Below the pieces are notes generated by a model. The model ran no database searches. It was given only the letters and a program-made list of their open reading frames with translations, and was not told where the DNA came from. Below, in pieces: positions 1 through 64,000 of a DNA stretch of 64,000 nucleotides. The first letter of the stretch is position 1, and each line of letters starts with the position of its first letter. Source of the stretch: an uncultured Methanobrevibacter sp. (GTDB lineage Archaea; Methanobacteriota; Methanobacteria; Methanobacteriales; Methanobacteriaceae); assembly GCF_902770715.1 (NCBI RefSeq), contig NZ_CACXTS010000004.1, forward strand, positions 1 through 64,000. The letters run 5' to 3'. Made by a program: the position numbers and the translations under genes.

Positions 1-2
1 AA

Positions 3-662
3 TTAAAATTTAATATTGTCTCCTAAGCGCGCAATATCAAAAACTGCAGTATCGGCAATAGCCATGACTGCTAAAACACCTGCCTGAGTTGGATCAGTTA
101 TAATCAAATCAGCATGTTTGGTTACGCTTCCAGGCATATTAAGGGAAATTACAATCAAATTACTTTCCTCTTTTACTTTCCTAACAGATTCAGTAATCTC
201 TCCACCCATAAGTGAACCTGCAAGCACTAACGCACTGACACGAGGCAATCTTGAAATGGCTTCAATAGCTTCAGCCAGATTTTTCTCACCGACTAATGGA
301 ATGGTATCTACACTTATACGTTCTCCACGTATATTGTGCCTATCTGCTTCAGTGATAGCTCCCATTGCCACCTGGGCCACCTGTGCACCACCACCAACAA
401 TGATTATACGCTTTCCCCAAATATCAAATTGAGAGCCATGCAGTTCGACGGATTTGACTTCAGAAATATTTTCTAAATCTGAAACTAACTTATCAATGTC
501 TTCAACATGCTCTAGCTCCAAATTAATAGAACCTATGTTATTCTTTTCAACGAAAAGGTGAACATAACTAATGTTGGCACCATGGCTAGTGATGACATCA
601 GTGATATCATCCAAAACGCCTTTTCTTTCATGTGATTTAATAGTTAATGTATAATCACTCAT
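3..662 (-). CDS. ehbQ: EhbQ, ACT-domain subunit of energy-converting hydrogenase B
   Basis: Last gene of the ehb operon, 219 aa, ending in TAA at the window edge. Residues 1-75 look like an ACT domain (opening [20 protein letters not shown]), a fold that usually binds amino acids or other small ligands. Residues 85-219 hold a Rossmann-like half with an [12 protein letters not shown] loop, matching the archaeal DUF5612-type C-terminus. It starts one base after the ehbP stop, so translation is probably coupled. EhbQ lacks redox or membrane motifs, so a regulatory role in the complex is an inference; the family assignment rests on position and architecture. Confidence 0.85.
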
Positions 663-663
663 T

Positions 664-918
664 TTATGGCCTTACTTTATCTAATTCTGCATGCGCTCTT
701 TTCCACATGCTTAAATAATTGTCATCTTTGGTAACGGGAATCACTTCAAGACCTAATTCCCTATGCTCTTGAATCCATTCTTCATGAAATACAGGTATTT
801 CAATTTTTATTGGTTCGGAGGTTTTATTTACCACTATTAAATTTCTGTAAGGAAAATCCCATTCAACAATGTATCCTCCAAGACTTACCATGTGATACGG
901 TCTCATAACAAATTTCAT
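664..918 (-). CDS. ehbP: EhbP, small soluble subunit of energy-converting hydrogenase B
   Basis: An 84 aa protein between ehbO and ehbQ. It has no membrane segment, cysteine cluster or known catalytic motif. It is rich in aromatic and charged residues and opens [21 protein letters not shown] strong GGAGG ribosome binding site lies just upstream of the ATG at 918. Position between ehbO and ehbQ is the main reason for the name. The biochemical role of this subunit is not evident from sequence. Confidence 0.8.
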
Positions 919-930
919 AAATAATTCCTC

Positions 931-1929
931 CTATAATAATCCAAGTACAATAGATAATACGCCAAGTAATGTTGCGCCTAATATTGTAGGCAATAACTGC
1001 CTATTTGTAAATACCGGGCTGAATGCTGATAATATTCCCATCATGAATACGAATATCAATGCAACAGCGATATTGACTAAAATTCCCCATGAGAATATGC
1101 TTGGTGGAATTCCAATGAACAATACTGAAAAGACACAGCCGAGTACGAACATGAAAAATCCTCTTGTAAGATAGACAATTGACCTGTATTTTGCAGCATA
1201 TTCCATGTAAGGTCCTTCAATAACATCTGATTTGGCTTTAATAATTGAAAATGGATATTCATTCAATATAATCATGTATCCTATGAAGAATACGATAGCT
1301 GCTATTGCCCCGGATACTGTGAATAAGAATGGTCCGTTAGCTTGCTGGTATGCTACAATATCCTGCAAGAAGATACTTCTAGCAGCGGTTACTGGAGCAA
1401 ACAACGCCAAATACAATGGGAAAGATCCGTATGTAATCATTCTGAGAGATCTTTTTGCACTGATATCTTCAACAAATGACCTTTGAGCGTTTAAATGTGC
1501 TCCGCCTTTTACAAGATCTGGAAACGGCATTCTTAAAGACATCACGGATTTAGACAATGAACCCATCAGCACATAACATATTTCCTCTACCTTTAAAAAT
1601 CCAACGATAGCCACTAAGCTTGAAAGCGCAGGTATTTTATAAGCTTGTGGAGTTAATGTAATGAGCACGCATAAAACCACAATAAAGCAGATAATCGGCA
1701 ATATTTTGTATAATTTAGGAACAGGAGATGAAATCTCCACATTTTCCTTAAACATGAATTTCAATGGAGCCATTATTCCCGGAGCGATTACAATCGGCCC
1801 AATCCTTTGCTGAATTCTTGCATGAATATATTTTCTCTCAATTCCAGGAAGCAATGTTGAAATTATAAAGCAGACTATCACTGTAAGAACTACTGCAAGA
1901 ACTGAATTTATTGCTGTACTTTCAAACAT
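931..1929 (-). CDS. ehbO: EhbO, NuoH-like membrane subunit of energy-converting hydrogenase B
   Basis: A 332 aa integral membrane protein of the NuoH/EchB/HyfC type, with about eight hydrophobic segments. The cytoplasmic loop KYIHARIQQRIGPIVIAPG (about residues 33-51) matches the conserved RxQxRxGP region of complex I subunit 1. A second charged loop (GPYMEYAAKYRSIVYLTRG) also fits the family. This subunit connects the hydrogenase module (EhbM/N) to the ion-translocating membrane arm. It starts three bases after the ehbN stop, inside the ehb operon. Confidence 0.93.
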   Translation of the reverse strand: MFESTAINSVLAVVLTVIVCFIISTLLPGIERKYIHARIQQRIGPIVIAPGIMAPLKFMFKENVEISSPVPKLYKILPIICFIVVLCVLITLTPQAYKIPALSSLVAIVGFLKVEEICYVLMGSLSKSVMSLRMPFPDLVKGGAHLNAQRSFVEDISAKRSLRMITYGSFPLYLALFAPVTAARSIFLQDIVAYQQANGPFLFTVSGAIAAIVFFIGYMIILNEYPFSIIKAKSDVIEGPYMEYAAKYRSIVYLTRGFFMFVLGCVFSVLFIGIPPSIFSWGILVNIAVALIFVFMMGILSAFSPVFTNRQLLPTILGATLLGVLSIVLGLL

Positions 1930-1932
1930 AAT

Positions 1933-3060
1933 CTACCTCCTAATTATTTCAATTGCCCTATCGGTACATGTGAAACAAGGGTCACATTGTACGATACATA
2001 ATTGAGCATCTGTAATCTGGTCTCCAATGCATGCATATTGCATTGCACCAATGTTTGCCATTGACGGAGTTCTAATTATACAGTGCCTTACCCTTCCACT
2101 TTCAAGTGCATAAGAATGATACAAAGTTCCTCTTGGAACTTCAATGTAACTTTCGGTTATGTCTGTGTCAACCATTTCCCAGTCGTGATTGACCAATTTT
2201 CCTTCAGGAATATCTGCAATAGCCTGCCTGATGATTTTTATTGATTCGAAGGATTCCAATGCCCTCATCAACAAGTTGGATTTGACGTCCCCATCAGGTT
2301 GGGTGACTACATTAAAGTCAAAGTTATCATATTCGAACATTGTTGTCCTTAAATCTCTTGCAACACCAGTAGCCCTTAATGTCGGTCCGGTTACAGCAAG
2401 TTCAATAGCTTGCTTTTGTGGCAATACCCCAATTCCGGCAATCCTTGACATCACGATTGGATCGGCAGTGAATCTGTTGGCAAAATCAGTGAGGCCTTCT
2501 TCTACCTTGTCCATATCCTCTTTAATTCTCAATATTTTTGCTTCGTCCAATTCACATCTTGGCCTTACTCCGCCCAATACGGAACATCCGTACTGAACTC
2601 TGTTTCCACCAATCATTGCAAGCAGTTCCATTACAATTTCCCTTAAGTAGAACACTCTCATTGAAAATGTTTCATGGGACAGTACTTCACAACCATGCGC
2701 CAAATACAAGAAGTGTGAATGCAAACGTTCAAGTTCGCCCATAATTACACGAATATACTCAGCTCTCTCTGGAATTTCAATACCTAAACCCATTTCAGCG
2801 GTTCTGCATGAATTCCATATATGTGAATTAGAACAGATTCCACATATTTTTTCGGTAAGTGCATTTGCCTTTTGGACAGGAAGACCCTCCATAATCCTTT
2901 CAATACCCCTATGATTAACACCAATAGTTATCTCGGCTTCCTGCACTATCTCATCCTCTACAAAAAACCTTACCCTATATGGCTCCAATGCAGCGGGGTG
3001 AACTGTACCCATTGGAATTTCAGTTTCAATTATATTGCTTCTCGGTACTTTTTCATCCAT
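1933..3060 (-). CDS. ehbN: EhbN, NiFe hydrogenase large subunit
   Basis: Catalytic large subunit, 375 aa, related to EchE and NuoD. Both nickel-binding CxxC pairs are intact: C73-G-I-C76 in [10 protein letters not shown] and C362-F-T-C365 in DPCFTCTDR. The active-site metal centre therefore looks functional. The protein ends ten residues after the second motif without a long extension, so no C-terminal processing peptide is evident. It would exchange electrons from H2 with EhbM and then the ferredoxin subunits EhbK/L. HypF, encoded at 41941-44181, makes the cyanide ligands for such sites. Confidence 0.95.
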
Positions 3061-3071
3061 TTAATCCCCTC

Positions 3072-3518
3072 TCAGTCCGCATCTAATAATGTAGGTAAAA
3101 GTGATACAACTCCAGCCAAAACATCTTGAGGCCTTACGGCGCAACCAGGGATTTTCGCCGCAACCGGTATGATATTTTCGACTGGCCCTTCAATCTCTTC
3201 AGAAGGAATGTCACCATAACAATTCTTATAAACACCACCCATTAAAGCGCAGCTTCCTGCAGCCACAACTAATTTAGGATTAGGTATGGCTTCATAAATC
3301 TTCTCTAATGGTTTCCTATTCAAATGTGTAACCGGTCCTGTTACGACCAAAACATCAGCTTCACGAGGATTCCAAGTTAAAAACACATTATATTGCTCAG
3401 CATCAAATCTAGGTGATAATATGGAGTTTACAATTTCAATGTCGCATCCATTACATCCACCAGTATAAACTAACATGACATGTATTGCTCTTGCTCTTGA
3501 AAATGATTTAATTCCCAT
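3072..3518 (-). CDS. ehbM: EhbM, NiFe hydrogenase small subunit
   Basis: A 148 aa small subunit of the NuoB/EchC type. Cysteines C22 and C25 ([11 protein letters not shown]), C90 ([10 protein letters not shown]) and C126 (PGCAVRP) give the pattern that binds the proximal 4Fe-4S cluster. No signal peptide is present, as expected for the cytoplasm-facing group 4 hydrogenases. It starts directly after ehbL and is followed 11 bases later by ehbN, so the two hydrogenase subunits are made together. Confidence 0.94.
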
Positions 3519-4010
3519 CTAATCACCTTCCTCTCTATTTTTTAATACAGTATTATCGGACAAATACTGTGCAATAACCTTAAGCTTATCATCAGATATC
3601 TTAAATGGTTGATCAAGGAATTCTGAAATTTCAACTTCCTGGTCACCAACACAACTTGGATGAACTGTTCCTTTTTGCCCATACAATGAGAATATTGGAC
3701 AGAAATCATGACAATAATAACATACCACGCATTTTTCAAGATTAATTTCAGGCACTTTATCTTTAGTCCAATCATCAGTTAATTTAACAGGATTTGCTAA
3801 TGGCTTCATCTCAATTGCCCCTGTTGGGCAAACATTAGCACAACCAGAACACCCAATGCAAGCCTTTTCATCAACCCTATCATCCACTTCAACTGAAAGC
3901 GTAGATATCTGTCTTCTCAACTCCATATCTGTAACCCTATCAGCAGCGAAAAAGATTCTTTTAAAGTTGGTGAAAGCTCCTTCCAAAGCTATTCTAATTA
4001 AGTTTCTCAT
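3519..4010 (-). CDS. ehbL: EhbL, two-cluster ferredoxin subunit of Ehb
   Basis: A 163 aa iron-sulfur protein with two complete CxxCxxCxxxCP motifs, CIGCSGCANVCP near residue 52 and CVVCYYCHDFCP near residue 95. This spacing is typical of the NuoI-like electron-transfer subunit of group 4 hydrogenases. The C-terminal third carries no cluster ligands. The gene abuts ehbM and ehbK with no gap, consistent with coupled translation. It probably links the EhbM cluster to the EhbK polyferredoxin or to soluble ferredoxin. Confidence 0.92.
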   Translation of the reverse strand: MRNLIRIALEGAFTNFKRIFFAADRVTDMELRRQISTLSVEVDDRVDEKACIGCSGCANVCPTGAIEMKPLANPVKLTDDWTKDKVPEINLEKCVVCYYCHDFCPIFSLYGQKGTVHPSCVGDQEVEISEFLDQPFKISDDKLKVIAQYLSDNTVLKNREEGD

Positions 4011-5417
4011 TTAAATACCCTCTATTGAATCTTTAAAATTTCTCTCGAATAAAAACGCTCTTGCAGGACATGCATTCTTACATGCTCCGCAATAGGTACA
4101 TTTCTCTTCATTTACAATGAACTCGCCATCAACTTCATCTATTGCATCATATGAACAGGTTTTATGACATAATCCGCAATGCATACATAATTGCTGCTCA
4201 ATGAAATTGAATCCGTCTTTGATTTCATTTTTATACAATGTTGATTTTGGAATGGCATCAACCGGACAGTGCACTGCACAGTTTTCACATAAGATACATT
4301 TATCCAAGTTAACGGAAATTGTTCCTCTGTGCAATATGATAGCATCCTCCTGACATACCTCTGCACAAATTCCGCAGGAGATGCAATCTTCTGAAACGCT
4401 TCCGTCCCATGTATGAGTCATATATTGACGTGCATGAGTTTCATCACAGACCTGCACACATTTTCCACAGGATACACAGAATCCCGCCAATGTCGGCAAC
4501 TCTTCCTCATTAAACTCGTCATAGATAAACATTTCCTCATCCTCATGCAATGTATTAATAGGACATGCATCGATTGCAATTTCATGAGTCGTATTTTCAG
4601 TATCCATAGTCGGATCATACCTTAATTTGCCATCAACATACTTATGAGATTCATTTTCACATAAATCTGCACATAATCCGCAATTCAGACATGATACGAT
4701 TGAACCTGACGGTTTCTGATTAATCTTATTGACAATAATCGCAGATTCATCAACAGAAATTGCATTGTTAGGGCAAGCCTTCATACAATTAAGACAAAGT
4801 GTACAGGATGATTTGTTGACAATTTGATGTTTGTTCATTGATTGGTTTGGACAGACATCTTCACATAGTCTGCACTCACTACAAATTCCTTCATCCCTAT
4901 CAATTTTAACGTGAATTGCTCCGGTCGGACAATATTGCTGACATCTGCCGCATAAGATACATTTTTCTGTGTCAGTTCCGAAGTAGCTTCTTGAAACCTC
5001 TTTAGCGACAGACTCCTCTTTTTGAGGAACAACCCCTAAAGAAGGATAAAGTATTTTCAATGATTCTATGAAGTTGATCTGCTTTTCCTTTTCAAGTTCA
5101 AATCCGTCAACACGGTTGGAACAGACTTCCTGACATACTCCACAGCGTGAACAGATTCCATATACAATGCCGTCTTCAATGGTTATATTGTTTGTAGGAC
5201 AATTGTGCATACACATTCCACAGCCATTACATTTGGCCCGATCTACAACATAACCTCCATAGCCATTTTGGAATATGGCGCCATTCGGACAGTTTTCATA
5301 ACATATTCCACAGGTAAGACAGCTGAAAGCTCTTCCATTGATAAATCTAATAGCTTTTGTAGGACACTGTTTAATACAATCTCTTTTTCCCTCACATGTA
5401 TTAGTTGTTAAAAACAT
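4011..5417 (-). CDS. ehbK: EhbK, polyferredoxin subunit of Ehb
   Basis: A 468 aa polyferredoxin. I count 12 complete CxxCxxCxxxC motifs plus one degenerate N-terminal set (CEGKRDCIKQCP, CX5CX3C). About six of the complete motifs are followed by Pro, and the others by Ser, Glu, Asp or Gln. That predicts around twelve 4Fe-4S clusters, a long electron wire or reservoir that could feed low-potential electrons to anabolic ferredoxin-dependent enzymes. The segment between the fourth and fifth motifs (about residues 105-145) and another near residues 265-310 lack clusters and may be structural. No membrane segment is seen. Confidence 0.93.
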   Translation of the reverse strand: MFLTTNTCEGKRDCIKQCPTKAIRFINGRAFSCLTCGICYENCPNGAIFQNGYGGYVVDRAKCNGCGMCMHNCPTNNITIEDGIVYGICSRCGVCQEVCSNRVDGFELEKEKQINFIESLKILYPSLGVVPQKEESVAKEVSRSYFGTDTEKCILCGRCQQYCPTGAIHVKIDRDEGICSECRLCEDVCPNQSMNKHQIVNKSSCTLCLNCMKACPNNAISVDESAIIVNKINQKPSGSIVSCLNCGLCADLCENESHKYVDGKLRYDPTMDTENTTHEIAIDACPINTLHEDEEMFIYDEFNEEELPTLAGFCVSCGKCVQVCDETHARQYMTHTWDGSVSEDCISCGICAEVCQEDAIILHRGTISVNLDKCILCENCAVHCPVDAIPKSTLYKNEIKDGFNFIEQQLCMHCGLCHKTCSYDAIDEVDGEFIVNEEKCTYCGACKNACPARAFLFERNFKDSIEGI

Positions 5418-5429
5418 TATAAAAACTCC

Positions 5430-5681
5430 TTATTTACTCCTTGCAAATAGTAGTTTGCCTACAAAAATTCCTATTAATGCAGATAAAAATGCTGTAGAAA
5501 TCGGCAAATCTGTGTAGAATGGATAATTACCAGATTGCCATGCTACAATAATTCCTGCAATAAGTATCACGATAAATGATGCCTTAGTGAATTTTGCATC
5601 ACTAACATTAAGTTTAATCTGAGATCCAATAACTAAACCCAATATTAGTCCGAATATTATTGGTCCTAAACTTAACATCAT
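5430..5681 (-). CDS. ehbJ: EhbJ, small membrane subunit of Ehb
   Basis: An 83 aa hydrophobic protein with about three transmembrane segments (residues 3-20, 31-48 and 58-77) and a short basic tail ending LLFARSK. The start ATG overlaps the end of ehbI by four bases. There are no charged residues in the membrane segments that would mark an ion path. The name follows from its place between ehbI and ehbK; function in the complex is unknown. Confidence 0.82.
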   Translation of the reverse strand: MMLSLGPIIFGLILGLVIGSQIKLNVSDAKFTKASFIVILIAGIIVAWQSGNYPFYTDLPISTAFLSALIGIFVGKLLFARSK

Positions 5682-6154
5682 TCACCCTCCTCTACAATCT
5701 TTTTAAAACCTGCAAATGCAATGACGATTGCGGACAGACCTGCAAATACTTTCAAACCAACAAAGATATTGAGGTATGGAATAATACCTGCATTGGTTAC
5801 ATCCGGATAGTGGAAAACGCTTTGGATTGCTGCCGGAACGACATTCAACAGGTCGGTTCCGAAATTGTACAGGTAAAATCCTCCAACGAATAAACCGATT
5901 AATCCAAAGATGACAAATCCTAATGCACCTACAGATTCAAAAACTTCAATGTACAAATGAGATAATTCCAATGGAGAATTACCTAATCCATAAACGAGAA
6001 CAGATAATATGATTCCACTAGCTATCATTGCACCTCCCTGGAAACCACCACCAGGAGTGATGTGTCCTCCAAGGATAGTCATTATACCTAAACAAATTAA
6101 AAGGATTGAAATTGGTAAAGATATTAGTTTTAAAATTACACTGCCTTGACTCAT
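5678..6154 (-). CDS. ehbI: EhbI, MnhB-like membrane subunit of Ehb
   Basis: A 158 aa membrane protein with four hydrophobic segments. The motif GGHITPGGGFQGGAM (about residues 29-43) is the hallmark of the MnhB/MrpB antiporter family, also found in the membrane arms of Mbh-type hydrogenases. The gene overlaps ehbH and ehbJ by four bases each. It belongs to the Mrp-antiporter-like part of Ehb (EhbA-EhbI) that is thought to couple ion flow to hydrogen and ferredoxin chemistry. Confidence 0.88.
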   Translation of the reverse strand: MSQGSVILKLISLPISILLICLGIMTILGGHITPGGGFQGGAMIASGIILSVLVYGLGNSPLELSHLYIEVFESVGALGFVIFGLIGLFVGGFYLYNFGTDLLNVVPAAIQSVFHYPDVTNAGIIPYLNIFVGLKVFAGLSAIVIAFAGFKKIVEEGE

Positions 6155-6432
6155 TGTTTATCCCCCAATAATCCTCTACCAAATATAAGTAATACTACCA
6201 AACCAGCAGTCAACAATATAATTGATTCTCCTAATGTATCGTATGCTCTGAAATCAAAAATAACAACGGTTACAAGGTTTGGAGCTATTTGAGTTCCTAA
6301 AGCATTGTAAATATTGCTTACACCAGGGTTAATCATGTTACTTAAATGGAATACTGAATCAAATAATGTAACAGAAAATATTGCTGCAAGCACTGCTGCA
6401 ATCAAACTGCGAATTGTTGCTTTATCAGACAA
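6151..6432 (-). CDS. ehbH: EhbH, membrane subunit of Ehb
   Basis: About 93 aa with three hydrophobic segments, resembling the short MbhE/MnhB-type subunits of Mrp-like modules. I chose the TTG at 6432 (protein opening MSDKATIRSL) because a GGTGG ribosome binding site sits five bases upstream. The in-frame ATG at 6462 would add a short Cys-rich stretch encoded inside the ehbG end and has no such site. With the TTG start it overlaps ehbG by eight bases and ehbI by four. Confidence 0.82.
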   Translation of the reverse strand: MSDKATIRSLIAAVLAAIFSVTLFDSVFHLSNMINPGVSNIYNALGTQIAPNLVTVVIFDFRAYDTLGESIILLTAGLVVLLIFGRGLLGDKQ

Positions 6433-6760
6433 GATTACCACCCCAGTACATAAACACGACAATAATTGAAAGTGTTACAACTGCATAAAATATCATCTTT
6501 TCCAAAGAATCTTCCTGTTCGATTTTGAACTTAGGAATAAGCGGAATATTAGAAATCAGAACAATTGCCAATATGAATGTGACCAATCCTGCAAGCAAAA
6601 CATTTACATGCCTTAGCAATATTGCTGAGAGAACCAATGATACAATCAGGAATATTTCCGCTGTAATGCTACCGGAAACATCCGCATTGGTTACAGGACC
6701 CGGTGAAAACAATTTCTTGAATTGCTTTACAACATCGAATATTTGATCATATAGTTTCAT
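6425..6760 (-). CDS. ehbG: EhbG, membrane subunit of Ehb
   Basis: A 111 aa protein with about three membrane segments between residues 30 and 105, after a soluble N-terminus ([20 protein letters not shown]). It overlaps the ehbF stop by four bases and ehbH by eight, so it is translated as part of the operon. The sequence carries no recognised catalytic motif. The symbol follows its position between ehbF and ehbH. Confidence 0.83.
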   Translation of the reverse strand: MKLYDQIFDVVKQFKKLFSPGPVTNADVSGSITAEIFLIVSLVLSAILLRHVNVLLAGLVTFILAIVLISNIPLIPKFKIEQEDSLEKMIFYAVVTLSIIVVFMYWGGNLV

Positions 6761-8211
6761 AATATCCCTCCTACAAAGCTAGAAATTCCATTTACAACAA
6801 CATCAGGGAATAAACCTAAACCTATAACCAATATTAGCAATATTCCCATAGCAAAAATCATTGCACGAGGAACTTCTTTTCCTTCTACTTCCAATTCTTT
6901 TGGTTTTGGCCTTAAGAACATCACATAGAATGTTTTTACGAATACTACAAATGTGGCGATACTTACCATAATAGCCAAAATGGATATTTCAGGGAATCCA
7001 CAGTTTAAAGATGCTTGAACAAGCATTAATTTGGATTGGAATCCGCTTAATGGAGGAACTCCTGCCATTGCCAAACCGGCAATTAAAAGCATGAGGCTTA
7101 CTTTTGGATGATATGCCAAAAGCCCTCCGAGCTTACGTGTATCCACTTCATTTGTTGCGTTAACGATTGCGCCAAATCCAATGAATAATAATGCAGTAAT
7201 AATGATTTCGTTTAATGCTTGGAACAGACCCGCTGTAATCGCATAATTAGTTCCAAGACCTATACCTAAACCTATGAAACCAAGTTCACCAACAGCTAAA
7301 AATCCAATCATTCTTCTGAAGTCTGTTTGGGTAAGAGCCATAGAGACACCCAATATCATAGCCAAGATAGAGAAGAAAACTATGAGAACTTCAAATATCG
7401 GCAAGGTGGAATAAATCCTGTGCATAATCAATACGATTGAAATCATGGATATGACTGTAAATGATTGAAGCAATGCTGCTCCATGAGGTTCCGCTTTTGA
7501 ATAAATTCCAGATTTTATAGTATGGAAAGGTGGTAAACCAGAGGCATATAACCAACCAAAGAATATTAATCCGAGTGAAGTTAAAAATACTGGAGATGTA
7601 GCGTCAACCAAACCATTATGAACAGCTGTTGCAATATCAGTAACATTTACACTACCAGTCAATGCCAATAGGAATCCAATTCCCAAAAGCATTATTGGAG
7701 AACCGATTGACCCTAAAATCATATATTTTAAAGCCATTTCATAACTATAATCAATTGAAGAAGCTGCAACAATACCTACCTGTGCAAGTGCCAGTATCTC
7801 AAAGAATACGAACATGTGGAATATATCATCAGTTAAAAGCATTGCAGTAACTGCAGCTGTACCTAAGAACAATAAGAATAAATATGGTCCTGAAACTTCC
7901 TTATATTTAGTTAAATAGACGAATATAACTAAAAATGTTAAAAGACCTATCATTGCGATGAATATCTGTTGCAAGAAAGTAAATGAATAGGTAATTGCAG
8001 GATGATATACGAAACTTGTCACATTATCCAAAATAGGTTCATATCCGCCAAAGTAATGCAATCCATAATTGGACAATAACGGAATCAGCGGAAGACAGAT
8101 TGCAACAACAAATGCAAAAATCTTAGTTACCTTATTGAACTTTGAAAATGCACTGATCAACAATGCAGCAATCAAAGGAACAATAACCATAAGTGGAATT
8201 AGCTCATTCAT
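6757..8211 (-). CDS. ehbF: EhbF, antiporter-like (NuoN/MnhD) subunit of Ehb
   Basis: A 484 aa polytopic membrane protein with about 14 helices, of the proton-antiporter M family (NuoL/M/N, MnhD). Family features include [18 protein letters not shown] with a membrane glutamate (about residue 135), a lysine-bearing helix around [22 protein letters not shown], and [17 protein letters not shown]. These buried Glu and Lys residues are typical of ion-translocating subunits. It is the largest membrane subunit and the probable site of H+ or Na+ movement in Ehb. It overlaps ehbE by eight bases. Confidence 0.93.
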
Positions 8212-8590
8212 TGTATTCCTCCTGTTTTGATGTATCCGCCAACATCACTTTTGTGCTTAAAGTACCATATCTTCTATAAAGAACCATTACTAAAGCAAGC
8301 ATAACGGCCAAAGTACTTGCGCCAATTACAATACTGGTAAGTACCAAACCAAAAGGCAATGGATAAGCAGCGTTTGAAGCAAACCATGATGTGTCCATTC
8401 CAGGCATTAGAATAGGTACAACACCGCCTGCCTTATAACCGATAGCAACAATGAACAGATTAGCGCCTTCTTCAATAAAACTAATACCGATTATCTTTTT
8501 TATGATATTATCAACGAAAATCGCCGCATAAAGACCTATGACAACTAGAGCAACTGATGTCAATAATATCGCAAGTTGTGTCTGTGCCAT
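8204..8590 (-). CDS. ehbE: EhbE, NuoK/MnhC-like membrane subunit of Ehb
   Basis: A 128 aa protein with three membrane segments. The second contains a glutamate in the [17 protein letters not shown] stretch, as in NuoK and MnhC, where such residues take part in ion translocation. The C-terminus (KQEEYNE) is acidic. The stop overlaps ehbF, and the start overlaps the last base of ehbD. It is part of the antiporter-like arm of the complex. Confidence 0.9.
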
Positions 8591-8823
8591 TAGCTATCCT
8601 CCCTTTGAGTTTTCTGTACAGCCAAAGCAATGAATACAGGAACAATCGCTGCACCCACAATAGCTTGAGTTAAAGCTACATCGGGAGCCAATAATATCTG
8701 GAAGAGAACTGCAAGAGCCCCGCCAGAAAATCCTGTTAAGATTGCTGCTTTTAGTAAATCTTTCTGAATAAGAGCAAGAATTGCACTTAAAACTATAATT
8801 ATGCATAATACAAACTCTAACAT
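8590..8823 (-). CDS. ehbD: EhbD, small MbhD-like membrane subunit of Ehb
   Basis: About 77 aa with three membrane segments, similar to the DUF4040/MbhD-type subunit ([29 protein letters not shown] region). I prefer the ATG at 8823, which follows a GAGG site by nine bases. In-frame starts at 8832 and 8841 sit on or before that site. The gene begins inside or next to the end of ehbC and abuts ehbE. It belongs to the antiporter-like module. Confidence 0.83.
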
Positions 8824-8824
8824 C

Positions 8825-9247
8825 TTACTCATCCTCGTCAATTTCTAATGTAGTAACTGAAAATCTTTCATCCGCTTTAAGTTTCTCTGAATCTTCGCTC
8901 TCTAAAGCTTGCATTTTTTCTTTAGGATGGAAAAACGGATGATTTTCATCCACTTCTACTTCAACATTCTGTAAATCTAAATTATTTTCTCTATCTTCTT
9001 TTTTCCAATAAGCATTAGCTATTGCATGTGCTATAAACGGAGCTAGAATGAAATAAATTCCAGCAAGCAAATATTGGCCTATTGCAATCATTGCAATAAT
9101 ACATGCAACATCAAAAATACCTACAATGTGGATTCTTGCATAAACAATATTCTTTGTGTCTTTTCCTAAGCTAAGAAGACCAATTGCGGAAATTATAGTT
9201 AAAACTGCCGCTATGATAAGAAGGGCTGATTGAACATATTCTATCAT
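8825..9247 (-). CDS. ehbC: EhbC, MnhG-like subunit of Ehb
   Basis: A 140 aa protein whose first 90 residues form three membrane helices of the MnhG/MbhC type ([20 protein letters not shown] fits that family). The last 50 residues are highly acidic and hydrophilic, ending EIDEDE. This tail is longer than in ordinary MnhG proteins and probably lies in the cytoplasm. The ATG overlaps the ehbB stop and follows a GGAGGTGA site. Confidence 0.87.
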
Positions 9248-9510
9248 CCATCATCACCTCCCAAAACAACAGCGAAAGCAACTGTGCCTACAAAACCAAA
9301 GAATATTAAAGCTAATGATATATCTCTAAAGAAACCAAGGTTATATAAATCTCCAACAATCAGCAATGCAACAGCAAAGGCATTGACTACTAGAGAACTT
9401 CCTAAAAGCCCCATTGATGTGGATTTATATGCACTTGCCCTTAAAGCAGCCAGCATCATTATCATTAATGCAATAACCACAATAATTTTTGAAATAAACA
9501 ATATATCCAT
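9244..9510 (-). CDS. ehbB: EhbB, MnhF-like subunit of Ehb
   Basis: An 88 aa membrane protein with three helices, matching the short MnhF/MrpF antiporter subunit. It ends GGDDG, where the coding sequence also provides the ribosome binding site for ehbC. It is the second gene of the operon, 43 bases after ehbA. Together with EhbA and EhbC it forms the MnhE/F/G-like set found in membrane-bound hydrogenases of this class. Confidence 0.87.
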   Translation of the reverse strand: MDILFISKIIVVIALMIMMLAALRASAYKSTSMGLLGSSLVVNAFAVALLIVGDLYNLGFFRDISLALIFFGFVGTVAFAVVLGGDDG

Positions 9511-9553
9511 ACTATCTCACTCGATTATTTTACTTGGAAAATGTTATGCATTT

Positions 9554-9868
9554 TTACTCTAACATTTTCTTTATATACTTTTCAAAAGGAATGATATCCT
9601 CTTTACTTCTTGGAGAAATAGCAGCTACTTTGATAATGTTATTTTCACTGTCCAAATCAACAGACAAAGTACCAGGAGTTAAAGAAATACTGTTTGCTAA
9701 AATTGTCTGTGAAACCGGCCTCTCTAAAACAGTTTCAATGTCAACAACTATAGGATCAATATTTCTCCTCATAACACCATTAAACGCAACATCTATTGTT
9801 GATTTAATGATTTCATAAATAAGGTCTAAGAAATAAATAATTCCATAACCAATTCTAGTCAAAAACAT
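9554..9868 (-). CDS. ehbA: EhbA, MnhE-like subunit and first gene of the ehb operon
   Basis: A 104 aa protein similar to MnhE/MrpE. An N-terminal hydrophobic segment is followed by the conserved region ILANSISLTPGTLSVDLDSE, typical of that family. The start at 9868 has a GGAG site eight bases upstream. It opens the 17-gene minus-strand operon. A TATA-like element on the minus strand lies near 9912-9925, so the leader would be about 20 bases. Confidence 0.9.
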   Translation of the reverse strand: MFLTRIGYGIIYFLDLIYEIIKSTIDVAFNGVMRRNIDPIVVDIETVLERPVSQTILANSISLTPGTLSVDLDSENNIIKVAAISPRSKEDIIPFEKYIKKMLE

Positions 9869-10162
9869 TAAACAAGCTCCATTTCATTATTTTAATAAAC
9901 AGCCAAAAAATTGACTATATAATAATATTATTATTTATCATGATTATTTATTATAAATGTATGTATTTTTAAAAAAAATATGAGTAATTTCTAAAAAAAT
10001 ATTAAAAATATTCTAAAAAAAATTAAATGAACAAAATAATATCCCAATGAAAGCAATGAGGAAAAAAACATGGCTAAATTGGAAAATAAGAAAAAATGTA
10101 TAAACTTAAAAAATATATATAATAAGACATACAAATTTAGTCATGCCTAAAAAGGTGATTGC
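9869..10162. promoter_or_regulatory. Divergent intergenic region, ehb operon and SBF transporter
   Basis: This 294-base AT-rich gap separates ehbA (minus) from the transporter (plus). For ehb, a TATA-like element is read on the minus strand around 9912-9925. It overlaps the 16-base palindrome ATAATAATATTATTAT at 9919-9934, which could be an operator or simply AT-rich sequence. For the transporter, AAATATATATAA around 10107-10119 could be the TATA box, with an AGGTGAT ribosome site just before the ATG at 10163. I see no gene in the gap. Confidence 0.5.
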
Positions 10163-11131
10163 ATGGACTTAATTGAAAAACTAGAACCGATAATCATATT
10201 TTCAGCGGTGATTTTAGGACTTGTTTTAAGCAATATTGATTTAATAGCAGATAATACCTCTTATCTGATCAATATATTCCTATGCCTAATGTTATACGGA
10301 TTATTTTTAGAAGTTCCCCTAAACGACTTGAAAGACAGCTTTAAGAATATCAAATTTACATCAACAAGTTTAATAATAAATTTCATATGGACGCCATTAT
10401 TCGGATATTTTATAGGATTATTATTCTTAAAAGGGAATGTTGACGTGCTTATCGGGTTTTTCATGCTGATTCTAACCCCCTGTACAGACTGGTATCTGGT
10501 ATTTACAAAACTTGCAAAGGGAGACTTGACCTTAAGTCTATCAATATTGCCGATTAACCTAATTTTGCAAATAATTTTGCTTCCTGTATATCTGATATTA
10601 TTTTTCTCAAGCGGAAATACAATGGATTATGTGCAATTAGCTTATTCACTTTTAATTGTTATTGTCATACCTTTCATAGCGGCGCAAACTACAAAATTCC
10701 TGCTTAAAGATGATTTAAAACAAAAAGCAACAGAAATTTTTACAGACTTGCAAATTTGGTTTTTATCACTTGCGGTGTTCTGCATTTTTGCAAGCCAGGG
10801 AGAATTGTTATTTACAAATTTAAACTCCGTTGTAACAATATTCATCCCTTTAATAATATTTTTCATTGTTAATGTCATAATTGATTTATTAGTGTCTGAA
10901 AAAATTAATTTCAGTTATTCTGAATATGCGAGTTTAACAATGACAACACTTGCACGCAATTCACCTCTGGCACTGGCCATAGCAATAAATTCGTTTCCTG
11001 GACATGAATTAATATCCATTGCACTTGTTATCGGACCCCTGATTGAATTGCCTATACTTTACACTGTTTCTAAATTCTGTTTATGGATTAAAAATTCAGG
11101 ACTGTTTTTTGTTTGCAATTACAGATTTTAA
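10163..11131 (+). CDS. SBF/ACR3-superfamily transporter (possible arsenite or anion exporter)
   Basis: A 322 aa membrane protein with about ten helices of the bile acid:Na+ symporter superfamily. The segment ILTPCTDWYLVFTKLAKGD (about residues 109-127) resembles the Cys-containing signature of ACR3 arsenite exporters (APCTxMVxxWSxLxxGD). The paired second signature is TMTTLARNSPLALAIAINSFPG. No arsenate reductase or ArsR gene lies nearby, so the substrate is uncertain. The start has an AGGTGAT site three bases upstream. Its TAA overlaps the stop of the convergent gene. Confidence 0.75.
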   Translation: MDLIEKLEPIIIFSAVILGLVLSNIDLIADNTSYLINIFLCLMLYGLFLEVPLNDLKDSFKNIKFTSTSLIINFIWTPLFGYFIGLLFLKGNVDVLIGFFMLILTPCTDWYLVFTKLAKGDLTLSLSILPINLILQIILLPVYLILFFSSGNTMDYVQLAYSLLIVIVIPFIAAQTTKFLLKDDLKQKATEIFTDLQIWFLSLAVFCIFASQGELLFTNLNSVVTIFIPLIIFFIVNVIIDLLVSEKINFSYSEYASLTMTTLARNSPLALAIAINSFPGHELISIALVIGPLIELPILYTVSKFCLWIKNSGLFFVCNYRF

Positions 11132-11835
11132 TATGCCTTAACATAATTTTCAAACAGGTTAAACAAAAATGGGGCATGATACAAAAACGCGCAAATAACC
11201 AATAGGAATATCATGACCAATCCAAAGTTTCTATAAACTTTTTTTGAGGATATCGGAGCAAATATTTTAATTCCTGCAGGAGTGAACGAATCCAATACTA
11301 CATGAGAAAACACACCCAACAATAAGCTTAAAACGACTTCAATATATGAAAACTCTGCATTTGGAATTACAAATAAGCTAAGGAAAAATACTGGAAGAAA
11401 AATCATCAGAAGCTTCCTGTTCAAAAATAAAAAGCTGATAATTATGAGCAATACTGCCATTAACAGATATTGATTATTGAGAGGTGTCACGGCAAGAATT
11501 AACTCCAACGACCATATCAATACCAGACTGACGGCGGAAGTTAATGTTAAAACCCCAAAAAGCGAATGTGTAAAACTACGATGTTCTGAAAAATAGAACG
11601 TGACACCTAGAAATACAATAATCAACCCTACGTAATAAGGTAATTTAAGCATATAAAGTGAAATGAACACTATTAACCCCAATATAATCATCCTATAGAC
11701 ATTTTCCGTTTTGAATTTATGGTCAAAATCCGGGATATTTGCACCGAGGAATGTTAAAGCAATTAACAGAGGACTGTGAAAAAACATGCATGCGAGTATT
11801 AATGCAAATATCGAATGTCCCTTGTAAGATGGCAC
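11128..11835 (-). CDS. DUF457/YdjM-like membrane-bound metal-dependent hydrolase family protein
   Basis: A 235 aa protein with about six membrane segments. Motifs GANIPDFDHKF (about residues 30-40) and SEHRSFTHSLFG (about 84-95) are the Asp/His-rich signatures of the DUF457/YdjM family, presumed to bind a metal. A third histidine region is LLGVFSHVVLDSFTPAGIKIF. Members are often called LexA-binding inner-membrane hydrolases, but no activity is established here. The gene is convergent with the transporter and their stop codons share TTAA. Confidence 0.78.
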   Translation of the reverse strand: MPSYKGHSIFALILACMFFHSPLLIALTFLGANIPDFDHKFKTENVYRMIILGLIVFISLYMLKLPYYVGLIIVFLGVTFYFSEHRSFTHSLFGVLTLTSAVSLVLIWSLELILAVTPLNNQYLLMAVLLIIISFLFLNRKLLMIFLPVFFLSLFVIPNAEFSYIEVVLSLLLGVFSHVVLDSFTPAGIKIFAPISSKKVYRNFGLVMIFLLVICAFLYHAPFLFNLFENYVKAY

Positions 11836-11987
11836 TTAAATCACCTTACTTAAACTTATAACTCTATATTAAAAATAATTAATGCAAGAGCATTTGAAAA
11901 GTATTCTATATTGAAAAAATAGTATTGTAGATCCAATAATTAAATTTCTTTGGATTTTTAGTAAAGGATTAAAAAATTAAAAAAAAA

Positions 11988-12016
11988 GGAAGAATGAAAT
12001 GGCCATTCATTCTTCC
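11988..12016 (-). terminator. Hairpin terminator after the orphan gene
   Basis: An 11-bp perfect stem (arms 11988-11998 and 12006-12016, GGAAGAATGAA with its complement) with a seven-base loop. On the minus strand it is followed by a run of T residues (plus-strand A-run 11971-11987). It lies 13 bases after the stop of the 12029-12592 gene and is one of the strongest intrinsic-type terminators in the window. Confidence 0.8.
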
Positions 12017-12028
12017 ATTTAAAAGTAT

Positions 12029-12592
12029 TTATCCATAACCCTCTGAAAACTTAAAGCCATCATCGAGATATAAATAATTATCAATATCTCCGACTTGGAC
12101 ATTTTCGTCATATAAGAACTTTTCAGCACCATTATACGCTTCGGGATTTAAAAAATCACTAGGGTTATATTCACCAGGTTTAATGTTAGTAGGATCAAAT
12201 TCATTAGATTTAAATTCACTAGGTTTATAATTTATAACATTATGTATGGCCATACCTAATGAAGCCGCACTGATTCCTATGACAACACCATCTCGAACCC
12301 GGTTCATGAATTGACTGTAATCCTGGTTATCAGTTGAATAGATGATTGCATCAACAGTTCCACCAATAGCACCTACACCAGCACCTATTGCCCAACCAAC
12401 AAGTTGTGCGGCTGATGAAATTGCTGCAGAAACTCCAAATCCAGCACCCGCTGAAATTATAGTCACTCCAGTCAGTATAGCTGCAGTAATCGCCTTCTGC
12501 TTCCAGGCAGCCATTGGGAAATGGTCAATCACATTAGGTGAATCCCCAATACTGATAATTGATACGCTAGCATTATGGTTATAAATATCCAC
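12029..12592 (-). CDS. Orphan Gly/Ala-rich membrane-spanning protein, possible C-terminal remnant
   Basis: I do not recognise this 187 aa protein with certainty. Residues 28-75 form a long Ala/Gly-rich hydrophobic stretch (GVTIISAGAGFGVSAAISSA and GWAIGAGVGAIGG), and residues 95-115 a second. The last 70 residues carry a degenerate short repeat of the form KPSEF, FDPTNIKPGEYNPSDF, followed by an acidic tail. The start is a GTG with no well-spaced ribosome site. In-frame sequence continues about 13 codons upstream before a stop. A GAAGGA site instead precedes an out-of-frame ATG encoding a short hydrophobic peptide. The protein could be the surviving end of a larger surface protein, broken by frameshift. 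That is an inference. Confidence 0.5.
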   Translation of the reverse strand: MDIYNHNASVSIISIGDSPNVIDHFPMAAWKQKAITAAILTGVTIISAGAGFGVSAAISSAAQLVGWAIGAGVGAIGGTVDAIIYSTDNQDYSQFMNRVRDGVVIGISAASLGMAIHNVINYKPSEFKSNEFDPTNIKPGEYNPSDFLNPEAYNGAEKFLYDENVQVGDIDNYLYLDDGFKFSEGYG

Positions 12593-12684
12593 ATTAACAT
12601 TTTTATTACCATATCCTTCAATTATTTGCAGTTATGCAACCTACAGTGAAAATACATGTCAATCAGACTAATTAACATTAAAAA

Positions 12685-13425
12685 TTAGATGCCAAAATAA
12701 TTCAAAAAGCTTTCCATTTGCATATATGATTTTTCAACTGTGCCCTTTCCAACATTTGCAAAAGGACACAATACTTCAGCAGTAATCGCAGGAATGCCCT
12801 TTAAATTGCAAACATCCTCAACTGCACCCTTATAAGATGACCCGGCATAGTCGAATGAAATTATTCTGGATCCCACATCTTTAGAAATGAAATTAGCAAT
12901 CAAAAAACTTTCAGGACTTGGAGATTTGGATGAAAAAATAGATTCAAAGCCAGGATTGCTGTTTCGGGCAGTTGAATGAAAATCACCGACAAAATCAATA
13001 TGCAGTTCCTCGATTTTTTGGATTATCAGATTGCTCAGCGAATTCTTAATATGGGCTGACCTATTCAAATCCATTGAATTGAAAGTTCTTTCATTGTTCA
13101 TTGTTGATTTTGGAGCGGCAAACGGTATAAAATATAGGGTGGTGAACAAATCAGCGCCGATTAAATGATTCAATAGTTTCACATTCGCAATCTGGGCAGG
13201 CAGTTCATTTCCATGAATCCCGGATAAGATTAAAAGTTTATTGCCACCACTGCCTAGCTTAAAGATCGGTGTTCCGAAAACGGATTTTTCTAAAATCAGT
13301 TGAGTAAGATTATTCAGCTCCAATTGCTCCATGAGATTTCTATTTCTGGAAATGTAACCCCCTGAAAAATTGGAAATGTAATCAATTTCCAAATTGTCAA
13401 ATCCCTCAACTTTTTTAAAAACCAT
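12685..13425 (-). CDS. Succinylglutamate desuccinylase/aspartoacylase family hydrolase
   Basis: A 246 aa protein of the zinc-dependent M14-like AstE/AspA family. The zinc ligands are visible in GIHGNELP (HxxE, about residue 70) and DFHSTARN (His near residue 133), and MNNERTFNSMDLNR supplies the Arg-binding region. TAEVLCPF near residue 221 may provide the catalytic glutamate. It probably removes an acyl group from an amino acid or similar small molecule. The substrate cannot be read from sequence. It is divergent from the helicase gene with 38 bases between the starts. Confidence 0.8.
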   Translation of the reverse strand: MVFKKVEGFDNLEIDYISNFSGGYISRNRNLMEQLELNNLTQLILEKSVFGTPIFKLGSGGNKLLILSGIHGNELPAQIANVKLLNHLIGADLFTTLYFIPFAAPKSTMNNERTFNSMDLNRSAHIKNSLSNLIIQKIEELHIDFVGDFHSTARNSNPGFESIFSSKSPSPESFLIANFISKDVGSRIISFDYAGSSYKGAVEDVCNLKGIPAITAEVLCPFANVGKGTVEKSYMQMESFLNYFGI

Positions 13426-13463
13426 AATTAATTATACATTGAAACTCTTATTTAAAAATAAGG

Positions 13464-15392
13464 ATGAAAATGAAAAAATATATCAAAAACCTAATTAGGC
13501 TCGTCAATTATGAAAGAGATGCTGAAATTGACCTGATGACACATGAAATAAGTACAATGTCCGGTCAGAAAAGAGAACAGTTGGGAAGAGCCATAAACAA
13601 AGTCAAAGGAAAAAGGCAAGGAACGGAACTGGGAATGCAAATTGTTCAGTTTGGAAGATCCGAAAAGATTGAAACGGAAATATCAGTTGGAGATATGGTT
13701 TTAATAAGCACGGACAACCCATTGAGAAGCGATTTGACTGGAACAGTGACCGAAAAAGGAGCGAGATTCGTTAAAGTAGCTTTTGATAAGCGAGTTCCGA
13801 AATGGGCTTTAAAAAAGAAAGTCCGTATTGACTTATATGCAAATGACATTACATTCAAAAGAATGGAAGACAATTTAAATCATTTAAGTCTGAAAGGAAA
13901 GAATGCTTTAGAATACATGTTGAATGATAGGAATCCTAAAAAAAATCGTCCAGTGCCTTATATTGCATACATTGACCAATTCCTTAACGAATCCCAAAAG
14001 TCAGCTATTGAAAATGCGCTTTCATGCGAAAACTTCTTTTTGATTCATGGTCCTTTTGGAACAGGCAAGACCAGAACACTGGTTGAACTGATTTCACAGG
14101 AAACAAGGCAGGGCCATAAAGTTTTAGCTACAGCTGAAAGCAATGCCGCTGTAGACAATATCCTGGAAAGATTGATGGAGAATAAAAAATTAAACTTGAC
14201 AAGACTGGGACATCCTCAAAGAGTTTCAAAACACAATATTACACAAACTTTAGCCTATAAAGTTGAAAATCATGAATTAAACAAAAAAATCAAAAGGATT
14301 CACAAGAAAATTGACAAACTAATAGAAAAAAGAAAGAATTACACAAAACCGACTCCACAATATAGGAGAGGTTTTGGCGATTATGATATACTGTATAATG
14401 CTTCAAGAGGAAAGGGCGGTCGTGGAATAAGCCCTGATCAGATGAAATCAATGGCGCATTGGATTGCAACAAACCAGGAGATTGATGAAGCTCATAGCGA
14501 AATAAGAAGGATAGAAAACAGGATGATTCGGGACATCATTGAAAGGAGCAATGTTATATTATCAACAAATTCCTCAGCAGCTCTTGAATCAATTGCAAGA
14601 ACCAAATTTGATGTTGCAATCATCGATGAAGCTTCGCAGGCCACAATTCCCAGCATTTTAATCCCAATTGCAAAAGCGCACAGGTTCATTCTTGCAGGAG
14701 ACCATAAGCAGCTTCCGCCAACAATCATCAGTGAAAAGGCACATCCTTTGGAAAAAACATTATTCGAAGAGCTTATTAAACGATACCCGTTCAAATCACA
14801 ACTTTTGAATGTCCAATACAGAATGAATAAAATGCTTATGGAATTTCCAAACAGGGAATTCTACAACAACAACCTGAAAAGCGATTCCAGTGTTGATGAA
14901 ATAACTCTCGATGATTTGCTTGGAGTTGACAATAACGAAGAGCCTTTTCTTTTTATTGACACGTCTAAAGTTGATGGCTACGGTGAAAAACACCTGAAAG
15001 ATTCCAAATCAATAGTGAATGAATTGGAGTCTAAAGTTGCTGTAAGCATTGCCAACGATTATCTGAATGCAGGAGTATGTGAAGAGGACATCGGAATTAT
15101 AAGTCCCTACGCCGACCAGGTGAAGATAATTCAAGAGCAAACCCCTGTTGAAGTGAAGACAGTTGACGGATTTCAAGGCAGAGAAAAAGAAATCATTATC
15201 ATATCAACTGTAAGGAGCAATAATAATGGAAACATTGGATTTTTAAAAGATTTAAGAAGATTAAATGTTGCAATAACACGAGCAAAACGAAAACTGATTA
15301 TTATTGGCAATAAAGAAACTCTAAAGACAAATCCAACATATTCAAGACTCATAGAATTTGCTGAAAATAAAAACTTATTGATAGAAATTTAG
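13464..15392 (+). CDS. DNA2/NAM7-type superfamily I helicase (IGHMBP2-like)
   Basis: A 642 aa helicase. Walker A is GPFGTGKTRT (about residues 195-204), motif II is IIDEASQA (about 388), motif III GDHKQLPPT, motif V VDGFQGREKEIIIISTVRS and motif VI LNVAITRAKRK. The N-terminal 150 residues contain a beta-barrel-like segment (ISVGDMVLISTDNPLRSD) as in IGHMBP2/Upf1 relatives. It probably acts on DNA or RNA during repair or RNA metabolism. The in-frame ATG at 13470 is a possible alternative start because AAGGA lies just before it. Confidence 0.88.
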   Translation: MKMKKYIKNLIRLVNYERDAEIDLMTHEISTMSGQKREQLGRAINKVKGKRQGTELGMQIVQFGRSEKIETEISVGDMVLISTDNPLRSDLTGTVTEKGARFVKVAFDKRVPKWALKKKVRIDLYANDITFKRMEDNLNHLSLKGKNALEYMLNDRNPKKNRPVPYIAYIDQFLNESQKSAIENALSCENFFLIHGPFGTGKTRTLVELISQETRQGHKVLATAESNAAVDNILERLMENKKLNLTRLGHPQRVSKHNITQTLAYKVENHELNKKIKRIHKKIDKLIEKRKNYTKPTPQYRRGFGDYDILYNASRGKGGRGISPDQMKSMAHWIATNQEIDEAHSEIRRIENRMIRDIIERSNVILSTNSSAALESIARTKFDVAIIDEASQATIPSILIPIAKAHRFILAGDHKQLPPTIISEKAHPLEKTLFEELIKRYPFKSQLLNVQYRMNKMLMEFPNREFYNNNLKSDSSVDEITLDDLLGVDNNEEPFLFIDTSKVDGYGEKHLKDSKSIVNELESKVAVSIANDYLNAGVCEEDIGIISPYADQVKIIQEQTPVEVKTVDGFQGREKEIIIISTVRSNNNGNIGFLKDLRRLNVAITRAKRKLIIIGNKETLKTNPTYSRLIEFAENKNLLIEI

Positions 15393-15403
15393 GCATACCT
15401 AAA
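15388..15403 (+). terminator. Hairpin containing the helicase stop codon
   Basis: Perfect 6-bp stem TTTAGG/CCTAAA with loop CATA, followed by CTTTT. The TAG stop (15390-15392) lies within the 5' arm. A stronger hairpin follows at 15443. Confidence 0.5.
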
Positions 15404-15434
15404 CTTTTAAATACTATGACAACAAATACAATAA

Positions 15435-15560
15435 ACAAGGTTAAAAAAGTTAGTCATAACTTTTTTCCTCCAAACTCTTAATTAGGGACCCGATTTTAAA
15501 ACACATACAACTTTTCAACCTCAATTATAAAACCCCAAATTAAGAGTTTATTTCTTCTGC
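15435..15560 (+). ncRNA. Candidate structured RNA between the helicase gene and argG
   Basis: A TATA-like TTTTAAATACT near 15405 is followed at the expected distance by two stems. The first is perfect: 10 bp, AAAAAAGTTA at 15443-15452 with 15457-15466 and loop GTCA. The second has 15 of 16 paired bases, arms 15472-15487 and 15534-15549 with a 46-base loop. A T-tract follows at about 15564-15571. The argG TATA box (about 15574-15584) lies downstream of all this, so the element is not in the argG leader. It could be a small RNA, a terminator pair for the helicase gene, or an operator. Not identified as a known family. Confidence 0.35.
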
Positions 15561-15649
15561 CAACTTTTTTTAAAATTATAAATACTATTAAAAATAGAAC
15601 ATTTAATGTATAATTATTCTTATTTAAGATTATTTAACGGTGATTGATT

Positions 15650-16828
15650 ATGACTGAAAAAGTACTTTTAGCATTCAGTGGAGGGCTAGATACCTCCGTT
15701 TGTGTTAAATTATTAGAAGAAAAATATGATGTAGAAGTTATTACCGCATGTGTGGATGTCGGACAAGGCGAAGAAGAAATGGAAAAAGCAAAAAACAGTG
15801 CAGCTAACATTGGAGGATTAAAACACTACAATATAGATGCTAAAGAAGAATTCGCAAACGAATACATCGCACGTGGAATCAAAGCAAATGCTGAATACGA
15901 AGGATACCCATTAAGTACCGCTTTTGCAAGACCATTAATTGCCCAAAAACTTATAGAAGTAGCGGAAAAAGAAGGGGCAACTGCAATTGCACATGGTTGT
16001 ACCGGAAAAGGAAACGACCAATTCAGATTTGAAGCAGTAATTCGTGCAATGTCCGATTTGGATATCATTGCACCAATCAGAGAAATGAACCTAACAAGAA
16101 CTGAAGAAAAGGCATATGCAGAATCCAAAGGAATCAAGTTAAGTTACGATAAAATTTACAGTATTGATGAAAACCTCTGGGGAAGAGCAATTGAAGGAGA
16201 TGTCTTAGAAGACCCTGCAAATGAACCTCCTGAAGACATCTATGAATGGACTGCTTCCTGGGAAGATGCTAAAGACGAACCGGAAAAAGTATCCATTGAA
16301 TTTGAAGAAGGTATTCCAGTAGCTATAAACGGTGAAATGATGCCATTAATCGACATCATTACAAAAGCAAATGAAATTGCAGGAGCTCACGGAATTGGTA
16401 GAGTTGATACCATCGAAAACAGAATGATCGGTATTAAAAGTAGGGAAATATACGAAACCCCCGGTGCAAAATTATTGATTGCAGCACACCAAGCATTAGA
16501 GGAATTGGTCTTAACAACTGACGAGTTAAGATTCGCGGAATACATGTCCGGACTCTATGCAGATTTAGTCTACAGAGCACTCTGGCAAGAACCATTAAGA
16601 GAAGACCTTGACCAAGCAATCGATAATATGCAAGAAAGAGTAAGCGGAGAAGTTGTAATGAAACTCTTTAAAGGTTCCATTCAACCAATCATCAGAAAAT
16701 CTCCATTCAGCTTACACAGCATTGAACAAATTACCTTTGAAGACAAAGAAACTGACCAAAGAGAAGTTGAAGGTATGATTAAATACCACGGTCTTCAAGC
16801 GGCAAATTACCAAAAATTAAACAGATAG
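15650..16828 (+). CDS. argG: Argininosuccinate synthase
   Basis: A 392 aa enzyme that joins citrulline and aspartate, using ATP, in arginine synthesis. The N-terminal PP-loop [11 protein letters not shown] (residues 6-16) binds [18 protein letters not shown] is a conserved family signature, and [11 protein letters not shown] lies near the C-terminus. I chose the ATG at 15650 because GGTGA ends six bases upstream; the in-frame TTG at 15644 touches that site. A TATA box at about 15574-15584 suggests a leader of about 45 bases. Confidence 0.97.
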
Positions 16829-16841
16829 CTTTTAAGCTATC
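16824..16841 (+). terminator. Hairpin containing the argG stop codon
   Basis: Perfect 8-bp stem GATAGCTT/AAGCTATC with a two-base spacer, followed by a T-rich stretch. The TAG stop at 16826-16828 lies inside the 5' arm. The sir2 gene starts 15 bases later. Confidence 0.65.
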
Positions 16842-16856
16842 ACTTTACTTATTTTT

Positions 16857-17585
16857 ATGTCTAAAATTAACCAACTTCAACAAATAATCGACTCCTCAGG
16901 CAATATTGTATTCTTTGGAGGGGCTGGCGTGTCAACAGAAAGCGGGATTCCTGATTTCAGATCAGAAAGCGGAATCTTTAAAAGCTTAGAGAAATACGGA
17001 GACACACCAGAGAATTTGGTTTCACACAGCTATTATCTAGACCATACAGAAGAATTTTTCAATTATTATAAAGATAATCTTGTTTTTAAAGATGCTGAAC
17101 CTAATCCTGCCCATTTAAAGCTTGCAGAATTAGAAAAAGCAGGCAAACTAAAAGCAGTCATCACACAAAACATTGATGGATTGCATCAGAAAGCAGGAAG
17201 TGAAAACGTCCTGGAGCTTCACGGAAGCATTCACAGAAATTACTGTCAAATCTGCGGTAAAGAATATGGCCTGGATTACATTTTAGAAAGCGAATCAATT
17301 CCAAGATGTGAATGTGGAGGCATTGTAAAACCGGATGTCGTATTATATGAAGAACCCTTGAACAATGCAGTATTAAATTTTTCAGTCGATTACATTTCAC
17401 AGGCAGAAACACTGATAATTGGAGGCACATCTCTCGTTGTTTATCCTGCCGCAGGACTTATAAACTATTTCAATGGACAAAATCTTGTTTTGATTAACAA
17501 AAGTGAAACTCCTTATGATGACCTTGCAACATTAGTCATCAACGATGCCATTGGAGAGACTTTGAGCCAAATCAAAGTCAAGTGA
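16857..17585 (+). CDS. Sir2-type NAD-dependent protein deacylase
   Basis: A 242 aa sirtuin. Motifs include GGAGVSTESGIPDFRS (about residues 20-35, NAD binding), TQNIDGLHQKAGS (about 103-115), the catalytic histidine in LELHGS, and zinc cysteines CQIC and CEC. It removes acyl groups from lysines, releasing nicotinamide; archaeal targets include chromatin proteins such as Alba. The start has no clear ribosome site. The 3' end overlaps the convergent sfsA gene by 54 bases. Confidence 0.93.
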   Translation: MSKINQLQQIIDSSGNIVFFGGAGVSTESGIPDFRSESGIFKSLEKYGDTPENLVSHSYYLDHTEEFFNYYKDNLVFKDAEPNPAHLKLAELEKAGKLKAVITQNIDGLHQKAGSENVLELHGSIHRNYCQICGKEYGLDYILESESIPRCECGGIVKPDVVLYEEPLNNAVLNFSVDYISQAETLIIGGTSLVVYPAAGLINYFNGQNLVLINKSETPYDDLATLVINDAIGETLSQIKVK

Positions 17586-18245
17586 TTGTGGAATCAATTC
17601 AATTCCGCTCAATTGATTATCGCATCTGTAGACAAGTATTTCAACACCTTGCCTGTAAGCTTCATTGAGGGTTTCGCTAAACACAGGATCATTATCCCAA
17701 TTCGGCCTGAAGAATTTCCCGGCAGGATGCTGAATTAAGAAAAATACGACACAGCGATTGCCCTGTTTTTTAAGTTTTATCAATTCTTTTAAGTGTTTTG
17801 CACCACGTTCTGTTGGAGCATCCGGAAATCTGGCTTCACCATCAACAATCAGAGTAACACCCTTGACTTCAACATAACACTCTTCATTTTCATTAGCCAA
17901 GTATATATCTATTCTTGAGTTGTCAACAGTTTTTTCTCTTTGATGGAGAGAATAATTTAGAAGCTCTTTTATTTTGCCGTCAACGATTGCATCATAAACA
18001 ATGCTGTTAGCCTGCTGAGAGTAAAGCGATACCAACACTCCCTTATTCTCAACAAATCGAAGCGAAAATTTTGTTTTTCTATTTGGATTATCGGATGGCT
18101 CTAGCCAAACGACAGCCTCCTCAACTAAAAGCTCTTTACACCTTCCAGTGTTAGGCACATGGGCAATTTCCAAATTGCCATCTACTTCAACTTCGGCAAT
18201 GAATCTATTTGGGCGATTCTTAAAAATCCCTTTAACATAATCCAT
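17532..18245 (-). CDS. sfsA: SfsA family protein (sugar fermentation stimulation homologue)
   Basis: A 237 aa SfsA protein. Recognisable family segments are FIAEVEVDGNLEIAHVPNTGR near the N-terminus, YVEVKGVTLIVDGEARFPDAPTERGAKHL in the middle and FFLIQHPAGKFFRPN. The central region resembles a restriction-nuclease-like fold (EVK), and nucleic-acid binding has been suggested for the family, but the role is not settled. Its start lies 14 bases inside the end of nnr, so the two are co-translated. Its 3' end overlaps sir2. Confidence 0.92.
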   Translation of the reverse strand: MDYVKGIFKNRPNRFIAEVEVDGNLEIAHVPNTGRCKELLVEEAVVWLEPSDNPNRKTKFSLRFVENKGVLVSLYSQQANSIVYDAIVDGKIKELLNYSLHQREKTVDNSRIDIYLANENEECYVEVKGVTLIVDGEARFPDAPTERGAKHLKELIKLKKQGNRCVVFFLIQHPAGKFFRPNWDNDPVFSETLNEAYRQGVEILVYRCDNQLSGIELIPQSLDFDLAQSLSNGIVDD

Positions 18246-19773
18246 CTTTAATCACACTGCCAATGTAGGAAACCAAATCAGATGCTGAAAAACCGTTTCC
18301 TTTAACCTTGAAAGCTTCATCTCCTGCAAGACCATTAATGAAAACGGCCAGACATGCTGAATCAAATGAGTTTAATCCTTGTGAAAGCAGACTGGTTGCG
18401 ATTCCTGAAAGTGCATCACCAGTTCCACCAACAGTCATGCCAGCATTTCCACTTTTATTTATTTTGAATTTAGTTTCCTTTAAAATTAAGTCATATTGTC
18501 CCTTAATAACAACAGAACCTTTGATTTGACGGGTAATCTTCTGGAATTCTGTGATATTTTCATCGACATGATTAAAGTCGTATGAATCGATGTCAAGTTT
18601 CAAATCATCTTCTATACCAAACAGTGACTTGAACTCAAAGATATGCGGAGTCAATATAATATCTTCACGATTTTTGATCAATGACAATTCAACCTGTTTT
18701 AGAGCGTCAGCATCCAAAACAATCGGCTTTTTGATTTTTGCAGCCAAAACATTGAATAAATTTGAGGTTTCATCATCAATTCCTGAACCCGGGCCAATCA
18801 ATACGGCATCAACGTCATCTGCAATGCTTAATATTTCATCGGCATGGGAAAGGGACAGTTTATCCCCCTCAAGAGATTTGACAATTAAATCCGGAGATGT
18901 TGATTTAATGGCTTCAGCGGCCTTTTCAGGCGAAGCAACATAGACCAAATCAGCACCAGCACCGATTGCAGCCATGCCTGCAATGGCGGGGGCGCCTGCA
19001 AAGTCCTTATTGCCTCCTACAATCAATAATTTACCGTTATTTCCCTTGTGTGATTTTGGATTTCTATTTTTAAGTCTTAAAAAGTCACCATAGTTTACAA
19101 AATATTCCGCTTCAAAAGGAATTCCGATATCAGCAGTTACAAGACCCCCTACATCCTCTTCATCAGCATTTCTAACGCCTGTCTTGATTTTATGAAAACT
19201 GATTGTGTAGTCCGGAATTACCGCCAAATCAGAGACTTTCCCTGTTAAAGGATCCATTCCTGAAGGGACATCAACGCTTATTTTGATTCCTTTTGATTCA
19301 TTGATGATTTCAATAGCTTTTCTAATGTTGGTTTGTAGTTTTCCGTTAATACCAGTTCCCAAAAGGCCATCCACTATAACAAACTCAGAATCATGGCTTT
19401 TTGCCAGCTCACTGCTGTTAATGTCTTCCAATGTTTTAAGATTATAAATATTCAGACGTGACAGGCGAGGCTTCATATTCATTAATATTTCCAGGTTGGT
19501 TTTTGAATAAGGGGAGCGAATGTTATCCTTCAACATGTAAATGTCGACGTCATATCCTCTGTTCAATAAATAACGTGCAGCAACAAATCCGTCACCACCA
19601 TTTCCTCCGGAACCTGTAAAAATCACTACTTTTACTGGTTTTGAAAATGTATAAACTGCAATTTTACCCACTTCTTCCGCTAGAGATTTTCCAGCTGATT
19701 CCATTAAACATAATCTTGATAAACCCAAATATTCACAATTGTGGTCTGTAACCATCATATCAATAGGATCCAA
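18232..19773 (-). CDS. nnr: Bifunctional NAD(P)H-hydrate epimerase / ADP-dependent dehydratase (Nnr)
   Basis: A 513 aa fusion that repairs hydrated NAD(P)H. The N-terminal YjeF-type epimerase (about residues 1-215) has GSGGNGGDGFVAARYL. The C-terminal ADP-dependent dehydratase (about 225-513) has the ribokinase-like GNAGMTVGGTGDALSGI. Full length for the family. The start is TTG with an AGGTGA site four bases upstream; an ATG five codons later is the alternative. It is divergent from the K+ channel and overlaps sfsA. Confidence 0.93.
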   Translation of the reverse strand: MDPIDMMVTDHNCEYLGLSRLCLMESAGKSLAEEVGKIAVYTFSKPVKVVIFTGSGGNGGDGFVAARYLLNRGYDVDIYMLKDNIRSPYSKTNLEILMNMKPRLSRLNIYNLKTLEDINSSELAKSHDSEFVIVDGLLGTGINGKLQTNIRKAIEIINESKGIKISVDVPSGMDPLTGKVSDLAVIPDYTISFHKIKTGVRNADEEDVGGLVTADIGIPFEAEYFVNYGDFLRLKNRNPKSHKGNNGKLLIVGGNKDFAGAPAIAGMAAIGAGADLVYVASPEKAAEAIKSTSPDLIVKSLEGDKLSLSHADEILSIADDVDAVLIGPGSGIDDETSNLFNVLAAKIKKPIVLDADALKQVELSLIKNREDIILTPHIFEFKSLFGIEDDLKLDIDSYDFNHVDENITEFQKITRQIKGSVVIKGQYDLILKETKFKINKSGNAGMTVGGTGDALSGIATSLLSQGLNSFDSACLAVFINGLAGDEAFKVKGNGFSASDLVSYIGSVIKDGLC

Positions 19774-19842
19774 ATTATCACCTTAAATTAAAATATAAGT
19801 ATATTATATAAATATAATTATCTTAATTTAAGGAAAAATTCC
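19774..19842. promoter_or_regulatory. Divergent promoter region of nnr and the K+ channel
   Basis: A central AT-rich block (about 19799-19818) could provide TATA boxes in both directions. It is flanked by a perfect 11-bp inverted repeat, CCTTAAATTAA at 19781-19791 and its complement at 19823-19833. Each arm contains the AAGG of one gene's ribosome binding site, so the symmetry may partly reflect two similar leaders. Confidence 0.45.
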
Positions 19843-20976
19843 ATGAGAAAAATAACATTGAAACTTTTAACAAGATTGCCTACAAAATATGGAGTAACAG
19901 GATTAATACTGATTATATTCCTATTTATTTACGGAATTGTCGGTTCCTATTTTATTATGGGCTTAAATATTATTGATTCTATTTATTATGCTGTAATTAC
20001 TATGGCCACAGTAGGTTATGGGGACTACACTCCTCATACTGGAATTGAAAAGATTTTTGCAACAACCTTAGCTCTTGCAGGAGTTGCATTGCTTGCATAC
20101 GTATTCAATATTTTATTAACAAATTTCCAGGAGAGAATGACCGAATATTCAAAAGGAGCTAGAAAAATGAAAGCGATAAACGATATGGATGATTATTATA
20201 TTCTTTGTGGTTTCGGAAGAGTTGGAAAAGTGGTGTTTAAAGAACTGACACAAAGAAATCAAAATGTGATAATAATTGAAAAAGATGAAAACATATGTCA
20301 AAGTATTGAAGAATGCGAATCAGTTGTTGTTATACAGGAAGATGCTACTGAAGGCGACTTGATTACAAAATTGGCCGGAGATAAATGCAACAGCGTAATC
20401 ATTAGTATTGGAGATGATGTCAGCAACCTATTTATAGTCTTGACAATACGTGAGCAAAATCCTGACGTGTGGATCGTTTCAAGAGCAAGCAAAATAGAAA
20501 ACATATCCCGACTTAGAAAAGCGGGCGCTAATAAAATAGTGTCCCCTGAAATTATTGGCGGACAAGACCTTTACTTTGAATCTACACGCCCCCACCTTTT
20601 AAGAATAACCACAAAGCACACCTTTGATAAAATATTTGATGAATTTGAAATAATAGCCAAACATGGTTGTACATTAGAAAATATTGATTACCATATCCCT
20701 GGAATCGAAACACCATTAACACGTGAAATAAAGACTAAAGATCCTGTAGACGGTAAAAAATACCAAAACTATCTAAATACACATGATGACCAAAGACATG
20801 CTATAGACAATTTGTATAAAAGCACAAACAACATCCACTCCCATTTGATTTCAGGCCCTGATAAAACCACTTTTGACAAATTGGTTGAAGATCTGGAAAA
20901 AATTGAAGATATTATTGGAATTAACTTATCCAATGAAGAAATAGCTGAAATAACTAGAAAAGAAATAAAAGAATAA
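19843..20976 (+). CDS. RCK-domain potassium channel (MthK-like)
   Basis: A 377 aa two-helix K+ channel. TM1 spans about residues 16-38, the filter TVGYGD is residues 56-61, and TM2 about 72-93. The cytoplasmic RCK domain begins YYILCGFGRVGKVV (about residue 114) with the Rossmann glycine motif, followed by an RCK_C-like part. An Asp/Glu-rich C-terminal tail of about 90 residues extends beyond this. In MthK the RCK ring senses Ca2+; the ligand here is not predicted. The start has AAGGA ten bases upstream. The stop lies in a hairpin shared with the convergent adhesin gene. Confidence 0.92.
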   Translation: MRKITLKLLTRLPTKYGVTGLILIIFLFIYGIVGSYFIMGLNIIDSIYYAVITMATVGYGDYTPHTGIEKIFATTLALAGVALLAYVFNILLTNFQERMTEYSKGARKMKAINDMDDYYILCGFGRVGKVVFKELTQRNQNVIIIEKDENICQSIEECESVVVIQEDATEGDLITKLAGDKCNSVIISIGDDVSNLFIVLTIREQNPDVWIVSRASKIENISRLRKAGANKIVSPEIIGGQDLYFESTRPHLLRITTKHTFDKIFDEFEIIAKHGCTLENIDYHIPGIETPLTREIKTKDPVDGKKYQNYLNTHDDQRHAIDNLYKSTNNIHSHLISGPDKTTFDKLVEDLEKIEDIIGINLSNEEIAEITRKEIKE

Positions 20977-20993
20977 TTTTTCAATTATTCTTT
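20968..20993. terminator. Bidirectional hairpin containing both convergent stop codons
   Basis: A perfect 11-bp stem (arms 20968-20978 and 20983-20993) with loop TTTC. The plus-strand stop TAA at 20974-20976 and the minus-strand stop at 20985-20987 lie in opposite arms, almost symmetrically. T-rich sequence follows in both directions. It could terminate both transcripts. Confidence 0.7.
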
Positions 20994-22793
20994 AATTATA
21001 ATATTGCTTTTACAATTAATCAAGTATTTGATGTTGTTAGTGTATATTGACACTTTATGACTTCCAACAGACAAGGAGTTAGTTTTCAATTGAGCAACAC
21101 CATTCTTATCTGTTTTAATAGAATAGGTTTTACCGTCAATTTTTACTTTAACAACAAGGTTTTTAATGACCTTTTTAGTTGCCTTATTTTTTACTGTAAC
21201 TTTAAATACTTTAGATTCATTAAGGTTTGTAGTAACCTTTGGAGCGCTGACAATTGTTTTGGTCTTGATTAATTTATCTATGTTTCCCATCTTATGAATG
21301 CCCAGATATTTGCTTGACGGAGTTTTTGGAAGGCTGTTTTTTGATATGAACTTGCCCTTAAAGTAAATATTGTCCTTCAAGTGCCCTGTGCTTTTTCCAA
21401 CCATGCGCCCATTGTCATTTGCAGCATAAACCTTTATTGTTGCAGTAGTTTTGCCTTCTTTGGTTGTTGCTTTCCAATGGAATGCTGTAGCATCCCTACG
21501 GTTTACTCCAAATGAATCGGATGCTGCAATTTTAATGGCCGCCTTTGCAGGATTCTTATCATAATGGGCATATGTACCATGCCTAAACATTGATCTTGAA
21601 TTAGGAATGTCAATAAATTGACCTGGTTTCAATTTACCCATCTTTATACCGCTTCCCCATACAATTGCATATTTTCCGTTTGGGGCTTTAATTGAAAAAT
21701 GACCAATGGTCAATCTTCTTTCATACTTTTGAATTTTCTTAAGGTATGATTTTTTAATCTTACCAGATTTAAACATTTTACCTGCCAATTTTTCAATAGC
21801 ATGATTGATTGTCGGATTATCCCAACCGCCTGTACCTGCCATCCAACCGTTAGCTGCTGTTATTGTGTGGAAGAAATAGCTATTCTTTTTATACTGCTTT
21901 ACAGCAGGAATTCCATTTAGCTTATATTTGACAATGTGCAAATTCTTAGCATTAGTCGCATCCCTTCTAAATCCGGCAACAGCTTCGGTATTGCTTACTT
22001 GAACGTACAATGAAGAACATCCCATTTCAGCAGTTTCCTTAATGGTCAGGGCAGCTTTTATTTTTTTAGCCTTTAGGTATTTGTTTTTCTTAATACATGT
22101 GACAACCTTATATGAACCAACCTTGAAGTTTTTCTTCAATTCCGCAATACCATTTGCATTTGTTGTTGCATAATAAGTCTTAAACTTATTTTTGGAAAAA
22201 TAAACATTGAATGCAACCGTTATTCCTTTAACAGGATTTTTAGTGAATTTGCCAATTACTTTTGCCTTGAAAAACAAATCGGATTCCCAATATGTTTTAT
22301 AATCCTTGGTTTGAATGGACAATGCATTTTTATTAATCTTTACAATAGCAGTTGCATTGCTTGCAGTATAGTTTTCATCACCAGCAAAGTTAATTGTAGC
22401 TTTATATGTATTTGGTTTTAAAGTAATTTTCAAAACAATTTTGCCCGCATTATCACTGATTTTATTATAAACATTATTATTGATTAAAATAGAAACCTTC
22501 TTATTTGAAATAGGATTATTATTGCAATCTTTTAAGTAGCTAACTAATTCGGAATGCTCTTTATAATAACTATTGACATTCCTTGTCTCAATTTTCGTAT
22601 TAGTCTGAGTTTGATTTTCTTCAATTGGCGAAGAATCGTCAAGATTAATTTCCATTTCTTCAACAATATGAGTTTGATTGGAAGATGTTGCTTGCTCATC
22701 AAAAGCCACATCTTCAGTCACATTTTCTGAAGCCAAAACAAAATTCATACTTAAAATCAATAATATCAAAACTATTAAAACCTTTTTAAACAT
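20985..22793 (-). CDS. Secreted adhesin-like protein with Ig-like repeats around a Cys-containing domain
   Basis: A 602 aa exported protein. Residues 1-22 are a signal peptide ending VLASEN. Two Ig-like (Big-type) repeats lie at about 85-160 and 160-250, and a third at about 525-602. The central domain (about 255-515) begins EMGCSSLYVQV and contains two copies of RRDAT, one near its start and one near GVNRRDATAFHW, with GHFSIKAPNGKYAIVWGSG between. The Gly-Cys opening and alternating beta pattern recall N-terminal-nucleophile amide hydrolases, but that is only a suggestion. It has no obvious membrane anchor. Its product may act on the pseudomurein wall or surface ligands. Confidence 0.75.
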   Translation of the reverse strand: MFKKVLIVLILLILSMNFVLASENVTEDVAFDEQATSSNQTHIVEEMEINLDDSSPIEENQTQTNTKIETRNVNSYYKEHSELVSYLKDCNNNPISNKKVSILINNNVYNKISDNAGKIVLKITLKPNTYKATINFAGDENYTASNATAIVKINKNALSIQTKDYKTYWESDLFFKAKVIGKFTKNPVKGITVAFNVYFSKNKFKTYYATTNANGIAELKKNFKVGSYKVVTCIKKNKYLKAKKIKAALTIKETAEMGCSSLYVQVSNTEAVAGFRRDATNAKNLHIVKYKLNGIPAVKQYKKNSYFFHTITAANGWMAGTGGWDNPTINHAIEKLAGKMFKSGKIKKSYLKKIQKYERRLTIGHFSIKAPNGKYAIVWGSGIKMGKLKPGQFIDIPNSRSMFRHGTYAHYDKNPAKAAIKIAASDSFGVNRRDATAFHWKATTKEGKTTATIKVYAANDNGRMVGKSTGHLKDNIYFKGKFISKNSLPKTPSSKYLGIHKMGNIDKLIKTKTIVSAPKVTTNLNESKVFKVTVKNKATKKVIKNLVVKVKIDGKTYSIKTDKNGVAQLKTNSLSVGSHKVSIYTNNIKYLINCKSNIIIKE

Positions 22794-22819
22794 TGTGTCA
22801 CCTTAAAATGTAATATAAA

Positions 22820-22843
22820 CACAATTATTTGATTTTAATTGTG
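22820..22843 (-). terminator. Hairpin containing the stop codon of the beta-helix adhesin
   Basis: Perfect 8-bp stem CACAATTA/TAATTGTG with an eight-base loop. The minus-strand TAA stop (22825-22827) is in one arm. The following minus-strand sequence is T-rich. Confidence 0.55.
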
Positions 22844-24555
22844 CTTTTTGCAGAAATCTTGTAATTTGAGTTTCCAGAAGAAATAACAACTTTGTGAGTT
22901 CCCCTTTTCAATATTTTGGTGTTGATTTTAGCAACACCATTCTTGTTGGTTTTTGTATTGTAAGTTTTGTATTTTTTGCCTGTGTAAACTTTGATTTTTA
23001 CTTTAATGTTTTTCACAGCTTTTTTGGTAGCCTTATTTTTTACTGTTACTTTGAAATATTTGGATTTTTTATATTTTGCAGTTACTTTATGAGCTTTAAT
23101 GATAGTTGGGGCTTTATTGATCTTGATTGTTGAAGATAATTTTGGAGCATGATAATTTAAATATAAAGGAACTACTTCAATTTTATAAGACCCCACAGCA
23201 GGATTAAATTTCAAACTTGCAATTCCTTTGGAGTTGGTGGGACTTGTTAGATAAACCACATAGTAGTTATCTGTAAAAATATCTATATTTTCAATGAAAC
23301 AATTAAATGCCTCATGAACCTTTTGAGCGGAACTATATGATTTCTTAGGAATGTATATCTTAAGAAGTATCGGTAAATTTTTAATTGCATTATTAGTTTT
23401 TTTATCACTAACTGTAAACTTAAAAAATTTCCCGGAATTATATGGGGCAGTTAATTTTGAAGAGGTGATGATTACCGCAGTAATAGGGATATTTCCATCT
23501 AAACCTGTGCAATTTGAAAATAAAGTTTTTAGCACAACTGATTTTCTATAATAAGTAAAAATGCTTCCAGCTCCAAAATCTGAATATTTGCAACTGTCCA
23601 TGCCTTTTGTATCATCATAATCCGTTAAATAATCAGCTGAATTATTTGAAAATTCGGAATTTACTATTGCAAAATGATATCCGGAATCAATAACATATTT
23701 AGAATATGAATATATTGCACCACCAAGACCGGTAGCATGGTTATTATAAAATTTACAATTAGTGATGTTGAAACCTGACACATCACTAAGAATTGCCCCG
23801 GCAATTTTTGCTTTATTATTTAAGAAACTGCAACCAACTAAGATTAATTTATTACCCCAAATCGCTCCTGCTTCAAATGCAGTATTATTAATAAAATTAG
23901 AGTTCATGAAAATTCCATCACAACACCATATAGCTCCGCCCATACCTGAAGAACAATTAATAAAACTACAATCCCTAATTGTCAATAAGCCTTGTACTTC
24001 AATAGCGCCTCCATACTTCCACTTACTTTCAGCATTAGAATTATTGATAAAAGTACAATTAACACAGGTTATCTTTCTAGAACTGGAGTCTGAATCATAA
24101 TCCGAAAAGATTGCCTGATTAGCATCTACAATTTTTAAATATTTAAAAATAACCTTTGAAGATCCAACAATTTGAAAACACTTAGATTGACCATTTGCCT
24201 TTAAAATAGTATTATTTGATCCTTGAATTGTTAAATCCTTATTAATTTTAATGGATTTGCCGCTGCTGATATACTCTCCTTCAAGGTTTATTACATCCCC
24301 TGATTTTGATTTATCGACCGCTTTTTGAATATCGTCAAAGGCATTTCCTGTGGCATTACATACATTTCCAAGTTGGTCTTCCTCAGCGATGCTCCATTGT
24401 TCAACATCGTTTGATACGGAATTCTCATCTAAGCTATAATCCATTTCTAAATTCTCATCAGAAATGTTGTCTGAAGCCGAAACCATATTAATACACAAAA
24501 AAAGAATAAAAACTGCTAATAAAATTTTTATTGCATTATTTAAACAAAACCCCAT
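22825..24555 (-). CDS. Secreted adhesin-like protein with beta-helix and Ig-like repeats
   Basis: A 576 aa exported protein. I chose ATG at 24555 because AGGTGAT lies five bases upstream; the GTG at 24564 is on that site. The signal peptide ends near MVSASDN. Residues about 95-345 have the Asn-rich, short-period pattern of a right-handed parallel beta helix (FINNSN, FINCSSGMGGAIWC, FYNNHATGLGGAIYS). Two Ig-like domains follow (about 360-480 and 485-575), the last being Lys-rich. This matches the large adhesin-like families of Methanobrevibacter surface proteins. No membrane anchor is seen, so it may bind the wall through the basic C-terminus. Confidence 0.85.
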   Translation of the reverse strand: MGFCLNNAIKILLAVFILFLCINMVSASDNISDENLEMDYSLDENSVSNDVEQWSIAEEDQLGNVCNATGNAFDDIQKAVDKSKSGDVINLEGEYISSGKSIKINKDLTIQGSNNTILKANGQSKCFQIVGSSKVIFKYLKIVDANQAIFSDYDSDSSSRKITCVNCTFINNSNAESKWKYGGAIEVQGLLTIRDCSFINCSSGMGGAIWCCDGIFMNSNFINNTAFEAGAIWGNKLILVGCSFLNNKAKIAGAILSDVSGFNITNCKFYNNHATGLGGAIYSYSKYVIDSGYHFAIVNSEFSNNSADYLTDYDDTKGMDSCKYSDFGAGSIFTYYRKSVVLKTLFSNCTGLDGNIPITAVIITSSKLTAPYNSGKFFKFTVSDKKTNNAIKNLPILLKIYIPKKSYSSAQKVHEAFNCFIENIDIFTDNYYVVYLTSPTNSKGIASLKFNPAVGSYKIEVVPLYLNYHAPKLSSTIKINKAPTIIKAHKVTAKYKKSKYFKVTVKNKATKKAVKNIKVKIKVYTGKKYKTYNTKTNKNGVAKINTKILKRGTHKVVISSGNSNYKISAKSTIKIK

Positions 24556-24726
24556 ACAAATCACCTAATTCAAATTATAAAAACGAGCAATGACAAAATT
24601 CAATTGATGGTAAAAAAAAACTATTCTGAACCTTTACTCATTTTTAAAAACATGTGGAAGAAACATCACTCAATCACCCACACAAATATCATAATTTATC
24701 ATTTTATTAAAAAAAGAATATAAAAC

Positions 24727-24749
24727 AATATTATTAATATAATAATATT
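24727..24749. terminator. AT-only palindromic hairpin downstream of padR
   Basis: Perfect 10-bp stem AATATTATTA/TAATAATATT with a three-base loop, 20 bases after the padR stop on the minus strand and followed there by a T-run (plus A-run 24711-24717). The surrounding 24565-24768 gap shows no gene. Confidence 0.5.
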
Positions 24750-24768
24750 ATTTTAAAAAATTCTAAAC

Positions 24769-25185
24769 CTAATCCATATCACTGAACAATAATTTCCATT
24801 GGTCTGAGTTGTGAATAATGTCAAATCTAGAATAAATATAGTTTAAGACATATTCACCATCTTCCGTGATTTTGAAATACTTGATTTTCTTATTGTTTTT
24901 AGTCTTTAATTCGCTGTCGATTAAGCCTGATTCTTCCATTTTATTTAATATAGGATAGATATTACTGGGATTTGATTTTTTCAATGACATTTCATCGATG
25001 AATATTTCAAAAAACTTATCCAATTCCTTTAAAATCCCATAACCATGAATGCACTCATTATACTTAATGATCCACAATATCAAAAATCGTGACATCCCCT
25101 TAACATAATGTTTGATTACTGGATTGTTAGTGATAACCTCAGAATAATTTTTTTGAACATTAGACACGGAACTTTCATCAACCAT
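24769..25185 (-). CDS. PadR-family transcriptional regulator
   Basis: A 138 aa winged-helix protein. The PadR pattern is clear: ILWIIKYNECIHGYGILKELD, then KKSNPSNIYPILNKMEESGLI and the wing KIKYFKITEDGEYVL. Unlike many PadR proteins the C-terminal dimerisation helix is short. A perfect 11-bp inverted repeat (25231-25257) overlaps its predicted transcription start, so autoregulation is likely. It follows ftr on the same strand, but after a terminator and with its own promoter. Confidence 0.87.
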   Translation of the reverse strand: MVDESSVSNVQKNYSEVITNNPVIKHYVKGMSRFLILWIIKYNECIHGYGILKELDKFFEIFIDEMSLKKSNPSNIYPILNKMEESGLIDSELKTKNNKKIKYFKITEDGEYVLNYIYSRFDIIHNSDQWKLLFSDMD

Positions 25186-25230
25186 TATATCTTTTCCAAA
25201 TTTATTAAAAACAAAAATCCAATTGATTTG

Positions 25231-25268
25231 AATTACAATTAAATTATAATTGTAATTGATATATAAAG
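25231..25268 (-). promoter_or_regulatory. padR promoter with inverted-repeat operator
   Basis: Arms AATTACAATTA (25231-25241) and TAATTGTAATT (25247-25257) form a perfect 11-bp inverted repeat with a five-base spacer. A minus-strand TATA box (TTTATATAT, about 25259-25268) lies directly upstream, so transcription would start inside the repeat. A dimeric PadR regulator bound here would block initiation. Confidence 0.5.
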
Positions 25269-25337
25269 CAATATTATAAAAATTAGTATATAATATACGA
25301 GATATGATTAAAAGTTAAAAAAAAGTAAAAAAAAAGA

Positions 25338-25354
25338 AGAGAGTTAAACTCTCT
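25338..25354 (-). terminator. ftr terminator overlapping the stop codon
   Basis: An 8-bp stem AGAGAGTT/AACTCTCT with a one-base centre, followed on the minus strand by T-runs (plus-strand A-runs 25317-25335). The ftr TAG stop (25353-25355) overlaps the first arm. Confidence 0.75.
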
Positions 25355-26243
25355 AGAATAACTCTTGTAAGTTAATGATGTAAGCACCTAATTTACCGTC
25401 GAAGTTACCTGCTGAAATTTCAAGCACGCCATCGACTGAACAAGCTGCTACGATACCAGCTTTCATTGCTGCTTTTACAGATTCTTCATCTACACCATCA
25501 ATAACGATTTCGAATACACCGTCAGCATCATCTCTGATGTCAGAGTCTACTTCACCTTTTAAGGTTACGCACATTTTTTCGTTAGTGGATGCATTTAAGA
25601 ATTTGGAGTATTTGTTGGATCCTACTTTGGAACCAGATGCAACCATACCCCCAGGGAATGGAGTAATTACACCTTTAACATTTCTAATAGCTGCAACAGC
25701 TAATTCTGCAGCTTTAACACCAGTAATTTGGTCTTTTGCTAAAATGAAGAAGTTTCCTCCAGCTACACCATCTGCAAATCCGAATTCTGATTCTACTAAG
25801 AAGTCACCAGACATGATTGGGATGGAGTGAACTTTTCTTCCGTCGATGCAGCATTCTTTTTCGAATCCGTCACCGAAGAATTTTAATTTGTTACCAGTTT
25901 TCAAAGTTTCTTCTGCATCGAGTAAGTTAAATGCAGCTGCGGTAGGAGCGGTTAAAACACACATACCGATTCTTTCCATTAATTCATGGTCAAGTGCCTT
26001 TTTACTGCCTTGACAAATCATAATTGCATAACCTGGTCTTCCGTCAGGAGTACATTCAGCTGGTACAAAACAATCAATACCTGCTTCTGCAGGACATCCA
26101 ATAACAGAAGTTCCGTAACCGGTTGCTTCAGTAGCTGCAATTTTTGCTAATTTTGCAGTTGCTGCTGTAACCAAGATTCTAGTTACTTTAATTCCGAAAC
26201 CTTCTGCATAAGTATCTTTAATTTCTACGCCATTAATTTCCAT
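25353..26243 (-). CDS. ftr: Formylmethanofuran:tetrahydromethanopterin formyltransferase
   Basis: A 296 aa Ftr. It moves the formyl group from formylmethanofuran to tetrahydromethanopterin, the second step of methane formation from CO2. The sequence matches the family over its whole length, for example [20 protein letters not shown] at the start, [16 protein letters not shown], and [20 protein letters not shown]. The enzyme is soluble and oligomeric. The start has GGTGA upstream. It is a stand-alone transcription unit ending in a strong hairpin. Confidence 0.97.
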
Positions 26244-26323
26244 GATTTCACCAAAATTTTTTTAAAAAATAATTTTTTGTGATAATAAAATTTATGATTA
26301 TGAATAAAAATAAAGTTTTCTAT

Positions 26324-27388
26324 TTAATTATCTGACTCACTTGCAATTGTCTCTTCAATTTCTTCAGGTGAGCCTGAAAATGAAATCTTATCCAGAACAG
26401 ATGATCCGTAATACGGCAGAATAACCATACCCAATATTGTAGCCATCCAAAATGAGATTAGCCTTTCAATGACAGTAGCCGCTGCACTTACTGATGCTGA
26501 AACACCCGCAGCTGAGTAAAGAAGAATCATCAATCCATCGATTGCACCTAAACCTCCAGGAAGAAGAGGAATCATGCCGACCAGGCAAGCAACAATGAAT
26601 ACTTCCCCAATAACAATCAAATTAACATCGGCCCCAAAAGCTAAAAACACGAAATACACCCTAACAATTTCAAAAATCCATATTATAAATGATAATGTAA
26701 GAGTATAAACCAACCCTTTTTTATCTGACATCACAACTCTCATAGTATGTTGAAAACCTACAATTGCATCATGAATTGAATTTTCAAAAGACTCTGAGTT
26801 TTTCTTATAAAATCTTCTGACGAGTCCGACAATCCATCCTTCAACTCTGCTTCCAAAACCAGGGTTAATGCACATGTAGATAAGGGCAAACAATATTATT
26901 AGAATAGCTATTACTGCAAGAACCATTACAACTAATAACCAAGTATCAAAATTGAAAAATAACGCCATGGAAGAGATTGTAATTGCAGCCAACACTACAA
27001 ATGGAAATGTATCCAATGCCCTGTCAGCAACAACTGCAGCGAATGTTTCATCAAATGTATATTTTTCATTATCCTTATACAAAAGATATGCCCTTACGGG
27101 CTCTCCGCCACCACGTCCTGACGGGGTTATATTATTAACTGCAAGACCTACTAAAACCATTGGAAGCAGCTTTTTAATGCTTACATCCATGCCCGCAATC
27201 TTATTAAGAATTTGCCAACGAAGGGTATATAAAAAATAAGTGGCAACTTGAATAACAATAGCCAAGGCTATCAAATAAAGATTCGCTATCTTTAAAGCTG
27301 CAATAACTTGCTCAATTCCAACTAAGTACAGCATCCCCAAAAGAATAAGGACACTCACCGCCAAGAGAAGTATTGTTTTACGGTCCAT
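26324..27388 (-). CDS. UPF0104/lysylphosphatidylglycerol synthase-like flippase-domain membrane protein
   Basis: A 354 aa protein with about eight membrane helices, of the UPF0104/AglD C-terminal type. The signature region is VNNITPSGRGGGEPVRAYLL (about residues 84-103), and later MIPLLPGGLGAIDGLMILL. It lacks the soluble aminoacyl-transferase domain of MprF. Family members are thought to move or modify lipids or lipid-linked sugars; the substrate is unknown. It is divergent from trkH and shares a palindromic TATA region with it. Confidence 0.8.
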   Translation of the reverse strand: MDRKTILLLAVSVLILLGMLYLVGIEQVIAALKIANLYLIALAIVIQVATYFLYTLRWQILNKIAGMDVSIKKLLPMVLVGLAVNNITPSGRGGGEPVRAYLLYKDNEKYTFDETFAAVVADRALDTFPFVVLAAITISSMALFFNFDTWLLVVMVLAVIAILIILFALIYMCINPGFGSRVEGWIVGLVRRFYKKNSESFENSIHDAIVGFQHTMRVVMSDKKGLVYTLTLSFIIWIFEIVRVYFVFLAFGADVNLIVIGEVFIVACLVGMIPLLPGGLGAIDGLMILLYSAAGVSASVSAAATVIERLISFWMATILGMVILPYYGSSVLDKISFSGSPEEIEETIASESDN

Positions 27389-27403
27389 TGTTTTTAATTA
27401 TTT

Positions 27404-27440
27404 CTTTCAATACTTATAAATTTATATAGACATTTATTCA
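27404..27440. promoter_or_regulatory. Shared palindromic TATA box for the flippase-like gene and trkH
   Basis: TATAAATTTATA at 27415-27426 is centred 33 bases from both start codons (27388 and 27454). Neither gene has a ribosome binding site, so both transcripts are probably leaderless or nearly so. Confidence 0.5.
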
Positions 27441-27453
27441 AATTATAAGAATA

Positions 27454-28887
27454 ATGAGGTATATTAATAAAACTGATTTACTGATTGTTGCAGAAAACTC
27501 CGGAAATATCATGATTGGGATTGGAGCAATGTGTTTAATCCCCCTAATATTTGATTTTATTTATTTTGAGTTTGATATTATCAGTTTTTTACTTCCGGCT
27601 GCCTTTTCAATGGGCCTGGGATTCTTCTTTTCAAAACATTTTGAAAAAGTGAAAAGCAATAAAGTACGCCTTAAACATGGTATGATTCTTTCAGCCTTTG
27701 CATGGCTATGGGCAAGCATTATGGGAGGGCTTGTATTTACCCTAGCAACAAATATGCCAATTATTGATGCTGTTTTTGAAAGCATGTCTGCCCTAACAGG
27801 AAGTGGGATGACAATGTATCCTGACGTGGAAATATTACCTCATAGCGTATTATTTTTCAGAGCTTTTGAACAATGGGTTGGTGGTTTAGGAGTTGTTGTT
27901 ATGGTAATTACCGTTTTGACAAAACCTGGAACAGTTTCATCAAAATTATACCAATCAGAAGCTCGTGATGAACGTATAAGGCCAAGTGTAAAAACAACAC
28001 TTAAAAGAACATTAGACATTTACGCCATTTATACAATAGCTGGAATTGCCCTATACATGCTTGCGGGACTGCCTGCTTTTGATTCCATCTGCAATACACT
28101 GAGCATTATTTCAACAGGCGGTATGAGCATCAAGAATGCTAATATGGGCTTTTATCATGACGACGTAATTTACTTCATTTCAATAATTTTAATGATATTG
28201 GGAGCTACAAGCTTTTTAGTCCACTATAAAGTTATTAAAACAAGAGGAAAATCATTGCTTGAAGATCTGCAATTCAAAATCATAATCTGCGTAATAGCGC
28301 TGGTTACATTAATGCTCTATTACCTATCCAACATAGTCCCAATGGATTTATTGTTTACCGTCGTCTCAGCAATTACAACAACCGGAGCAAATGTGGCATC
28401 ACCAGCAACCATGGCCAGCTGGCCGCCATTTGTAATAATCTGTTTGATGTGCCTGATATTGACCGGAGGTTCGAACGGATCTACCGTAGGTGCAATAAAA
28501 CTTGTTAGGATGATTACCTTCTTCAAGGGAATCTACAGACACATCAGGGAAGTCCTATCCCCAGAAGGCAGAGTCGTTCCGATAAAATTACATGGAAACA
28601 CAATACCCGAAAAGGCAATATCCCAATCAGGAAACTTCATTACCCTTTATATGATGTTTATTATGTTTACTTGGGCTTTATTCTGTTTATTTGGATACGA
28701 TCCATTCAGAAGCCTATTTGCAGTAATGTCACTTCAGGGAAATAACGGTTTAGAACTCGGAATCATAAACAGCGCATTGCATCCGGCGCTTAAAGTAGTG
28801 AGTATGTTCAATATGTGGACTGGAAGGATTGAAATATATCCTGTATTGATTACATTAAGAGCATTTTTTGAAATTTTTAAAAGATAA
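27454..28887 (+). CDS. trkH: TrkH-type potassium uptake membrane subunit
   Basis: A 477 aa K+ transporter with repeated helix-pore-helix units. Pore loops include FESMSALTGSGMTMYPD (about residues 108-124), TLSIISTGGMSIKN (about 216), TVVSAITTTGANVASP (about 304) and MSLQGNNGLELG (about 428). It forms the ion pathway and works with the TrkA protein encoded 52 bases downstream. Full length for the family. No ribosome binding site is visible; the TATA box is about 33 bases upstream. Confidence 0.93.
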   Translation: MRYINKTDLLIVAENSGNIMIGIGAMCLIPLIFDFIYFEFDIISFLLPAAFSMGLGFFFSKHFEKVKSNKVRLKHGMILSAFAWLWASIMGGLVFTLATNMPIIDAVFESMSALTGSGMTMYPDVEILPHSVLFFRAFEQWVGGLGVVVMVITVLTKPGTVSSKLYQSEARDERIRPSVKTTLKRTLDIYAIYTIAGIALYMLAGLPAFDSICNTLSIISTGGMSIKNANMGFYHDDVIYFISIILMILGATSFLVHYKVIKTRGKSLLEDLQFKIIICVIALVTLMLYYLSNIVPMDLLFTVVSAITTTGANVASPATMASWPPFVIICLMCLILTGGSNGSTVGAIKLVRMITFFKGIYRHIREVLSPEGRVVPIKLHGNTIPEKAISQSGNFITLYMMFIMFTWALFCLFGYDPFRSLFAVMSLQGNNGLELGIINSALHPALKVVSMFNMWTGRIEIYPVLITLRAFFEIFKR

Positions 28888-28939
28888 CTTTATAACATAT
28901 GAAAATAAACAATGATTATTCATTATTAAAGGTGGTTAT

Positions 28940-29593
28940 ATGGATTATGTAATTATCATGGGAGGAGGTCGTGTTGGACTTGCTCTTGCAAATTTATTAA
29001 TAGATGAGGGATACGACATTGCCCTTATTGAAAGTGATGAAGCATTAAGTAATGAGGTCGCAGCGGAACTTGACGCACTGGTAGTTAACGGAAATGGTAC
29101 CAGTTCCAAATTGCTTGAAGAGATAAATATCGAAGATGCGAAATACTTCATTGCAACAACCGGAAGCGATGAAGCAAACTTGCTTTCATGCATTTTAGTC
29201 AGAAAGTATGATGTTCCACACATCATTGCCCGTGTAAGTAATCCTGACCATGAAGAAGCATTTAAAGAAGTTGGAATTGAAAGGGTAATCAGCCCAGAAA
29301 GGGCGGCTGCCGCACAATTAATGAAAGTGGTAACAAGACCCAAAGCAGAAGAATTAATGACTCTTGGTAAAGGGGATGCCGAAATAATGGACATGACCTT
29401 AACCAACGACAAAGTAGTTGGCAAACGCTTCAAAGAGGTCTCACCAACAAAAGATTTTATTATTATAGCTACTTATCAAAATGGAAAATTAGTAATTCCA
29501 CAGCCAGACAATACCATTAGCCGTGGAGAAAAAGTTACCCTCCTTGTAAAAAGTGGTAAATTTGATAAAGTATCTAAAAACTTAGTGAAATAA
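28940..29593 (+). CDS. trkA: TrkA, NAD-binding regulatory subunit of K+ uptake
   Basis: A 217 aa cytoplasmic protein with an RCK_N domain (MGGGRVGLALANLL, residues 7-20, and conserved acidic ALIESDE) and an RCK_C domain (about 135-217). It binds NAD(H) or ATP/ADP and gates TrkH. The start is preceded by AAGGTGG. It ends immediately before the stop of the convergent MBL gene, with no intervening base. Confidence 0.93.
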   Translation: MDYVIIMGGGRVGLALANLLIDEGYDIALIESDEALSNEVAAELDALVVNGNGTSSKLLEEINIEDAKYFIATTGSDEANLLSCILVRKYDVPHIIARVSNPDHEEAFKEVGIERVISPERAAAAQLMKVVTRPKAEELMTLGKGDAEIMDMTLTNDKVVGKRFKEVSPTKDFIIIATYQNGKLVIPQPDNTISRGEKVTLLVKSGKFDKVSKNLVK

Positions 29594-30199
29594 TTATAAA
29601 AAGGAATAAGACAATTTAATATGGTCTTTTCCATTTTTTTCCACTATTGGACCGTGGCCGGGATATATATTTACAACATCCAATTTTGTTAATTTTTCAA
29701 CACTACTTTTCATGTCGTTGTAATCTCCGCCGATGTCCATTCTACCAACACCACCACCAGCAAAGATAGTGTCTCCGCTGATTAAGTTTTCACCATCCCA
29801 TAAACAGATTCCGCCACTGGTATGGCCTGGAGTGTGGATGACTTCAAAATCACCAATCTTATCTCCATCTTCAAGCTCCACATCCACTCTTGAATTATCA
29901 GCTTCATCGAAAGCGGATAGTGAAGTACCCAAAGTATCCTTATTCCTAATTGAGATTGCATCTAACTTATGAACGGCTATTTTTGCATTCGGGAAGAAAT
30001 GATTGCCACCAATGTGGTCAAAATGACAATGGGTATTGACTATCATTTCAATATTTTCCGGTTCAACACCATTTTCACGCAATTTGGAGAATAGATATTC
30101 CTTATTTTGACCTGCACCGGTATCAACTAAAACATTATCATTGATTAGATAACAATTAGAATCATAATTAAATCCCATAATAAAAACAATATCTGACAT
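29594..30199 (-). CDS. MBL-fold metallo-hydrolase (glyoxalase II-like)
   Basis: A 201 aa metallo-beta-lactamase-fold protein. The metal motif is THCHFDHIGG (about residues 60-69), with further ligands in HTPGHTSGGICLW, SGDTIFAGG and YPGHGPI. It resembles hydroxyacylglutathione hydrolase-like proteins; methanogens of this group lack glutathione, so the thioester substrate is probably different. The stop abuts the trkA stop. Confidence 0.87.
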   Translation of the reverse strand: MSDIVFIMGFNYDSNCYLINDNVLVDTGAGQNKEYLFSKLRENGVEPENIEMIVNTHCHFDHIGGNHFFPNAKIAVHKLDAISIRNKDTLGTSLSAFDEADNSRVDVELEDGDKIGDFEVIHTPGHTSGGICLWDGENLISGDTIFAGGGVGRMDIGGDYNDMKSSVEKLTKLDVVNIYPGHGPIVEKNGKDHIKLSYSFL

Positions 30200-30259
30200 G
30201 GAATAATAATATCTAGATAAAAGTAATTAAAATTTTTGAAAAAAAGTTTTGAAGAAAAG

Positions 30260-30407
30260 TGGGGTCACAGGGATTTGAACCCCGATCCTGGGATTTCTCT
30301 TGCCTCAGTACTCCAATTGTTCATCACAACAGGTACTGCTCAGTTACGCGTATATTTCTTCAAAGACAACTGGAGTCCCAGATGATGCCAGGTTACACCA
30401 TAACCCC
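30260..30407 (-). tRNA. tRNA-Trp (CCA) with a 75-base intron
   Basis: Exon 1 is 30407-30370 and exon 2 is 30294-30260. The acceptor GGGGTTA pairs with TGACCCC, the anticodon stem is TGGGA/TCCCA, the anticodon is CCA and the T-stem is CGGGG/CCCTG. The intron (30369-30295) sits at the canonical 37/38 position; the expected bulge-helix-bulge is imperfect but visible. The intron contains box C/D-like elements (GTGATGA and two CTGA). CCA is not encoded. Confidence 0.9.
30295..30369 (-). ncRNA. Box C/D-like guide RNA within the tRNA-Trp intron
   Basis: The order is a degenerate C box (TTGAAGA), CTGA (D'), GTGATGA (C') and CTGA (D). The guide before the D box pairs over ten bases (one G-U) with the exon sequence ACTCCAGTTG. 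The fifth base from the D box pairs with C34, the position predicted for 2'-O-methylation. Euryarchaeal tRNA-Trp introns are known to guide this modification. No target could be assigned to the D' guide. Confidence 0.65.
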
Positions 30408-30457
30408 ATATAACATACAATAATAAGTTTAATTTTAATAATATATAAATATTACCA

Positions 30458-30868
30458 TTATTCAAATTTCATTTGTTTATCGATGCCTGCTATTTCATCG
30501 ATTTCAAGGCCTTTTTCTAAAGCGTAATCCTTTTCAACCTTATAATTTCCATTTCTGGTGCGGGGAGTTTTGTCAGGCTCTAAAAAAAGCCATTTTGTGT
30601 ATTTGAATCTAACTCCAATATATGGCTTGGCACCGAAAATCTTTGAAAATTCACATAATGCCTCAATTTGAGGTGCTTCAATGTAGACTTTGTCTTTTGT
30701 AGTTGTTTTAACCTCAATAGCCAAATATAATTTACCATTTCCTGCAACAACATCCGGTAAAGGATTTTTAGTAGCTCCTCCAGATGCTGGAGCCCTCATT
30801 GCCGCAAAATTCCTTTCCCATAATTTATGAACCAAATCCCTTTCTTCAGCAGATCCCTTTTTAGCCAT
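30458..30868 (-). CDS. hjc: Archaeal Holliday junction resolvase
   Basis: A 136 aa Hjc nuclease. The catalytic residues are visible as the Glu of GSAEERDLV (about residues 5-13), the Asp of LPDVVAGNGK and the E-x-K of AIEVKTT. RAPASGG carries the conserved serine loop. It cuts four-way DNA junctions during recombination. I start at ATG 30868 (MAKKGS) because the upstream TTG at 30880 lacks a ribosome site. It lies between tRNA genes. Confidence 0.93.
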   Translation of the reverse strand: MAKKGSAEERDLVHKLWERNFAAMRAPASGGATKNPLPDVVAGNGKLYLAIEVKTTTKDKVYIEAPQIEALCEFSKIFGAKPYIGVRFKYTKWLFLEPDKTPRTRNGNYKVEKDYALEKGLEIDEIAGIDKQMKFE

Positions 30869-30989
30869 ATTAACACTCAATTATCTAAAATCTATTTTAT
30901 ATATTTGTAATTTATATCAACTGATATATAATAAAAATGTGAGAGCATTTGAAAAGTAATATGAAAATAAATAAAAAAACAGTTTATAA

Positions 30990-31066
<77 letters not shown>

Positions 31067-31097
31067 ATTGAAAGTGAAATAAAAAAAATTGTTAAAG

Positions 31098-31180
31098 TGC
31101 GGGAGCAGGGATTTGAACCCTGGTAGACCTGCGTCAACAGGTCCTAAGCCTGTCCCCTTTGGCCTCTCGGGCACCCCCGC
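31098..31180 (-). tRNA. tRNA-Leu (TAG)
   Basis: Class II tRNA with a long variable arm. Acceptor GCGGGGG/CTCCCGC, anticodon stem ACAGG/CCTGT, anticodon TAG, discriminator A. CCA is not encoded. Confidence 0.93.
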
Positions 31181-31236
31181 TTAAAAAAACTAAGGATACA
31201 TAGAAACCATTAAAAATCTTAACAAATTTTTTTAAA

Positions 31237-31314
<78 letters not shown>

Positions 31315-31341
31315 ATACATACAATAAAGTTTTAGTTAACA

Positions 31342-31415
31342 TGGGCCCAATGGGGTTCGAACCCATGGCCTTCCGGTTATGAGCCGGACGCTCTACCTGG
31401 CTAAGCTATGGGCCC
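31342..31415 (-). tRNA. tRNA with CAT anticodon (Ile2 or elongator Met)
   Basis: Acceptor GGGCCCA/TGGGCCC, anticodon stem TCCGG/CCGGA, loop CTCATAA. It lacks the A1:U72 pair of the initiator encoded at 63684. The GGGCCC acceptor suggests tRNA-Ile2, which would carry agmatidine at C34, but elongator tRNA-Met cannot be excluded from sequence alone. Confidence 0.85.
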
Positions 31416-31418
31416 TAG

Positions 31419-31491
<73 letters not shown>

Positions 31492-31682
31492 ATATGACAC
31501 CCATCTAACTTAACCAAATAATACCCATGTTTAAAAATCAAAAGACTTTAAACAGTAATTTTAATTATGCACGATATACTATATAAACCTTTTGGTATTT
31601 TCAACATTAAACTAATAAAATCAGTTCTATTAAATAAATTAATCTAACTAATATATAAACTTTAAGAATATATATAAATAAC

Positions 31683-32663
31683 ATGGATTCTAACATATTC
31701 GACTTAATAAAAAAAGCCAATGCTATTACATTAGACAAACATGGAGACCTAATTACACTGGAAAGAGCAGTATTCCTGTCCTGGTGGTGCGACAAAGGAG
31801 ACTGTGCATTTTGTTATATGTCTACTCAAAAAAATAAAATAAGAGATCCAAAAAAAGCCAGGCGTAACGTGAACAACATCTATGCCGAAGCAGAAATGTG
31901 CAGACGTCTTGATTGGAATATCGAATTTTTATCAGGAGGCTATGAATCTTTCACAATACCCGAAATAAAGGAAATTGCAACCACCATCAAAAACATCACA
32001 GGAGATGGCGTTTGGCTAAATACAGGAATTACAGATGAGCTTGAAGAATTCGGTTCAGAAATTAAAGGAATTACCGGTGCCGTTGAAGTGGCAAATCCTG
32101 GAATCCATGAAAAAGTTTGTCCATCAAAGAAACTGGATGACATAAGCAATATGTTAGATGTAGCTAATGATTTAGGATTTAAAAAAGCAATAACCATAAT
32201 TCTAGGACTTGGAGAAACATTGGATGATGTTGACTACATTATAGATTATATTAAAGATCATAATATTGATAGAGTTATCTTTTACTCATTAAATCCGCAT
32301 AAAGAAACAATATATGCGAATTCTTCACAACCGGCTTCACTTTACTATGCCCAAGTTGTAGCTCAGGTCAGACTAGCTTTTCCGGATATAGAAATCATTT
32401 GCGGCACATGGATTGATAATCTGGCGAATATTGGAATATTGATTTTAAGCGGTGCAAATGGAATAACCAAATTCCCTCTGTTTAAAATGTTTGGAACAAA
32501 ATACGGGAAAAGGGTTGAAGAAGAAGTGAAATGGGCCGGCCGTCAACTCAAGGGAACCTTCACTGACAAAAATATGTTGGGGCCTGAAAAAAGTGAATTT
32601 GACCCTGAACTGGACAAATTCATAAAAAGATACATAAAAGAATCTTTGAAAAACAAGTATTGA
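31683..32663 (+). CDS. Radical SAM protein with a CX4CX2C cluster motif
   Basis: A 326 aa protein with radical SAM features. The cluster motif is C-DKGD-C-AF-C (about residues 36-44), CX4CX2C rather than the common CX3CX2C. Downstream, LSGGYESF is a GGE-like SAM-binding stretch, and LGLGETLDDVDYIIDYI resembles biotin synthase/HmdB-type proteins. It lacks extra cysteine clusters beyond a few scattered residues. The substrate is unknown. A TATA box near 31648-31656 and no ribosome site suggest a leaderless mRNA. It precedes gatB with a weak hairpin and T-tract at about 32668-32705 between them. Confidence 0.82.
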   Translation: MDSNIFDLIKKANAITLDKHGDLITLERAVFLSWWCDKGDCAFCYMSTQKNKIRDPKKARRNVNNIYAEAEMCRRLDWNIEFLSGGYESFTIPEIKEIATTIKNITGDGVWLNTGITDELEEFGSEIKGITGAVEVANPGIHEKVCPSKKLDDISNMLDVANDLGFKKAITIILGLGETLDDVDYIIDYIKDHNIDRVIFYSLNPHKETIYANSSQPASLYYAQVVAQVRLAFPDIEIICGTWIDNLANIGILILSGANGITKFPLFKMFGTKYGKRVEEEVKWAGRQLKGTFTDKNMLGPEKSEFDPELDKFIKRYIKESLKNKY

Positions 32664-32823
32664 ATTTCGTGTGAGTATATATCACCCGACATTTCTTTTT
32701 TTATTTTTAAAAAATTGGCTAAAACCCATATCTAATAATATTTATAAATCAATTAAAACAAATATATAGGTAGTATAAAAATTATCCCATAATGGAGGAA
32801 TTACTATTAGTGACGATGTCGAT

Positions 32824-34176
32824 ATGATGTGTGGACTTGAAATCCACGTACAATTAGAAACTGATTCAAAATTATTCTGTGGTTGTCCTACAAACTATCA
32901 GGACGCACCTGCAAATACAAACATATGTCCAGTTTGTCTTAATCAACCAGGGGCTAAACCACACCCAACTAACAAAAAAGCATTAGAAAATGCATTGATG
33001 ATTGCATTGATGCTCAACTGTGAAATTGATAAAGACGTAATTTACTTTATGAGAAAGCATTATGATTATCCGGACCTTCCTTCAGGATATCAAAGAACTT
33101 CAGTTCCAATTGGAATAAATGGAGAATTAAACGGAATTAGAATAAGAGAAATACACGCTGAAGAAGATCCGGGCCAATACAATCCGGACAGAGGTTATGT
33201 GAATTTCAACCGTTCAGGAATTCCTTTGGTTGAAATCGTTACCGAACCAGACATAAAATCCCCTGAAGAAGCAAGAAATTTCTTAAAAGAGTTAATTCGT
33301 GTTTTACAATATAGTGGAGCAGCCCGTGGGGAAGGAACCATGAGAGCTGACGTTAACATTTCCATTAATGGAGGAAACAGAGTGGAAATGAAAAACATTA
33401 ACTCCATTAAAGGTGCCTACAAAGCATTGAAATTCGAACTTGTAAGACAAAAAAACCTTGAAAAAAGAGGGGTGGAAGTCAAACAAGAAACTCGTGCTTA
33501 CCTAGAATCACAAATGATTACTGTGGGAATGAGGATGAAAGAAGATGCAGACGATTATAGATTCATCACAGATCCTGATTTGCCACCAATGAAAATTTCT
33601 GATGAAACAATCCAAAGAATCCTTGATATCATGCCTGAAGCACCTCACAACAAAGTGAAAAGATTCGTTGCTGATTACGGCATTGATGAGGAATCTGCAA
33701 AAGTTTTAACTTCAGAGTTGGATTTAGCAATTGCTTATGAAGAAGTTGTAAAAGAAGTTGACCCTGTATTTGCAGCCAAATGGATGAAAGATGAACTCAA
33801 AAGAGTTTTATCATACAACAAATTAGATTTTGCTGATAGCGGAATTACTGTTGAAAATTTAGTTGAATTATTTAACATGCTTCAAAACAAAGAGATTACA
33901 ACAAAAGCAGGACAAAGAATCATTGAACAAATGCCAAACAACGACAAATCCCCTAAAGCTATTGCTGAAGAATTAGGATTGCTTGGTGTTGTAAAAGATG
34001 ATGAAGTGCTTGCCGCAGTAAAACAGGCTATTGATGAAAATCCAAAAGCTGTTGAAGATTATTTAGCTGGTCAAAAAGCTTCCATTAACTTCTTAGTAGG
34101 TCAAGTAATGAGAATAACCCGTGGAAAAGCTGATCCTGGAGAAACTGTCAAACTCTTAAAAGAAAACATTGAATAA
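32824..34176 (+). CDS. gatB: Aspartyl/glutamyl-tRNA amidotransferase subunit B
   Basis: At least 450 aa of GatB, which with GatA and GatC converts mischarged Asp-tRNA-Asn to Asn-tRNA-Asn. Signatures are CGLEIHVQLETDSKLFCGC (first 20 residues, partly a zinc site with CPVC further on), YDYPDLPSGYQ and RSGIPLVEIVTEPD. The first ATG is at 32824, but GGAGG lies at 32794-32798, 25 bases away. The only in-frame codon at normal distance is ATT at 32806, which would add MSDDVD. No gatA or gatC is in the window. tRNA-Asn lies nearby at 31419. Confidence 0.95.
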   Translation: MMCGLEIHVQLETDSKLFCGCPTNYQDAPANTNICPVCLNQPGAKPHPTNKKALENALMIALMLNCEIDKDVIYFMRKHYDYPDLPSGYQRTSVPIGINGELNGIRIREIHAEEDPGQYNPDRGYVNFNRSGIPLVEIVTEPDIKSPEEARNFLKELIRVLQYSGAARGEGTMRADVNISINGGNRVEMKNINSIKGAYKALKFELVRQKNLEKRGVEVKQETRAYLESQMITVGMRMKEDADDYRFITDPDLPPMKISDETIQRILDIMPEAPHNKVKRFVADYGIDEESAKVLTSELDLAIAYEEVVKEVDPVFAAKWMKDELKRVLSYNKLDFADSGITVENLVELFNMLQNKEITTKAGQRIIEQMPNNDKSPKAIAEELGLLGVVKDDEVLAAVKQAIDENPKAVEDYLAGQKASINFLVGQVMRITRGKADPGETVKLLKENIE

Positions 34177-34190
34177 AAGGAGGAAACATA

Positions 34191-34994
34191 ATGGGAGAAA
34201 AAAAATCTTATGTAAAAGATTATATGACTAAAAATGTTATTAGTGTTTCCCCCGATACTTCAACTGAAGAAGTCATTGAATTAATGAGAACAAGCCGCCA
34301 CAACAGTTATCCTGTCGTTGAAGACAACAAATTGGTTGGAATGGTTACTGCATTCGATATTGTATCTAAAGAGTGGGCAGATGATGTTAAAGGATTAATG
34401 AGTACTAAATTAGTTGTCGCTAATCAGGAATTGTCAATTAATGACGCCTCCAGAGTGATGTTCAGAAGAGGAATCTCTAGAATGCCAGTTGTCGACGAAT
34501 CAGGACACCTGGTTGGAATTATCACAAATACAGATATGGTCAGATCCCACATTGAAAGGTCAACACCCAACAAGGTAGAATACTTCAAAAAGACTTTAGA
34601 ACAATTATACGGCATTAAAACCACTTTAAGACACATGCGTGTTGATACCCATAAATTACGCCCTACACAAGACAGGGTTTATGCTGACGAGCTTGAAGGC
34701 AGAACCTACGAATTGAAAAGAGGTCTGGCAGAACCTGCAATTGTCGTTAAAACTGGTGACAGATGGATTTTAGTTGATGGGCACCACAGGGCGGTGGCAT
34801 CAGCACAGCAAGGTTACGAGACAGTGGACTCATATGTAATTGACTTAGGGCAAGATATCAGATTAGGTATGGAAAAAACTGCTGATAAAGCCGGAATTAA
34901 AAATTTTGAAGATATTGAAATTATCGATGATGATAAACATCCACTAATAGCACTTACCGAAAGCCTTCAAGAACAAGAAGGTAAAGAGGAATGA
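34191..34994 (+). CDS. CBS-domain protein with ParB-like C-terminal domain
   Basis: A 267 aa protein. Two CBS domains occupy about residues 1-125 (YMTKNVISVSPDTSTEEVIE, then MSTKLVVANQELSINDASR) and would bind adenosyl nucleotides. Residues 145-245 resemble the ParB/sulfiredoxin fold (KRGLAEPAIVVKTGDRWILV, then GHHRAVASAQQGY), as in archaeal ParB-like kinases or nucleases. The job is unknown; sensing nucleotide charge is plausible. An ideal GGAGG lies seven bases before the ATG. It sits 14 bases after gatB and 4 before hisE. Confidence 0.85.
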   Translation: MGEKKSYVKDYMTKNVISVSPDTSTEEVIELMRTSRHNSYPVVEDNKLVGMVTAFDIVSKEWADDVKGLMSTKLVVANQELSINDASRVMFRRGISRMPVVDESGHLVGIITNTDMVRSHIERSTPNKVEYFKKTLEQLYGIKTTLRHMRVDTHKLRPTQDRVYADELEGRTYELKRGLAEPAIVVKTGDRWILVDGHHRAVASAQQGYETVDSYVIDLGQDIRLGMEKTADKAGIKNFEDIEIIDDDKHPLIALTESLQEQEGKEE

Positions 34995-34998
34995 TTAA

Positions 34999-35286
34999 AT
35001 GAGTGATGAAATAATAAGAGAAGTTTATGAAGTCTTGGAATCAAGGAGAGACAACCCTATTGATTCATATACTTCCAACATCATGAAAGACAGCGATAAA
35101 AAAGCTGAAGATAAAATCTTAGAAAAAATCGCAGAAGAGGCAGGAGAAGTACTGATTGCCTCTAAAAACGATGAAAATTTAGTTTACGAAACAGTGGACT
35201 TGATTTTTCACACATTATTGTTACTTGTATATAAAGGAATTGAAATTGACGAAATATTCGATGAGTTCTCTAGAAGAAGAAAATAA
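34999..35286 (+). CDS. hisE: Phosphoribosyl-ATP pyrophosphatase
   Basis: A 95 aa HisE, second step of histidine synthesis, hydrolysing phosphoribosyl-ATP to the monophosphate. The MazG-like metal motif is [13 protein letters not shown] with [16 protein letters not shown]. Full length for the stand-alone archaeal form. It starts four bases after the CBS gene and is the only his gene here, in an operon otherwise for translation and cell-surface functions. Confidence 0.94.
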
Positions 35287-35307
35287 AAATAAATATAACT
35301 GGTTAAT

Positions 35308-36075
35308 ATGTTCGATACATTCGCTGAAAAAAAATTTCTATTAAAAGAATTAGTTAAACGGGATTTAACTTCAAAATACAAAGATTCAGTATTAGGTATT
35401 CTTTGGAGTTTTTTCAATCCTCTTTTAATTATGTTAGTATTTACAGCAATATTTTCTATGCTGTTTGGTAGAAGTATTGAAAACTATCCAGTTTATTTCT
35501 TATCCGGACGTATAATATTTGACTTTTACAATGCTGGAACAAAAGGCGCAATGAGATCAATTAAAAGAAATCAGAACCTTATTAAAAAGATTTATGTTCC
35601 AAAATATATGTTTTCAGTGAGTACCATATGTTATGAATTCATTAACTTTTTGATTTCATTTGTAATCCTGTTTGGAGTTATGATAATCACAGGAGCATCA
35701 TTCCACTGGACAATAATAGTCTCAATCATACCAATGTTCTTCCTATTATGTTTGGTATTTGGTGTTGGACTGATATTGGCTGTCTGCAACACTTATTTCA
35801 CAGATGTTGGGCATCTATACAATGTATTTACATTGCTATTGATGTATTCTTCAGCATTATTCTACCCGATGGAAATTGTACCTCCACTTGTTCAGAGAAT
35901 ATTTACCTTAAACCCAGTTTATTCCGCAATTTCATGTTTCAGAGAATGCATTAGCTATGGAATATTGCCAAATGCATCCACATTACTTTATTTAGCTGCA
36001 TTTTCACTAACAACACTGGGTATTGGAATAGTCTTATTTAAAATTTATGAAAAGAGATTAGTATTAGAATTATAA
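35308..36075 (+). CDS. ABC-2 type permease for polysaccharide or polyol-phosphate export (TagG/Wzm-like)
   Basis: A 255 aa membrane protein with six helices of the ABC-2 family. The N-terminal amphipathic segment LLKELVKRDLTSKYKDSVLG, then ILWSFFNPLLIMLVF, is characteristic of TagG, Wzm and KpsM exporters. The C-terminal region LFYPMEIVPPLVQRIFTLNPVY is the usual second signature. It would form the channel for a lipid-linked surface polymer, powered by the ATPase encoded nine bases downstream. Confidence 0.9.
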   Translation: MFDTFAEKKFLLKELVKRDLTSKYKDSVLGILWSFFNPLLIMLVFTAIFSMLFGRSIENYPVYFLSGRIIFDFYNAGTKGAMRSIKRNQNLIKKIYVPKYMFSVSTICYEFINFLISFVILFGVMIITGASFHWTIIVSIIPMFFLLCLVFGVGLILAVCNTYFTDVGHLYNVFTLLLMYSSALFYPMEIVPPLVQRIFTLNPVYSAISCFRECISYGILPNASTLLYLAAFSLTTLGIGIVLFKIYEKRLVLEL

Positions 36076-36084
36076 GGTTTTACC

Positions 36085-37503
36085 ATGAAATTGACTAAAA
36101 TAATAAAAAATCTATTTAAGAGAAGTCCTAAAGAAAGGGAAATGAAAAGGCTTCCCATAGATACTAAATTTCAAAATAATAGATTTAAAAATATAAAAAT
36201 TTACGCTCCAGACTATGTAATGAGCTCAAAATCAAGATATAGGGTTCAAATATTAGACAGCGCTAATAATCCTCTTGTGAATGAAACCGTTGTTTTAGAA
36301 CTTAATGGAAAAACCTTTGAAAAAGTTACTGATGAAAATGGGTATGCAAAATTAAAAATATCCCCTGTAGCAAACAGGAAAGAAATTGAGGTATATTACC
36401 CTCCTGATGAAGACTACTGCCCAAGGGTAAGGGCCAAATTGATTATGCCCGGAGCAGTGGAAAAAACTGATGAAAAAGAAGCAAAAATATATGCTCCAAA
36501 TATGATTGTTTTTTCAAAAGACGAACCGGACTACTGCGTCAGATTGCTTGACGATGAAGATAAACCTATTCCTTTTGAAATTCTTAAAGTGCAAATTAAT
36601 GATCATCATTATAAAGGATTAACAGACCCTGAAGGATTTTTAAGGCTGGACTTGAAACTCCCTCCCGACACTTACAACATAAAAACAACATTCGAGGGAA
36701 ATGCTAGATTCAAGCCTGTTTCAAAAAAATCAAAATTGGAAGTTAAAACAAGAAATATTGACAGGGATGTTATGATTGAAGTCAATCACCTCGCAATGGA
36801 ATTTAAAGTATCAAAAGATAAGATTGACACATTAAAAGAATATGTAATTAGAACATTGAAAAGAACCAAAAAAGACCATGAAAAGATTAGAATACTTGAT
36901 GATGTTTCATTTAAGATTTATGAAGGCGAAAGGGTCGGTATTTTAGGATTCAACGGTGCAGGTAAAAGTACCCTTCTAAGAATCATTGCTGGAATTTATG
37001 AACCAACAGAAGGTGAAATAAAGATTAACGGAAAAATTGCCCCACTGTTAGAATTAAGCGCCGGTTTCGATAAGAATTATACCGGTAAAAATAACGTTTT
37101 TCTAAATGGTGCGCTATTAAGTATGGATGAAAATTTCATTAAAGAAAAATATGATGAAATAGTGGAATTTTCTGAACTTGGTGAGCATATTAATTATCCT
37201 GTTAAAAATTATTCTAAAGGTATGAGAGCCAAACTTGGTTTTTCAATAGCTACCATGATAAATCCTGAAATTTTAATCATCGATGAGATTTTAGCTGTTG
37301 GGGATATAAAATTCAGAAAAAAAAGCTCTGAAAAAATCAGATCAATGATGAAAGACGGAGTTACAGTAATTCTCGTTTCCCATTCATTAGCTCAAGTTAG
37401 ACAAATATGTGACAGATGCATATGGCTTGAAAATGGAAGAGTCTATATGGAAGGGGAAACAAGGAAAGTTTGTGACGCCTATCTTAAACGTGCAAAAAAA
37501 TAA
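36085..37503 (+). CDS. Polymer-export ABC ATPase (TagH/Wzt-like) with N-terminal Ig-like domains
   Basis: A 472 aa protein. Residues about 232-472 are a TagH/Wzt-type ATPase: Walker [10 protein letters not shown] (near residue 290), Q-loop region, signature [12 protein letters not shown], Walker [15 protein letters not shown] and H-loop VSHS. Residues about 33-225 hold two Ig-like repeats ([20 protein letters not shown] and [20 protein letters not shown]), each with a D-NG-A or DPEGF turn. Such repeats are otherwise typical of secreted adhesins in this genome. No signal peptide precedes them, so they should be cytoplasmic. In Wzt the extra sugar-binding beta domain is C-terminal; here it is N-terminal. 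It may bind the polymer before export. Confidence 0.9.
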
Positions 37504-37517
37504 AATAAGGTTTTAAA

Positions 37518-38030
37518 ATGGATAAAAGATGGATTTTAATATTAATAATACTAATAGCTGGATGCGCTTGCATGTATCATATTGTAGATTCATCAAATTC
37601 TGTTGGAGATGCAATTACAGTTGTGAATAAAACTGTAATAACATTACCAAGCGGATTTACAATTGGCGATGATGATAGGTCTAGTGTGACATTAGTCAAT
37701 GAAAATAATAACGAAACAATATTCATTGAAGATTTAGGAAAATCCGATACTTCTCTTGACAACTTTAAAAACGATTTAAATAGATTTTATGAAAGCAACA
37801 ACATTCATGTCCTTAACAATGAAACATTAAACATTAAGGATAATCCTGTTTATCGGATAAACCTCAAAAATGATACTAATGGTGTGGACAGTACCTTCGT
37901 TTATATGTACTCCTGTAACCATACATTTAATGTTAAATTCAATGGTTATTCCAATGAAGATGAACTGAATCAAGATTTTAATTTTATAATTAATACAATT
38001 TCTCCAGATTTTAAGCAAAAACAAGATTAA
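37518..38030 (+). CDS. Small lipoprotein-like secreted protein within the polymer module
   Basis: A 170 aa protein of unknown function. The N-terminus has a hydrophobic helix ending LIAGCAC (residues 12-18), which could be a lipobox, although archaeal lipidation is not certain. The rest is a small Asn/Asp-rich alpha-beta domain, probably outside the cell. Its general plan, a membrane segment then a single domain with TLPSGFTIGDD, resembles the secreted protein at 62728-63246. It lies 14 bases after the ABC ATPase and 14 before the glycosyltransferase, so it may belong to the export system. Confidence 0.7.
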   Translation: MDKRWILILIILIAGCACMYHIVDSSNSVGDAITVVNKTVITLPSGFTIGDDDRSSVTLVNENNNETIFIEDLGKSDTSLDNFKNDLNRFYESNNIHVLNNETLNIKDNPVYRINLKNDTNGVDSTFVYMYSCNHTFNVKFNGYSNEDELNQDFNFIINTISPDFKQKQD

Positions 38031-38044
38031 AATAGGAAGATGAA

Positions 38045-40573
38045 ATGGAATTTGATTTTTCAATTATAATATCAACATTTAATTCAGAGTTAGGTATAAA
38101 AAAATCCATAGATTCAATAATCAATCAGACACATGCCTTCAAAAAAATTGAAATAATCATAGTTGATAATAATAGTGATGACAAAACAAAGGACATTTGT
38201 GATGACTATATCAAAAAATACGCTCATAATATAAAATACTTCCAATTGGACGAAAATGATTTTGTCAGATCAATTAATTTAGGTATTGAACAATCATCCG
38301 GAACTTTTATTGCAAGTTTGCAGCCCCACGATTATTATTCAAAAAACACATTACAAGAGATTTGGGAGTTCGCTAATAAAAATAAGGATGTAGATGTGAT
38401 TTCAATCCCCCTTGTTTTCTTTAAGAACAATAAAAAATGGAATTATTTAAACTATAAGATTAAGAAAAGCAAAAAAGTTAATCTTTTAAACGAACCAAAG
38501 TACGTTCAATATTTAGGGTTGTCCACTTTCATAAGAAGAAATTCAATTGAAGGGCTGAAGTTCAAAATACCTCATAATCAAGGCCCGACCATTTTTAGTG
38601 AAATCCTAATGAACAATCCTACCTTAGGGATAACAAACAATGGAGCCTATTTTTCAAGAAATATTGATGAAAAGATATACTCCATCAACGAGGAATCATT
38701 TTTTGCAGATGACTATGAAAATTATATTGAAATTAACTTCAGCAGATTAATAGAAAAAACACTAAACAAATTCTCAAATGTCCCCCAGTTTATCCAATTT
38801 AATTTGATTAATCATCTTAGATGGCTTTTATATGCTGAAAAAACACCTGAAAAACTGGATTTATCAAAATTATCTGAAAAAATAAAATATATTGATGATG
38901 AAATAATTTTAAACAGCATATTACTTCCCCGCAACCATAAGATATTCACATGCTTATTAAAACATGATTTTGAATTAAGTGAAGATTTAAAAGAAAAACT
39001 AGAGCTAAATACGATATTTATTGATAATTACGATATTATAAATGATAAACTCCATATATTGGCAAGCAAATTAACAACAGAGTTAACCCATGTCGATATC
39101 TTCGTAAATGGAGAAAAAATCAAAGCGCAGGAAGTTCTATTTCCTCAAAAAGATGAGTATAGCTTAAATTGCAGATATGCTAAAGATTATTCCATCGAAA
39201 CAGCAATACCCATCAATACAAATGAAGAATTCGAATTGGAATTCAAGCAAGAAAACAAGAAACTACACATAGACTTTTCAAGGCCGTGCAACTTCTCCAA
39301 AACTGTGGGATATGCAAAAACAAAGCACTATATATCCATATTAAATAATGATTCCATCATAATTAAAAAGAAAACTACAGGTAACTGGATAAAACAAGAA
39401 TTAAAAACACTCATCCATATTGTTAAAGAGCGTGAAACAGGCTTTGAAAAGGCAGTTCCATTTAGAATAATTTACATGCTCGCATATCCCTTTTTAAGAA
39501 ATAAAAAAATATGGTTCTACATGGACCGCCCTAATGAATCTGATGACAATGGGTTGGCCTTGTTTAAATATTCCATGAAACAAAATGAAAAAATCGACAA
39601 GTACTTTATTTTGGATTCACACAATAAAGAGTTCAATAACATCAAAAAGATTGGAAAAGTTATCCCATATAAATCAATCAAACATAGGATATTGGGATTA
39701 TTCGTTGAAAATATTATCACGTCCCATCCGGACAATGAAATCATTTACCCCTTCTGGGGAGGTTATCCATTTTTTGCCGGCCTTCTAAAATCAAACAATA
39801 TATTCCTACAGCATGGAATTCTGAAGGACGATATTTCATCATGGTTAAATAAATCAAACATGAATTTATCTTTCTTTTTGGTCTCATCAGCTAAAGAATA
39901 TGAATCAATATTTAAATATCCTTACAACTACGATGAAAATGTGGTTCAATTACTAGGTTTGCCTAGATATGACACCCTTGAAAATCAAAAAGATAAAAAA
40001 CAGATTATCATAATGCCTTCCTGGAGAAGGGACCTGGACCATAAATCCAATGAGTATGTTAAAAACAATGAATTCTTTAAAAAGTTTAATTCCCTGATTA
40101 ATAATGAAAGACTAATTGAAAAGGCACGGGAAAACAATTATGAAATAATATTCAGGCCACATCCAAAAGTATATGCTTATATCGACCTTTTTGATAGAAA
40201 TGATTATGTAAAAATAGATTATGATAAAGAAAGATATCAGACCCTATTCAATAACGGATCATTGATGATAACCGATTATTCATCCGTATCTTTTGACTTC
40301 GCATATTTATACAAGCCAGTATTATATTATCAATACGGTGACGATTACCATTTCGACATAGAAGACAGCTATTTTGATTACGAAACCATGGGCTTCGGAG
40401 AAGTTGTAAAAACAGAGGAAGAATTGGTTGATTTAACTATAAAATATATTGAAAAAAATTGTGAACTCGATGATGAATATGCAAAGAGAATCAGCGACTT
40501 TTTCATATTTACTGACAAAAACAACTGCAAAAGAGTGCACGATAAAATCAAAGAAATACCCTTAAAGGATTAG
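38045..40573 (+). CDS. GT2 glycosyltransferase fused to a CDP-glycerol glycerophosphotransferase (TagF-like)
   Basis: An 842 aa fusion. Residues 1-230 are a GT2 glycosyltransferase (IIISTFNSELGIKKSI, IIVDNNSDDKTKDI); the usual DxD site reads QPHD near residue 97, so catalysis by this half is uncertain. Residues about 240-480 are a less conserved linker. Residues about 490-830 match CDP-glycerol glycerophosphotransferases: NIFLQHGILKDD, IIMPSWRRDLD, FRPHPK and TDYSSVSFDFAYLYKPVLYY. This enzyme type builds poly(glycerol or ribitol phosphate), as in teichoic acids. It is the last gene of the module and its end overlaps the convergent GNAT gene by 12 bases. Confidence 0.87.
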   Translation: MEFDFSIIISTFNSELGIKKSIDSIINQTHAFKKIEIIIVDNNSDDKTKDICDDYIKKYAHNIKYFQLDENDFVRSINLGIEQSSGTFIASLQPHDYYSKNTLQEIWEFANKNKDVDVISIPLVFFKNNKKWNYLNYKIKKSKKVNLLNEPKYVQYLGLSTFIRRNSIEGLKFKIPHNQGPTIFSEILMNNPTLGITNNGAYFSRNIDEKIYSINEESFFADDYENYIEINFSRLIEKTLNKFSNVPQFIQFNLINHLRWLLYAEKTPEKLDLSKLSEKIKYIDDEIILNSILLPRNHKIFTCLLKHDFELSEDLKEKLELNTIFIDNYDIINDKLHILASKLTTELTHVDIFVNGEKIKAQEVLFPQKDEYSLNCRYAKDYSIETAIPINTNEEFELEFKQENKKLHIDFSRPCNFSKTVGYAKTKHYISILNNDSIIIKKKTTGNWIKQELKTLIHIVKERETGFEKAVPFRIIYMLAYPFLRNKKIWFYMDRPNESDDNGLALFKYSMKQNEKIDKYFILDSHNKEFNNIKKIGKVIPYKSIKHRILGLFVENIITSHPDNEIIYPFWGGYPFFAGLLKSNNIFLQHGILKDDISSWLNKSNMNLSFFLVSSAKEYESIFKYPYNYDENVVQLLGLPRYDTLENQKDKKQIIIMPSWRRDLDHKSNEYVKNNEFFKKFNSLINNERLIEKARENNYEIIFRPHPKVYAYIDLFDRNDYVKIDYDKERYQTLFNNGSLMITDYSSVSFDFAYLYKPVLYYQYGDDYHFDIEDSYFDYETMGFGEVVKTEEELVDLTIKYIEKNCELDDEYAKRISDFFIFTDKNNCKRVHDKIKEIPLKD

Positions 40574-41140
40574 TTCCATATTGTGCATTCCTCTTTCAAA
40601 GCTGCCGATTTTTAAACTTTTTTTATTGAATTCCTTAAAACCTATTCTTTCATAAAGTTTTCTGGCACCAATGTTTCTAAAATCGGCATCTAAAATAACT
40701 CTATTTAGATTTTTAGATTTTGCATAGTCTATTACATCAAGCAAAACCTGTTTGCCCAAACCCTGACCTCTTAAAGAGTCATCAATAGCTATCTCTGCAA
40801 CATACAAATCATCCTTTTCAATGTCGCACAATACAAAATGATCCAAAATATCAACAATTATCAATTTTAATGATTTTAATCTGAAATCGTAAGGCATTTC
40901 TGAAATATATGCCATCAGCATGCCAATAATCTCATCATTATCATCTAAAATAACTTTAAACGTTCCTTCAGGTTCATGTTTTCTTAAATCCCTTTCAATA
41001 GTTGAAATAGCCTTATCTTCATTCTTAAATAATAAATCAAAAGTTCTAAAATCCACATCATAAACTAATTTAGCAACTTTATATGTATCATGAACTTTAG
41101 GGTTAAAATTTTCATATCTCATATCAAACACTTTTAACAA
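40562..41140 (-). CDS. GNAT-family N-acetyltransferase
   Basis: A 192 aa GNAT protein. The acetyl-CoA motif is [20 protein letters not shown] (R/QxxGxG/A), followed by [22 protein letters not shown] 100-residue N-terminal half is variable and may define the substrate, which is unknown. It starts inside the end of larB (17-base overlap), so they are co-translated. Its 3' end overlaps the TagF-like gene. Confidence 0.85.
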
Positions 41141-41885
41141 TAGTCAATGCAAAAACTCCGGCGCCAAAACCGTTATCAATATTAACAACTGCAATGCCCG
41201 GTGCACAGGATTGGAGCATGGCATCCAATGCAACTCTTCCCCCTTCTCCAACGCCATAACCGACAGAAGTTGGAACCCCTATGACTGGAACATCAACAAG
41301 ACCTGCAACAACAGAAGGAAGCGCACCTTCCATTCCGGCACAGACAATGAATGCACGAACGCCTTCCTTAACCATGTGCGCTATTTGAGGGAATAACCTG
41401 TGAATCCCCGCAACCCCAATGTCATATGAAGTTATGGCCTCACATCCTCCTTCCTCAACAATTACGCGTGCTTCTTCGGCTATATTGATATCTGAAGTTC
41501 CTGCAGTAATGATTCCAATTTTTGCAATTGGTTCGGCATTTCTAATTTCCTTTCTTATAATTAAAATTTGAGCTCTTTTGTTATAATCGAAAATTAGGGA
41601 TTCATCATCCAAATCATCTAAAATCTTCTCATATCTTTCCCAAGACAATTTAGTGATAATCAAGTCATCCTCACTATTTTCAATATATTTTCTAATAATC
41701 AAAATTAAATCATCATAATTCTTACTTGGTGCAAAAACCGCCTCCGGAAAGCCTGTCCTGTCAGTCCTATTCATGTCCAGTTTGGCAATTTCGTCAAATT
41801 CCAAAATATTATTTGAAGTGATGAGCTTCTCCGCTTCATCAATATTAAGTTCTCCGTTGACTAGTCTTTCAAGAATATCCTTCAT
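41124..41885 (-). CDS. larB: LarB, nickel-pincer cofactor biosynthesis carboxylase-like protein
   Basis: A 253 aa LarB. The C-terminal half resembles AIR carboxylase (PurE): [35 protein letters not shown] and [17 protein letters not shown]. The N-terminal half is typical of LarB. It carboxylates and hydrolyses nicotinic acid adenine dinucleotide on the way to the nickel-pincer cofactor. larC and larE are not in the window, so cofactor synthesis cannot be confirmed. It is divergent from hypF. Confidence 0.92.
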
Positions 41886-41894
41886 AATATAATA

Positions 41895-41925
41895 TATAGG
41901 ATAAAATTATATAAAATTTGACTTA
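41895..41925. promoter_or_regulatory. Shared TATA region for larB and hypF
   Basis: AAATTATATAAAATTT (41904-41919) is nearly symmetrical and centred about 26 bases from the larB ATG and 30 from the hypF ATG. Neither gene has a ribosome binding site. Both transcripts are predicted to be leaderless and to share one AT-rich promoter core. Both proteins concern nickel enzymes. Confidence 0.5.
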
Positions 41926-41940
41926 CAATATTATAACTTA

Positions 41941-44181
41941 ATGAAAGCTTTAAAGATTTTGACCCAGGGAATAGTCCAAGGTGTAGGATTTAGACCATAT
42001 GTGTATAGATTAGCTAGTGAGCTAAAATTAAACGGATATGTCAGGAACCTTGGAAATGTTGTCGAAATCATTGTTGAAGGAGATAATTCTGATTTATTTG
42101 TTGATAAGCTTCCCAATGAATTGCCTCCGATAGCTAAAATTAGTTCTATGGAAGTCGAAGAAATTGAAGAAAATGGCTATGCTGATTTTGAGATTATAGA
42201 AAGCGGAGCTTCATATTCCGGAATAAGCGTTATTCCACCAGATATTGCAATTTGCGATAAATGCCTTGAAGAAATTAGAAATCCCAACGATAGGCGATAT
42301 AAATACGCTTTTAATGCATGTACTGATTGCGGTCCAAGATTTACCGTTATCGAAAGCGTTCCATATGACAGGATAAGAACCTCTATGGATGAATTCCCAT
42401 TGTGTGACGACTGCCTTGTCGAATACAAAGAGCCTTTAAACCGACGTTATCATGGTGAGGCAATATGCTGCAGCGAATGCGGCCCCCAAATGGAAATTTA
42501 TGAAGGATTGGAAAAAATAGATACTGAAAATCCGATAAGATTGGGAGCTCAAAAACTAAAGGAAGGCAAAATACTCGCAATTAAAGGTATTGGAGGAACA
42601 CATTTGGTTGTTGACGCATATAATGATGAAGCGATTAAAGAATTAAGAAAAAGACTCAACAGACCAAACCAGGCCTTTGCCGTCATGTGCAAGGATTTGG
42701 ATAGTCTTCAAGAATATGCCCATTTGACAAGAAAAGAGATTGATACAATAACCTCAAATAAACGTCCGATTGTTATTTTAAAGAAAAAAGACAATTATCC
42801 GTTCCCCGACAGCTTATCACCTGGCCTTCACAATATTGGAGTCATGCTTCCTTACTCACCAATGCATTATCTGCTATTTGATGAAGGGGACATTGACACA
42901 TATGTAATGACCTCCGCAAATATCCCCGGCGAGCCTATGATGATTAAAAACGAAGAGATAATCAATGGAGTAAATGATTATTCTTTGGTTCACAATCGCC
43001 AAATCCTAAATAGATGTGATGATTCCGTAATCAGATTCAGAAATGATGAACTGTCATTTATTAGAAGATCACGGGGATACACACCTGAACCATACACCAT
43101 AAATTATGACGTCAATGAATCCAATGTGCTTGCATTGGGTCCGGAACTTGATGTTACATTCTCAATCGCCAAAGACAATATAGTATACCCTTCCCAGCAT
43201 ATTGGAAATACAAACAAGCCAAAAACATTGAAATTCCTAAGGGAAGCTATTGAAAATATGGAAAGGATTACCAAAATTAATGAATTTGATGTGATTGCAT
43301 GTGATATGCATCCCCATTTCTTTACAACAAGACTTGCCTATGAATTGGCGGAAAAATATGATGCCGAAGTAATGCCAATCCAACACCACCACGCACATTC
43401 AATCGCTCTTGCAAATGATAGCTCCATCGAGGAAATGATTGTTATTGCTGCCGACGGAGTGGGTTATGGAAGTGATGGAACAAGCTGGGGTGGAGAAATC
43501 CTTTATACTGACATTAAAGATTTTGAAAGGTTAGGGCATCTGCAACCTCAATTAATGCCTGGAGGAGATGTGGCGACAAAATACCCTGCAAGAATGCTTG
43601 CAAGCATATTAAACGATGAAGATTTAATCAAAAATTATTCAAATTACTTTAAATATGGTGAAATTGAAATAAAAAACATTTTCAAGCAAATTGAAGCTGG
43701 AATAAACGTCGGCAAGACAACAAGTACAGGAAGAGTTTTAGATTCCATGGCTGTGGCCTTGGAAATTTGTCATGAACGAACTTACGAAGGCGAATGCTCA
43801 ATGAAACTCGAATCCTCCGCATATTATTCAACTAAAAAATTAGATATTCCTATAATCGTTGAGGACAACACATTGAACACCACTGAAATATTGAGGGAAG
43901 TTGTAAAGTTATATGAAAATGGTGAAAAGAAAGCTGATGTTGCTGCTGCAGGCCAATATGCAGTTGCAAGCGGTTTAAGCGAACTCGCAATAATGGCTGC
44001 GAACAAAAAAGGCATTTCCGATATCGGAGCTACAGGAGGAGTATTCTACAACGAAGCCATTACCGATACTGTTAAAAATCATATAGAAAATAACGGATTT
44101 AACTTCATTCAACACAAAAACACCTGTGCCGGAGACGGTTCCGTTTCACTCGGACAGGCAATCATTGCTAAAAAAAGGTAA
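41941..44181 (+). CDS. hypF: HypF, carbamoyltransferase for NiFe hydrogenase maturation
   Basis: A 746 aa HypF. Domains are an acylphosphatase (residues 1-90, GIVQGVGFRPYVYRLA), two C4 zinc modules (CDKCLEEI with CTDCG, CDDCLVEY with CSECG), a YrdC domain (about 200-380, GIGGTHLVVDA) and a Kae1-like domain with HHHAH and DGVGYGSDGTSWGGE. It makes carbamoyl-adenylate and transfers the carbamoyl group to HypE for cyanide ligands of NiFe hydrogenases, such as EhbN here. All motifs look intact. Confidence 0.96.
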   Translation: MKALKILTQGIVQGVGFRPYVYRLASELKLNGYVRNLGNVVEIIVEGDNSDLFVDKLPNELPPIAKISSMEVEEIEENGYADFEIIESGASYSGISVIPPDIAICDKCLEEIRNPNDRRYKYAFNACTDCGPRFTVIESVPYDRIRTSMDEFPLCDDCLVEYKEPLNRRYHGEAICCSECGPQMEIYEGLEKIDTENPIRLGAQKLKEGKILAIKGIGGTHLVVDAYNDEAIKELRKRLNRPNQAFAVMCKDLDSLQEYAHLTRKEIDTITSNKRPIVILKKKDNYPFPDSLSPGLHNIGVMLPYSPMHYLLFDEGDIDTYVMTSANIPGEPMMIKNEEIINGVNDYSLVHNRQILNRCDDSVIRFRNDELSFIRRSRGYTPEPYTINYDVNESNVLALGPELDVTFSIAKDNIVYPSQHIGNTNKPKTLKFLREAIENMERITKINEFDVIACDMHPHFFTTRLAYELAEKYDAEVMPIQHHHAHSIALANDSSIEEMIVIAADGVGYGSDGTSWGGEILYTDIKDFERLGHLQPQLMPGGDVATKYPARMLASILNDEDLIKNYSNYFKYGEIEIKNIFKQIEAGINVGKTTSTGRVLDSMAVALEICHERTYEGECSMKLESSAYYSTKKLDIPIIVEDNTLNTTEILREVVKLYENGEKKADVAAAGQYAVASGLSELAIMAANKKGISDIGATGGVFYNEAITDTVKNHIENNGFNFIQHKNTCAGDGSVSLGQAIIAKKR

Positions 44182-44193
44182 AAAAAAAGAATG

Positions 44194-44214
44194 GTTTGAA
44201 ATTTATATTCAAAC
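44194..44214 (-). terminator. Hairpin terminator of the winged-helix regulator gene
   Basis: Stem GTTTGAA/TTCAAAC with a seven-base loop, eight bases after the regulator stop on the minus strand, followed there by an eight-base T-run (plus A-run 44181-44188). Confidence 0.65.
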
Positions 44215-44221
44215 ATGACGG

Positions 44222-44797
44222 CTATCTATTTTTAAGAGTTCTTTCAAGGATGTATTCTGCCCTTTCAAGGAGATTACCATATAACCTTATTTGGTTTTTC
44301 AACTCATCAATAGCTTCGAGCTGGCCATCATCAATTCTTTTTTCAATATCTAAAAGTTTTGACCACTCATCCCCGGATGGGAGCTGTAATGTATTAAGCA
44401 TGTCGTCAGTGAATTGAACGTCGAAATTATTCCTATTAATAGTAATATGGATGTTGACTTCATTCTGCAAATCATAATATTTACGTGGACGACCTCTTAA
44501 AATCTTTTTATAAGAAGAATTTAGAATACCTATATCTTCCATAGCACGTAAATGAGCAATGATGGCTTTTTGACCAATATCTAACTCATTTGAAATTTCA
44601 CTTACAAACATAGGTTCTTCCCTTAAAAGATTTATAATATCTCTTCTAGTCTTACAACCCATTACATCAAGGATATCTTCCACATCAATGTCATCGACAG
44701 GAGTATTGTAATCTGTCCTAAGTTCTATGTGGCCTTTCGGCATATTGACATTTTTGCGGGTTTTTTCATTTTTCTCAATGTCGTTTGTATTGCTCAT
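44222..44797 (-). CDS. ArsR-like winged-helix regulator next to the Hsp70 genes
   Basis: A 191 aa DNA-binding protein. The winged helix lies at about residues 40-110: CKTRRDIINLLREEPMFVSE, ELDIGQKAIIAHLRAMEDIGI and the wing LRGRPRKYYDL. The C-terminal 70 residues form a predicted coiled coil that may mediate dimerisation. It is divergent from grpE-dnaK-dnaJ, and two nearly identical 15-base boxes lie between them, one overlapping its own TATA box. It is a good candidate for a stress-gene repressor that also represses itself; this is an inference. The mRNA is probably leaderless. Confidence 0.82.
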   Translation of the reverse strand: MSNTNDIEKNEKTRKNVNMPKGHIELRTDYNTPVDDIDVEDILDVMGCKTRRDIINLLREEPMFVSEISNELDIGQKAIIAHLRAMEDIGILNSSYKKILRGRPRKYYDLQNEVNIHITINRNNFDVQFTDDMLNTLQLPSGDEWSKLLDIEKRIDDGQLEAIDELKNQIRLYGNLLERAEYILERTLKNR

Positions 44798-45040
44798 GAT
44801 TATACATTATATCGAAACCTTTATATAACTTTTTGTTACTATAATAATGTAAGAGAAAGATAACTTTTGGTTACTTTAATATTTGGTTCAGAAAAACTTA
44901 AAGTAATAACTCTTAAATGATGAACCATTTTCCTATATGTCCATAAATTCCTACAAACCAATGTTAAATGGCTAAAAGTTCAAGTTCTCTACGGAGAGTT
45001 ATTACAAAAGTTTTTCAAAAAACCTAAAAAGGGTGCAAAT
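44798..45040. promoter_or_regulatory. Divergent control region of the regulator and the grpE-dnaK-dnaJ genes
   Basis: Two boxes of the form TAAC-N5-GTTACT differ at one base: 44826-44840 (TAACTTTTTGTTACT) and 44861-44875 (TAACTTTTGGTTACT). The first overlaps the minus-strand TATA (44828-44820), which lies about 27 bases from the regulator start. An 11-bp inverted repeat, GTAATAACTCT at 44903-44913 and its complement at 44995-45005, lies nearer grpE. A possible grpE TATA is CTATATGT near 44933. Confidence 0.55.
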
Positions 45041-45592
45041 ATGACTGACGAAAATAAAAGCGAAACTGAAGTTGAAACTCAAGATATTCAAGAAAAATAT
45101 GATGAACTTCTTGAAGAGTTATCTCTCAAAGACGAAGAGTTGACTAAACTAAAAGAAGATCTTGAAAAACAAGAAGCTGAAACTCAAGAATACATTTCAC
45201 TTGCACAAAGACTTCAAGCAGATTTCGAAAATTTCAAAAAAATTACAGACAAAAGAAATAAAGAATTAGTTAAATTCGCAAATGAAAATGTAATAAAAGA
45301 GTTTTTAGACTGTTATGAAGATTTTGGTAGAGCTTTAGAAATTGAGAATGATGAAGATTTAAAAGAAGGTGTAGAACTCATCTATAATAAATTTAAAGAT
45401 GTTTTGACAAAAGAAGGTGTTGAAGAAATTCCTGCAAAAGGAGAAAAATTCGATTTGAATAAACATGAGGCATTGATGGTTCAAGAATCAGAAGATGTTG
45501 AAAATGGTTATATTATAGAAGAATTAATGAAGGGCTACATGTACAAAGATAAAGTTCTTAAATACTCAAAAGTTATAGTTTGTAAAAAATAA
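45041..45592 (+). CDS. grpE: GrpE, nucleotide exchange factor for DnaK
   Basis: A 183 aa GrpE. A long N-terminal coiled coil (about residues 15-75, EELSLKDEELTKLKEDLEKQ) precedes the family signature LQADFENFKKITDKRNKELV and the C-terminal beta domain (VQESEDVENGYIIEELMKGYMYKDKVL). It releases ADP from DnaK. It is first in the grpE-dnaK-dnaJ order, 42 bases before dnaK. Archaeal Hsp70 systems were acquired from bacteria, which is general knowledge rather than seen here. Confidence 0.95.
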   Translation: MTDENKSETEVETQDIQEKYDELLEELSLKDEELTKLKEDLEKQEAETQEYISLAQRLQADFENFKKITDKRNKELVKFANENVIKEFLDCYEDFGRALEIENDEDLKEGVELIYNKFKDVLTKEGVEEIPAKGEKFDLNKHEALMVQESEDVENGYIIEELMKGYMYKDKVLKYSKVIVCKK

Positions 45593-45634
45593 CGTTTATT
45601 AAATAATTTATGAAAAAAAATATAGGTGATAATT

Positions 45635-47512
45635 ATGTCTGATACTAAAAAAGAAAAAATCATTGGAATTGACTTAGGAACAAGTAACTCCGCAGCATCA
45701 GTGCTTGTCGGAGGTAAACCAACCACAATTCCTTCCGCAGAAGGAGCAAGCCAATACGGTAAATCATTCCCAAGTTACGTTGCATTTACCGAAGATGGTC
45801 AAATGTTAGTAGGTGAACCAGCAAGAAGACAAGCAGTAACCAACCCAGAAAACACTATCAGTGCAATCAAAAGAAGCATGGGTACTGACCACAAGGTTAC
45901 TGTAAACGGAAAACAATACTCCCCACAGGAAATTTCCGCATTCATCTTACAAAAAATCAAAAAAGATGCTGAAAGTTTCTTAGGAGAACCTATTGAAAAA
46001 GCTGTAATTACCGTACCTGCTTACTTTGACGACAACCAAAGGACTGCAACAAAAGACGCAGGAACCATTGCTGGACTTGATGTTGTAAGACTCGTAAACG
46101 AACCAACCGCAGCAAGCCTTGCATATGGTCTCGATAAAGCTGACGAAGAAGACATGAACATTATGGTTTACGATTTAGGTGGAGGTACCTTAGACGTAAC
46201 CATTATGGAATTCGGTGGAGGAGTATTTGAAGTAAGATCCACCAGCGGTGACACCCAACTCGGTGGTACCGATATGGACAATGTATTAATCAAATACTTG
46301 GCGGATGAATTCAAATCCCAAGAAGGCATTGACTTAATGGATAATGACCAAGCAGTACAAAGATTAAGAGAAGCTGCTGAAAAAGCAAAAATCGAATTAT
46401 CCACTACCACAACTACCGAAGTAAACTTACCTTTCATTGCAATGGGAACTGACGGAACTCCTAAAAACTTAATCCACTCTCTTACAAGAGCAAAATTAGA
46501 AGAGTTAGTTGATCCTATTGTAGAAAAATCCGGTCAACCAATGCAACAAGCATTAGATGACGCTAAAATGAGCAAATCCGAAATTGACAAAATCATCTTA
46601 GTTGGTGGACCTACCAGAATGCCAATTGTACAAAAATTCGTAGAAAAATTCATAGGAAAACCAGTTGAACGTGGTATTGACCCAATGGAATGTGTATCTA
46701 TGGGTGCTGCTATTCAAGGAGGAGTATTAGCTGGTGAAATTAAAGACATCGTTCTTTTAGACGTAACCCCATTATCCTTAGGTATTGAAACCTTAGGTGG
46801 AGTATCAACCACCTTAATCGAAAGGAACACTACCATTCCTACCAAGAAAAGCCAAATCTTCTCAACCGCTGCTGACAACCAACCTTCAGTAGACATCAAC
46901 GTTTTACAAGGGGAAAGAAAAATGGCTGCAGACAACACCTCTTTAGGTCGTTTCCAACTTGTAGGTATCCCACCTGCACCAAGAGGAGTGCCACAAATTG
47001 AAGTAACCTTCGATATTGATGCAAACGGTATTATTAATGTAACTGCTAAAGATAAAGGAACTGGTAAAGAACAAGCTATTACAATTACCTCTTCAACAAA
47101 ATTATCCGATGAAGAAATCGAACAAAAAATCAAAGAAGCGGAAATGAACGCTGAAGCAGACGCAAAAAGACAAGAAGAAATCGAAATCAGAAACAATGCA
47201 GACTCATTAATTTACACTTCAGAAAAAACTTTAGACGAACTCAAAGATCAAGTATCTGAAGATGAAAAAACAAAAGTCGAAGACCTTGTTAAAGAATTAA
47301 GAGAACTTATAGCTGGCGATGATGTTGATGCCATTAAAGCAAAGTCTGATGAATTATCCAATGTCATTCAAGAAATTGGTGCTAAAATTTATCAACAAGC
47401 ACAAGCTGAAGCTCAAGCTCAACAACAAGCTGGAGCTGACCCAAATGCTGGTGCTCAAGACAACAACGATGATGACACAATTGATGCAGACTATGAAGTA
47501 AAAGACGATTAG
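45635..47512 (+). CDS. dnaK: DnaK, Hsp70 chaperone
   Basis: A 625 aa Hsp70. The ATPase domain opens [15 protein letters not shown], with [21 protein letters not shown] and [17 protein letters not shown]. The substrate domain contains [15 protein letters not shown] and [23 protein letters not shown]. The C-terminal tail is Gln/Ala-rich and ends [15 protein letters not shown] chose ATG 45635 because GGTGAT ends four to five bases upstream; the GTG at 45626 overlaps that site. Codon choice is highly uniform, as expected for an abundant protein. Confidence 0.97.
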
Positions 47513-47585
47513 ATTAAATAATACAGTTTTATTACATTGTTAGGTTATAACAAAATCAGAATCAGAATCAATCAATAAAACTAAC

Positions 47586-47625
47586 AATAAGATAAAACTA
47601 TTATTTTTTCTATCTTATTTTTTTT
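47586..47625 (+). terminator. Hairpin and T-run between dnaK and dnaJ
   Basis: Stem AATAAGATA (47586-47594) with TATCTTATT (47611-47619) and a T-run to 47625. This may partly terminate transcription after dnaK, so that dnaJ is expressed less. Confidence 0.55.
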
Positions 47626-47649
47626 AAAATTATTTATTAGGGTGAATGA

Positions 47650-48792
47650 ATGGCAGACAAGCGTGATTATTATGAAGTTCTTGGAGTAGATAAATCTGCT
47701 GATGAAAAGACAATCAAAAAAGCTTATCGTAAATTAGCTAGAAAATACCATCCTGATGTTTGCGATGAACCAGATGCTGAAGATAAGTTTAAAGAAGTTA
47801 GTGAAGCTTATGCTGTCTTGTCTGACGATGAAAAACGTCAAAGGTATGATCAATTCGGTCATGCCGGAATGGATGGATTTACTGCAGAAGATTTCTATCA
47901 GAATGTAAACTTTGAAGATATCTTCCAAGGTTTCGACATTGGAAACATATTCGACATATTCGGTTTTGGTGGAGGTCGCTCTAGAGCTGCAAGAACCGGT
48001 CCTCAAAGAGGTTCAGACATTTATACTGAAGTTCCAATTACTTTAGAAGAAGCCTTTAACGGATGCGAAAAAGAAATCAAGATTACAAGAAGTGAACTAT
48101 GTCCTACATGCCACGGGTCCAAGTCAAAACCGGGGTCCAATCCTGAAACCTGTAAAACTTGTGGCGGAACAGGTCAAATCAAAGAGGTCAGCAACACTTT
48201 CTTAGGCCAAATGGTTAACGTAAGACCGTGCAGAGAATGTGGCGGAACCGGTAAAATCATTACAGACCCTTGTGAAGAATGTCACGGAAGGGGTAGTGTC
48301 AGAAAAACCAAAACAATAAAAATTGAAATTCCTGAAGGAGTTAATGAAGGCAACCACTTAAGAGTTTCCGGTGAAGGAAACTGCGGTGATGCAGCAGGCC
48401 TTGAAGGAGATTTGATTGTTACCGTTCACATAAAAAGACATAAAGTTTTCACACGTGAAGGAGACCACCTATATTTAGATCAGCAAATCAGTTTCCCTCA
48501 GGCTGCACTTGGTGACTTGATAAGCATTCCTACAATTGAAGGAAAGGAAGTTGAATTTAAGATTACTCCTGGAACACAAAGCGAAACAGTATACAAATTA
48601 AGAGGACAAGGTATGAACTCTGTTAGGCATAACGGCAGAGGAAATATGTATGTTACTGTAAAGGTTGTTGTTCCTAAAAAATTAAATTCAAAACAAAAAG
48701 ACCTGCTTAAGGAATTCGCTGAAATCAGCGGAGATGAAATTAAACATGTCGAAAAAGGACTCTTCGATAGAGTCAAAGATGCTATGAAGTAA
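47650..48792 (+). CDS. dnaJ: DnaJ, Hsp40 co-chaperone
   Basis: A 380 aa type I DnaJ. The J domain has YHPD (about residues 36-39). A Gly/Phe-rich region follows ([20 protein letters not shown]). Four zinc repeats are [26 protein letters not shown] and CEECHGRG. The C-terminal substrate domains are complete. It stimulates DnaK ATPase. GGTGA lies four bases before the start. Confidence 0.96.
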
Positions 48793-48820
48793 GTTGGTAT
48801 TGACTAATTTACTTTTTTTC
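48787..48820 (+). terminator. dnaJ terminator with the stop codon in the stem
   Basis: Stem AAGTAA (48787-48792, containing the TAA stop) with TTACTT (48809-48814), followed by a T-run. The rest of the gap to 49015 shows no gene. Confidence 0.45.
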
Positions 48821-48998
48821 TATTTTTTGAAAAATTACTATAAATTTTTCCCATCGAATTATTAAAGAAACAATTGATTAAATTAAATTATATTATTTTT
48901 CTATTAAAATATTACTTCAAATAATCCATATAATTAATTGATGTTTGAAAAATAGAAAATATAAATTCAGTTATCTACATGAAAAAAATAAAAAAAGT

Positions 48999-49019
48999 AT
49001 AGAGATTAAAAATCTCTAT
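48999..49019 (-). terminator. Hairpin containing the stop codon of the giant adhesin
   Basis: Perfect 9-bp stem ATAGAGATT/AATCTCTAT with loop AAA. The minus-strand TAG (49016-49018) lies in one arm, and T-runs follow (plus A-runs 48982-48996). Confidence 0.75.
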
Positions 49020-52000
49020 TTTTTAATTTTAATTGTGTTCTTTATAGTGCATCCACCATAGCTGGATGTTACCTTATAGGTGCCTACCTTCAAGTTTTTA
49101 AGGGACAAAGTTGCAATACCTTTCTTATTGGTTATTGCAGTGTACTTCTTATTCTTTACCTTAATTGTAATCTTCTTGTTTTTCAAGATCTTACCGTTTT
49201 TATTGACCAGCTTTACAGTGAACTTGATAGTCTTGGCCTTTTTCTTAACAACATTGCTTGCAGTCAATGTTGGCTTGATTACAAGTTTGTTAGATACGGA
49301 ATATCCATTGTATGTGGCTTTAATGGTATAGGTACCAATCTTTTTAACACTGTAAGAAATATAACCGTTTTTATCCACTGTACGTGAAACTGATTTGCCG
49401 TTCACCTTAATAGATACTTTCTTGCCTTGGGCGAGTATGACACCATTGGCATCATAAAATCTTATTTTATAAGTAGCTGTGGAACCATAATAAGTTTTGA
49501 CATTTTTATTGCCTGTAATTGGCTTGACAACCACAACCTTATTGTATTTTGCACTTGCAGCTGAGTAATAAGTTGTTTTAGTGGTTTTCAATGTAACTTT
49601 ATGAGTTCCCGCTTTAATGGCTGAAGGCAACTTGATTTGTCCTTTTGAATCTGTTGTGGCAGAGTATTTCTTGCCGTCAATTGTCATTGCGACCTTCATT
49701 TTGGCTATTGCAAATCCATTGTTGTCAACCACAGTTGCTAAAACAGATTTCAGACTAAGCTTTTTCTTTAAGTTAATGGTTGTTTTAGCTATTTTAAGAA
49801 CTGTCAGTTTACCAGTTCCTGTTGCAGCCTTATAATTTGTAGACCCAGAAAATGTAACCTTTATGTCATCAGATTGTACAGCGCTGTATGATTTGTCAAG
49901 CACCTTATTGACTATAGCCACACCATTGGCATTAGTTATTGCGGAACCAATACCTCTTCCAAATGAAACATTCAATCCTGAAACTGGATTTCCGCTACTG
50001 TCCGTAACTGTTGCGGTGTACGGTGCTTTAAGACCAGGTTTGACTGAAATACTATTAACTGTGATTTTAGGTGTGTCCTGAACAATTTTAATCGGAATAG
50101 TGGTCACTGAAGCTTTAAATTCAGAACCATTGAAAATTGCCTGAGGATAGATAGTTGCTCCACTAACCTCATCATCTTTTGGCAATTTGAAGTTAATTGT
50201 GACTTTTCCATTTGCAATTTTTCCACTAGCAATTTTAACATTATCCCAATATAAATCCACTAGCTTATCATTCACGCTGCCCCCATCTGAAACGAATGTC
50301 AAAGTTACAGATCCAGTTTGTGAATATGGAACTTCAATAATTTTTAATGAAGTGGTTTGAGTTGCTACGTAAATATAATTATCTTTAACGACATTTCCTT
50401 TATTGTTGTTGACTCCCTTGTCAGAATTGCCTTTTTCAGATTTCAAATAGTTATCCTCAACATTGTTTCCAGCTGAATTTAACTCAACAGCATATCCTTT
50501 TTTGGAAGTTATCTTATTGTCGTTTATTTTGTTGTTGGTTGAGTTTCCAACAATATATACACCAGCGTTCCCATATCCCATTGAATCCAAGTTTTTAAAG
50601 TCTACTGAATTTCCAGTTCCATTGGAATTAATAATATTATTAGTTATTTTATTGTTAGAGCCGGATAATGCGATTCCCCTAGATTGTTTTGCAGTTGCAA
50701 TTATATTGTTGCCATCAATAGTGTTTTTATCTGAAGTGACTGCCTCAATTCCGTAAGCAACATCTGAATTTAATGTGAGATTATTATTTTTAATAGTTGA
50801 CCTTTGAGACAATTCCAAATTAACTCCATAAGCAACCTGAGATTTTAAAGTGATGACATTATCCTGTAACAGAGTATCATATGATGATGAACCTATAACA
50901 ATACCCTCTGTGAAATATGTACCTTCCAAATAAATTATATTATTTGTGAAATTGTTATTGGTTGCGCCCTGACGTTCAGAAGCAGAGTGACCAGTCCTGT
51001 ATCCTAAAACACCCATACCATAAATATAATTATCCTTAGCTTTTACAGTAACCTTATTTTTTGAAAACGTATTATTATGTGAATTGTAATAAGCATCGAT
51101 ACCCACAATTGAATTTTGAGAATTAAAAGGATTTTGAATTTCAGAAACTTTGGAAGTTACATCTACAGTATTTTCAGAAACATAGTTTTGAGAGGAATAT
51201 AATAACAATATTCCATAAGTTCTGAAAATTTCAGGTACAATATGACTAGTACTGTATGTTTTACCATCAATGCACAACTCATTACCATCCAAACAATAGG
51301 TTACGCCATCAACACATAACTCATTATTTTCATTAATAGTGTAAGTCTTACCATCAATACAAACTTCTCCACCGTCTAAACAGTAGGTTTTACCATCTAT
51401 GCACAACTCATTATCCTTAATTGAATAAGTAGCACCATCAATACATAACTGATTATTCTTTACGGAATATGTCTTCCCGTCAATGCACAACTCATTACCA
51501 TCCAAACAATAAGTCCTACCATCAATGCACAACTCATTACCATCCAAACAATAAGTCCTACCATCAATGCATATTTCTTTATTTTCTGAAGAGTAAGTAA
51601 TATCTTTAGGAATATTATCTGAAGAATAAGTCTTACCATCAATGCACAATTCATTGCCCTTAATTGAATAAGTCTTACCATCAATACAAAGTTCACCATC
51701 TTTTATGGAATAATGCTTACCGTCAATACAAACTTCATTGTTCTCAACAGTGTATGTCTTACCATCAATACACAACTCATTGCCCTTAATTGAATAAGTC
51801 TTACCGTCAATGCAAACTTCATTGCTTGCGGAAGTTGTATAAACGTTACCATCAATACATAACTCGTTATTTTCATTAATAGTGTAAGTCTTACCATCAA
51901 TACATAACTCTCCAGCATCCAAACGATAAGTCACACCATCAATACATAATTCAGTGCCGTTAATTGTATAATTTAAGTTATCAAATACAGATCCTTCAAT

Positions 52001-53992
52001 TGAATTTTCATCAATAAAGTTATAAATCTTTCCGGTACCCTTGGTATTAATAATATTATCCTTAAACACACAGTCTTCAGAAGAGTAAGAAAGCAATGTG
52101 AATGTTAAATAATCCCCACTTGAGGATAAAGTGTTTCCTATCACTTCAACATTACTGGATTCCAACACATAGACTGCATAAGCAGCATTAGGATCAGAAA
52201 CATTGATTTTATTGTTAATTATTTTTACACCTGCTGCCTCATTAACATATATACCCCAAGCATTTACTCTTTTAGCCTTATCATTAACAATGTTTAAATT
52301 TTCTATCCAAACACCACCAGAGGTGACCTTAAATGTAGAATTATAGAAGAATGCATTATCACCAGTGATTTTAATTTCTTTATTGACATGAATTACTTCA
52401 TCATCGAATTTTCCTTTGAATATAATGTTGTCATGGTCTTCTACTCCAATAAGATTACCATTATCATCAATAAAGTCTCTGATATTTTCAGGAGTAATCA
52501 CATGAGTTATATTATTATATTTGTACTCTATTGAAGCAGATGTAACACCAGCAGGTTTCTTATAATCCGGATCAGTATTGATTTCTTTTCCGGTTTTAAT
52601 GTTTTTATTTCCACTGATAGTATTTTTAGAAGATTTATCCACTCCTCTCACATCAATCTTAATTGAACTATCAGATGAAATATCATTATTTTTTATAGTC
52701 ACATCAGAAGGCATTCTTTTTGAACTTAATTTTTCAATTAAAATAGGAATACCAGTACCAGTTTCTATAGTGTTTCCTGTAATAGTCAATCCAGATGCCT
52801 CTTCTTTCTGATAAACACCTACACCTTTTTCAGTTGAAATAATATTATTTTTAATATTAATCTTAGAACCAGCAGCATTAATGCCCATACCTTTTGAAAC
52901 AACAGTGATTTTATTAGAGTCTATAATGGAATTCGCGCTAGCTGAGATTCCTGCACCGGAAGAAATGATTTTAGCATTTGAAATTACATTCTTATAGATA
53001 TATGCATTTGAACCGCCAACAATACCAAAATCTCCACCAACAACTTCTTCCCTATTGTTATAATCTGCACCAGTAATGCCAACAATATTATTGTTAGTGA
53101 TATTATTATACTCCCCGGATACAGAAATTCCTCTGTATGCACCAGTAATATTATTCTTATTTATTTTATTGTTATTTCCCATTACTTGAATACCATAACT
53201 CCATGAAGTAGGAATGACATTATACTTAATTGTATTATCATGAATATTGTTATAGTTAGAAGTTCCTCCGGTTAGGGGTCCACCAGCATAAGTTGATAAG
53301 TAAATAGCATTCGCATCATCAATAATGAATTTATTTCTAGCGATTTCATTATAGTCAGAGCCGGAAAGAACCAATGGCGGAGTGGACCTTGTATTATGCC
53401 CATAAGTTATACCATAAGTATATAACTTATTATCAAGTATTTTATTATACTTCGCTCCATTTCCTAAGCAAATATCATAGGAAGATGCACCAGTATTATT
53501 AATAGTACAACCTTTAATCACACAATTGCTAGCTGAATTTAAAAAGATACCATAGGTAACATCTTTTGTATTGGTTATTTTTAAATTAGAAAATGAACTG
53601 TTAGATGCGCCACTCAATACAGTAATCATGGAATCACTCATTGAATTGGAATTACCTGTTACAGTTACTGTTTTATTGAAAATAAATACCTTATCAGAAA
53701 ATTTTCCGGATAACTGAATATCTGATGCGGACCCTATATAATTACCCTCCTTGTCAAAATATTTGCCATAATCATTGGATGTAATCTTGGTAGGACTTGC
53801 TTGCAATACATCTGAATTATCATTACTCTCTTCACTTAAAGAAAGGGTGTCCGAATAATCAGATAATTCTAGATTATCCAAGTCAACCTCATTCGTATTT
53901 AACGTATCATTTACATCATCAACCGCACTAACGGCTGTAATTGAGATAAGCAATACAAATAAGATTAAAAAAATATTAACTTTTTTAAACAT
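49016..53992 (-). CDS. Giant adhesin-like surface protein with CIDG repeat array
   Basis: A 1658 aa secreted protein. A signal peptide (residues 1-24) is followed by a right-handed beta-helix region (about 80-500, many NKI/NNI-type turns) and a second beta-helix stretch (about 505-670). Residues about 680-913 are an array of 16 units of about 14 residues around ELCIDGKTYSIKGN. A third beta helix follows (about 915-1190), then about five Ig-like domains (1200-1658) rich in lysine. There is no C-terminal membrane anchor; the basic Ig tail may hold it to the wall. GAGAGG precedes the start. The stop codon lies within a 9-bp terminator stem. Confidence 0.88.
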   Translation of the reverse strand: MFKKVNIFLILFVLLISITAVSAVDDVNDTLNTNEVDLDNLELSDYSDTLSLSEESNDNSDVLQASPTKITSNDYGKYFDKEGNYIGSASDIQLSGKFSDKVFIFNKTVTVTGNSNSMSDSMITVLSGASNSSFSNLKITNTKDVTYGIFLNSASNCVIKGCTINNTGASSYDICLGNGAKYNKILDNKLYTYGITYGHNTRSTPPLVLSGSDYNEIARNKFIIDDANAIYLSTYAGGPLTGGTSNYNNIHDNTIKYNVIPTSWSYGIQVMGNNNKINKNNITGAYRGISVSGEYNNITNNNIVGITGADYNNREEVVGGDFGIVGGSNAYIYKNVISNAKIISSGAGISASANSIIDSNKITVVSKGMGINAAGSKINIKNNIISTEKGVGVYQKEEASGLTITGNTIETGTGIPILIEKLSSKRMPSDVTIKNNDISSDSSIKIDVRGVDKSSKNTISGNKNIKTGKEINTDPDYKKPAGVTSASIEYKYNNITHVITPENIRDFIDDNGNLIGVEDHDNIIFKGKFDDEVIHVNKEIKITGDNAFFYNSTFKVTSGGVWIENLNIVNDKAKRVNAWGIYVNEAAGVKIINNKINVSDPNAAYAVYVLESSNVEVIGNTLSSSGDYLTFTLLSYSSEDCVFKDNIINTKGTGKIYNFIDENSIEGSVFDNLNYTINGTELCIDGVTYRLDAGELCIDGKTYTINENNELCIDGNVYTTSASNEVCIDGKTYSIKGNELCIDGKTYTVENNEVCIDGKHYSIKDGELCIDGKTYSIKGNELCIDGKTYSSDNIPKDITYSSENKEICIDGRTYCLDGNELCIDGRTYCLDGNELCIDGKTYSVKNNQLCIDGATYSIKDNELCIDGKTYCLDGGEVCIDGKTYTINENNELCVDGVTYCLDGNELCIDGKTYSTSHIVPEIFRTYGILLLYSSQNYVSENTVDVTSKVSEIQNPFNSQNSIVGIDAYYNSHNNTFSKNKVTVKAKDNYIYGMGVLGYRTGHSASERQGATNNNFTNNIIYLEGTYFTEGIVIGSSSYDTLLQDNVITLKSQVAYGVNLELSQRSTIKNNNLTLNSDVAYGIEAVTSDKNTIDGNNIIATAKQSRGIALSGSNNKITNNIINSNGTGNSVDFKNLDSMGYGNAGVYIVGNSTNNKINDNKITSKKGYAVELNSAGNNVEDNYLKSEKGNSDKGVNNNKGNVVKDNYIYVATQTTSLKIIEVPYSQTGSVTLTFVSDGGSVNDKLVDLYWDNVKIASGKIANGKVTINFKLPKDDEVSGATIYPQAIFNGSEFKASVTTIPIKIVQDTPKITVNSISVKPGLKAPYTATVTDSSGNPVSGLNVSFGRGIGSAITNANGVAIVNKVLDKSYSAVQSDDIKVTFSGSTNYKAATGTGKLTVLKIAKTTINLKKKLSLKSVLATVVDNNGFAIAKMKVAMTIDGKKYSATTDSKGQIKLPSAIKAGTHKVTLKTTKTTYYSAASAKYNKVVVVKPITGNKNVKTYYGSTATYKIRFYDANGVILAQGKKVSIKVNGKSVSRTVDKNGYISYSVKKIGTYTIKATYNGYSVSNKLVIKPTLTASNVVKKKAKTIKFTVKLVNKNGKILKNKKITIKVKNKKYTAITNKKGIATLSLKNLKVGTYKVTSSYGGCTIKNTIKIKK
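51248..51955 (-). repeat. In-frame 42-base repeat array encoding CIDG units
   Basis: Sixteen tandem units encode the consensus E-L/V-C-I-D-G-K-T-Y-S-I-K/D-G/N-N. All 16 keep the CxDG core (15 CIDG, one CVDG). Four units (9, 10, 13 and 15) carry a second cysteine as YCLDG. Unit 8 is longer, with an insertion before the ninth unit. DNA identity between neighbours is high, for example units 9 and 10, suggesting recent duplication or gene conversion. Confidence 0.9.
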
Positions 53993-54121
53993 ACTTAACC
54001 TCTCACATTAAATTTAATAAAATTCCTAAAATATTTATAAAGAATATTTTAAAAATTATCTAATATATTATTATTTTTGCAATTAAAGTATATTTAAAAA
54101 TTTCTAAAAAAAAGTAAAGTT

Positions 54122-54143
54122 GATGATTAAATTAATAATCATC
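54122..54143 (-). terminator. Hairpin containing the stop codon of the CobN-like gene
   Basis: Stem GATGATTA (54122-54129) with TAATCATC (54136-54143). The minus-strand TAA stop (54132-54134) lies in the six-base loop. A T-run follows (plus A-run 54105-54112). Confidence 0.6.
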
Positions 54144-57100
54144 GTCGTCGTCTTCATTATCCCTAACATAACCTACTAAAAATATTGCAATTAAAACAAT
54201 AACTGCAACAATCACGAATACAGGCATGCTAGATTCAGTTGCACTAACTGATTTAGATGTTGATTTTTCTGAAAGCTCATATGCTTTAGCACCAGCATCA
54301 CTGCCCGCACTAGATGAAGCATCTTGAGAAGTTTGTGTTTCAGAAGCAACTTTCTCATTTCCGCTTGCAGACTGGTCTGCACCAACGGAAGTTCTGCCTC
54401 CAGATTGACTTCCATCAGATTGCTCTTGAGAAGTGTTATTAGTTAATACATTAGCTTTTTGATTTCCGTCATCCATTTCACCAGATGACTTTCCATCAGA
54501 ATCTCCTTGATTAACATTGTTTTCAGAGTCTTGTTCCATTTGATATAACGGATCAGTATTAGTTGCAGCTGCCAAAATCTCCGCAAATTTCTGTTTTTGG
54601 GCCGGTGTAAGTGAACTCATCTGGATGAGTTTTGCATTGAACGCCAAGTTTTTACAAGTGTGGTGACAACATGCTACACCATAGTCAATAACACTTTTCA
54701 TGTAATTGTCAACCAAATCCTGTAGTTTTTTAGAATCTGCATCCCAAAGTCCTTGGTCAGCCATATAAATCAGCCATGCAGAAGAAGATTGAATACCTGC
54801 AGCCAAAGTACCCCTATCAACACCTTGATTAATTGTTAATGCAGTATCGGCCATTTGATTTCCAAGTTCACTATTCATTTTTCCTCCACTTAAAACAGTT
54901 GAAGCATACATGTTTTGCATTCTTGCAGACCATGCATTCATTCCGTCAGGAGTGTTAACCAATTTTTCATAATATTGTGGATTAATAACCATGGAACGGA
55001 TTTCAAATTCCAATTCCTCTTCATAAGATCTTGAAACATATTTATTTTTATTCCGGATATCTACAAATGCAGTGTCAGGCTTACCCTTACCAGATTTGTT
55101 TCTTAGAGTATTTGCGGCATTATACATACCACCAAACCAGTCATAGTAATCATCGGAATCAAACAGTCTCCATGTACTGTCAAAGTTTTGAGAAATTAAA
55201 TCCACATTGTCCAAAAGATATTCATAATTCTTCCTTTGTTTTTCAATGTGAATATTACCTTTTTCATCAACAGTCCATGAATATGAAACCTTGTTAAGGT
55301 AAACATCACTAGCTTTTTCATTTACTGTAGATATGTTCCAATCGGAAGTACTTGGAATAAGATTACTCATACCGGTTCCTTCCAAAATATTACCAGGTAA
55401 ACCAAATAACCTATCTAAAGATGGGTTTTCTTCATAATGTTTTTTAATATAATTATCTGATGTATCTTCACCATCAGCAAATGCTGCCAATTTAATAGAT
55501 GTCAACATCCAGTTTAACCAGTCTTTATTACTAGTTACAATACTAGCAAATACATCAACTCTTGGCCTATTGACAATACTTCCATTATTCAGTTTAACAG
55601 TTAAATTTTCTAATGGTAATAATTCAACACCTATAACCTTATCATTAGTGTTAGAAACCCATTTAGGTTTACAGCCTAAGAAGTATAAAAATTCTGCAAC
55701 ACCAATTCCTTCAGTTCTTGAAATTTCTGTACCCCATAAGATTAATGAAGTTAACTCCGGCCACTTGCCATGCGCTTCGTAGTAATTTGCAAGCAATAAA
55801 TCCACAATCCTTACTGCAGACTCATATGCAGCATGTGAAGGCATTCTTGTTGGATCGGAAGAGTAACCATTGTATCCAGTTGGGATAGAATCACTATATG
55901 CAGGATCAGCAAACAAACCTGATTGCACATATTTTCCGCTTAATGCTGAAAAGATCGCATTCCATTCATTATTGTTTTGAATATTTACAATTACCTTTTC
56001 ACAGAACAAAGTTGAATTATACAAATCAGTGCCCTGACTAATTCCAAACTTCTTGTTTAATTCCTCTACTGAAGAACCATTCACCAGCAATGCAGTGTAT
56101 GTATGCAAGAATTCCTTAACCATATGAGATTCCGTGAGATATTTTGCTTTTCCAGAAATATCAGTGAAGAAGTCTTTTCCTTTTAAATTAGGATATAAAA
56201 ATTCTAAAAGCTGATTATAAATTCTGGTTTGAGATGCAACGATTGTCGCAACTTCTTCAGATAATTCAAATCCGGTTAAAATTTTACCTAAGTTATGCAA
56301 TCCATATGTGTTAAAGTCATCAGTCATATTTTCCAGATAAACATGCAACTCATCAACCCACGCAGAGAAGTTTTCACCTTTAGAAATATTTCTAAAACCT
56401 AAACTTGGAGCAAGTTTCAATATCTCCCCTGCATAATATTCTGCATTAGATGTAACATTAATTGTTAATTGTTCTTTATATCTATTGATATAATCATTCA
56501 ATATAGAATAATTACCATATAACTCAGAAGAAACCATAGCTGGAGTCATGTGAGTAATCATCAATGATGCTATCCTATCACGAGCAACCATAGCCTCACC
56601 AGGGTTAGAAACAATATACGGATAAATTGTTGGATTTAAAGTTAACTCAAAGGTCCAATCTCCTCCCATTACACCGATATTTTTACCTGGCAACCATTCT
56701 AATGTTCCATGAGTTCCCATATTAACAATCGCATTTACATTAACAGTCTTATCCAACCATTCGTAGAATGAAACATACTGTTGATGCGGAGGCAATTTTA
56801 AATCGTGGTAATTTTGTACCTCTTCCCATCCCCTACTTGGTTGGAAAGTTACAAATACATTACCGAACCATAATCCTGGAATAACAATGTAACTATTTTT
56901 ATACACCATTATTTCTCCAAGAACCCCCTTAGCTCCCCAACGTTCCATCATTTCATCGAATAAGTCATCAGGAATGTCTTCAGTTAAATCATAGAAGTCT
57001 TTAACAGATATTAATTGATGATGTTCCATCAATGCATCCCAATTAGTTTCGACATATTCCTCTAATAAACCGGATGCCCAGGAACCTTTATTACCCATTT

Positions 57101-58961
57101 TAAATACCAAATCTTCGAAAGTGGTGAGATTCATCAAATCACTTACATCACATCCAATATCATAACCTTGTTCTGCCAATTTAATAATTAAATCATATGT
57201 ACTCAAACAAACAGATAAGTATGATGCACCAATTTCAGCTTTACCTGGCGGATAATTATAAAGTACAACAGCTATTTTTTTATCAGCATTATCCATATCT
57301 CTTAAATCTGCCCATCCACAACTTAACTTAACCATTTTATCTATACCAGATTGGATAACATGAACTTTACCCAAATCATCAATCCATGACAAAATAACCG
57401 GTCCGAATACTCCTTCAAAACTAGGATATGTAACTGCATAAGTCCATTCGATTTGAGGACCTAATTCACTTTCATAACTGTATTTTGAAATTTCATTGAC
57501 CCCTTTTAAAACTTCTAAATCGATTTCGGATAAATCATCTTCTGCTGAACCGTTTGCATAACTTAAAGACCAACTATACAATGAAGTAATAGCAGAAATT
57601 CCAACTTTAGATGTTTTATTGACTTTATTCAATATGGAAGACATTGAAGGCTGTGTGGATAATTTAAATACATTGAATGCAGGCCTTCCATTTGCCTCAT
57701 AACCTCTAATTAAAGAATCTACAACATCTCCACCGAAATAGTAGGTAGCAATAGCTATGAATCTTTTATCAGGATTGAACTTAGAAGTATAATTATTTTC
57801 AAATTGTTTGAATAATTCTGTTGGGTCTAAAACAGAACTAAGCCAGTTAGGATAATCCTCAATCATCCAGTTTAAACTACCTTCACCATCATGATTATAA
57901 CCCGGATTTTTCAAAATCCACTCGTTAATCAATTTAGATTCCGGCACTACAGTATAAACTCCTAAGTCTGGATGATAAAATCCACATTCAGGATTCATTA
58001 AAGGAGTTGACCCCGCATTAAGAGTGGGATTGCTGTATCTGGATGGATTAATTAAGTAAGAAACATACTGCAAGTAATATCTCATATTATGTTCCAATAC
58101 ATTTGTGCTGTTAATATCATCAGCTAAAAAATATGAACCAACATATGTATTTTCAATAGTATGGAAAGTATTATTTTCAGCATTTCCTCCAATAATGTGC
58201 ATATTTGTAGCTTCTTTAATTTTATCATCATAAACACCGAATGTATATGCAACTTTATAATTATCGTTAGCAGGTGATTTTGCCAAAAGTTTAGCTAAAC
58301 GATTCCCTGTAAACATGTTATAATTATCAGCAAACATGTCTATGTGAATAAAATTTGCCTTTTCTGCCAACCATTCCCTAGATACATCATAGTCTGTGGT
58401 ACTGATATAAGCAATTCTTTTAGACAAATTCATCAGCATGTCAATTTTCTCATTATGAGATGAATAATCTGCAAATATTAGTATATCCGGTATAAAATCA
58501 TGAGTTATCATAACATAATTGCCTTTAGTGAAGTCAACACTTGTTTTATAAGGCTCATATGTCGAATAAGAAACTTCAAGACTATATTTACCACCATTTA
58601 AGTTTTTAATTAAAGCATCACCTCTTGAATCTGTTTTTTGAGTAGAAACAACTTTATTTGAAGAGTCATATACTTTAATTGTTGCACCAGCTAAATTAAA
58701 CCCATCTTCATCCCAATTTTTGCTTGTTTCGTTATAATAATGATTAACATGAACGTTGATTACATTATTGCTTTCAGATAAAACATTTTCGTTATTTTGA
58801 GAACTGAGAATTGGTGAAACTTGTGAAACATCTTGAATATTGGCAATTTCATTAACTTCTTCAGGCACACTAGCAATATCCTGCGTTATATTATTATCTT
58901 CCGCAAAGACGACACTTGCAGAAAATAAAATCATTATTGAAAGAATTAATGTGAATAACAA
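54132..58961 (-). CDS. Membrane-anchored, extracytoplasmic CobN/magnesium-chelatase-like protein
   Basis: A 1609 aa exported protein. The N-terminus is a signal peptide (cleavage near VVFAEDN). Residues about 45-135 resemble a carboxypeptidase-regulatory or Ig-like domain. Residues about 150-1440 are a complete CobN/BchH-type chelatase (HGTLEWLPGKNIGVMGG, IYPYIVSNPGEAMVARDRIA, LILWGTEISRTEGIGVAEFL). A Ser/Gln linker, a membrane helix (about 1574-1596) and an acidic tail DNEDDDDDY close it. The chelatase would face outward, away from ATP. The TTG at 58961 is the first common start, but GGAGG (58994-58990) is seven bases from an in-frame ACG at 58982, giving MKKIDNR and a better signal peptide. 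Confidence 0.87.
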   Translation of the reverse strand: MLFTLILSIMILFSASVVFAEDNNITQDIASVPEEVNEIANIQDVSQVSPILSSQNNENVLSESNNVINVHVNHYYNETSKNWDEDGFNLAGATIKVYDSSNKVVSTQKTDSRGDALIKNLNGGKYSLEVSYSTYEPYKTSVDFTKGNYVMITHDFIPDILIFADYSSHNEKIDMLMNLSKRIAYISTTDYDVSREWLAEKANFIHIDMFADNYNMFTGNRLAKLLAKSPANDNYKVAYTFGVYDDKIKEATNMHIIGGNAENNTFHTIENTYVGSYFLADDINSTNVLEHNMRYYLQYVSYLINPSRYSNPTLNAGSTPLMNPECGFYHPDLGVYTVVPESKLINEWILKNPGYNHDGEGSLNWMIEDYPNWLSSVLDPTELFKQFENNYTSKFNPDKRFIAIATYYFGGDVVDSLIRGYEANGRPAFNVFKLSTQPSMSSILNKVNKTSKVGISAITSLYSWSLSYANGSAEDDLSEIDLEVLKGVNEISKYSYESELGPQIEWTYAVTYPSFEGVFGPVILSWIDDLGKVHVIQSGIDKMVKLSCGWADLRDMDNADKKIAVVLYNYPPGKAEIGASYLSVCLSTYDLIIKLAEQGYDIGCDVSDLMNLTTFEDLVFKMGNKGSWASGLLEEYVETNWDALMEHHQLISVKDFYDLTEDIPDDLFDEMMERWGAKGVLGEIMVYKNSYIVIPGLWFGNVFVTFQPSRGWEEVQNYHDLKLPPHQQYVSFYEWLDKTVNVNAIVNMGTHGTLEWLPGKNIGVMGGDWTFELTLNPTIYPYIVSNPGEAMVARDRIASLMITHMTPAMVSSELYGNYSILNDYINRYKEQLTINVTSNAEYYAGEILKLAPSLGFRNISKGENFSAWVDELHVYLENMTDDFNTYGLHNLGKILTGFELSEEVATIVASQTRIYNQLLEFLYPNLKGKDFFTDISGKAKYLTESHMVKEFLHTYTALLVNGSSVEELNKKFGISQGTDLYNSTLFCEKVIVNIQNNNEWNAIFSALSGKYVQSGLFADPAYSDSIPTGYNGYSSDPTRMPSHAAYESAVRIVDLLLANYYEAHGKWPELTSLILWGTEISRTEGIGVAEFLYFLGCKPKWVSNTNDKVIGVELLPLENLTVKLNNGSIVNRPRVDVFASIVTSNKDWLNWMLTSIKLAAFADGEDTSDNYIKKHYEENPSLDRLFGLPGNILEGTGMSNLIPSTSDWNISTVNEKASDVYLNKVSYSWTVDEKGNIHIEKQRKNYEYLLDNVDLISQNFDSTWRLFDSDDYYDWFGGMYNAANTLRNKSGKGKPDTAFVDIRNKNKYVSRSYEEELEFEIRSMVINPQYYEKLVNTPDGMNAWSARMQNMYASTVLSGGKMNSELGNQMADTALTINQGVDRGTLAAGIQSSSAWLIYMADQGLWDADSKKLQDLVDNYMKSVIDYGVACCHHTCKNLAFNAKLIQMSSLTPAQKQKFAEILAAATNTDPLYQMEQDSENNVNQGDSDGKSSGEMDDGNQKANVLTNNTSQEQSDGSQSGGRTSVGADQSASGNEKVASETQTSQDASSSAGSDAGAKAYELSEKSTSKSVSATESSMPVFVIVAVIVLIAIFLVGYVRDNEDDDDDY

Positions 58962-58982
58962 TCTATTATCTATCTTTTTCGT

Positions 58983-59180
58983 CTTTTCACCTCCTTTTCC
59001 AGTTATTTATAACAAACATAGCAATAATTTACTATAAGTTTAAATTTGATTTGAAAACATATAAAGTTTGTTAAAGTAAGTTTACTTTATATATTTTCAA
59101 AAAATTATTAACACGAATAAGATACATTTAAATACATAATTGACTAAATAAAATGTACTAATATAATAGAGGTGACAAAA
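58983..59180. promoter_or_regulatory. Divergent control region of the CobN-like and DUF1002 genes
   Basis: AAAGTAA (59073-59079) and TTACTTT (59082-59088) form a 7-bp inverted repeat with a two-base spacer, next to TATA-like sequences on both sides (about 59059-59066 and 59085-59094). It could be an operator for both genes. GGAGGTGA for the CobN-like gene is at 58994-58987 and GAGGTG for DUF1002 at about 59169-59174. Confidence 0.45.
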
Positions 59181-60026
59181 ATGCGCAAGATTAGTATTGG
59201 AATGATACTTTTATCCATACTCGTTATAGGTATGCTCATCCCAGCAGGTTTTTCAACTAATGACAATCAAGTTGTTATAACCTACGGAGAAACTACACAG
59301 CACAATGCAAATTATAAGAGTACTGTAGATACATTCTTTAAAAATCAAGCTGGAATTGATTTGAATGGTGTGAATACAAAAACAATTACTGCTGATGAAG
59401 TAAATAAAATTTCAAGCACAATTACTGGAAAATATTATAATTCAGAACAAATCTTCTCCTCAGCATTGGTTGATTTGAATGACAATGACAATCTTGAAGT
59501 CAGCGTTGACAAATCTACAATCACTACAATCACTGGAGACATGTACCTATCTGCATTAAAATCAGCTGGAATCACCAGCGGACATGTTTATGTAACAAGC
59601 CCTGTTACCGCTACCGGTGAATCTGCATTAGCAGGTATTATGAATTCTTATGAAGTAGCAACTGATGTTGAAATTCCGGATACTGTTAAAGAAGCAGCCA
59701 ACAATGAAATTTACACTCAATCTGAAATCGTGCAAAATTCAGATGTTAATGCTGATGACTTATCTAAATTAGTAGATGACGTCAAAGAAACAGTTCAAGA
59801 AGAAAACATCACAGATCACCAAACTATTGTAAATATAATTAATAACTATACTGTTAATTACAACATTAACATCACAAATAGTGATATAGAAAACCTTGCT
59901 GATAGTATTGAACAAATTCAAAATGTCCAAGGAGACATTAACAACTATCAAGCAGAAGTATCTGATGTGTTAAACAGTACAGATACCGGATCAGTTGATG
60001 GAATTATAAATGGATTATTCAATTAA
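59181..60026 (+). CDS. Secreted DUF1002 (YpuA-like) protein
   Basis: A 281 aa protein. ATG 59181 is chosen because GAGGTG lies six bases upstream. A signal peptide (residues 1-26, ending AGFSTN) precedes a DUF1002 domain: VVITYGETT, then VYVTSPVTATGESALAGIMNSYE. The C-terminal 90 residues (from about 185) are polar and acidic with repeated Asp-Asn-Ile patterns. DUF1002 proteins are mostly bacterial (Firmicutes) and of unknown function. Divergent from the CobN-like gene, with a possible shared operator, so the two may act together at the cell surface. Confidence 0.85.
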   Translation: MRKISIGMILLSILVIGMLIPAGFSTNDNQVVITYGETTQHNANYKSTVDTFFKNQAGIDLNGVNTKTITADEVNKISSTITGKYYNSEQIFSSALVDLNDNDNLEVSVDKSTITTITGDMYLSALKSAGITSGHVYVTSPVTATGESALAGIMNSYEVATDVEIPDTVKEAANNEIYTQSEIVQNSDVNADDLSKLVDDVKETVQEENITDHQTIVNIINNYTVNYNINITNSDIENLADSIEQIQNVQGDINNYQAEVSDVLNSTDTGSVDGIINGLFN

Positions 60027-60029
60027 TCC
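60012..60029 (+). terminator. Hairpin containing the DUF1002 gene stop codon
   Basis: Stem GGATTA/TAATCC with a six-base loop. The TAA stop (60024-60026) starts the 3' arm. T-runs follow. Confidence 0.6.
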
Positions 60030-60072
60030 ATTTTTATACTTTTTTTAATAAAAAAAATAAGAGATTTATGAG

Positions 60073-60915
60073 CTATTGCTCCTTATCATCAGATTGACCG
60101 GATGATTCATTGCTTTTAATTAATTCCTCCAGATTTTGGATGGATTCTTTCAACTCTTTGTTTAATCTTTCATTCTCTTCAAATTTATGATTAAAATGCT
60201 TCATTAAAATGGCAGCTGTTAGAGTAGCAGTACCCACACCTGAAAGAATATATCCTCCCCAAACCAAAATTAATGCATTTATTTTTCCGGCAATTGTAGT
60301 TCCTAAAACGGCATATCCATTACTTGTAAATGCATTGGAAACCATTACCAAAGAATCCAAAGGATAAACATCTTCAACAATTTGAGTTAAAATGAAACTA
60401 ATGAATATTAGGGCGAACAATACCACTATAGTTACGCTCAAACCGTTAGATTCCGTGTATTGCCTAAACTTATCATAATAGAGTTTAACAAAGTATATGA
60501 AAACCAAAACATGAATTAAATCTATGTAACTTAATAAAAGGGAACCAAATAACAGGAAATTAATAGAATCAAAAGGAACTAAAAGCAAAAGTATAATTTT
60601 CCCCTTTAAAGAACTTTTATCCAATGTTATTGCTAAAAATAAGGATAAAGCAATGTCAAATATTACAAAATAAATAATACCCTCGCTAGATATTAAAGCA
60701 TATAAAATATCAATGAAAGCCAATGACATTAGTATTAGGTAAAATACCTGTTTTAAAGTATGTATTTCATCTTCCGGAAGTATTTCACCCAAATTTGAGA
60801 GTGCATTGGAACTGGACATCACTCTTTTATAAACAAATGTTCCAATAGCAACCACGATAAGAAATATTATTATTTCAAAAAGCAATCCTCTGAAAAAAAT
60901 TGTTATATCATCCAT
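60073..60915 (-). CDS. Multi-pass membrane protein with a K+ channel-like pore segment
   Basis: A 280 aa protein with about seven hydrophobic segments. Near residues 182-203, DSLVMVSNAFTSNGYAVLG resembles a pore helix and filter, followed by a final helix, as in the 2TM pore of K+ channels. The usual TVGYGD is replaced by TSNGYAVLG. A C-terminal coiled coil (about 240-268, KFEENERLNKELKESIQN) may drive oligomerisation. It could be a divergent ion channel. The stop lies in a short GAGC/GCTC hairpin. Confidence 0.6.
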   Translation of the reverse strand: MDDITIFFRGLLFEIIIFLIVVAIGTFVYKRVMSSSNALSNLGEILPEDEIHTLKQVFYLILMSLAFIDILYALISSEGIIYFVIFDIALSLFLAITLDKSSLKGKIILLLLVPFDSINFLLFGSLLLSYIDLIHVLVFIYFVKLYYDKFRQYTESNGLSVTIVVLFALIFISFILTQIVEDVYPLDSLVMVSNAFTSNGYAVLGTTIAGKINALILVWGGYILSGVGTATLTAAILMKHFNHKFEENERLNKELKESIQNLEELIKSNESSGQSDDKEQ

Positions 60916-61023
60916 CTAATAGCCTCATAATAAATTATGAAAATACAAATATTAAAACTTATTTAATTTAATAATCTGCTGATTTAAAACTTGACATCTC
61001 TTATATTGCACTAAGAATATGAA

Positions 61024-61665
61024 CTACGCCCCGATAAGCAAACTGACCATATTTTCAGCACCTATTGTAATGGCAATCAACACCATGATTCCTGCAATTG
61101 CAATTGTAATAATCCAAATACCAATATTCCACTTTAAAACTTTAGTTCCGTCCAGACTATAGATAGGGAATAAATTAAATGTAGCTAAAAAGCTATTAAC
61201 AGAGAATCCTACTGTAGAAATCAAATATATTAAATTAAAAATATTAGAATATATTTTAAAAGGATATATCAATGCGGCAATTGCAATAAATACCAATGCA
61301 AGAACCATATTGGCCATTGGTCCGGCAATTGAAATCTTACCGCTCACTTCATCATCGATATCTCCCGGATGAATGTTAATTGAAGCAGGTGATGCAAATA
61401 CAACTCCAAAAAATGATGTGACAAATGCAATTAATAAACCTAAAGGCCATAATTTAAATTCCGCCTGGCAGCCATACTTCATTGCTACGAATTTGTGTCC
61501 AAGCTCATGCAATACAGATCCTATCGCCACGCCTACAATAACAATTGGCAAACATGAAATGAATGCATGCGCATTCAAACCGGCAGTTGCTATTGAAAAA
61601 CAAATTGTTAGCGCAATAAATGCAATTATCAAATCCCTTATTTCAACCTTAGTATATTCAACCAT
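61024..61665 (-). CDS. Site-2-type membrane zinc metalloprotease (M50 family)
   Basis: A 213 aa protein with about six membrane segments. The zinc motif HELGH is in VLHELGHKFVAMKYGC (about residues 48-63). The third ligand is in NLFPIYSLDGTKVL (NxxPxxxLDG, about 166-179). Both are typical of S2P-like proteases that cut within or near membranes. No PDZ or CBS domain is present. The target is unknown. Confidence 0.88.
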   Translation of the reverse strand: MVEYTKVEIRDLIIAFIALTICFSIATAGLNAHAFISCLPIVIVGVAIGSVLHELGHKFVAMKYGCQAEFKLWPLGLLIAFVTSFFGVVFASPASINIHPGDIDDEVSGKISIAGPMANMVLALVFIAIAALIYPFKIYSNIFNLIYLISTVGFSVNSFLATFNLFPIYSLDGTKVLKWNIGIWIITIAIAGIMVLIAITIGAENMVSLLIGA

Positions 61666-61745
61666 GATATTAAATATTTACTTTAATAAATAAAACTTTT
61701 TTCTAAAATAAGTTAAATCTTGCAAAAGCTACATCTTATGCATGC

Positions 61746-61814
61746 ATGAAAAAACAAAAAGAAATAAATAATATTCCGAGCATGTTGAGAATGGGCGAAG
61801 ATTACATCATCTAA
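61746..61814 (+). CDS. Possible 22-codon small ORF
   Basis: A short plus-strand frame encoding MKKQKEINNIPSMLRMGEDYII. Its TAA lies in the loop of a 7-bp hairpin (ACATCAT/ATGATGT), like many real stops in this window. There is no ribosome binding site. It could be a degraded N-terminus of a larger gene or chance. Confidence 0.2.
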   Translation: MKKQKEINNIPSMLRMGEDYII

Positions 61815-61848
61815 ATTACATGATGTTTGCCATGGTTTTGATGAAAAA

Positions 61849-61862
61849 GGAGTTTAATCTCC
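61849..61862 (-). terminator. Short hairpin containing the methyltransferase stop codon
   Basis: Stem GGAG/CTCC with the TAA (61854-61856, minus strand) in the loop, followed by five T residues on the minus strand. Only four pairs, so weak. Confidence 0.35.
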
Positions 61863-62543
61863 AAATTCATATATTCTAAGTATTGTCCATTCACTTTTCC
61901 TTTCATGAACAGGTTTAAATTCCCCTTGCCATGCATCGAAAACTTCTTCATCAATCATATGATGATCACGGGCTAAAGGTCTATTCCATTTGTACGGCAA
62001 TCCTATTATTGCCCTTTTTGATATCCTAGCAATTTCTTTAAATATCTCTTGCTGTTCGCCATAGAATCCTAAATGTTCCAAGACTTGTGATGCAATGACT
62101 AAATCGTATTTCTTATCTTCAATGGGATATGGAACAATTCTGCAGTCATGAACAATAACTCTATTGGCAGGCATTGGAAAATCTTTTGAAAGGTCAACTT
62201 TATCGATTACATCACAACCTTCAATAAATGGTGCCTTATAGGGACCGATTTCAAGAACTGAACCTATATTTTCCATTTTCTTTAGTTCTTCAATCATTTC
62301 GACATAATATGTATTCCATCTGGCCTCATCATAATATTTTTCACCAATGCTGAGAACATCATTTAATGTAAGATATCTTTTAGGAGGATGTTTTTTATTT
62401 TTTTCATCTAATATTTCTTTAAAGTTTTCAATTTCACTTTTTAAAGAATTAATCTCCTCATTTAAGATATCAATTTCATTTTTAAGTGCTTTAATCTCAT
62501 CAGAGGTGTTTTCAGCACCGTTAAATTTTTCTTGACTTTCCAT
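61854..62543 (-). CDS. SAM-dependent methyltransferase with N-terminal coiled coil
   Basis: A 229 aa protein. Residues 10-50 form a heptad-like coiled coil (KALKNEIDILNEEINSLKSE). Residues 60-229 are a class I methyltransferase: VLEIGPYKAPFIEGCDVIDK (motif I), then the catalytic-region stretch YDLVIASQVLEHLGFY. Similar proteins occur in surface polysaccharide loci, and the coiled coil could measure chain length or bring partners together. The acceptor is unknown. Confidence 0.8.
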   Translation of the reverse strand: MESQEKFNGAENTSDEIKALKNEIDILNEEINSLKSEIENFKEILDEKNKKHPPKRYLTLNDVLSIGEKYYDEARWNTYYVEMIEELKKMENIGSVLEIGPYKAPFIEGCDVIDKVDLSKDFPMPANRVIVHDCRIVPYPIEDKKYDLVIASQVLEHLGFYGEQQEIFKEIARISKRAIIGLPYKWNRPLARDHHMIDEEVFDAWQGEFKPVHERKSEWTILRIYEFGD

Positions 62544-62727
62544 AATAAAAAATATAGTTTTATTTTATTTATACCTATTGAAAGATTATTGTGAAATATT
62601 CCTCTGAGTTAAATAATCACAATTCTTCCGTCCATCTTAAAGGAGAAATCTCTGGTGGAGATATAATATTAGAATATTATTTTCACATATATAATCTCCC
62701 TATGCTTAAACTAGTTTAAAATAACGT

Positions 62728-63246
62728 TTATATTGTTGATGTTTCGTTAATCCTGAATGTATCAATGAATATATGGGCTTCATCCAATGTTTTAAAAGTC
62801 CCTTTGAAATAGTTATACTGTAAATCTAAACCCTCATTAAAAGCAACAGTAATATTATCCAAATCAATGAACACAACATATTCGTTGGAATCCTTGAAAA
62901 TATATGTCTTATATCCTTGAGAGGTTGCATTGCTGTCCATTTCCTCATATGAGGAATTGTTTTTATGGGTTTCAAAATCACCTGGCTCGTCCTCACCTTC
63001 AACAGATAATGAACAGAAAGATTTTTCATCAGGATAGGTATAATAAGTTCCACCTTCAAAACTGTCAAAAAAAGAAGGTTTAAATTCCATTTCATCAGTT
63101 AAATCATCACTAATGTTAAAAAAAGCTTTGTTTGCATAATTATATTCATGTGTTTTGATATTGTCTGATTCTGCCGATACGATGGCAATAGATGAAATTA
63201 TCAATAAAATAATTGTCAGCGAAATTAAAAATCTCCTTGCATTCAT
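62728..63246 (-). CDS. Small secreted protein of unknown function
   Basis: A 172 aa protein starting at ATG 63246, nine bases after GGAGG. A signal peptide (residues 1-25, ending IVSAES) precedes a single acidic domain with repeated aromatic and beta-strand segments, ending FKTLDEAHIFIDTFRINE. It has one cysteine in the mature part. The general plan resembles the protein at 37518-38030, though identity by eye is low. The gap 62544-62727 beside it holds an AT-rich hairpin-like stretch (about 62655-62698) but no convincing gene. Confidence 0.7.
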   Translation of the reverse strand: MNARRFLISLTIILLIISSIAIVSAESDNIKTHEYNYANKAFFNISDDLTDEMEFKPSFFDSFEGGTYYTYPDEKSFCSLSVEGEDEPGDFETHKNNSSYEEMDSNATSQGYKTYIFKDSNEYVVFIDLDNITVAFNEGLDLQYNYFKGTFKTLDEAHIFIDTFRINETSTI

Positions 63247-63377
63247 GAAATTTGACCTCCTCAAATACTTTATATCATATTATATAATCATATAATTCAT
63301 GTTTAATAAATCTATACAATGTATTTAATATCAAATTTATGTTATAAATCATCTAAAAATAGCTAAAAATTAATATT

Positions 63378-63664
63378 CATGGCCTGTTAAGAGTAACCCA
63401 CCTTCTGTTTAACAGCATTCATCTAAGCGTGCTACCTTGCCTACACAAGTGATTATCGGCAACTTTGCTCTTGCATCCTACGGAATGGCCGTTTCACCGA
63501 TTCTTTTAATGTCCTCAATTAACTATCATCGTCTACCATTAAAAGCCGTGTCGTTTCTGCTCCATTGTCATACTTCTCAGCATACGTTTTTCAACGCCGT
63601 AGTCTTGTTTGATGGGCGGAGTTTCCTTAGTTTAAAAACCAAAAGCTGTCTTTAACTTGCCATG
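63378..63664 (-). ncRNA. rnpB: RNase P RNA
   Basis: The minus strand contains the conserved RNase P RNA regions: AAGGAAACTCCGCCC near the 5' end, and ACAGAAGGTGGGTTA near the 3' end. The 5' sequence CATGGCAAGTTAAAGA pairs with the 3' TCTTAACAGGCCATG as helix P1, which sets both ends. Length is about 287 bases, as expected for the archaeal type. It lies 19 bases downstream of initiator tRNA-Met on the same strand. Confidence 0.9.
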
Positions 63665-63683
63665 AAAAATATTAATTAAATAG

Positions 63684-63758
<75 letters not shown>

Positions 63759-63843
63759 ATACGAATAAAAGTAGTATAATAACTATTTATAAATTATATA
63801 AAAAATAATATATAAAGGTTTCGGAAAAAAGAGAAAAATCAAA

Positions 63844-63864
63844 GAAAATAAATTATTTATTTTC
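63844..63864 (-). terminator. Hairpin with the stop codon as its loop
   Basis: Perfect 9-bp stem GAAAATAAA/TTTATTTTC whose three-base loop is exactly the TAA stop (63853-63855) of the next gene. T-runs follow on the minus strand. Confidence 0.6.
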
Positions 63865-64000
63865 TAATGATTCGATTCTTTTATCTAAATCACCTAATCT
63901 TTCTTCAGTGACTTTCTGGAACTCAGCAGATGATTTTTTAAATTCTTCAAAATTTTTCTCCAAATTATCTACATTGGCAGTAGTTTCAGAGAATTTGGTT
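63853..64000 (-). CDS. C-terminal end of a coiled-coil protein (partial)
   Basis: Only the last 48 codons are in the window, ending RLGDLDKRIESLENK. The fragment is Glu/Lys-rich with a heptad pattern (VDNLEKNFEEFKK), a coiled coil. The rest lies beyond the right edge, so the product cannot be named. Confidence 0.65.
   Translation of the reverse strand, partial: TKFSETTANVDNLEKNFEEFKKSSAEFQKVTEERLGDLDKRIESLENK

Follow-up and report, generated by a model that had tools for sequence, protein, structure and literature searches.

A cysteine-rich repeat array at a fixed beta-helix loop of a Methanobrevibacter adhesin-like protein encoded beside a CobN-like chelatase

A 1658-residue adhesin-like protein, encoded in a 64,000-nucleotide stretch of DNA from an uncultured Methanobrevibacter sp. 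(the window), was found to carry a cysteine-rich repeat array that interrupts its beta helix at one fixed site, and its gene is paired with one for a CobN-like chelatase. Since the repeat period changes between relatives, the cysteines are kept and the predicted structure differs between forms, what is selected is the density of cysteines at a fixed loop and no particular solenoid. The array appears to be the version that one species has of a hypervariable insert presenting cysteines, with C-x-x-G at changing intervals. We tentatively favour, with somewhat less than even confidence, the reading that it is a thiol-rich element for the capture of a metal (or a metallo-tetrapyrrole) which would work together with a surface chelatase or de-chelatase.

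The gene (49016..53992, minus strand) was recognised from its open reading frame and from Pfam matches to Beta_helix (5e-20), NosD (PF05048, 1.8e-15), Big_3_5 and Big_1, where PF13229 (72.2 bits, cut-off 25.9), PF16640 (52, cut-off 35.5) and PF02369 (46.4, cut-off 34.9) all exceed their curated cut-offs. With a right-handed beta helix (RBH) and Big domains, the protein belongs to the adhesin-like class of methanogens; the earlier note had called it a giant adhesin, in which the class stands and the size is generous, 1658 residues being ordinary for the class. The probable signal peptide (residues 1-23, MFKKVNIFLILFVLLISITAVSA; 53924..53992, minus strand) was judged by eye from the hydrophobic N-terminus and is followed by the N-terminal part of the beta helix (51977..53785, minus strand), which ends in the conserved anchor GTGxxYxF right before the insert. 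The C-terminal part (50288..51244, minus strand) begins with the conserved anchor EI(Y/F)RTYGILLLYSS, such that the helical turns stop at GTGxxYxF and restart at E-I-(Y/F)-x-T-Y-G-I-L-L. The Ig-like (Big_3_5/Big_1) repeats assigned by Pfam (49019..50275, minus strand) form a C-terminus that is likely to be wall-associated, and wall attachment has been suggested for their counterpart, the M1-C domain (PMC2812497). Adhesin-like proteins (ALPs) of Methanobrevibacter and Methanosphaera are described in PMC11532034 and PMC2812497 as RBH and archaeal Big domain proteins and share the RBH and Big-type repeats, and probably the signal peptide, with the protein studied here. Unlike in the ALPs described there, its helix is interrupted by an insert, always at the same turn, and a cysteine-repeat element was not found in the main text of either paper.

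The array (51245..51973, minus strand; residues 674-916) is slightly wider than the span of 51248-51955 and about 230 residues previously given to it, and holds 243 residues. Twenty cysteines were counted in it against five in the other ~1415 residues of the protein (P = 4e-21 for at least 20 by a binomial on the background), which bears out both the sixteen-unit array with every cysteine kept and the cysteine-poor remainder described in the earlier note. These cysteines are distributed over 16 C[IV]DG-x-x-Y units and four additional CLDG half-units. The 14-residue unit consists of two 7-residue halves of the form [Y/L]-[C/S/T]-[I/L]-[D/K]-G-x-x and the second cysteine that had been noticed in four units, correct as to the total of 20, is better described as the cysteine of the other half. 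Spacings of 7, 14 and 15 residues were observed together with one irregular unit of 25 residues; the CxxC and CxC spacings typical of high-affinity metal sites are absent from the array. A search of its own genome found the array at this site only. An assembly artefact had been named as a possible refutation but the array is not one, because adjacent copies have diverged to only about 62-76% match at the DNA level and dozens of independent assemblies, single-contig genomes among them, contain the array.

The carrier protein is of a known kind; the searched libraries do not contain the repeat. As had been supposed, it is not a recognised family: scans with Pfam and NCBIfam models and a sequence search of the PDB found nothing that describes it. 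Galaxin-like repeats (PF24748), which are also cysteine-containing tandem repeats, matched at E 2.8e-5 and 24.5 bits, below the curated cut-off of 28; this is probably an effect of composition, and further homology between galaxin and the array was not found. The grass antifreeze beta roll (PF21300) resembles the array in its 14-residue two-strand logic and its G turns but scored 14.9 bits, far under its cut-off of 30, and to our knowledge the motif of that family does not have the cysteine. The whole-protein score of 42.4 for the C-glycoside deglycosidase beta family (PF19906) is a sum of short repeat matches, no single stretch of which passes. A Foldseek comparison of the AlphaFold model with the PDB gave TM-scores of only 0.06-0.14, which are not meaningful, to beta-hairpin repeats such as those of teneurin/Rhs, CROP and OspA. 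A phage or plasmid origin was also set aside, as relatives were absent from phages and viral contigs and a single weak plasmid match (32%) was obtained. Neither the repeat nor its pairing with the chelatase was found described in the main text of the open-access papers searched.

The insert was followed through 67 congeneric genomes and 152 genomes in the phylum; the named relatives are all Methanobrevibacter, mostly MAGs from ruminant gut. The array was matched by sequence in 27 of the 67; when the site was instead located from the flanking helix together with the gene next door, C-x-x-G was observed at it in every readable congeneric orthologue (53 genomes). The number of cysteines there varies from 1 to 25 between species, in agreement with the suggestion that the array is length-variable. 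Within the genus the period is 14, 7, 6 or 5 residues depending on the species. As an example, the period-14 form YCIDGNELVIDGKS has its cysteine in the opposite half from the window array, the period-7 forms include VCTDGST, SCLDGDA, VCPEGNT and SCLDGRE, and STCVDG and NCLDG repeat with periods of 6 and 5, respectively; a further congeneric form is CIGQCLGDVLKEHCLDG. M. smithii (G007) has a single CIDG at the site. Single-CIDG forms also occur in other genera, where SELCIDG, CIDGGICVDGG and TCVGG (period 5) repeats were found as well. The genus of M. ruminantium has a period of 4 or 7, with CLDG or CADG occurring 11 times consecutively in M. ruminantium M1 (G085) and ICPDGTT-type heptads in its relatives, which reach 41 cysteines in the protein. 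Two tandem beta-helix genes were noticed in that genus; the first keeps a single CIDG and the second has up to about 36 cysteines in heptads or CLDG/CIDG tetrapeptides. Cysteine is absent from the site in Methanosphaera (G123, M. stadtmanae) and some other genera. In a tree built from the flanking helix (51 rows), the period class was observed to change at least 15 times; this was a quick tree in which G023 and G072 were poorly extracted and have long branches, with the main pattern unaffected.

These changes do not support a conserved disulfide- or metal-stabilised solenoid, which had been offered as one possibility for the array, as orthologues shift both the period (14, 7, 6, 5 and 4 residues) and the position of the cysteine in the unit. 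The AlphaFold model of the 14-residue form in the window has alternating short strands (pLDDT about 60-83). For a heptad orthologue the insert was predicted to be disordered (pLDDT about 27-31) within a mostly well predicted flanking helix, and this prediction, which came from just 13-20 sequences with an ambiguous repeat register, led us to reject a conserved beta solenoid. With strands predicted in one form and disorder in another, a common fold across the insert forms is unlikely and a shared chemistry likelier. The regular strands of the 14-residue form make cross-strand disulfides conceivable, and the cysteines might staple the loop or cross-link wall surface proteins through disulfides, either intra-array or intermolecular, the repeat being structural. 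We consider this unlikely, at perhaps one chance in a few. The protein is extracellular and the same helix has the invariant Cys157 and Cys162, both of which are consistent with disulfides, but the numbers of cysteines in the insert are odd (5, 7, 9, 11, 13, 25) about as often as even (4, 6, 8, 10, 14, 20), forms with a single cysteine exist, both the period and the cysteine position vary freely, and disorder is predicted for the heptad form. Furthermore, strict anaerobes of the sulfide-rich gut live in a reducing setting, which also argues against disulfides.

Divergence between units was used to judge the age of the arrays. The units of the window array have dS of 1.0-1.2 and dN of 0.10-0.25, and the units of most arrays differ far more at synonymous than at non-synonymous sites, with synonymous divergence saturated in several; the array of G078 is young (dS 0.34). 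Among the arrays compared, cysteine and glycine are found in all units and aspartate in nearly all, with both TGT and TGC used for cysteine in nearly all arrays. The units are thus divergent at synonymous sites yet have kept every cysteine, and therefore the cysteines are not simply leftovers of recent duplication. A neutral or weakly selected slippage process, in which an ancestral single CIDG loop was repeatedly expanded into a length-variable spacer and the cysteine was a passenger of recent duplication, would account for the single-CIDG forms in M. smithii and other genera and for unequal copy number in close species (8 cysteines in G010, 11 in G055). We regard it as improbable, as dS of about 1 or at saturation marks the units in most arrays as old, every independent expansion kept the cysteine whatever its period, and the single-cysteine form is itself conserved across genera. 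Diversification of an exposed loop under host-immune, phage or partner-recognition pressure is the least probable reading, since the C-x-x-G core is under strong constraint, which a diversifying epitope would not be, and the gene is single-copy and syntenic, although length and motif change fast at a fixed exposed loop and adhesin-like proteins are surface antigens according to PMC2812497.

The capture of a metal or metallo-tetrapyrrole is suggested in part by the gene directly upstream of the array gene, on the same strand and across a gap of 139 bp. It encodes a CobN-like class I chelatase (54132..58961, minus strand) that matches PF02514 (2.8e-169, 565.7 bits, over the cut-off) and, in the PDB, CobN, ChlH and HmuS; the match to the HmuS structure 9d26 (E 1.4e-52) reflects general homology. 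An N-terminal signal/CarboxypepD_reg domain and a C-terminal TM helix were recognised, from which the protein is predicted to be exported and anchored at its C-terminus. Alignment with the GKHG of CobN places the superfamily-conserved cavity histidine at His751 in a GTHG motif (56706..56717, minus strand), equivalent to His538 of HmuS and His522 of CobN (PMC12583661), and with this residue kept the protein can be assigned as a class I chelatase H subunit. Near the C-terminus, CCHHTCKN (residues 1431-1438; 54648..54671, minus strand) is identical in 17 of the 17 orthologues listed and is a possible source of metal ligands; searched on its own against the PDB, this region had no significant match. 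The longest frame starts with TTG at 58961 and the first ATG is at 58934, and therefore the true start is unsure.

In 20 loci chosen on the array alone, the CobN-like gene was directly upstream in 19, the twentieth ending at a contig edge. The pair is flanked in most loci that are long enough by dnaJ/dnaK on one side, seen in the window as grpE-dnaK-dnaJ (45041..48792, plus strand), a conserved synteny marker, and on the other side by a DUF1002 gene (59172..60026, plus strand), which is divergent from the CobN gene and conserved in loci reaching far enough. Beyond it, 60073-60915 (minus strand) encodes a predicted membrane protein of 280 residues with no Pfam match. Joint presence or joint absence of chelatase and adhesin over the 67 genomes (54/3/2/8) gave a Fisher value of 1e-6, which ignores phylogeny and genome completeness; the adhesin locus of G028 is cut by a contig end and hence is not a case of an adhesin without CobN. 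In G059 the CobN-adhesin pair is in tandem duplicate, with 2 cysteines in the insert of one copy and 16 in the other. The partnership is not obligatory, because G084 (95% complete) has a cysteine array and no PF02514 match, and because the M. ruminantium genus lacks a chelatase gene next to the array gene. There the array gene is directly followed by a MotA/TolQ/ExbB gene, a neighbour that speaks for the capture reading. The order in Methanosphaera is DUF2162, MotA/ExbB, adhesin and CobN. A second CobN-like gene in the genome of the window (G000:C19:5000-20000, 2653-9182) is followed by two genes, with the sizes and places of a DUF2162-ExbB pair, and then by a very large exported protein, and M. 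ruminantium M1 has the same arrangement. For M1, PMC2812497 gives mru2047 as a BchH with N- and C-terminal TM helices and lists it with the adhesin-like mru2048 and mru2049.

Under the capture reading, the fixed loop of the surface RBH would display a flexible or weakly ordered segment rich in cysteines held as free thiols rather than disulfides. On the cell surface this segment may bind a metallo-tetrapyrrole or an ion of a transition metal (Fe, Ni, Co, Zn or Cu) and could, in contact with the neighbouring chelatase or de-chelatase, act as donor or acceptor depending on the direction of metal transfer, its binding capacity being tuned by copy number. Metal binding, one of the roles offered in the earlier note, stays the leading idea. 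The two facts of most weight, the insertion site that is fixed across species and the CobN-like chelatase gene next to the array gene, could not be seen by that note. Against the capture reading count the missing CxxC and CxC spacings and the non-obligatory partnership, and also that chelatase adjacency is no proof of contact and that the Methanosphaera adhesin is next to a CobN-like gene with no cysteine at the site. If the array binds metal, it would resemble the metallothioneins in having many thiolates in a short stretch but differ from them in being extracellular, in its large beta-helix carrier and in its regular C-x-x-G spacing; no sequence relation to metallothioneins was detected. Another comparison, which speaks for the capture reading, is with HmuS. 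This heme de-chelatase belongs to the same superfamily as the chelatase, is membrane-anchored and has a disordered 120-residue insert containing 21 Met (PMC12583661). The neighbour of the array gene likewise encodes a homologue of class I chelatases that is anchored in the membrane and has the conserved histidine, and both systems have a sulfur-rich low-complexity insert. In HmuS this insert is rich in Met and part of the enzyme, whereas here it is rich in Cys and carried by an adhesin-like protein apart from the enzyme. Archaea were reported to be without complete hmu operons, and methanogen CobN-like proteins to have no association with cob genes and unclear functions (PMC12583661).

The array shows clearly how a repeat can expand with its unit being replaced but a single residue and a single site conserved. 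More speculatively, gut methanogens might possess a surface apparatus for scavenging metals or tetrapyrroles, in which an exported CobN-like chelatase or de-chelatase is combined with a beta-helix protein whose thiol array is evolvable; we hold this possible at roughly one chance in three. The array would then be a metallothionein-like surface reservoir, its capacity set by repeat number, that evolved repeatedly with different repeat lengths. Methanogen CobN-like proteins recur alongside a surface protein in which a thiol array is the one conspicuous feature, and this pairing gives them a testable partner and chemistry, the handling of metals or tetrapyrroles at the surface, both in the main archaeon of the human gut, M. 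smithii, and in methanogens of the rumen, which are targets for methane mitigation.
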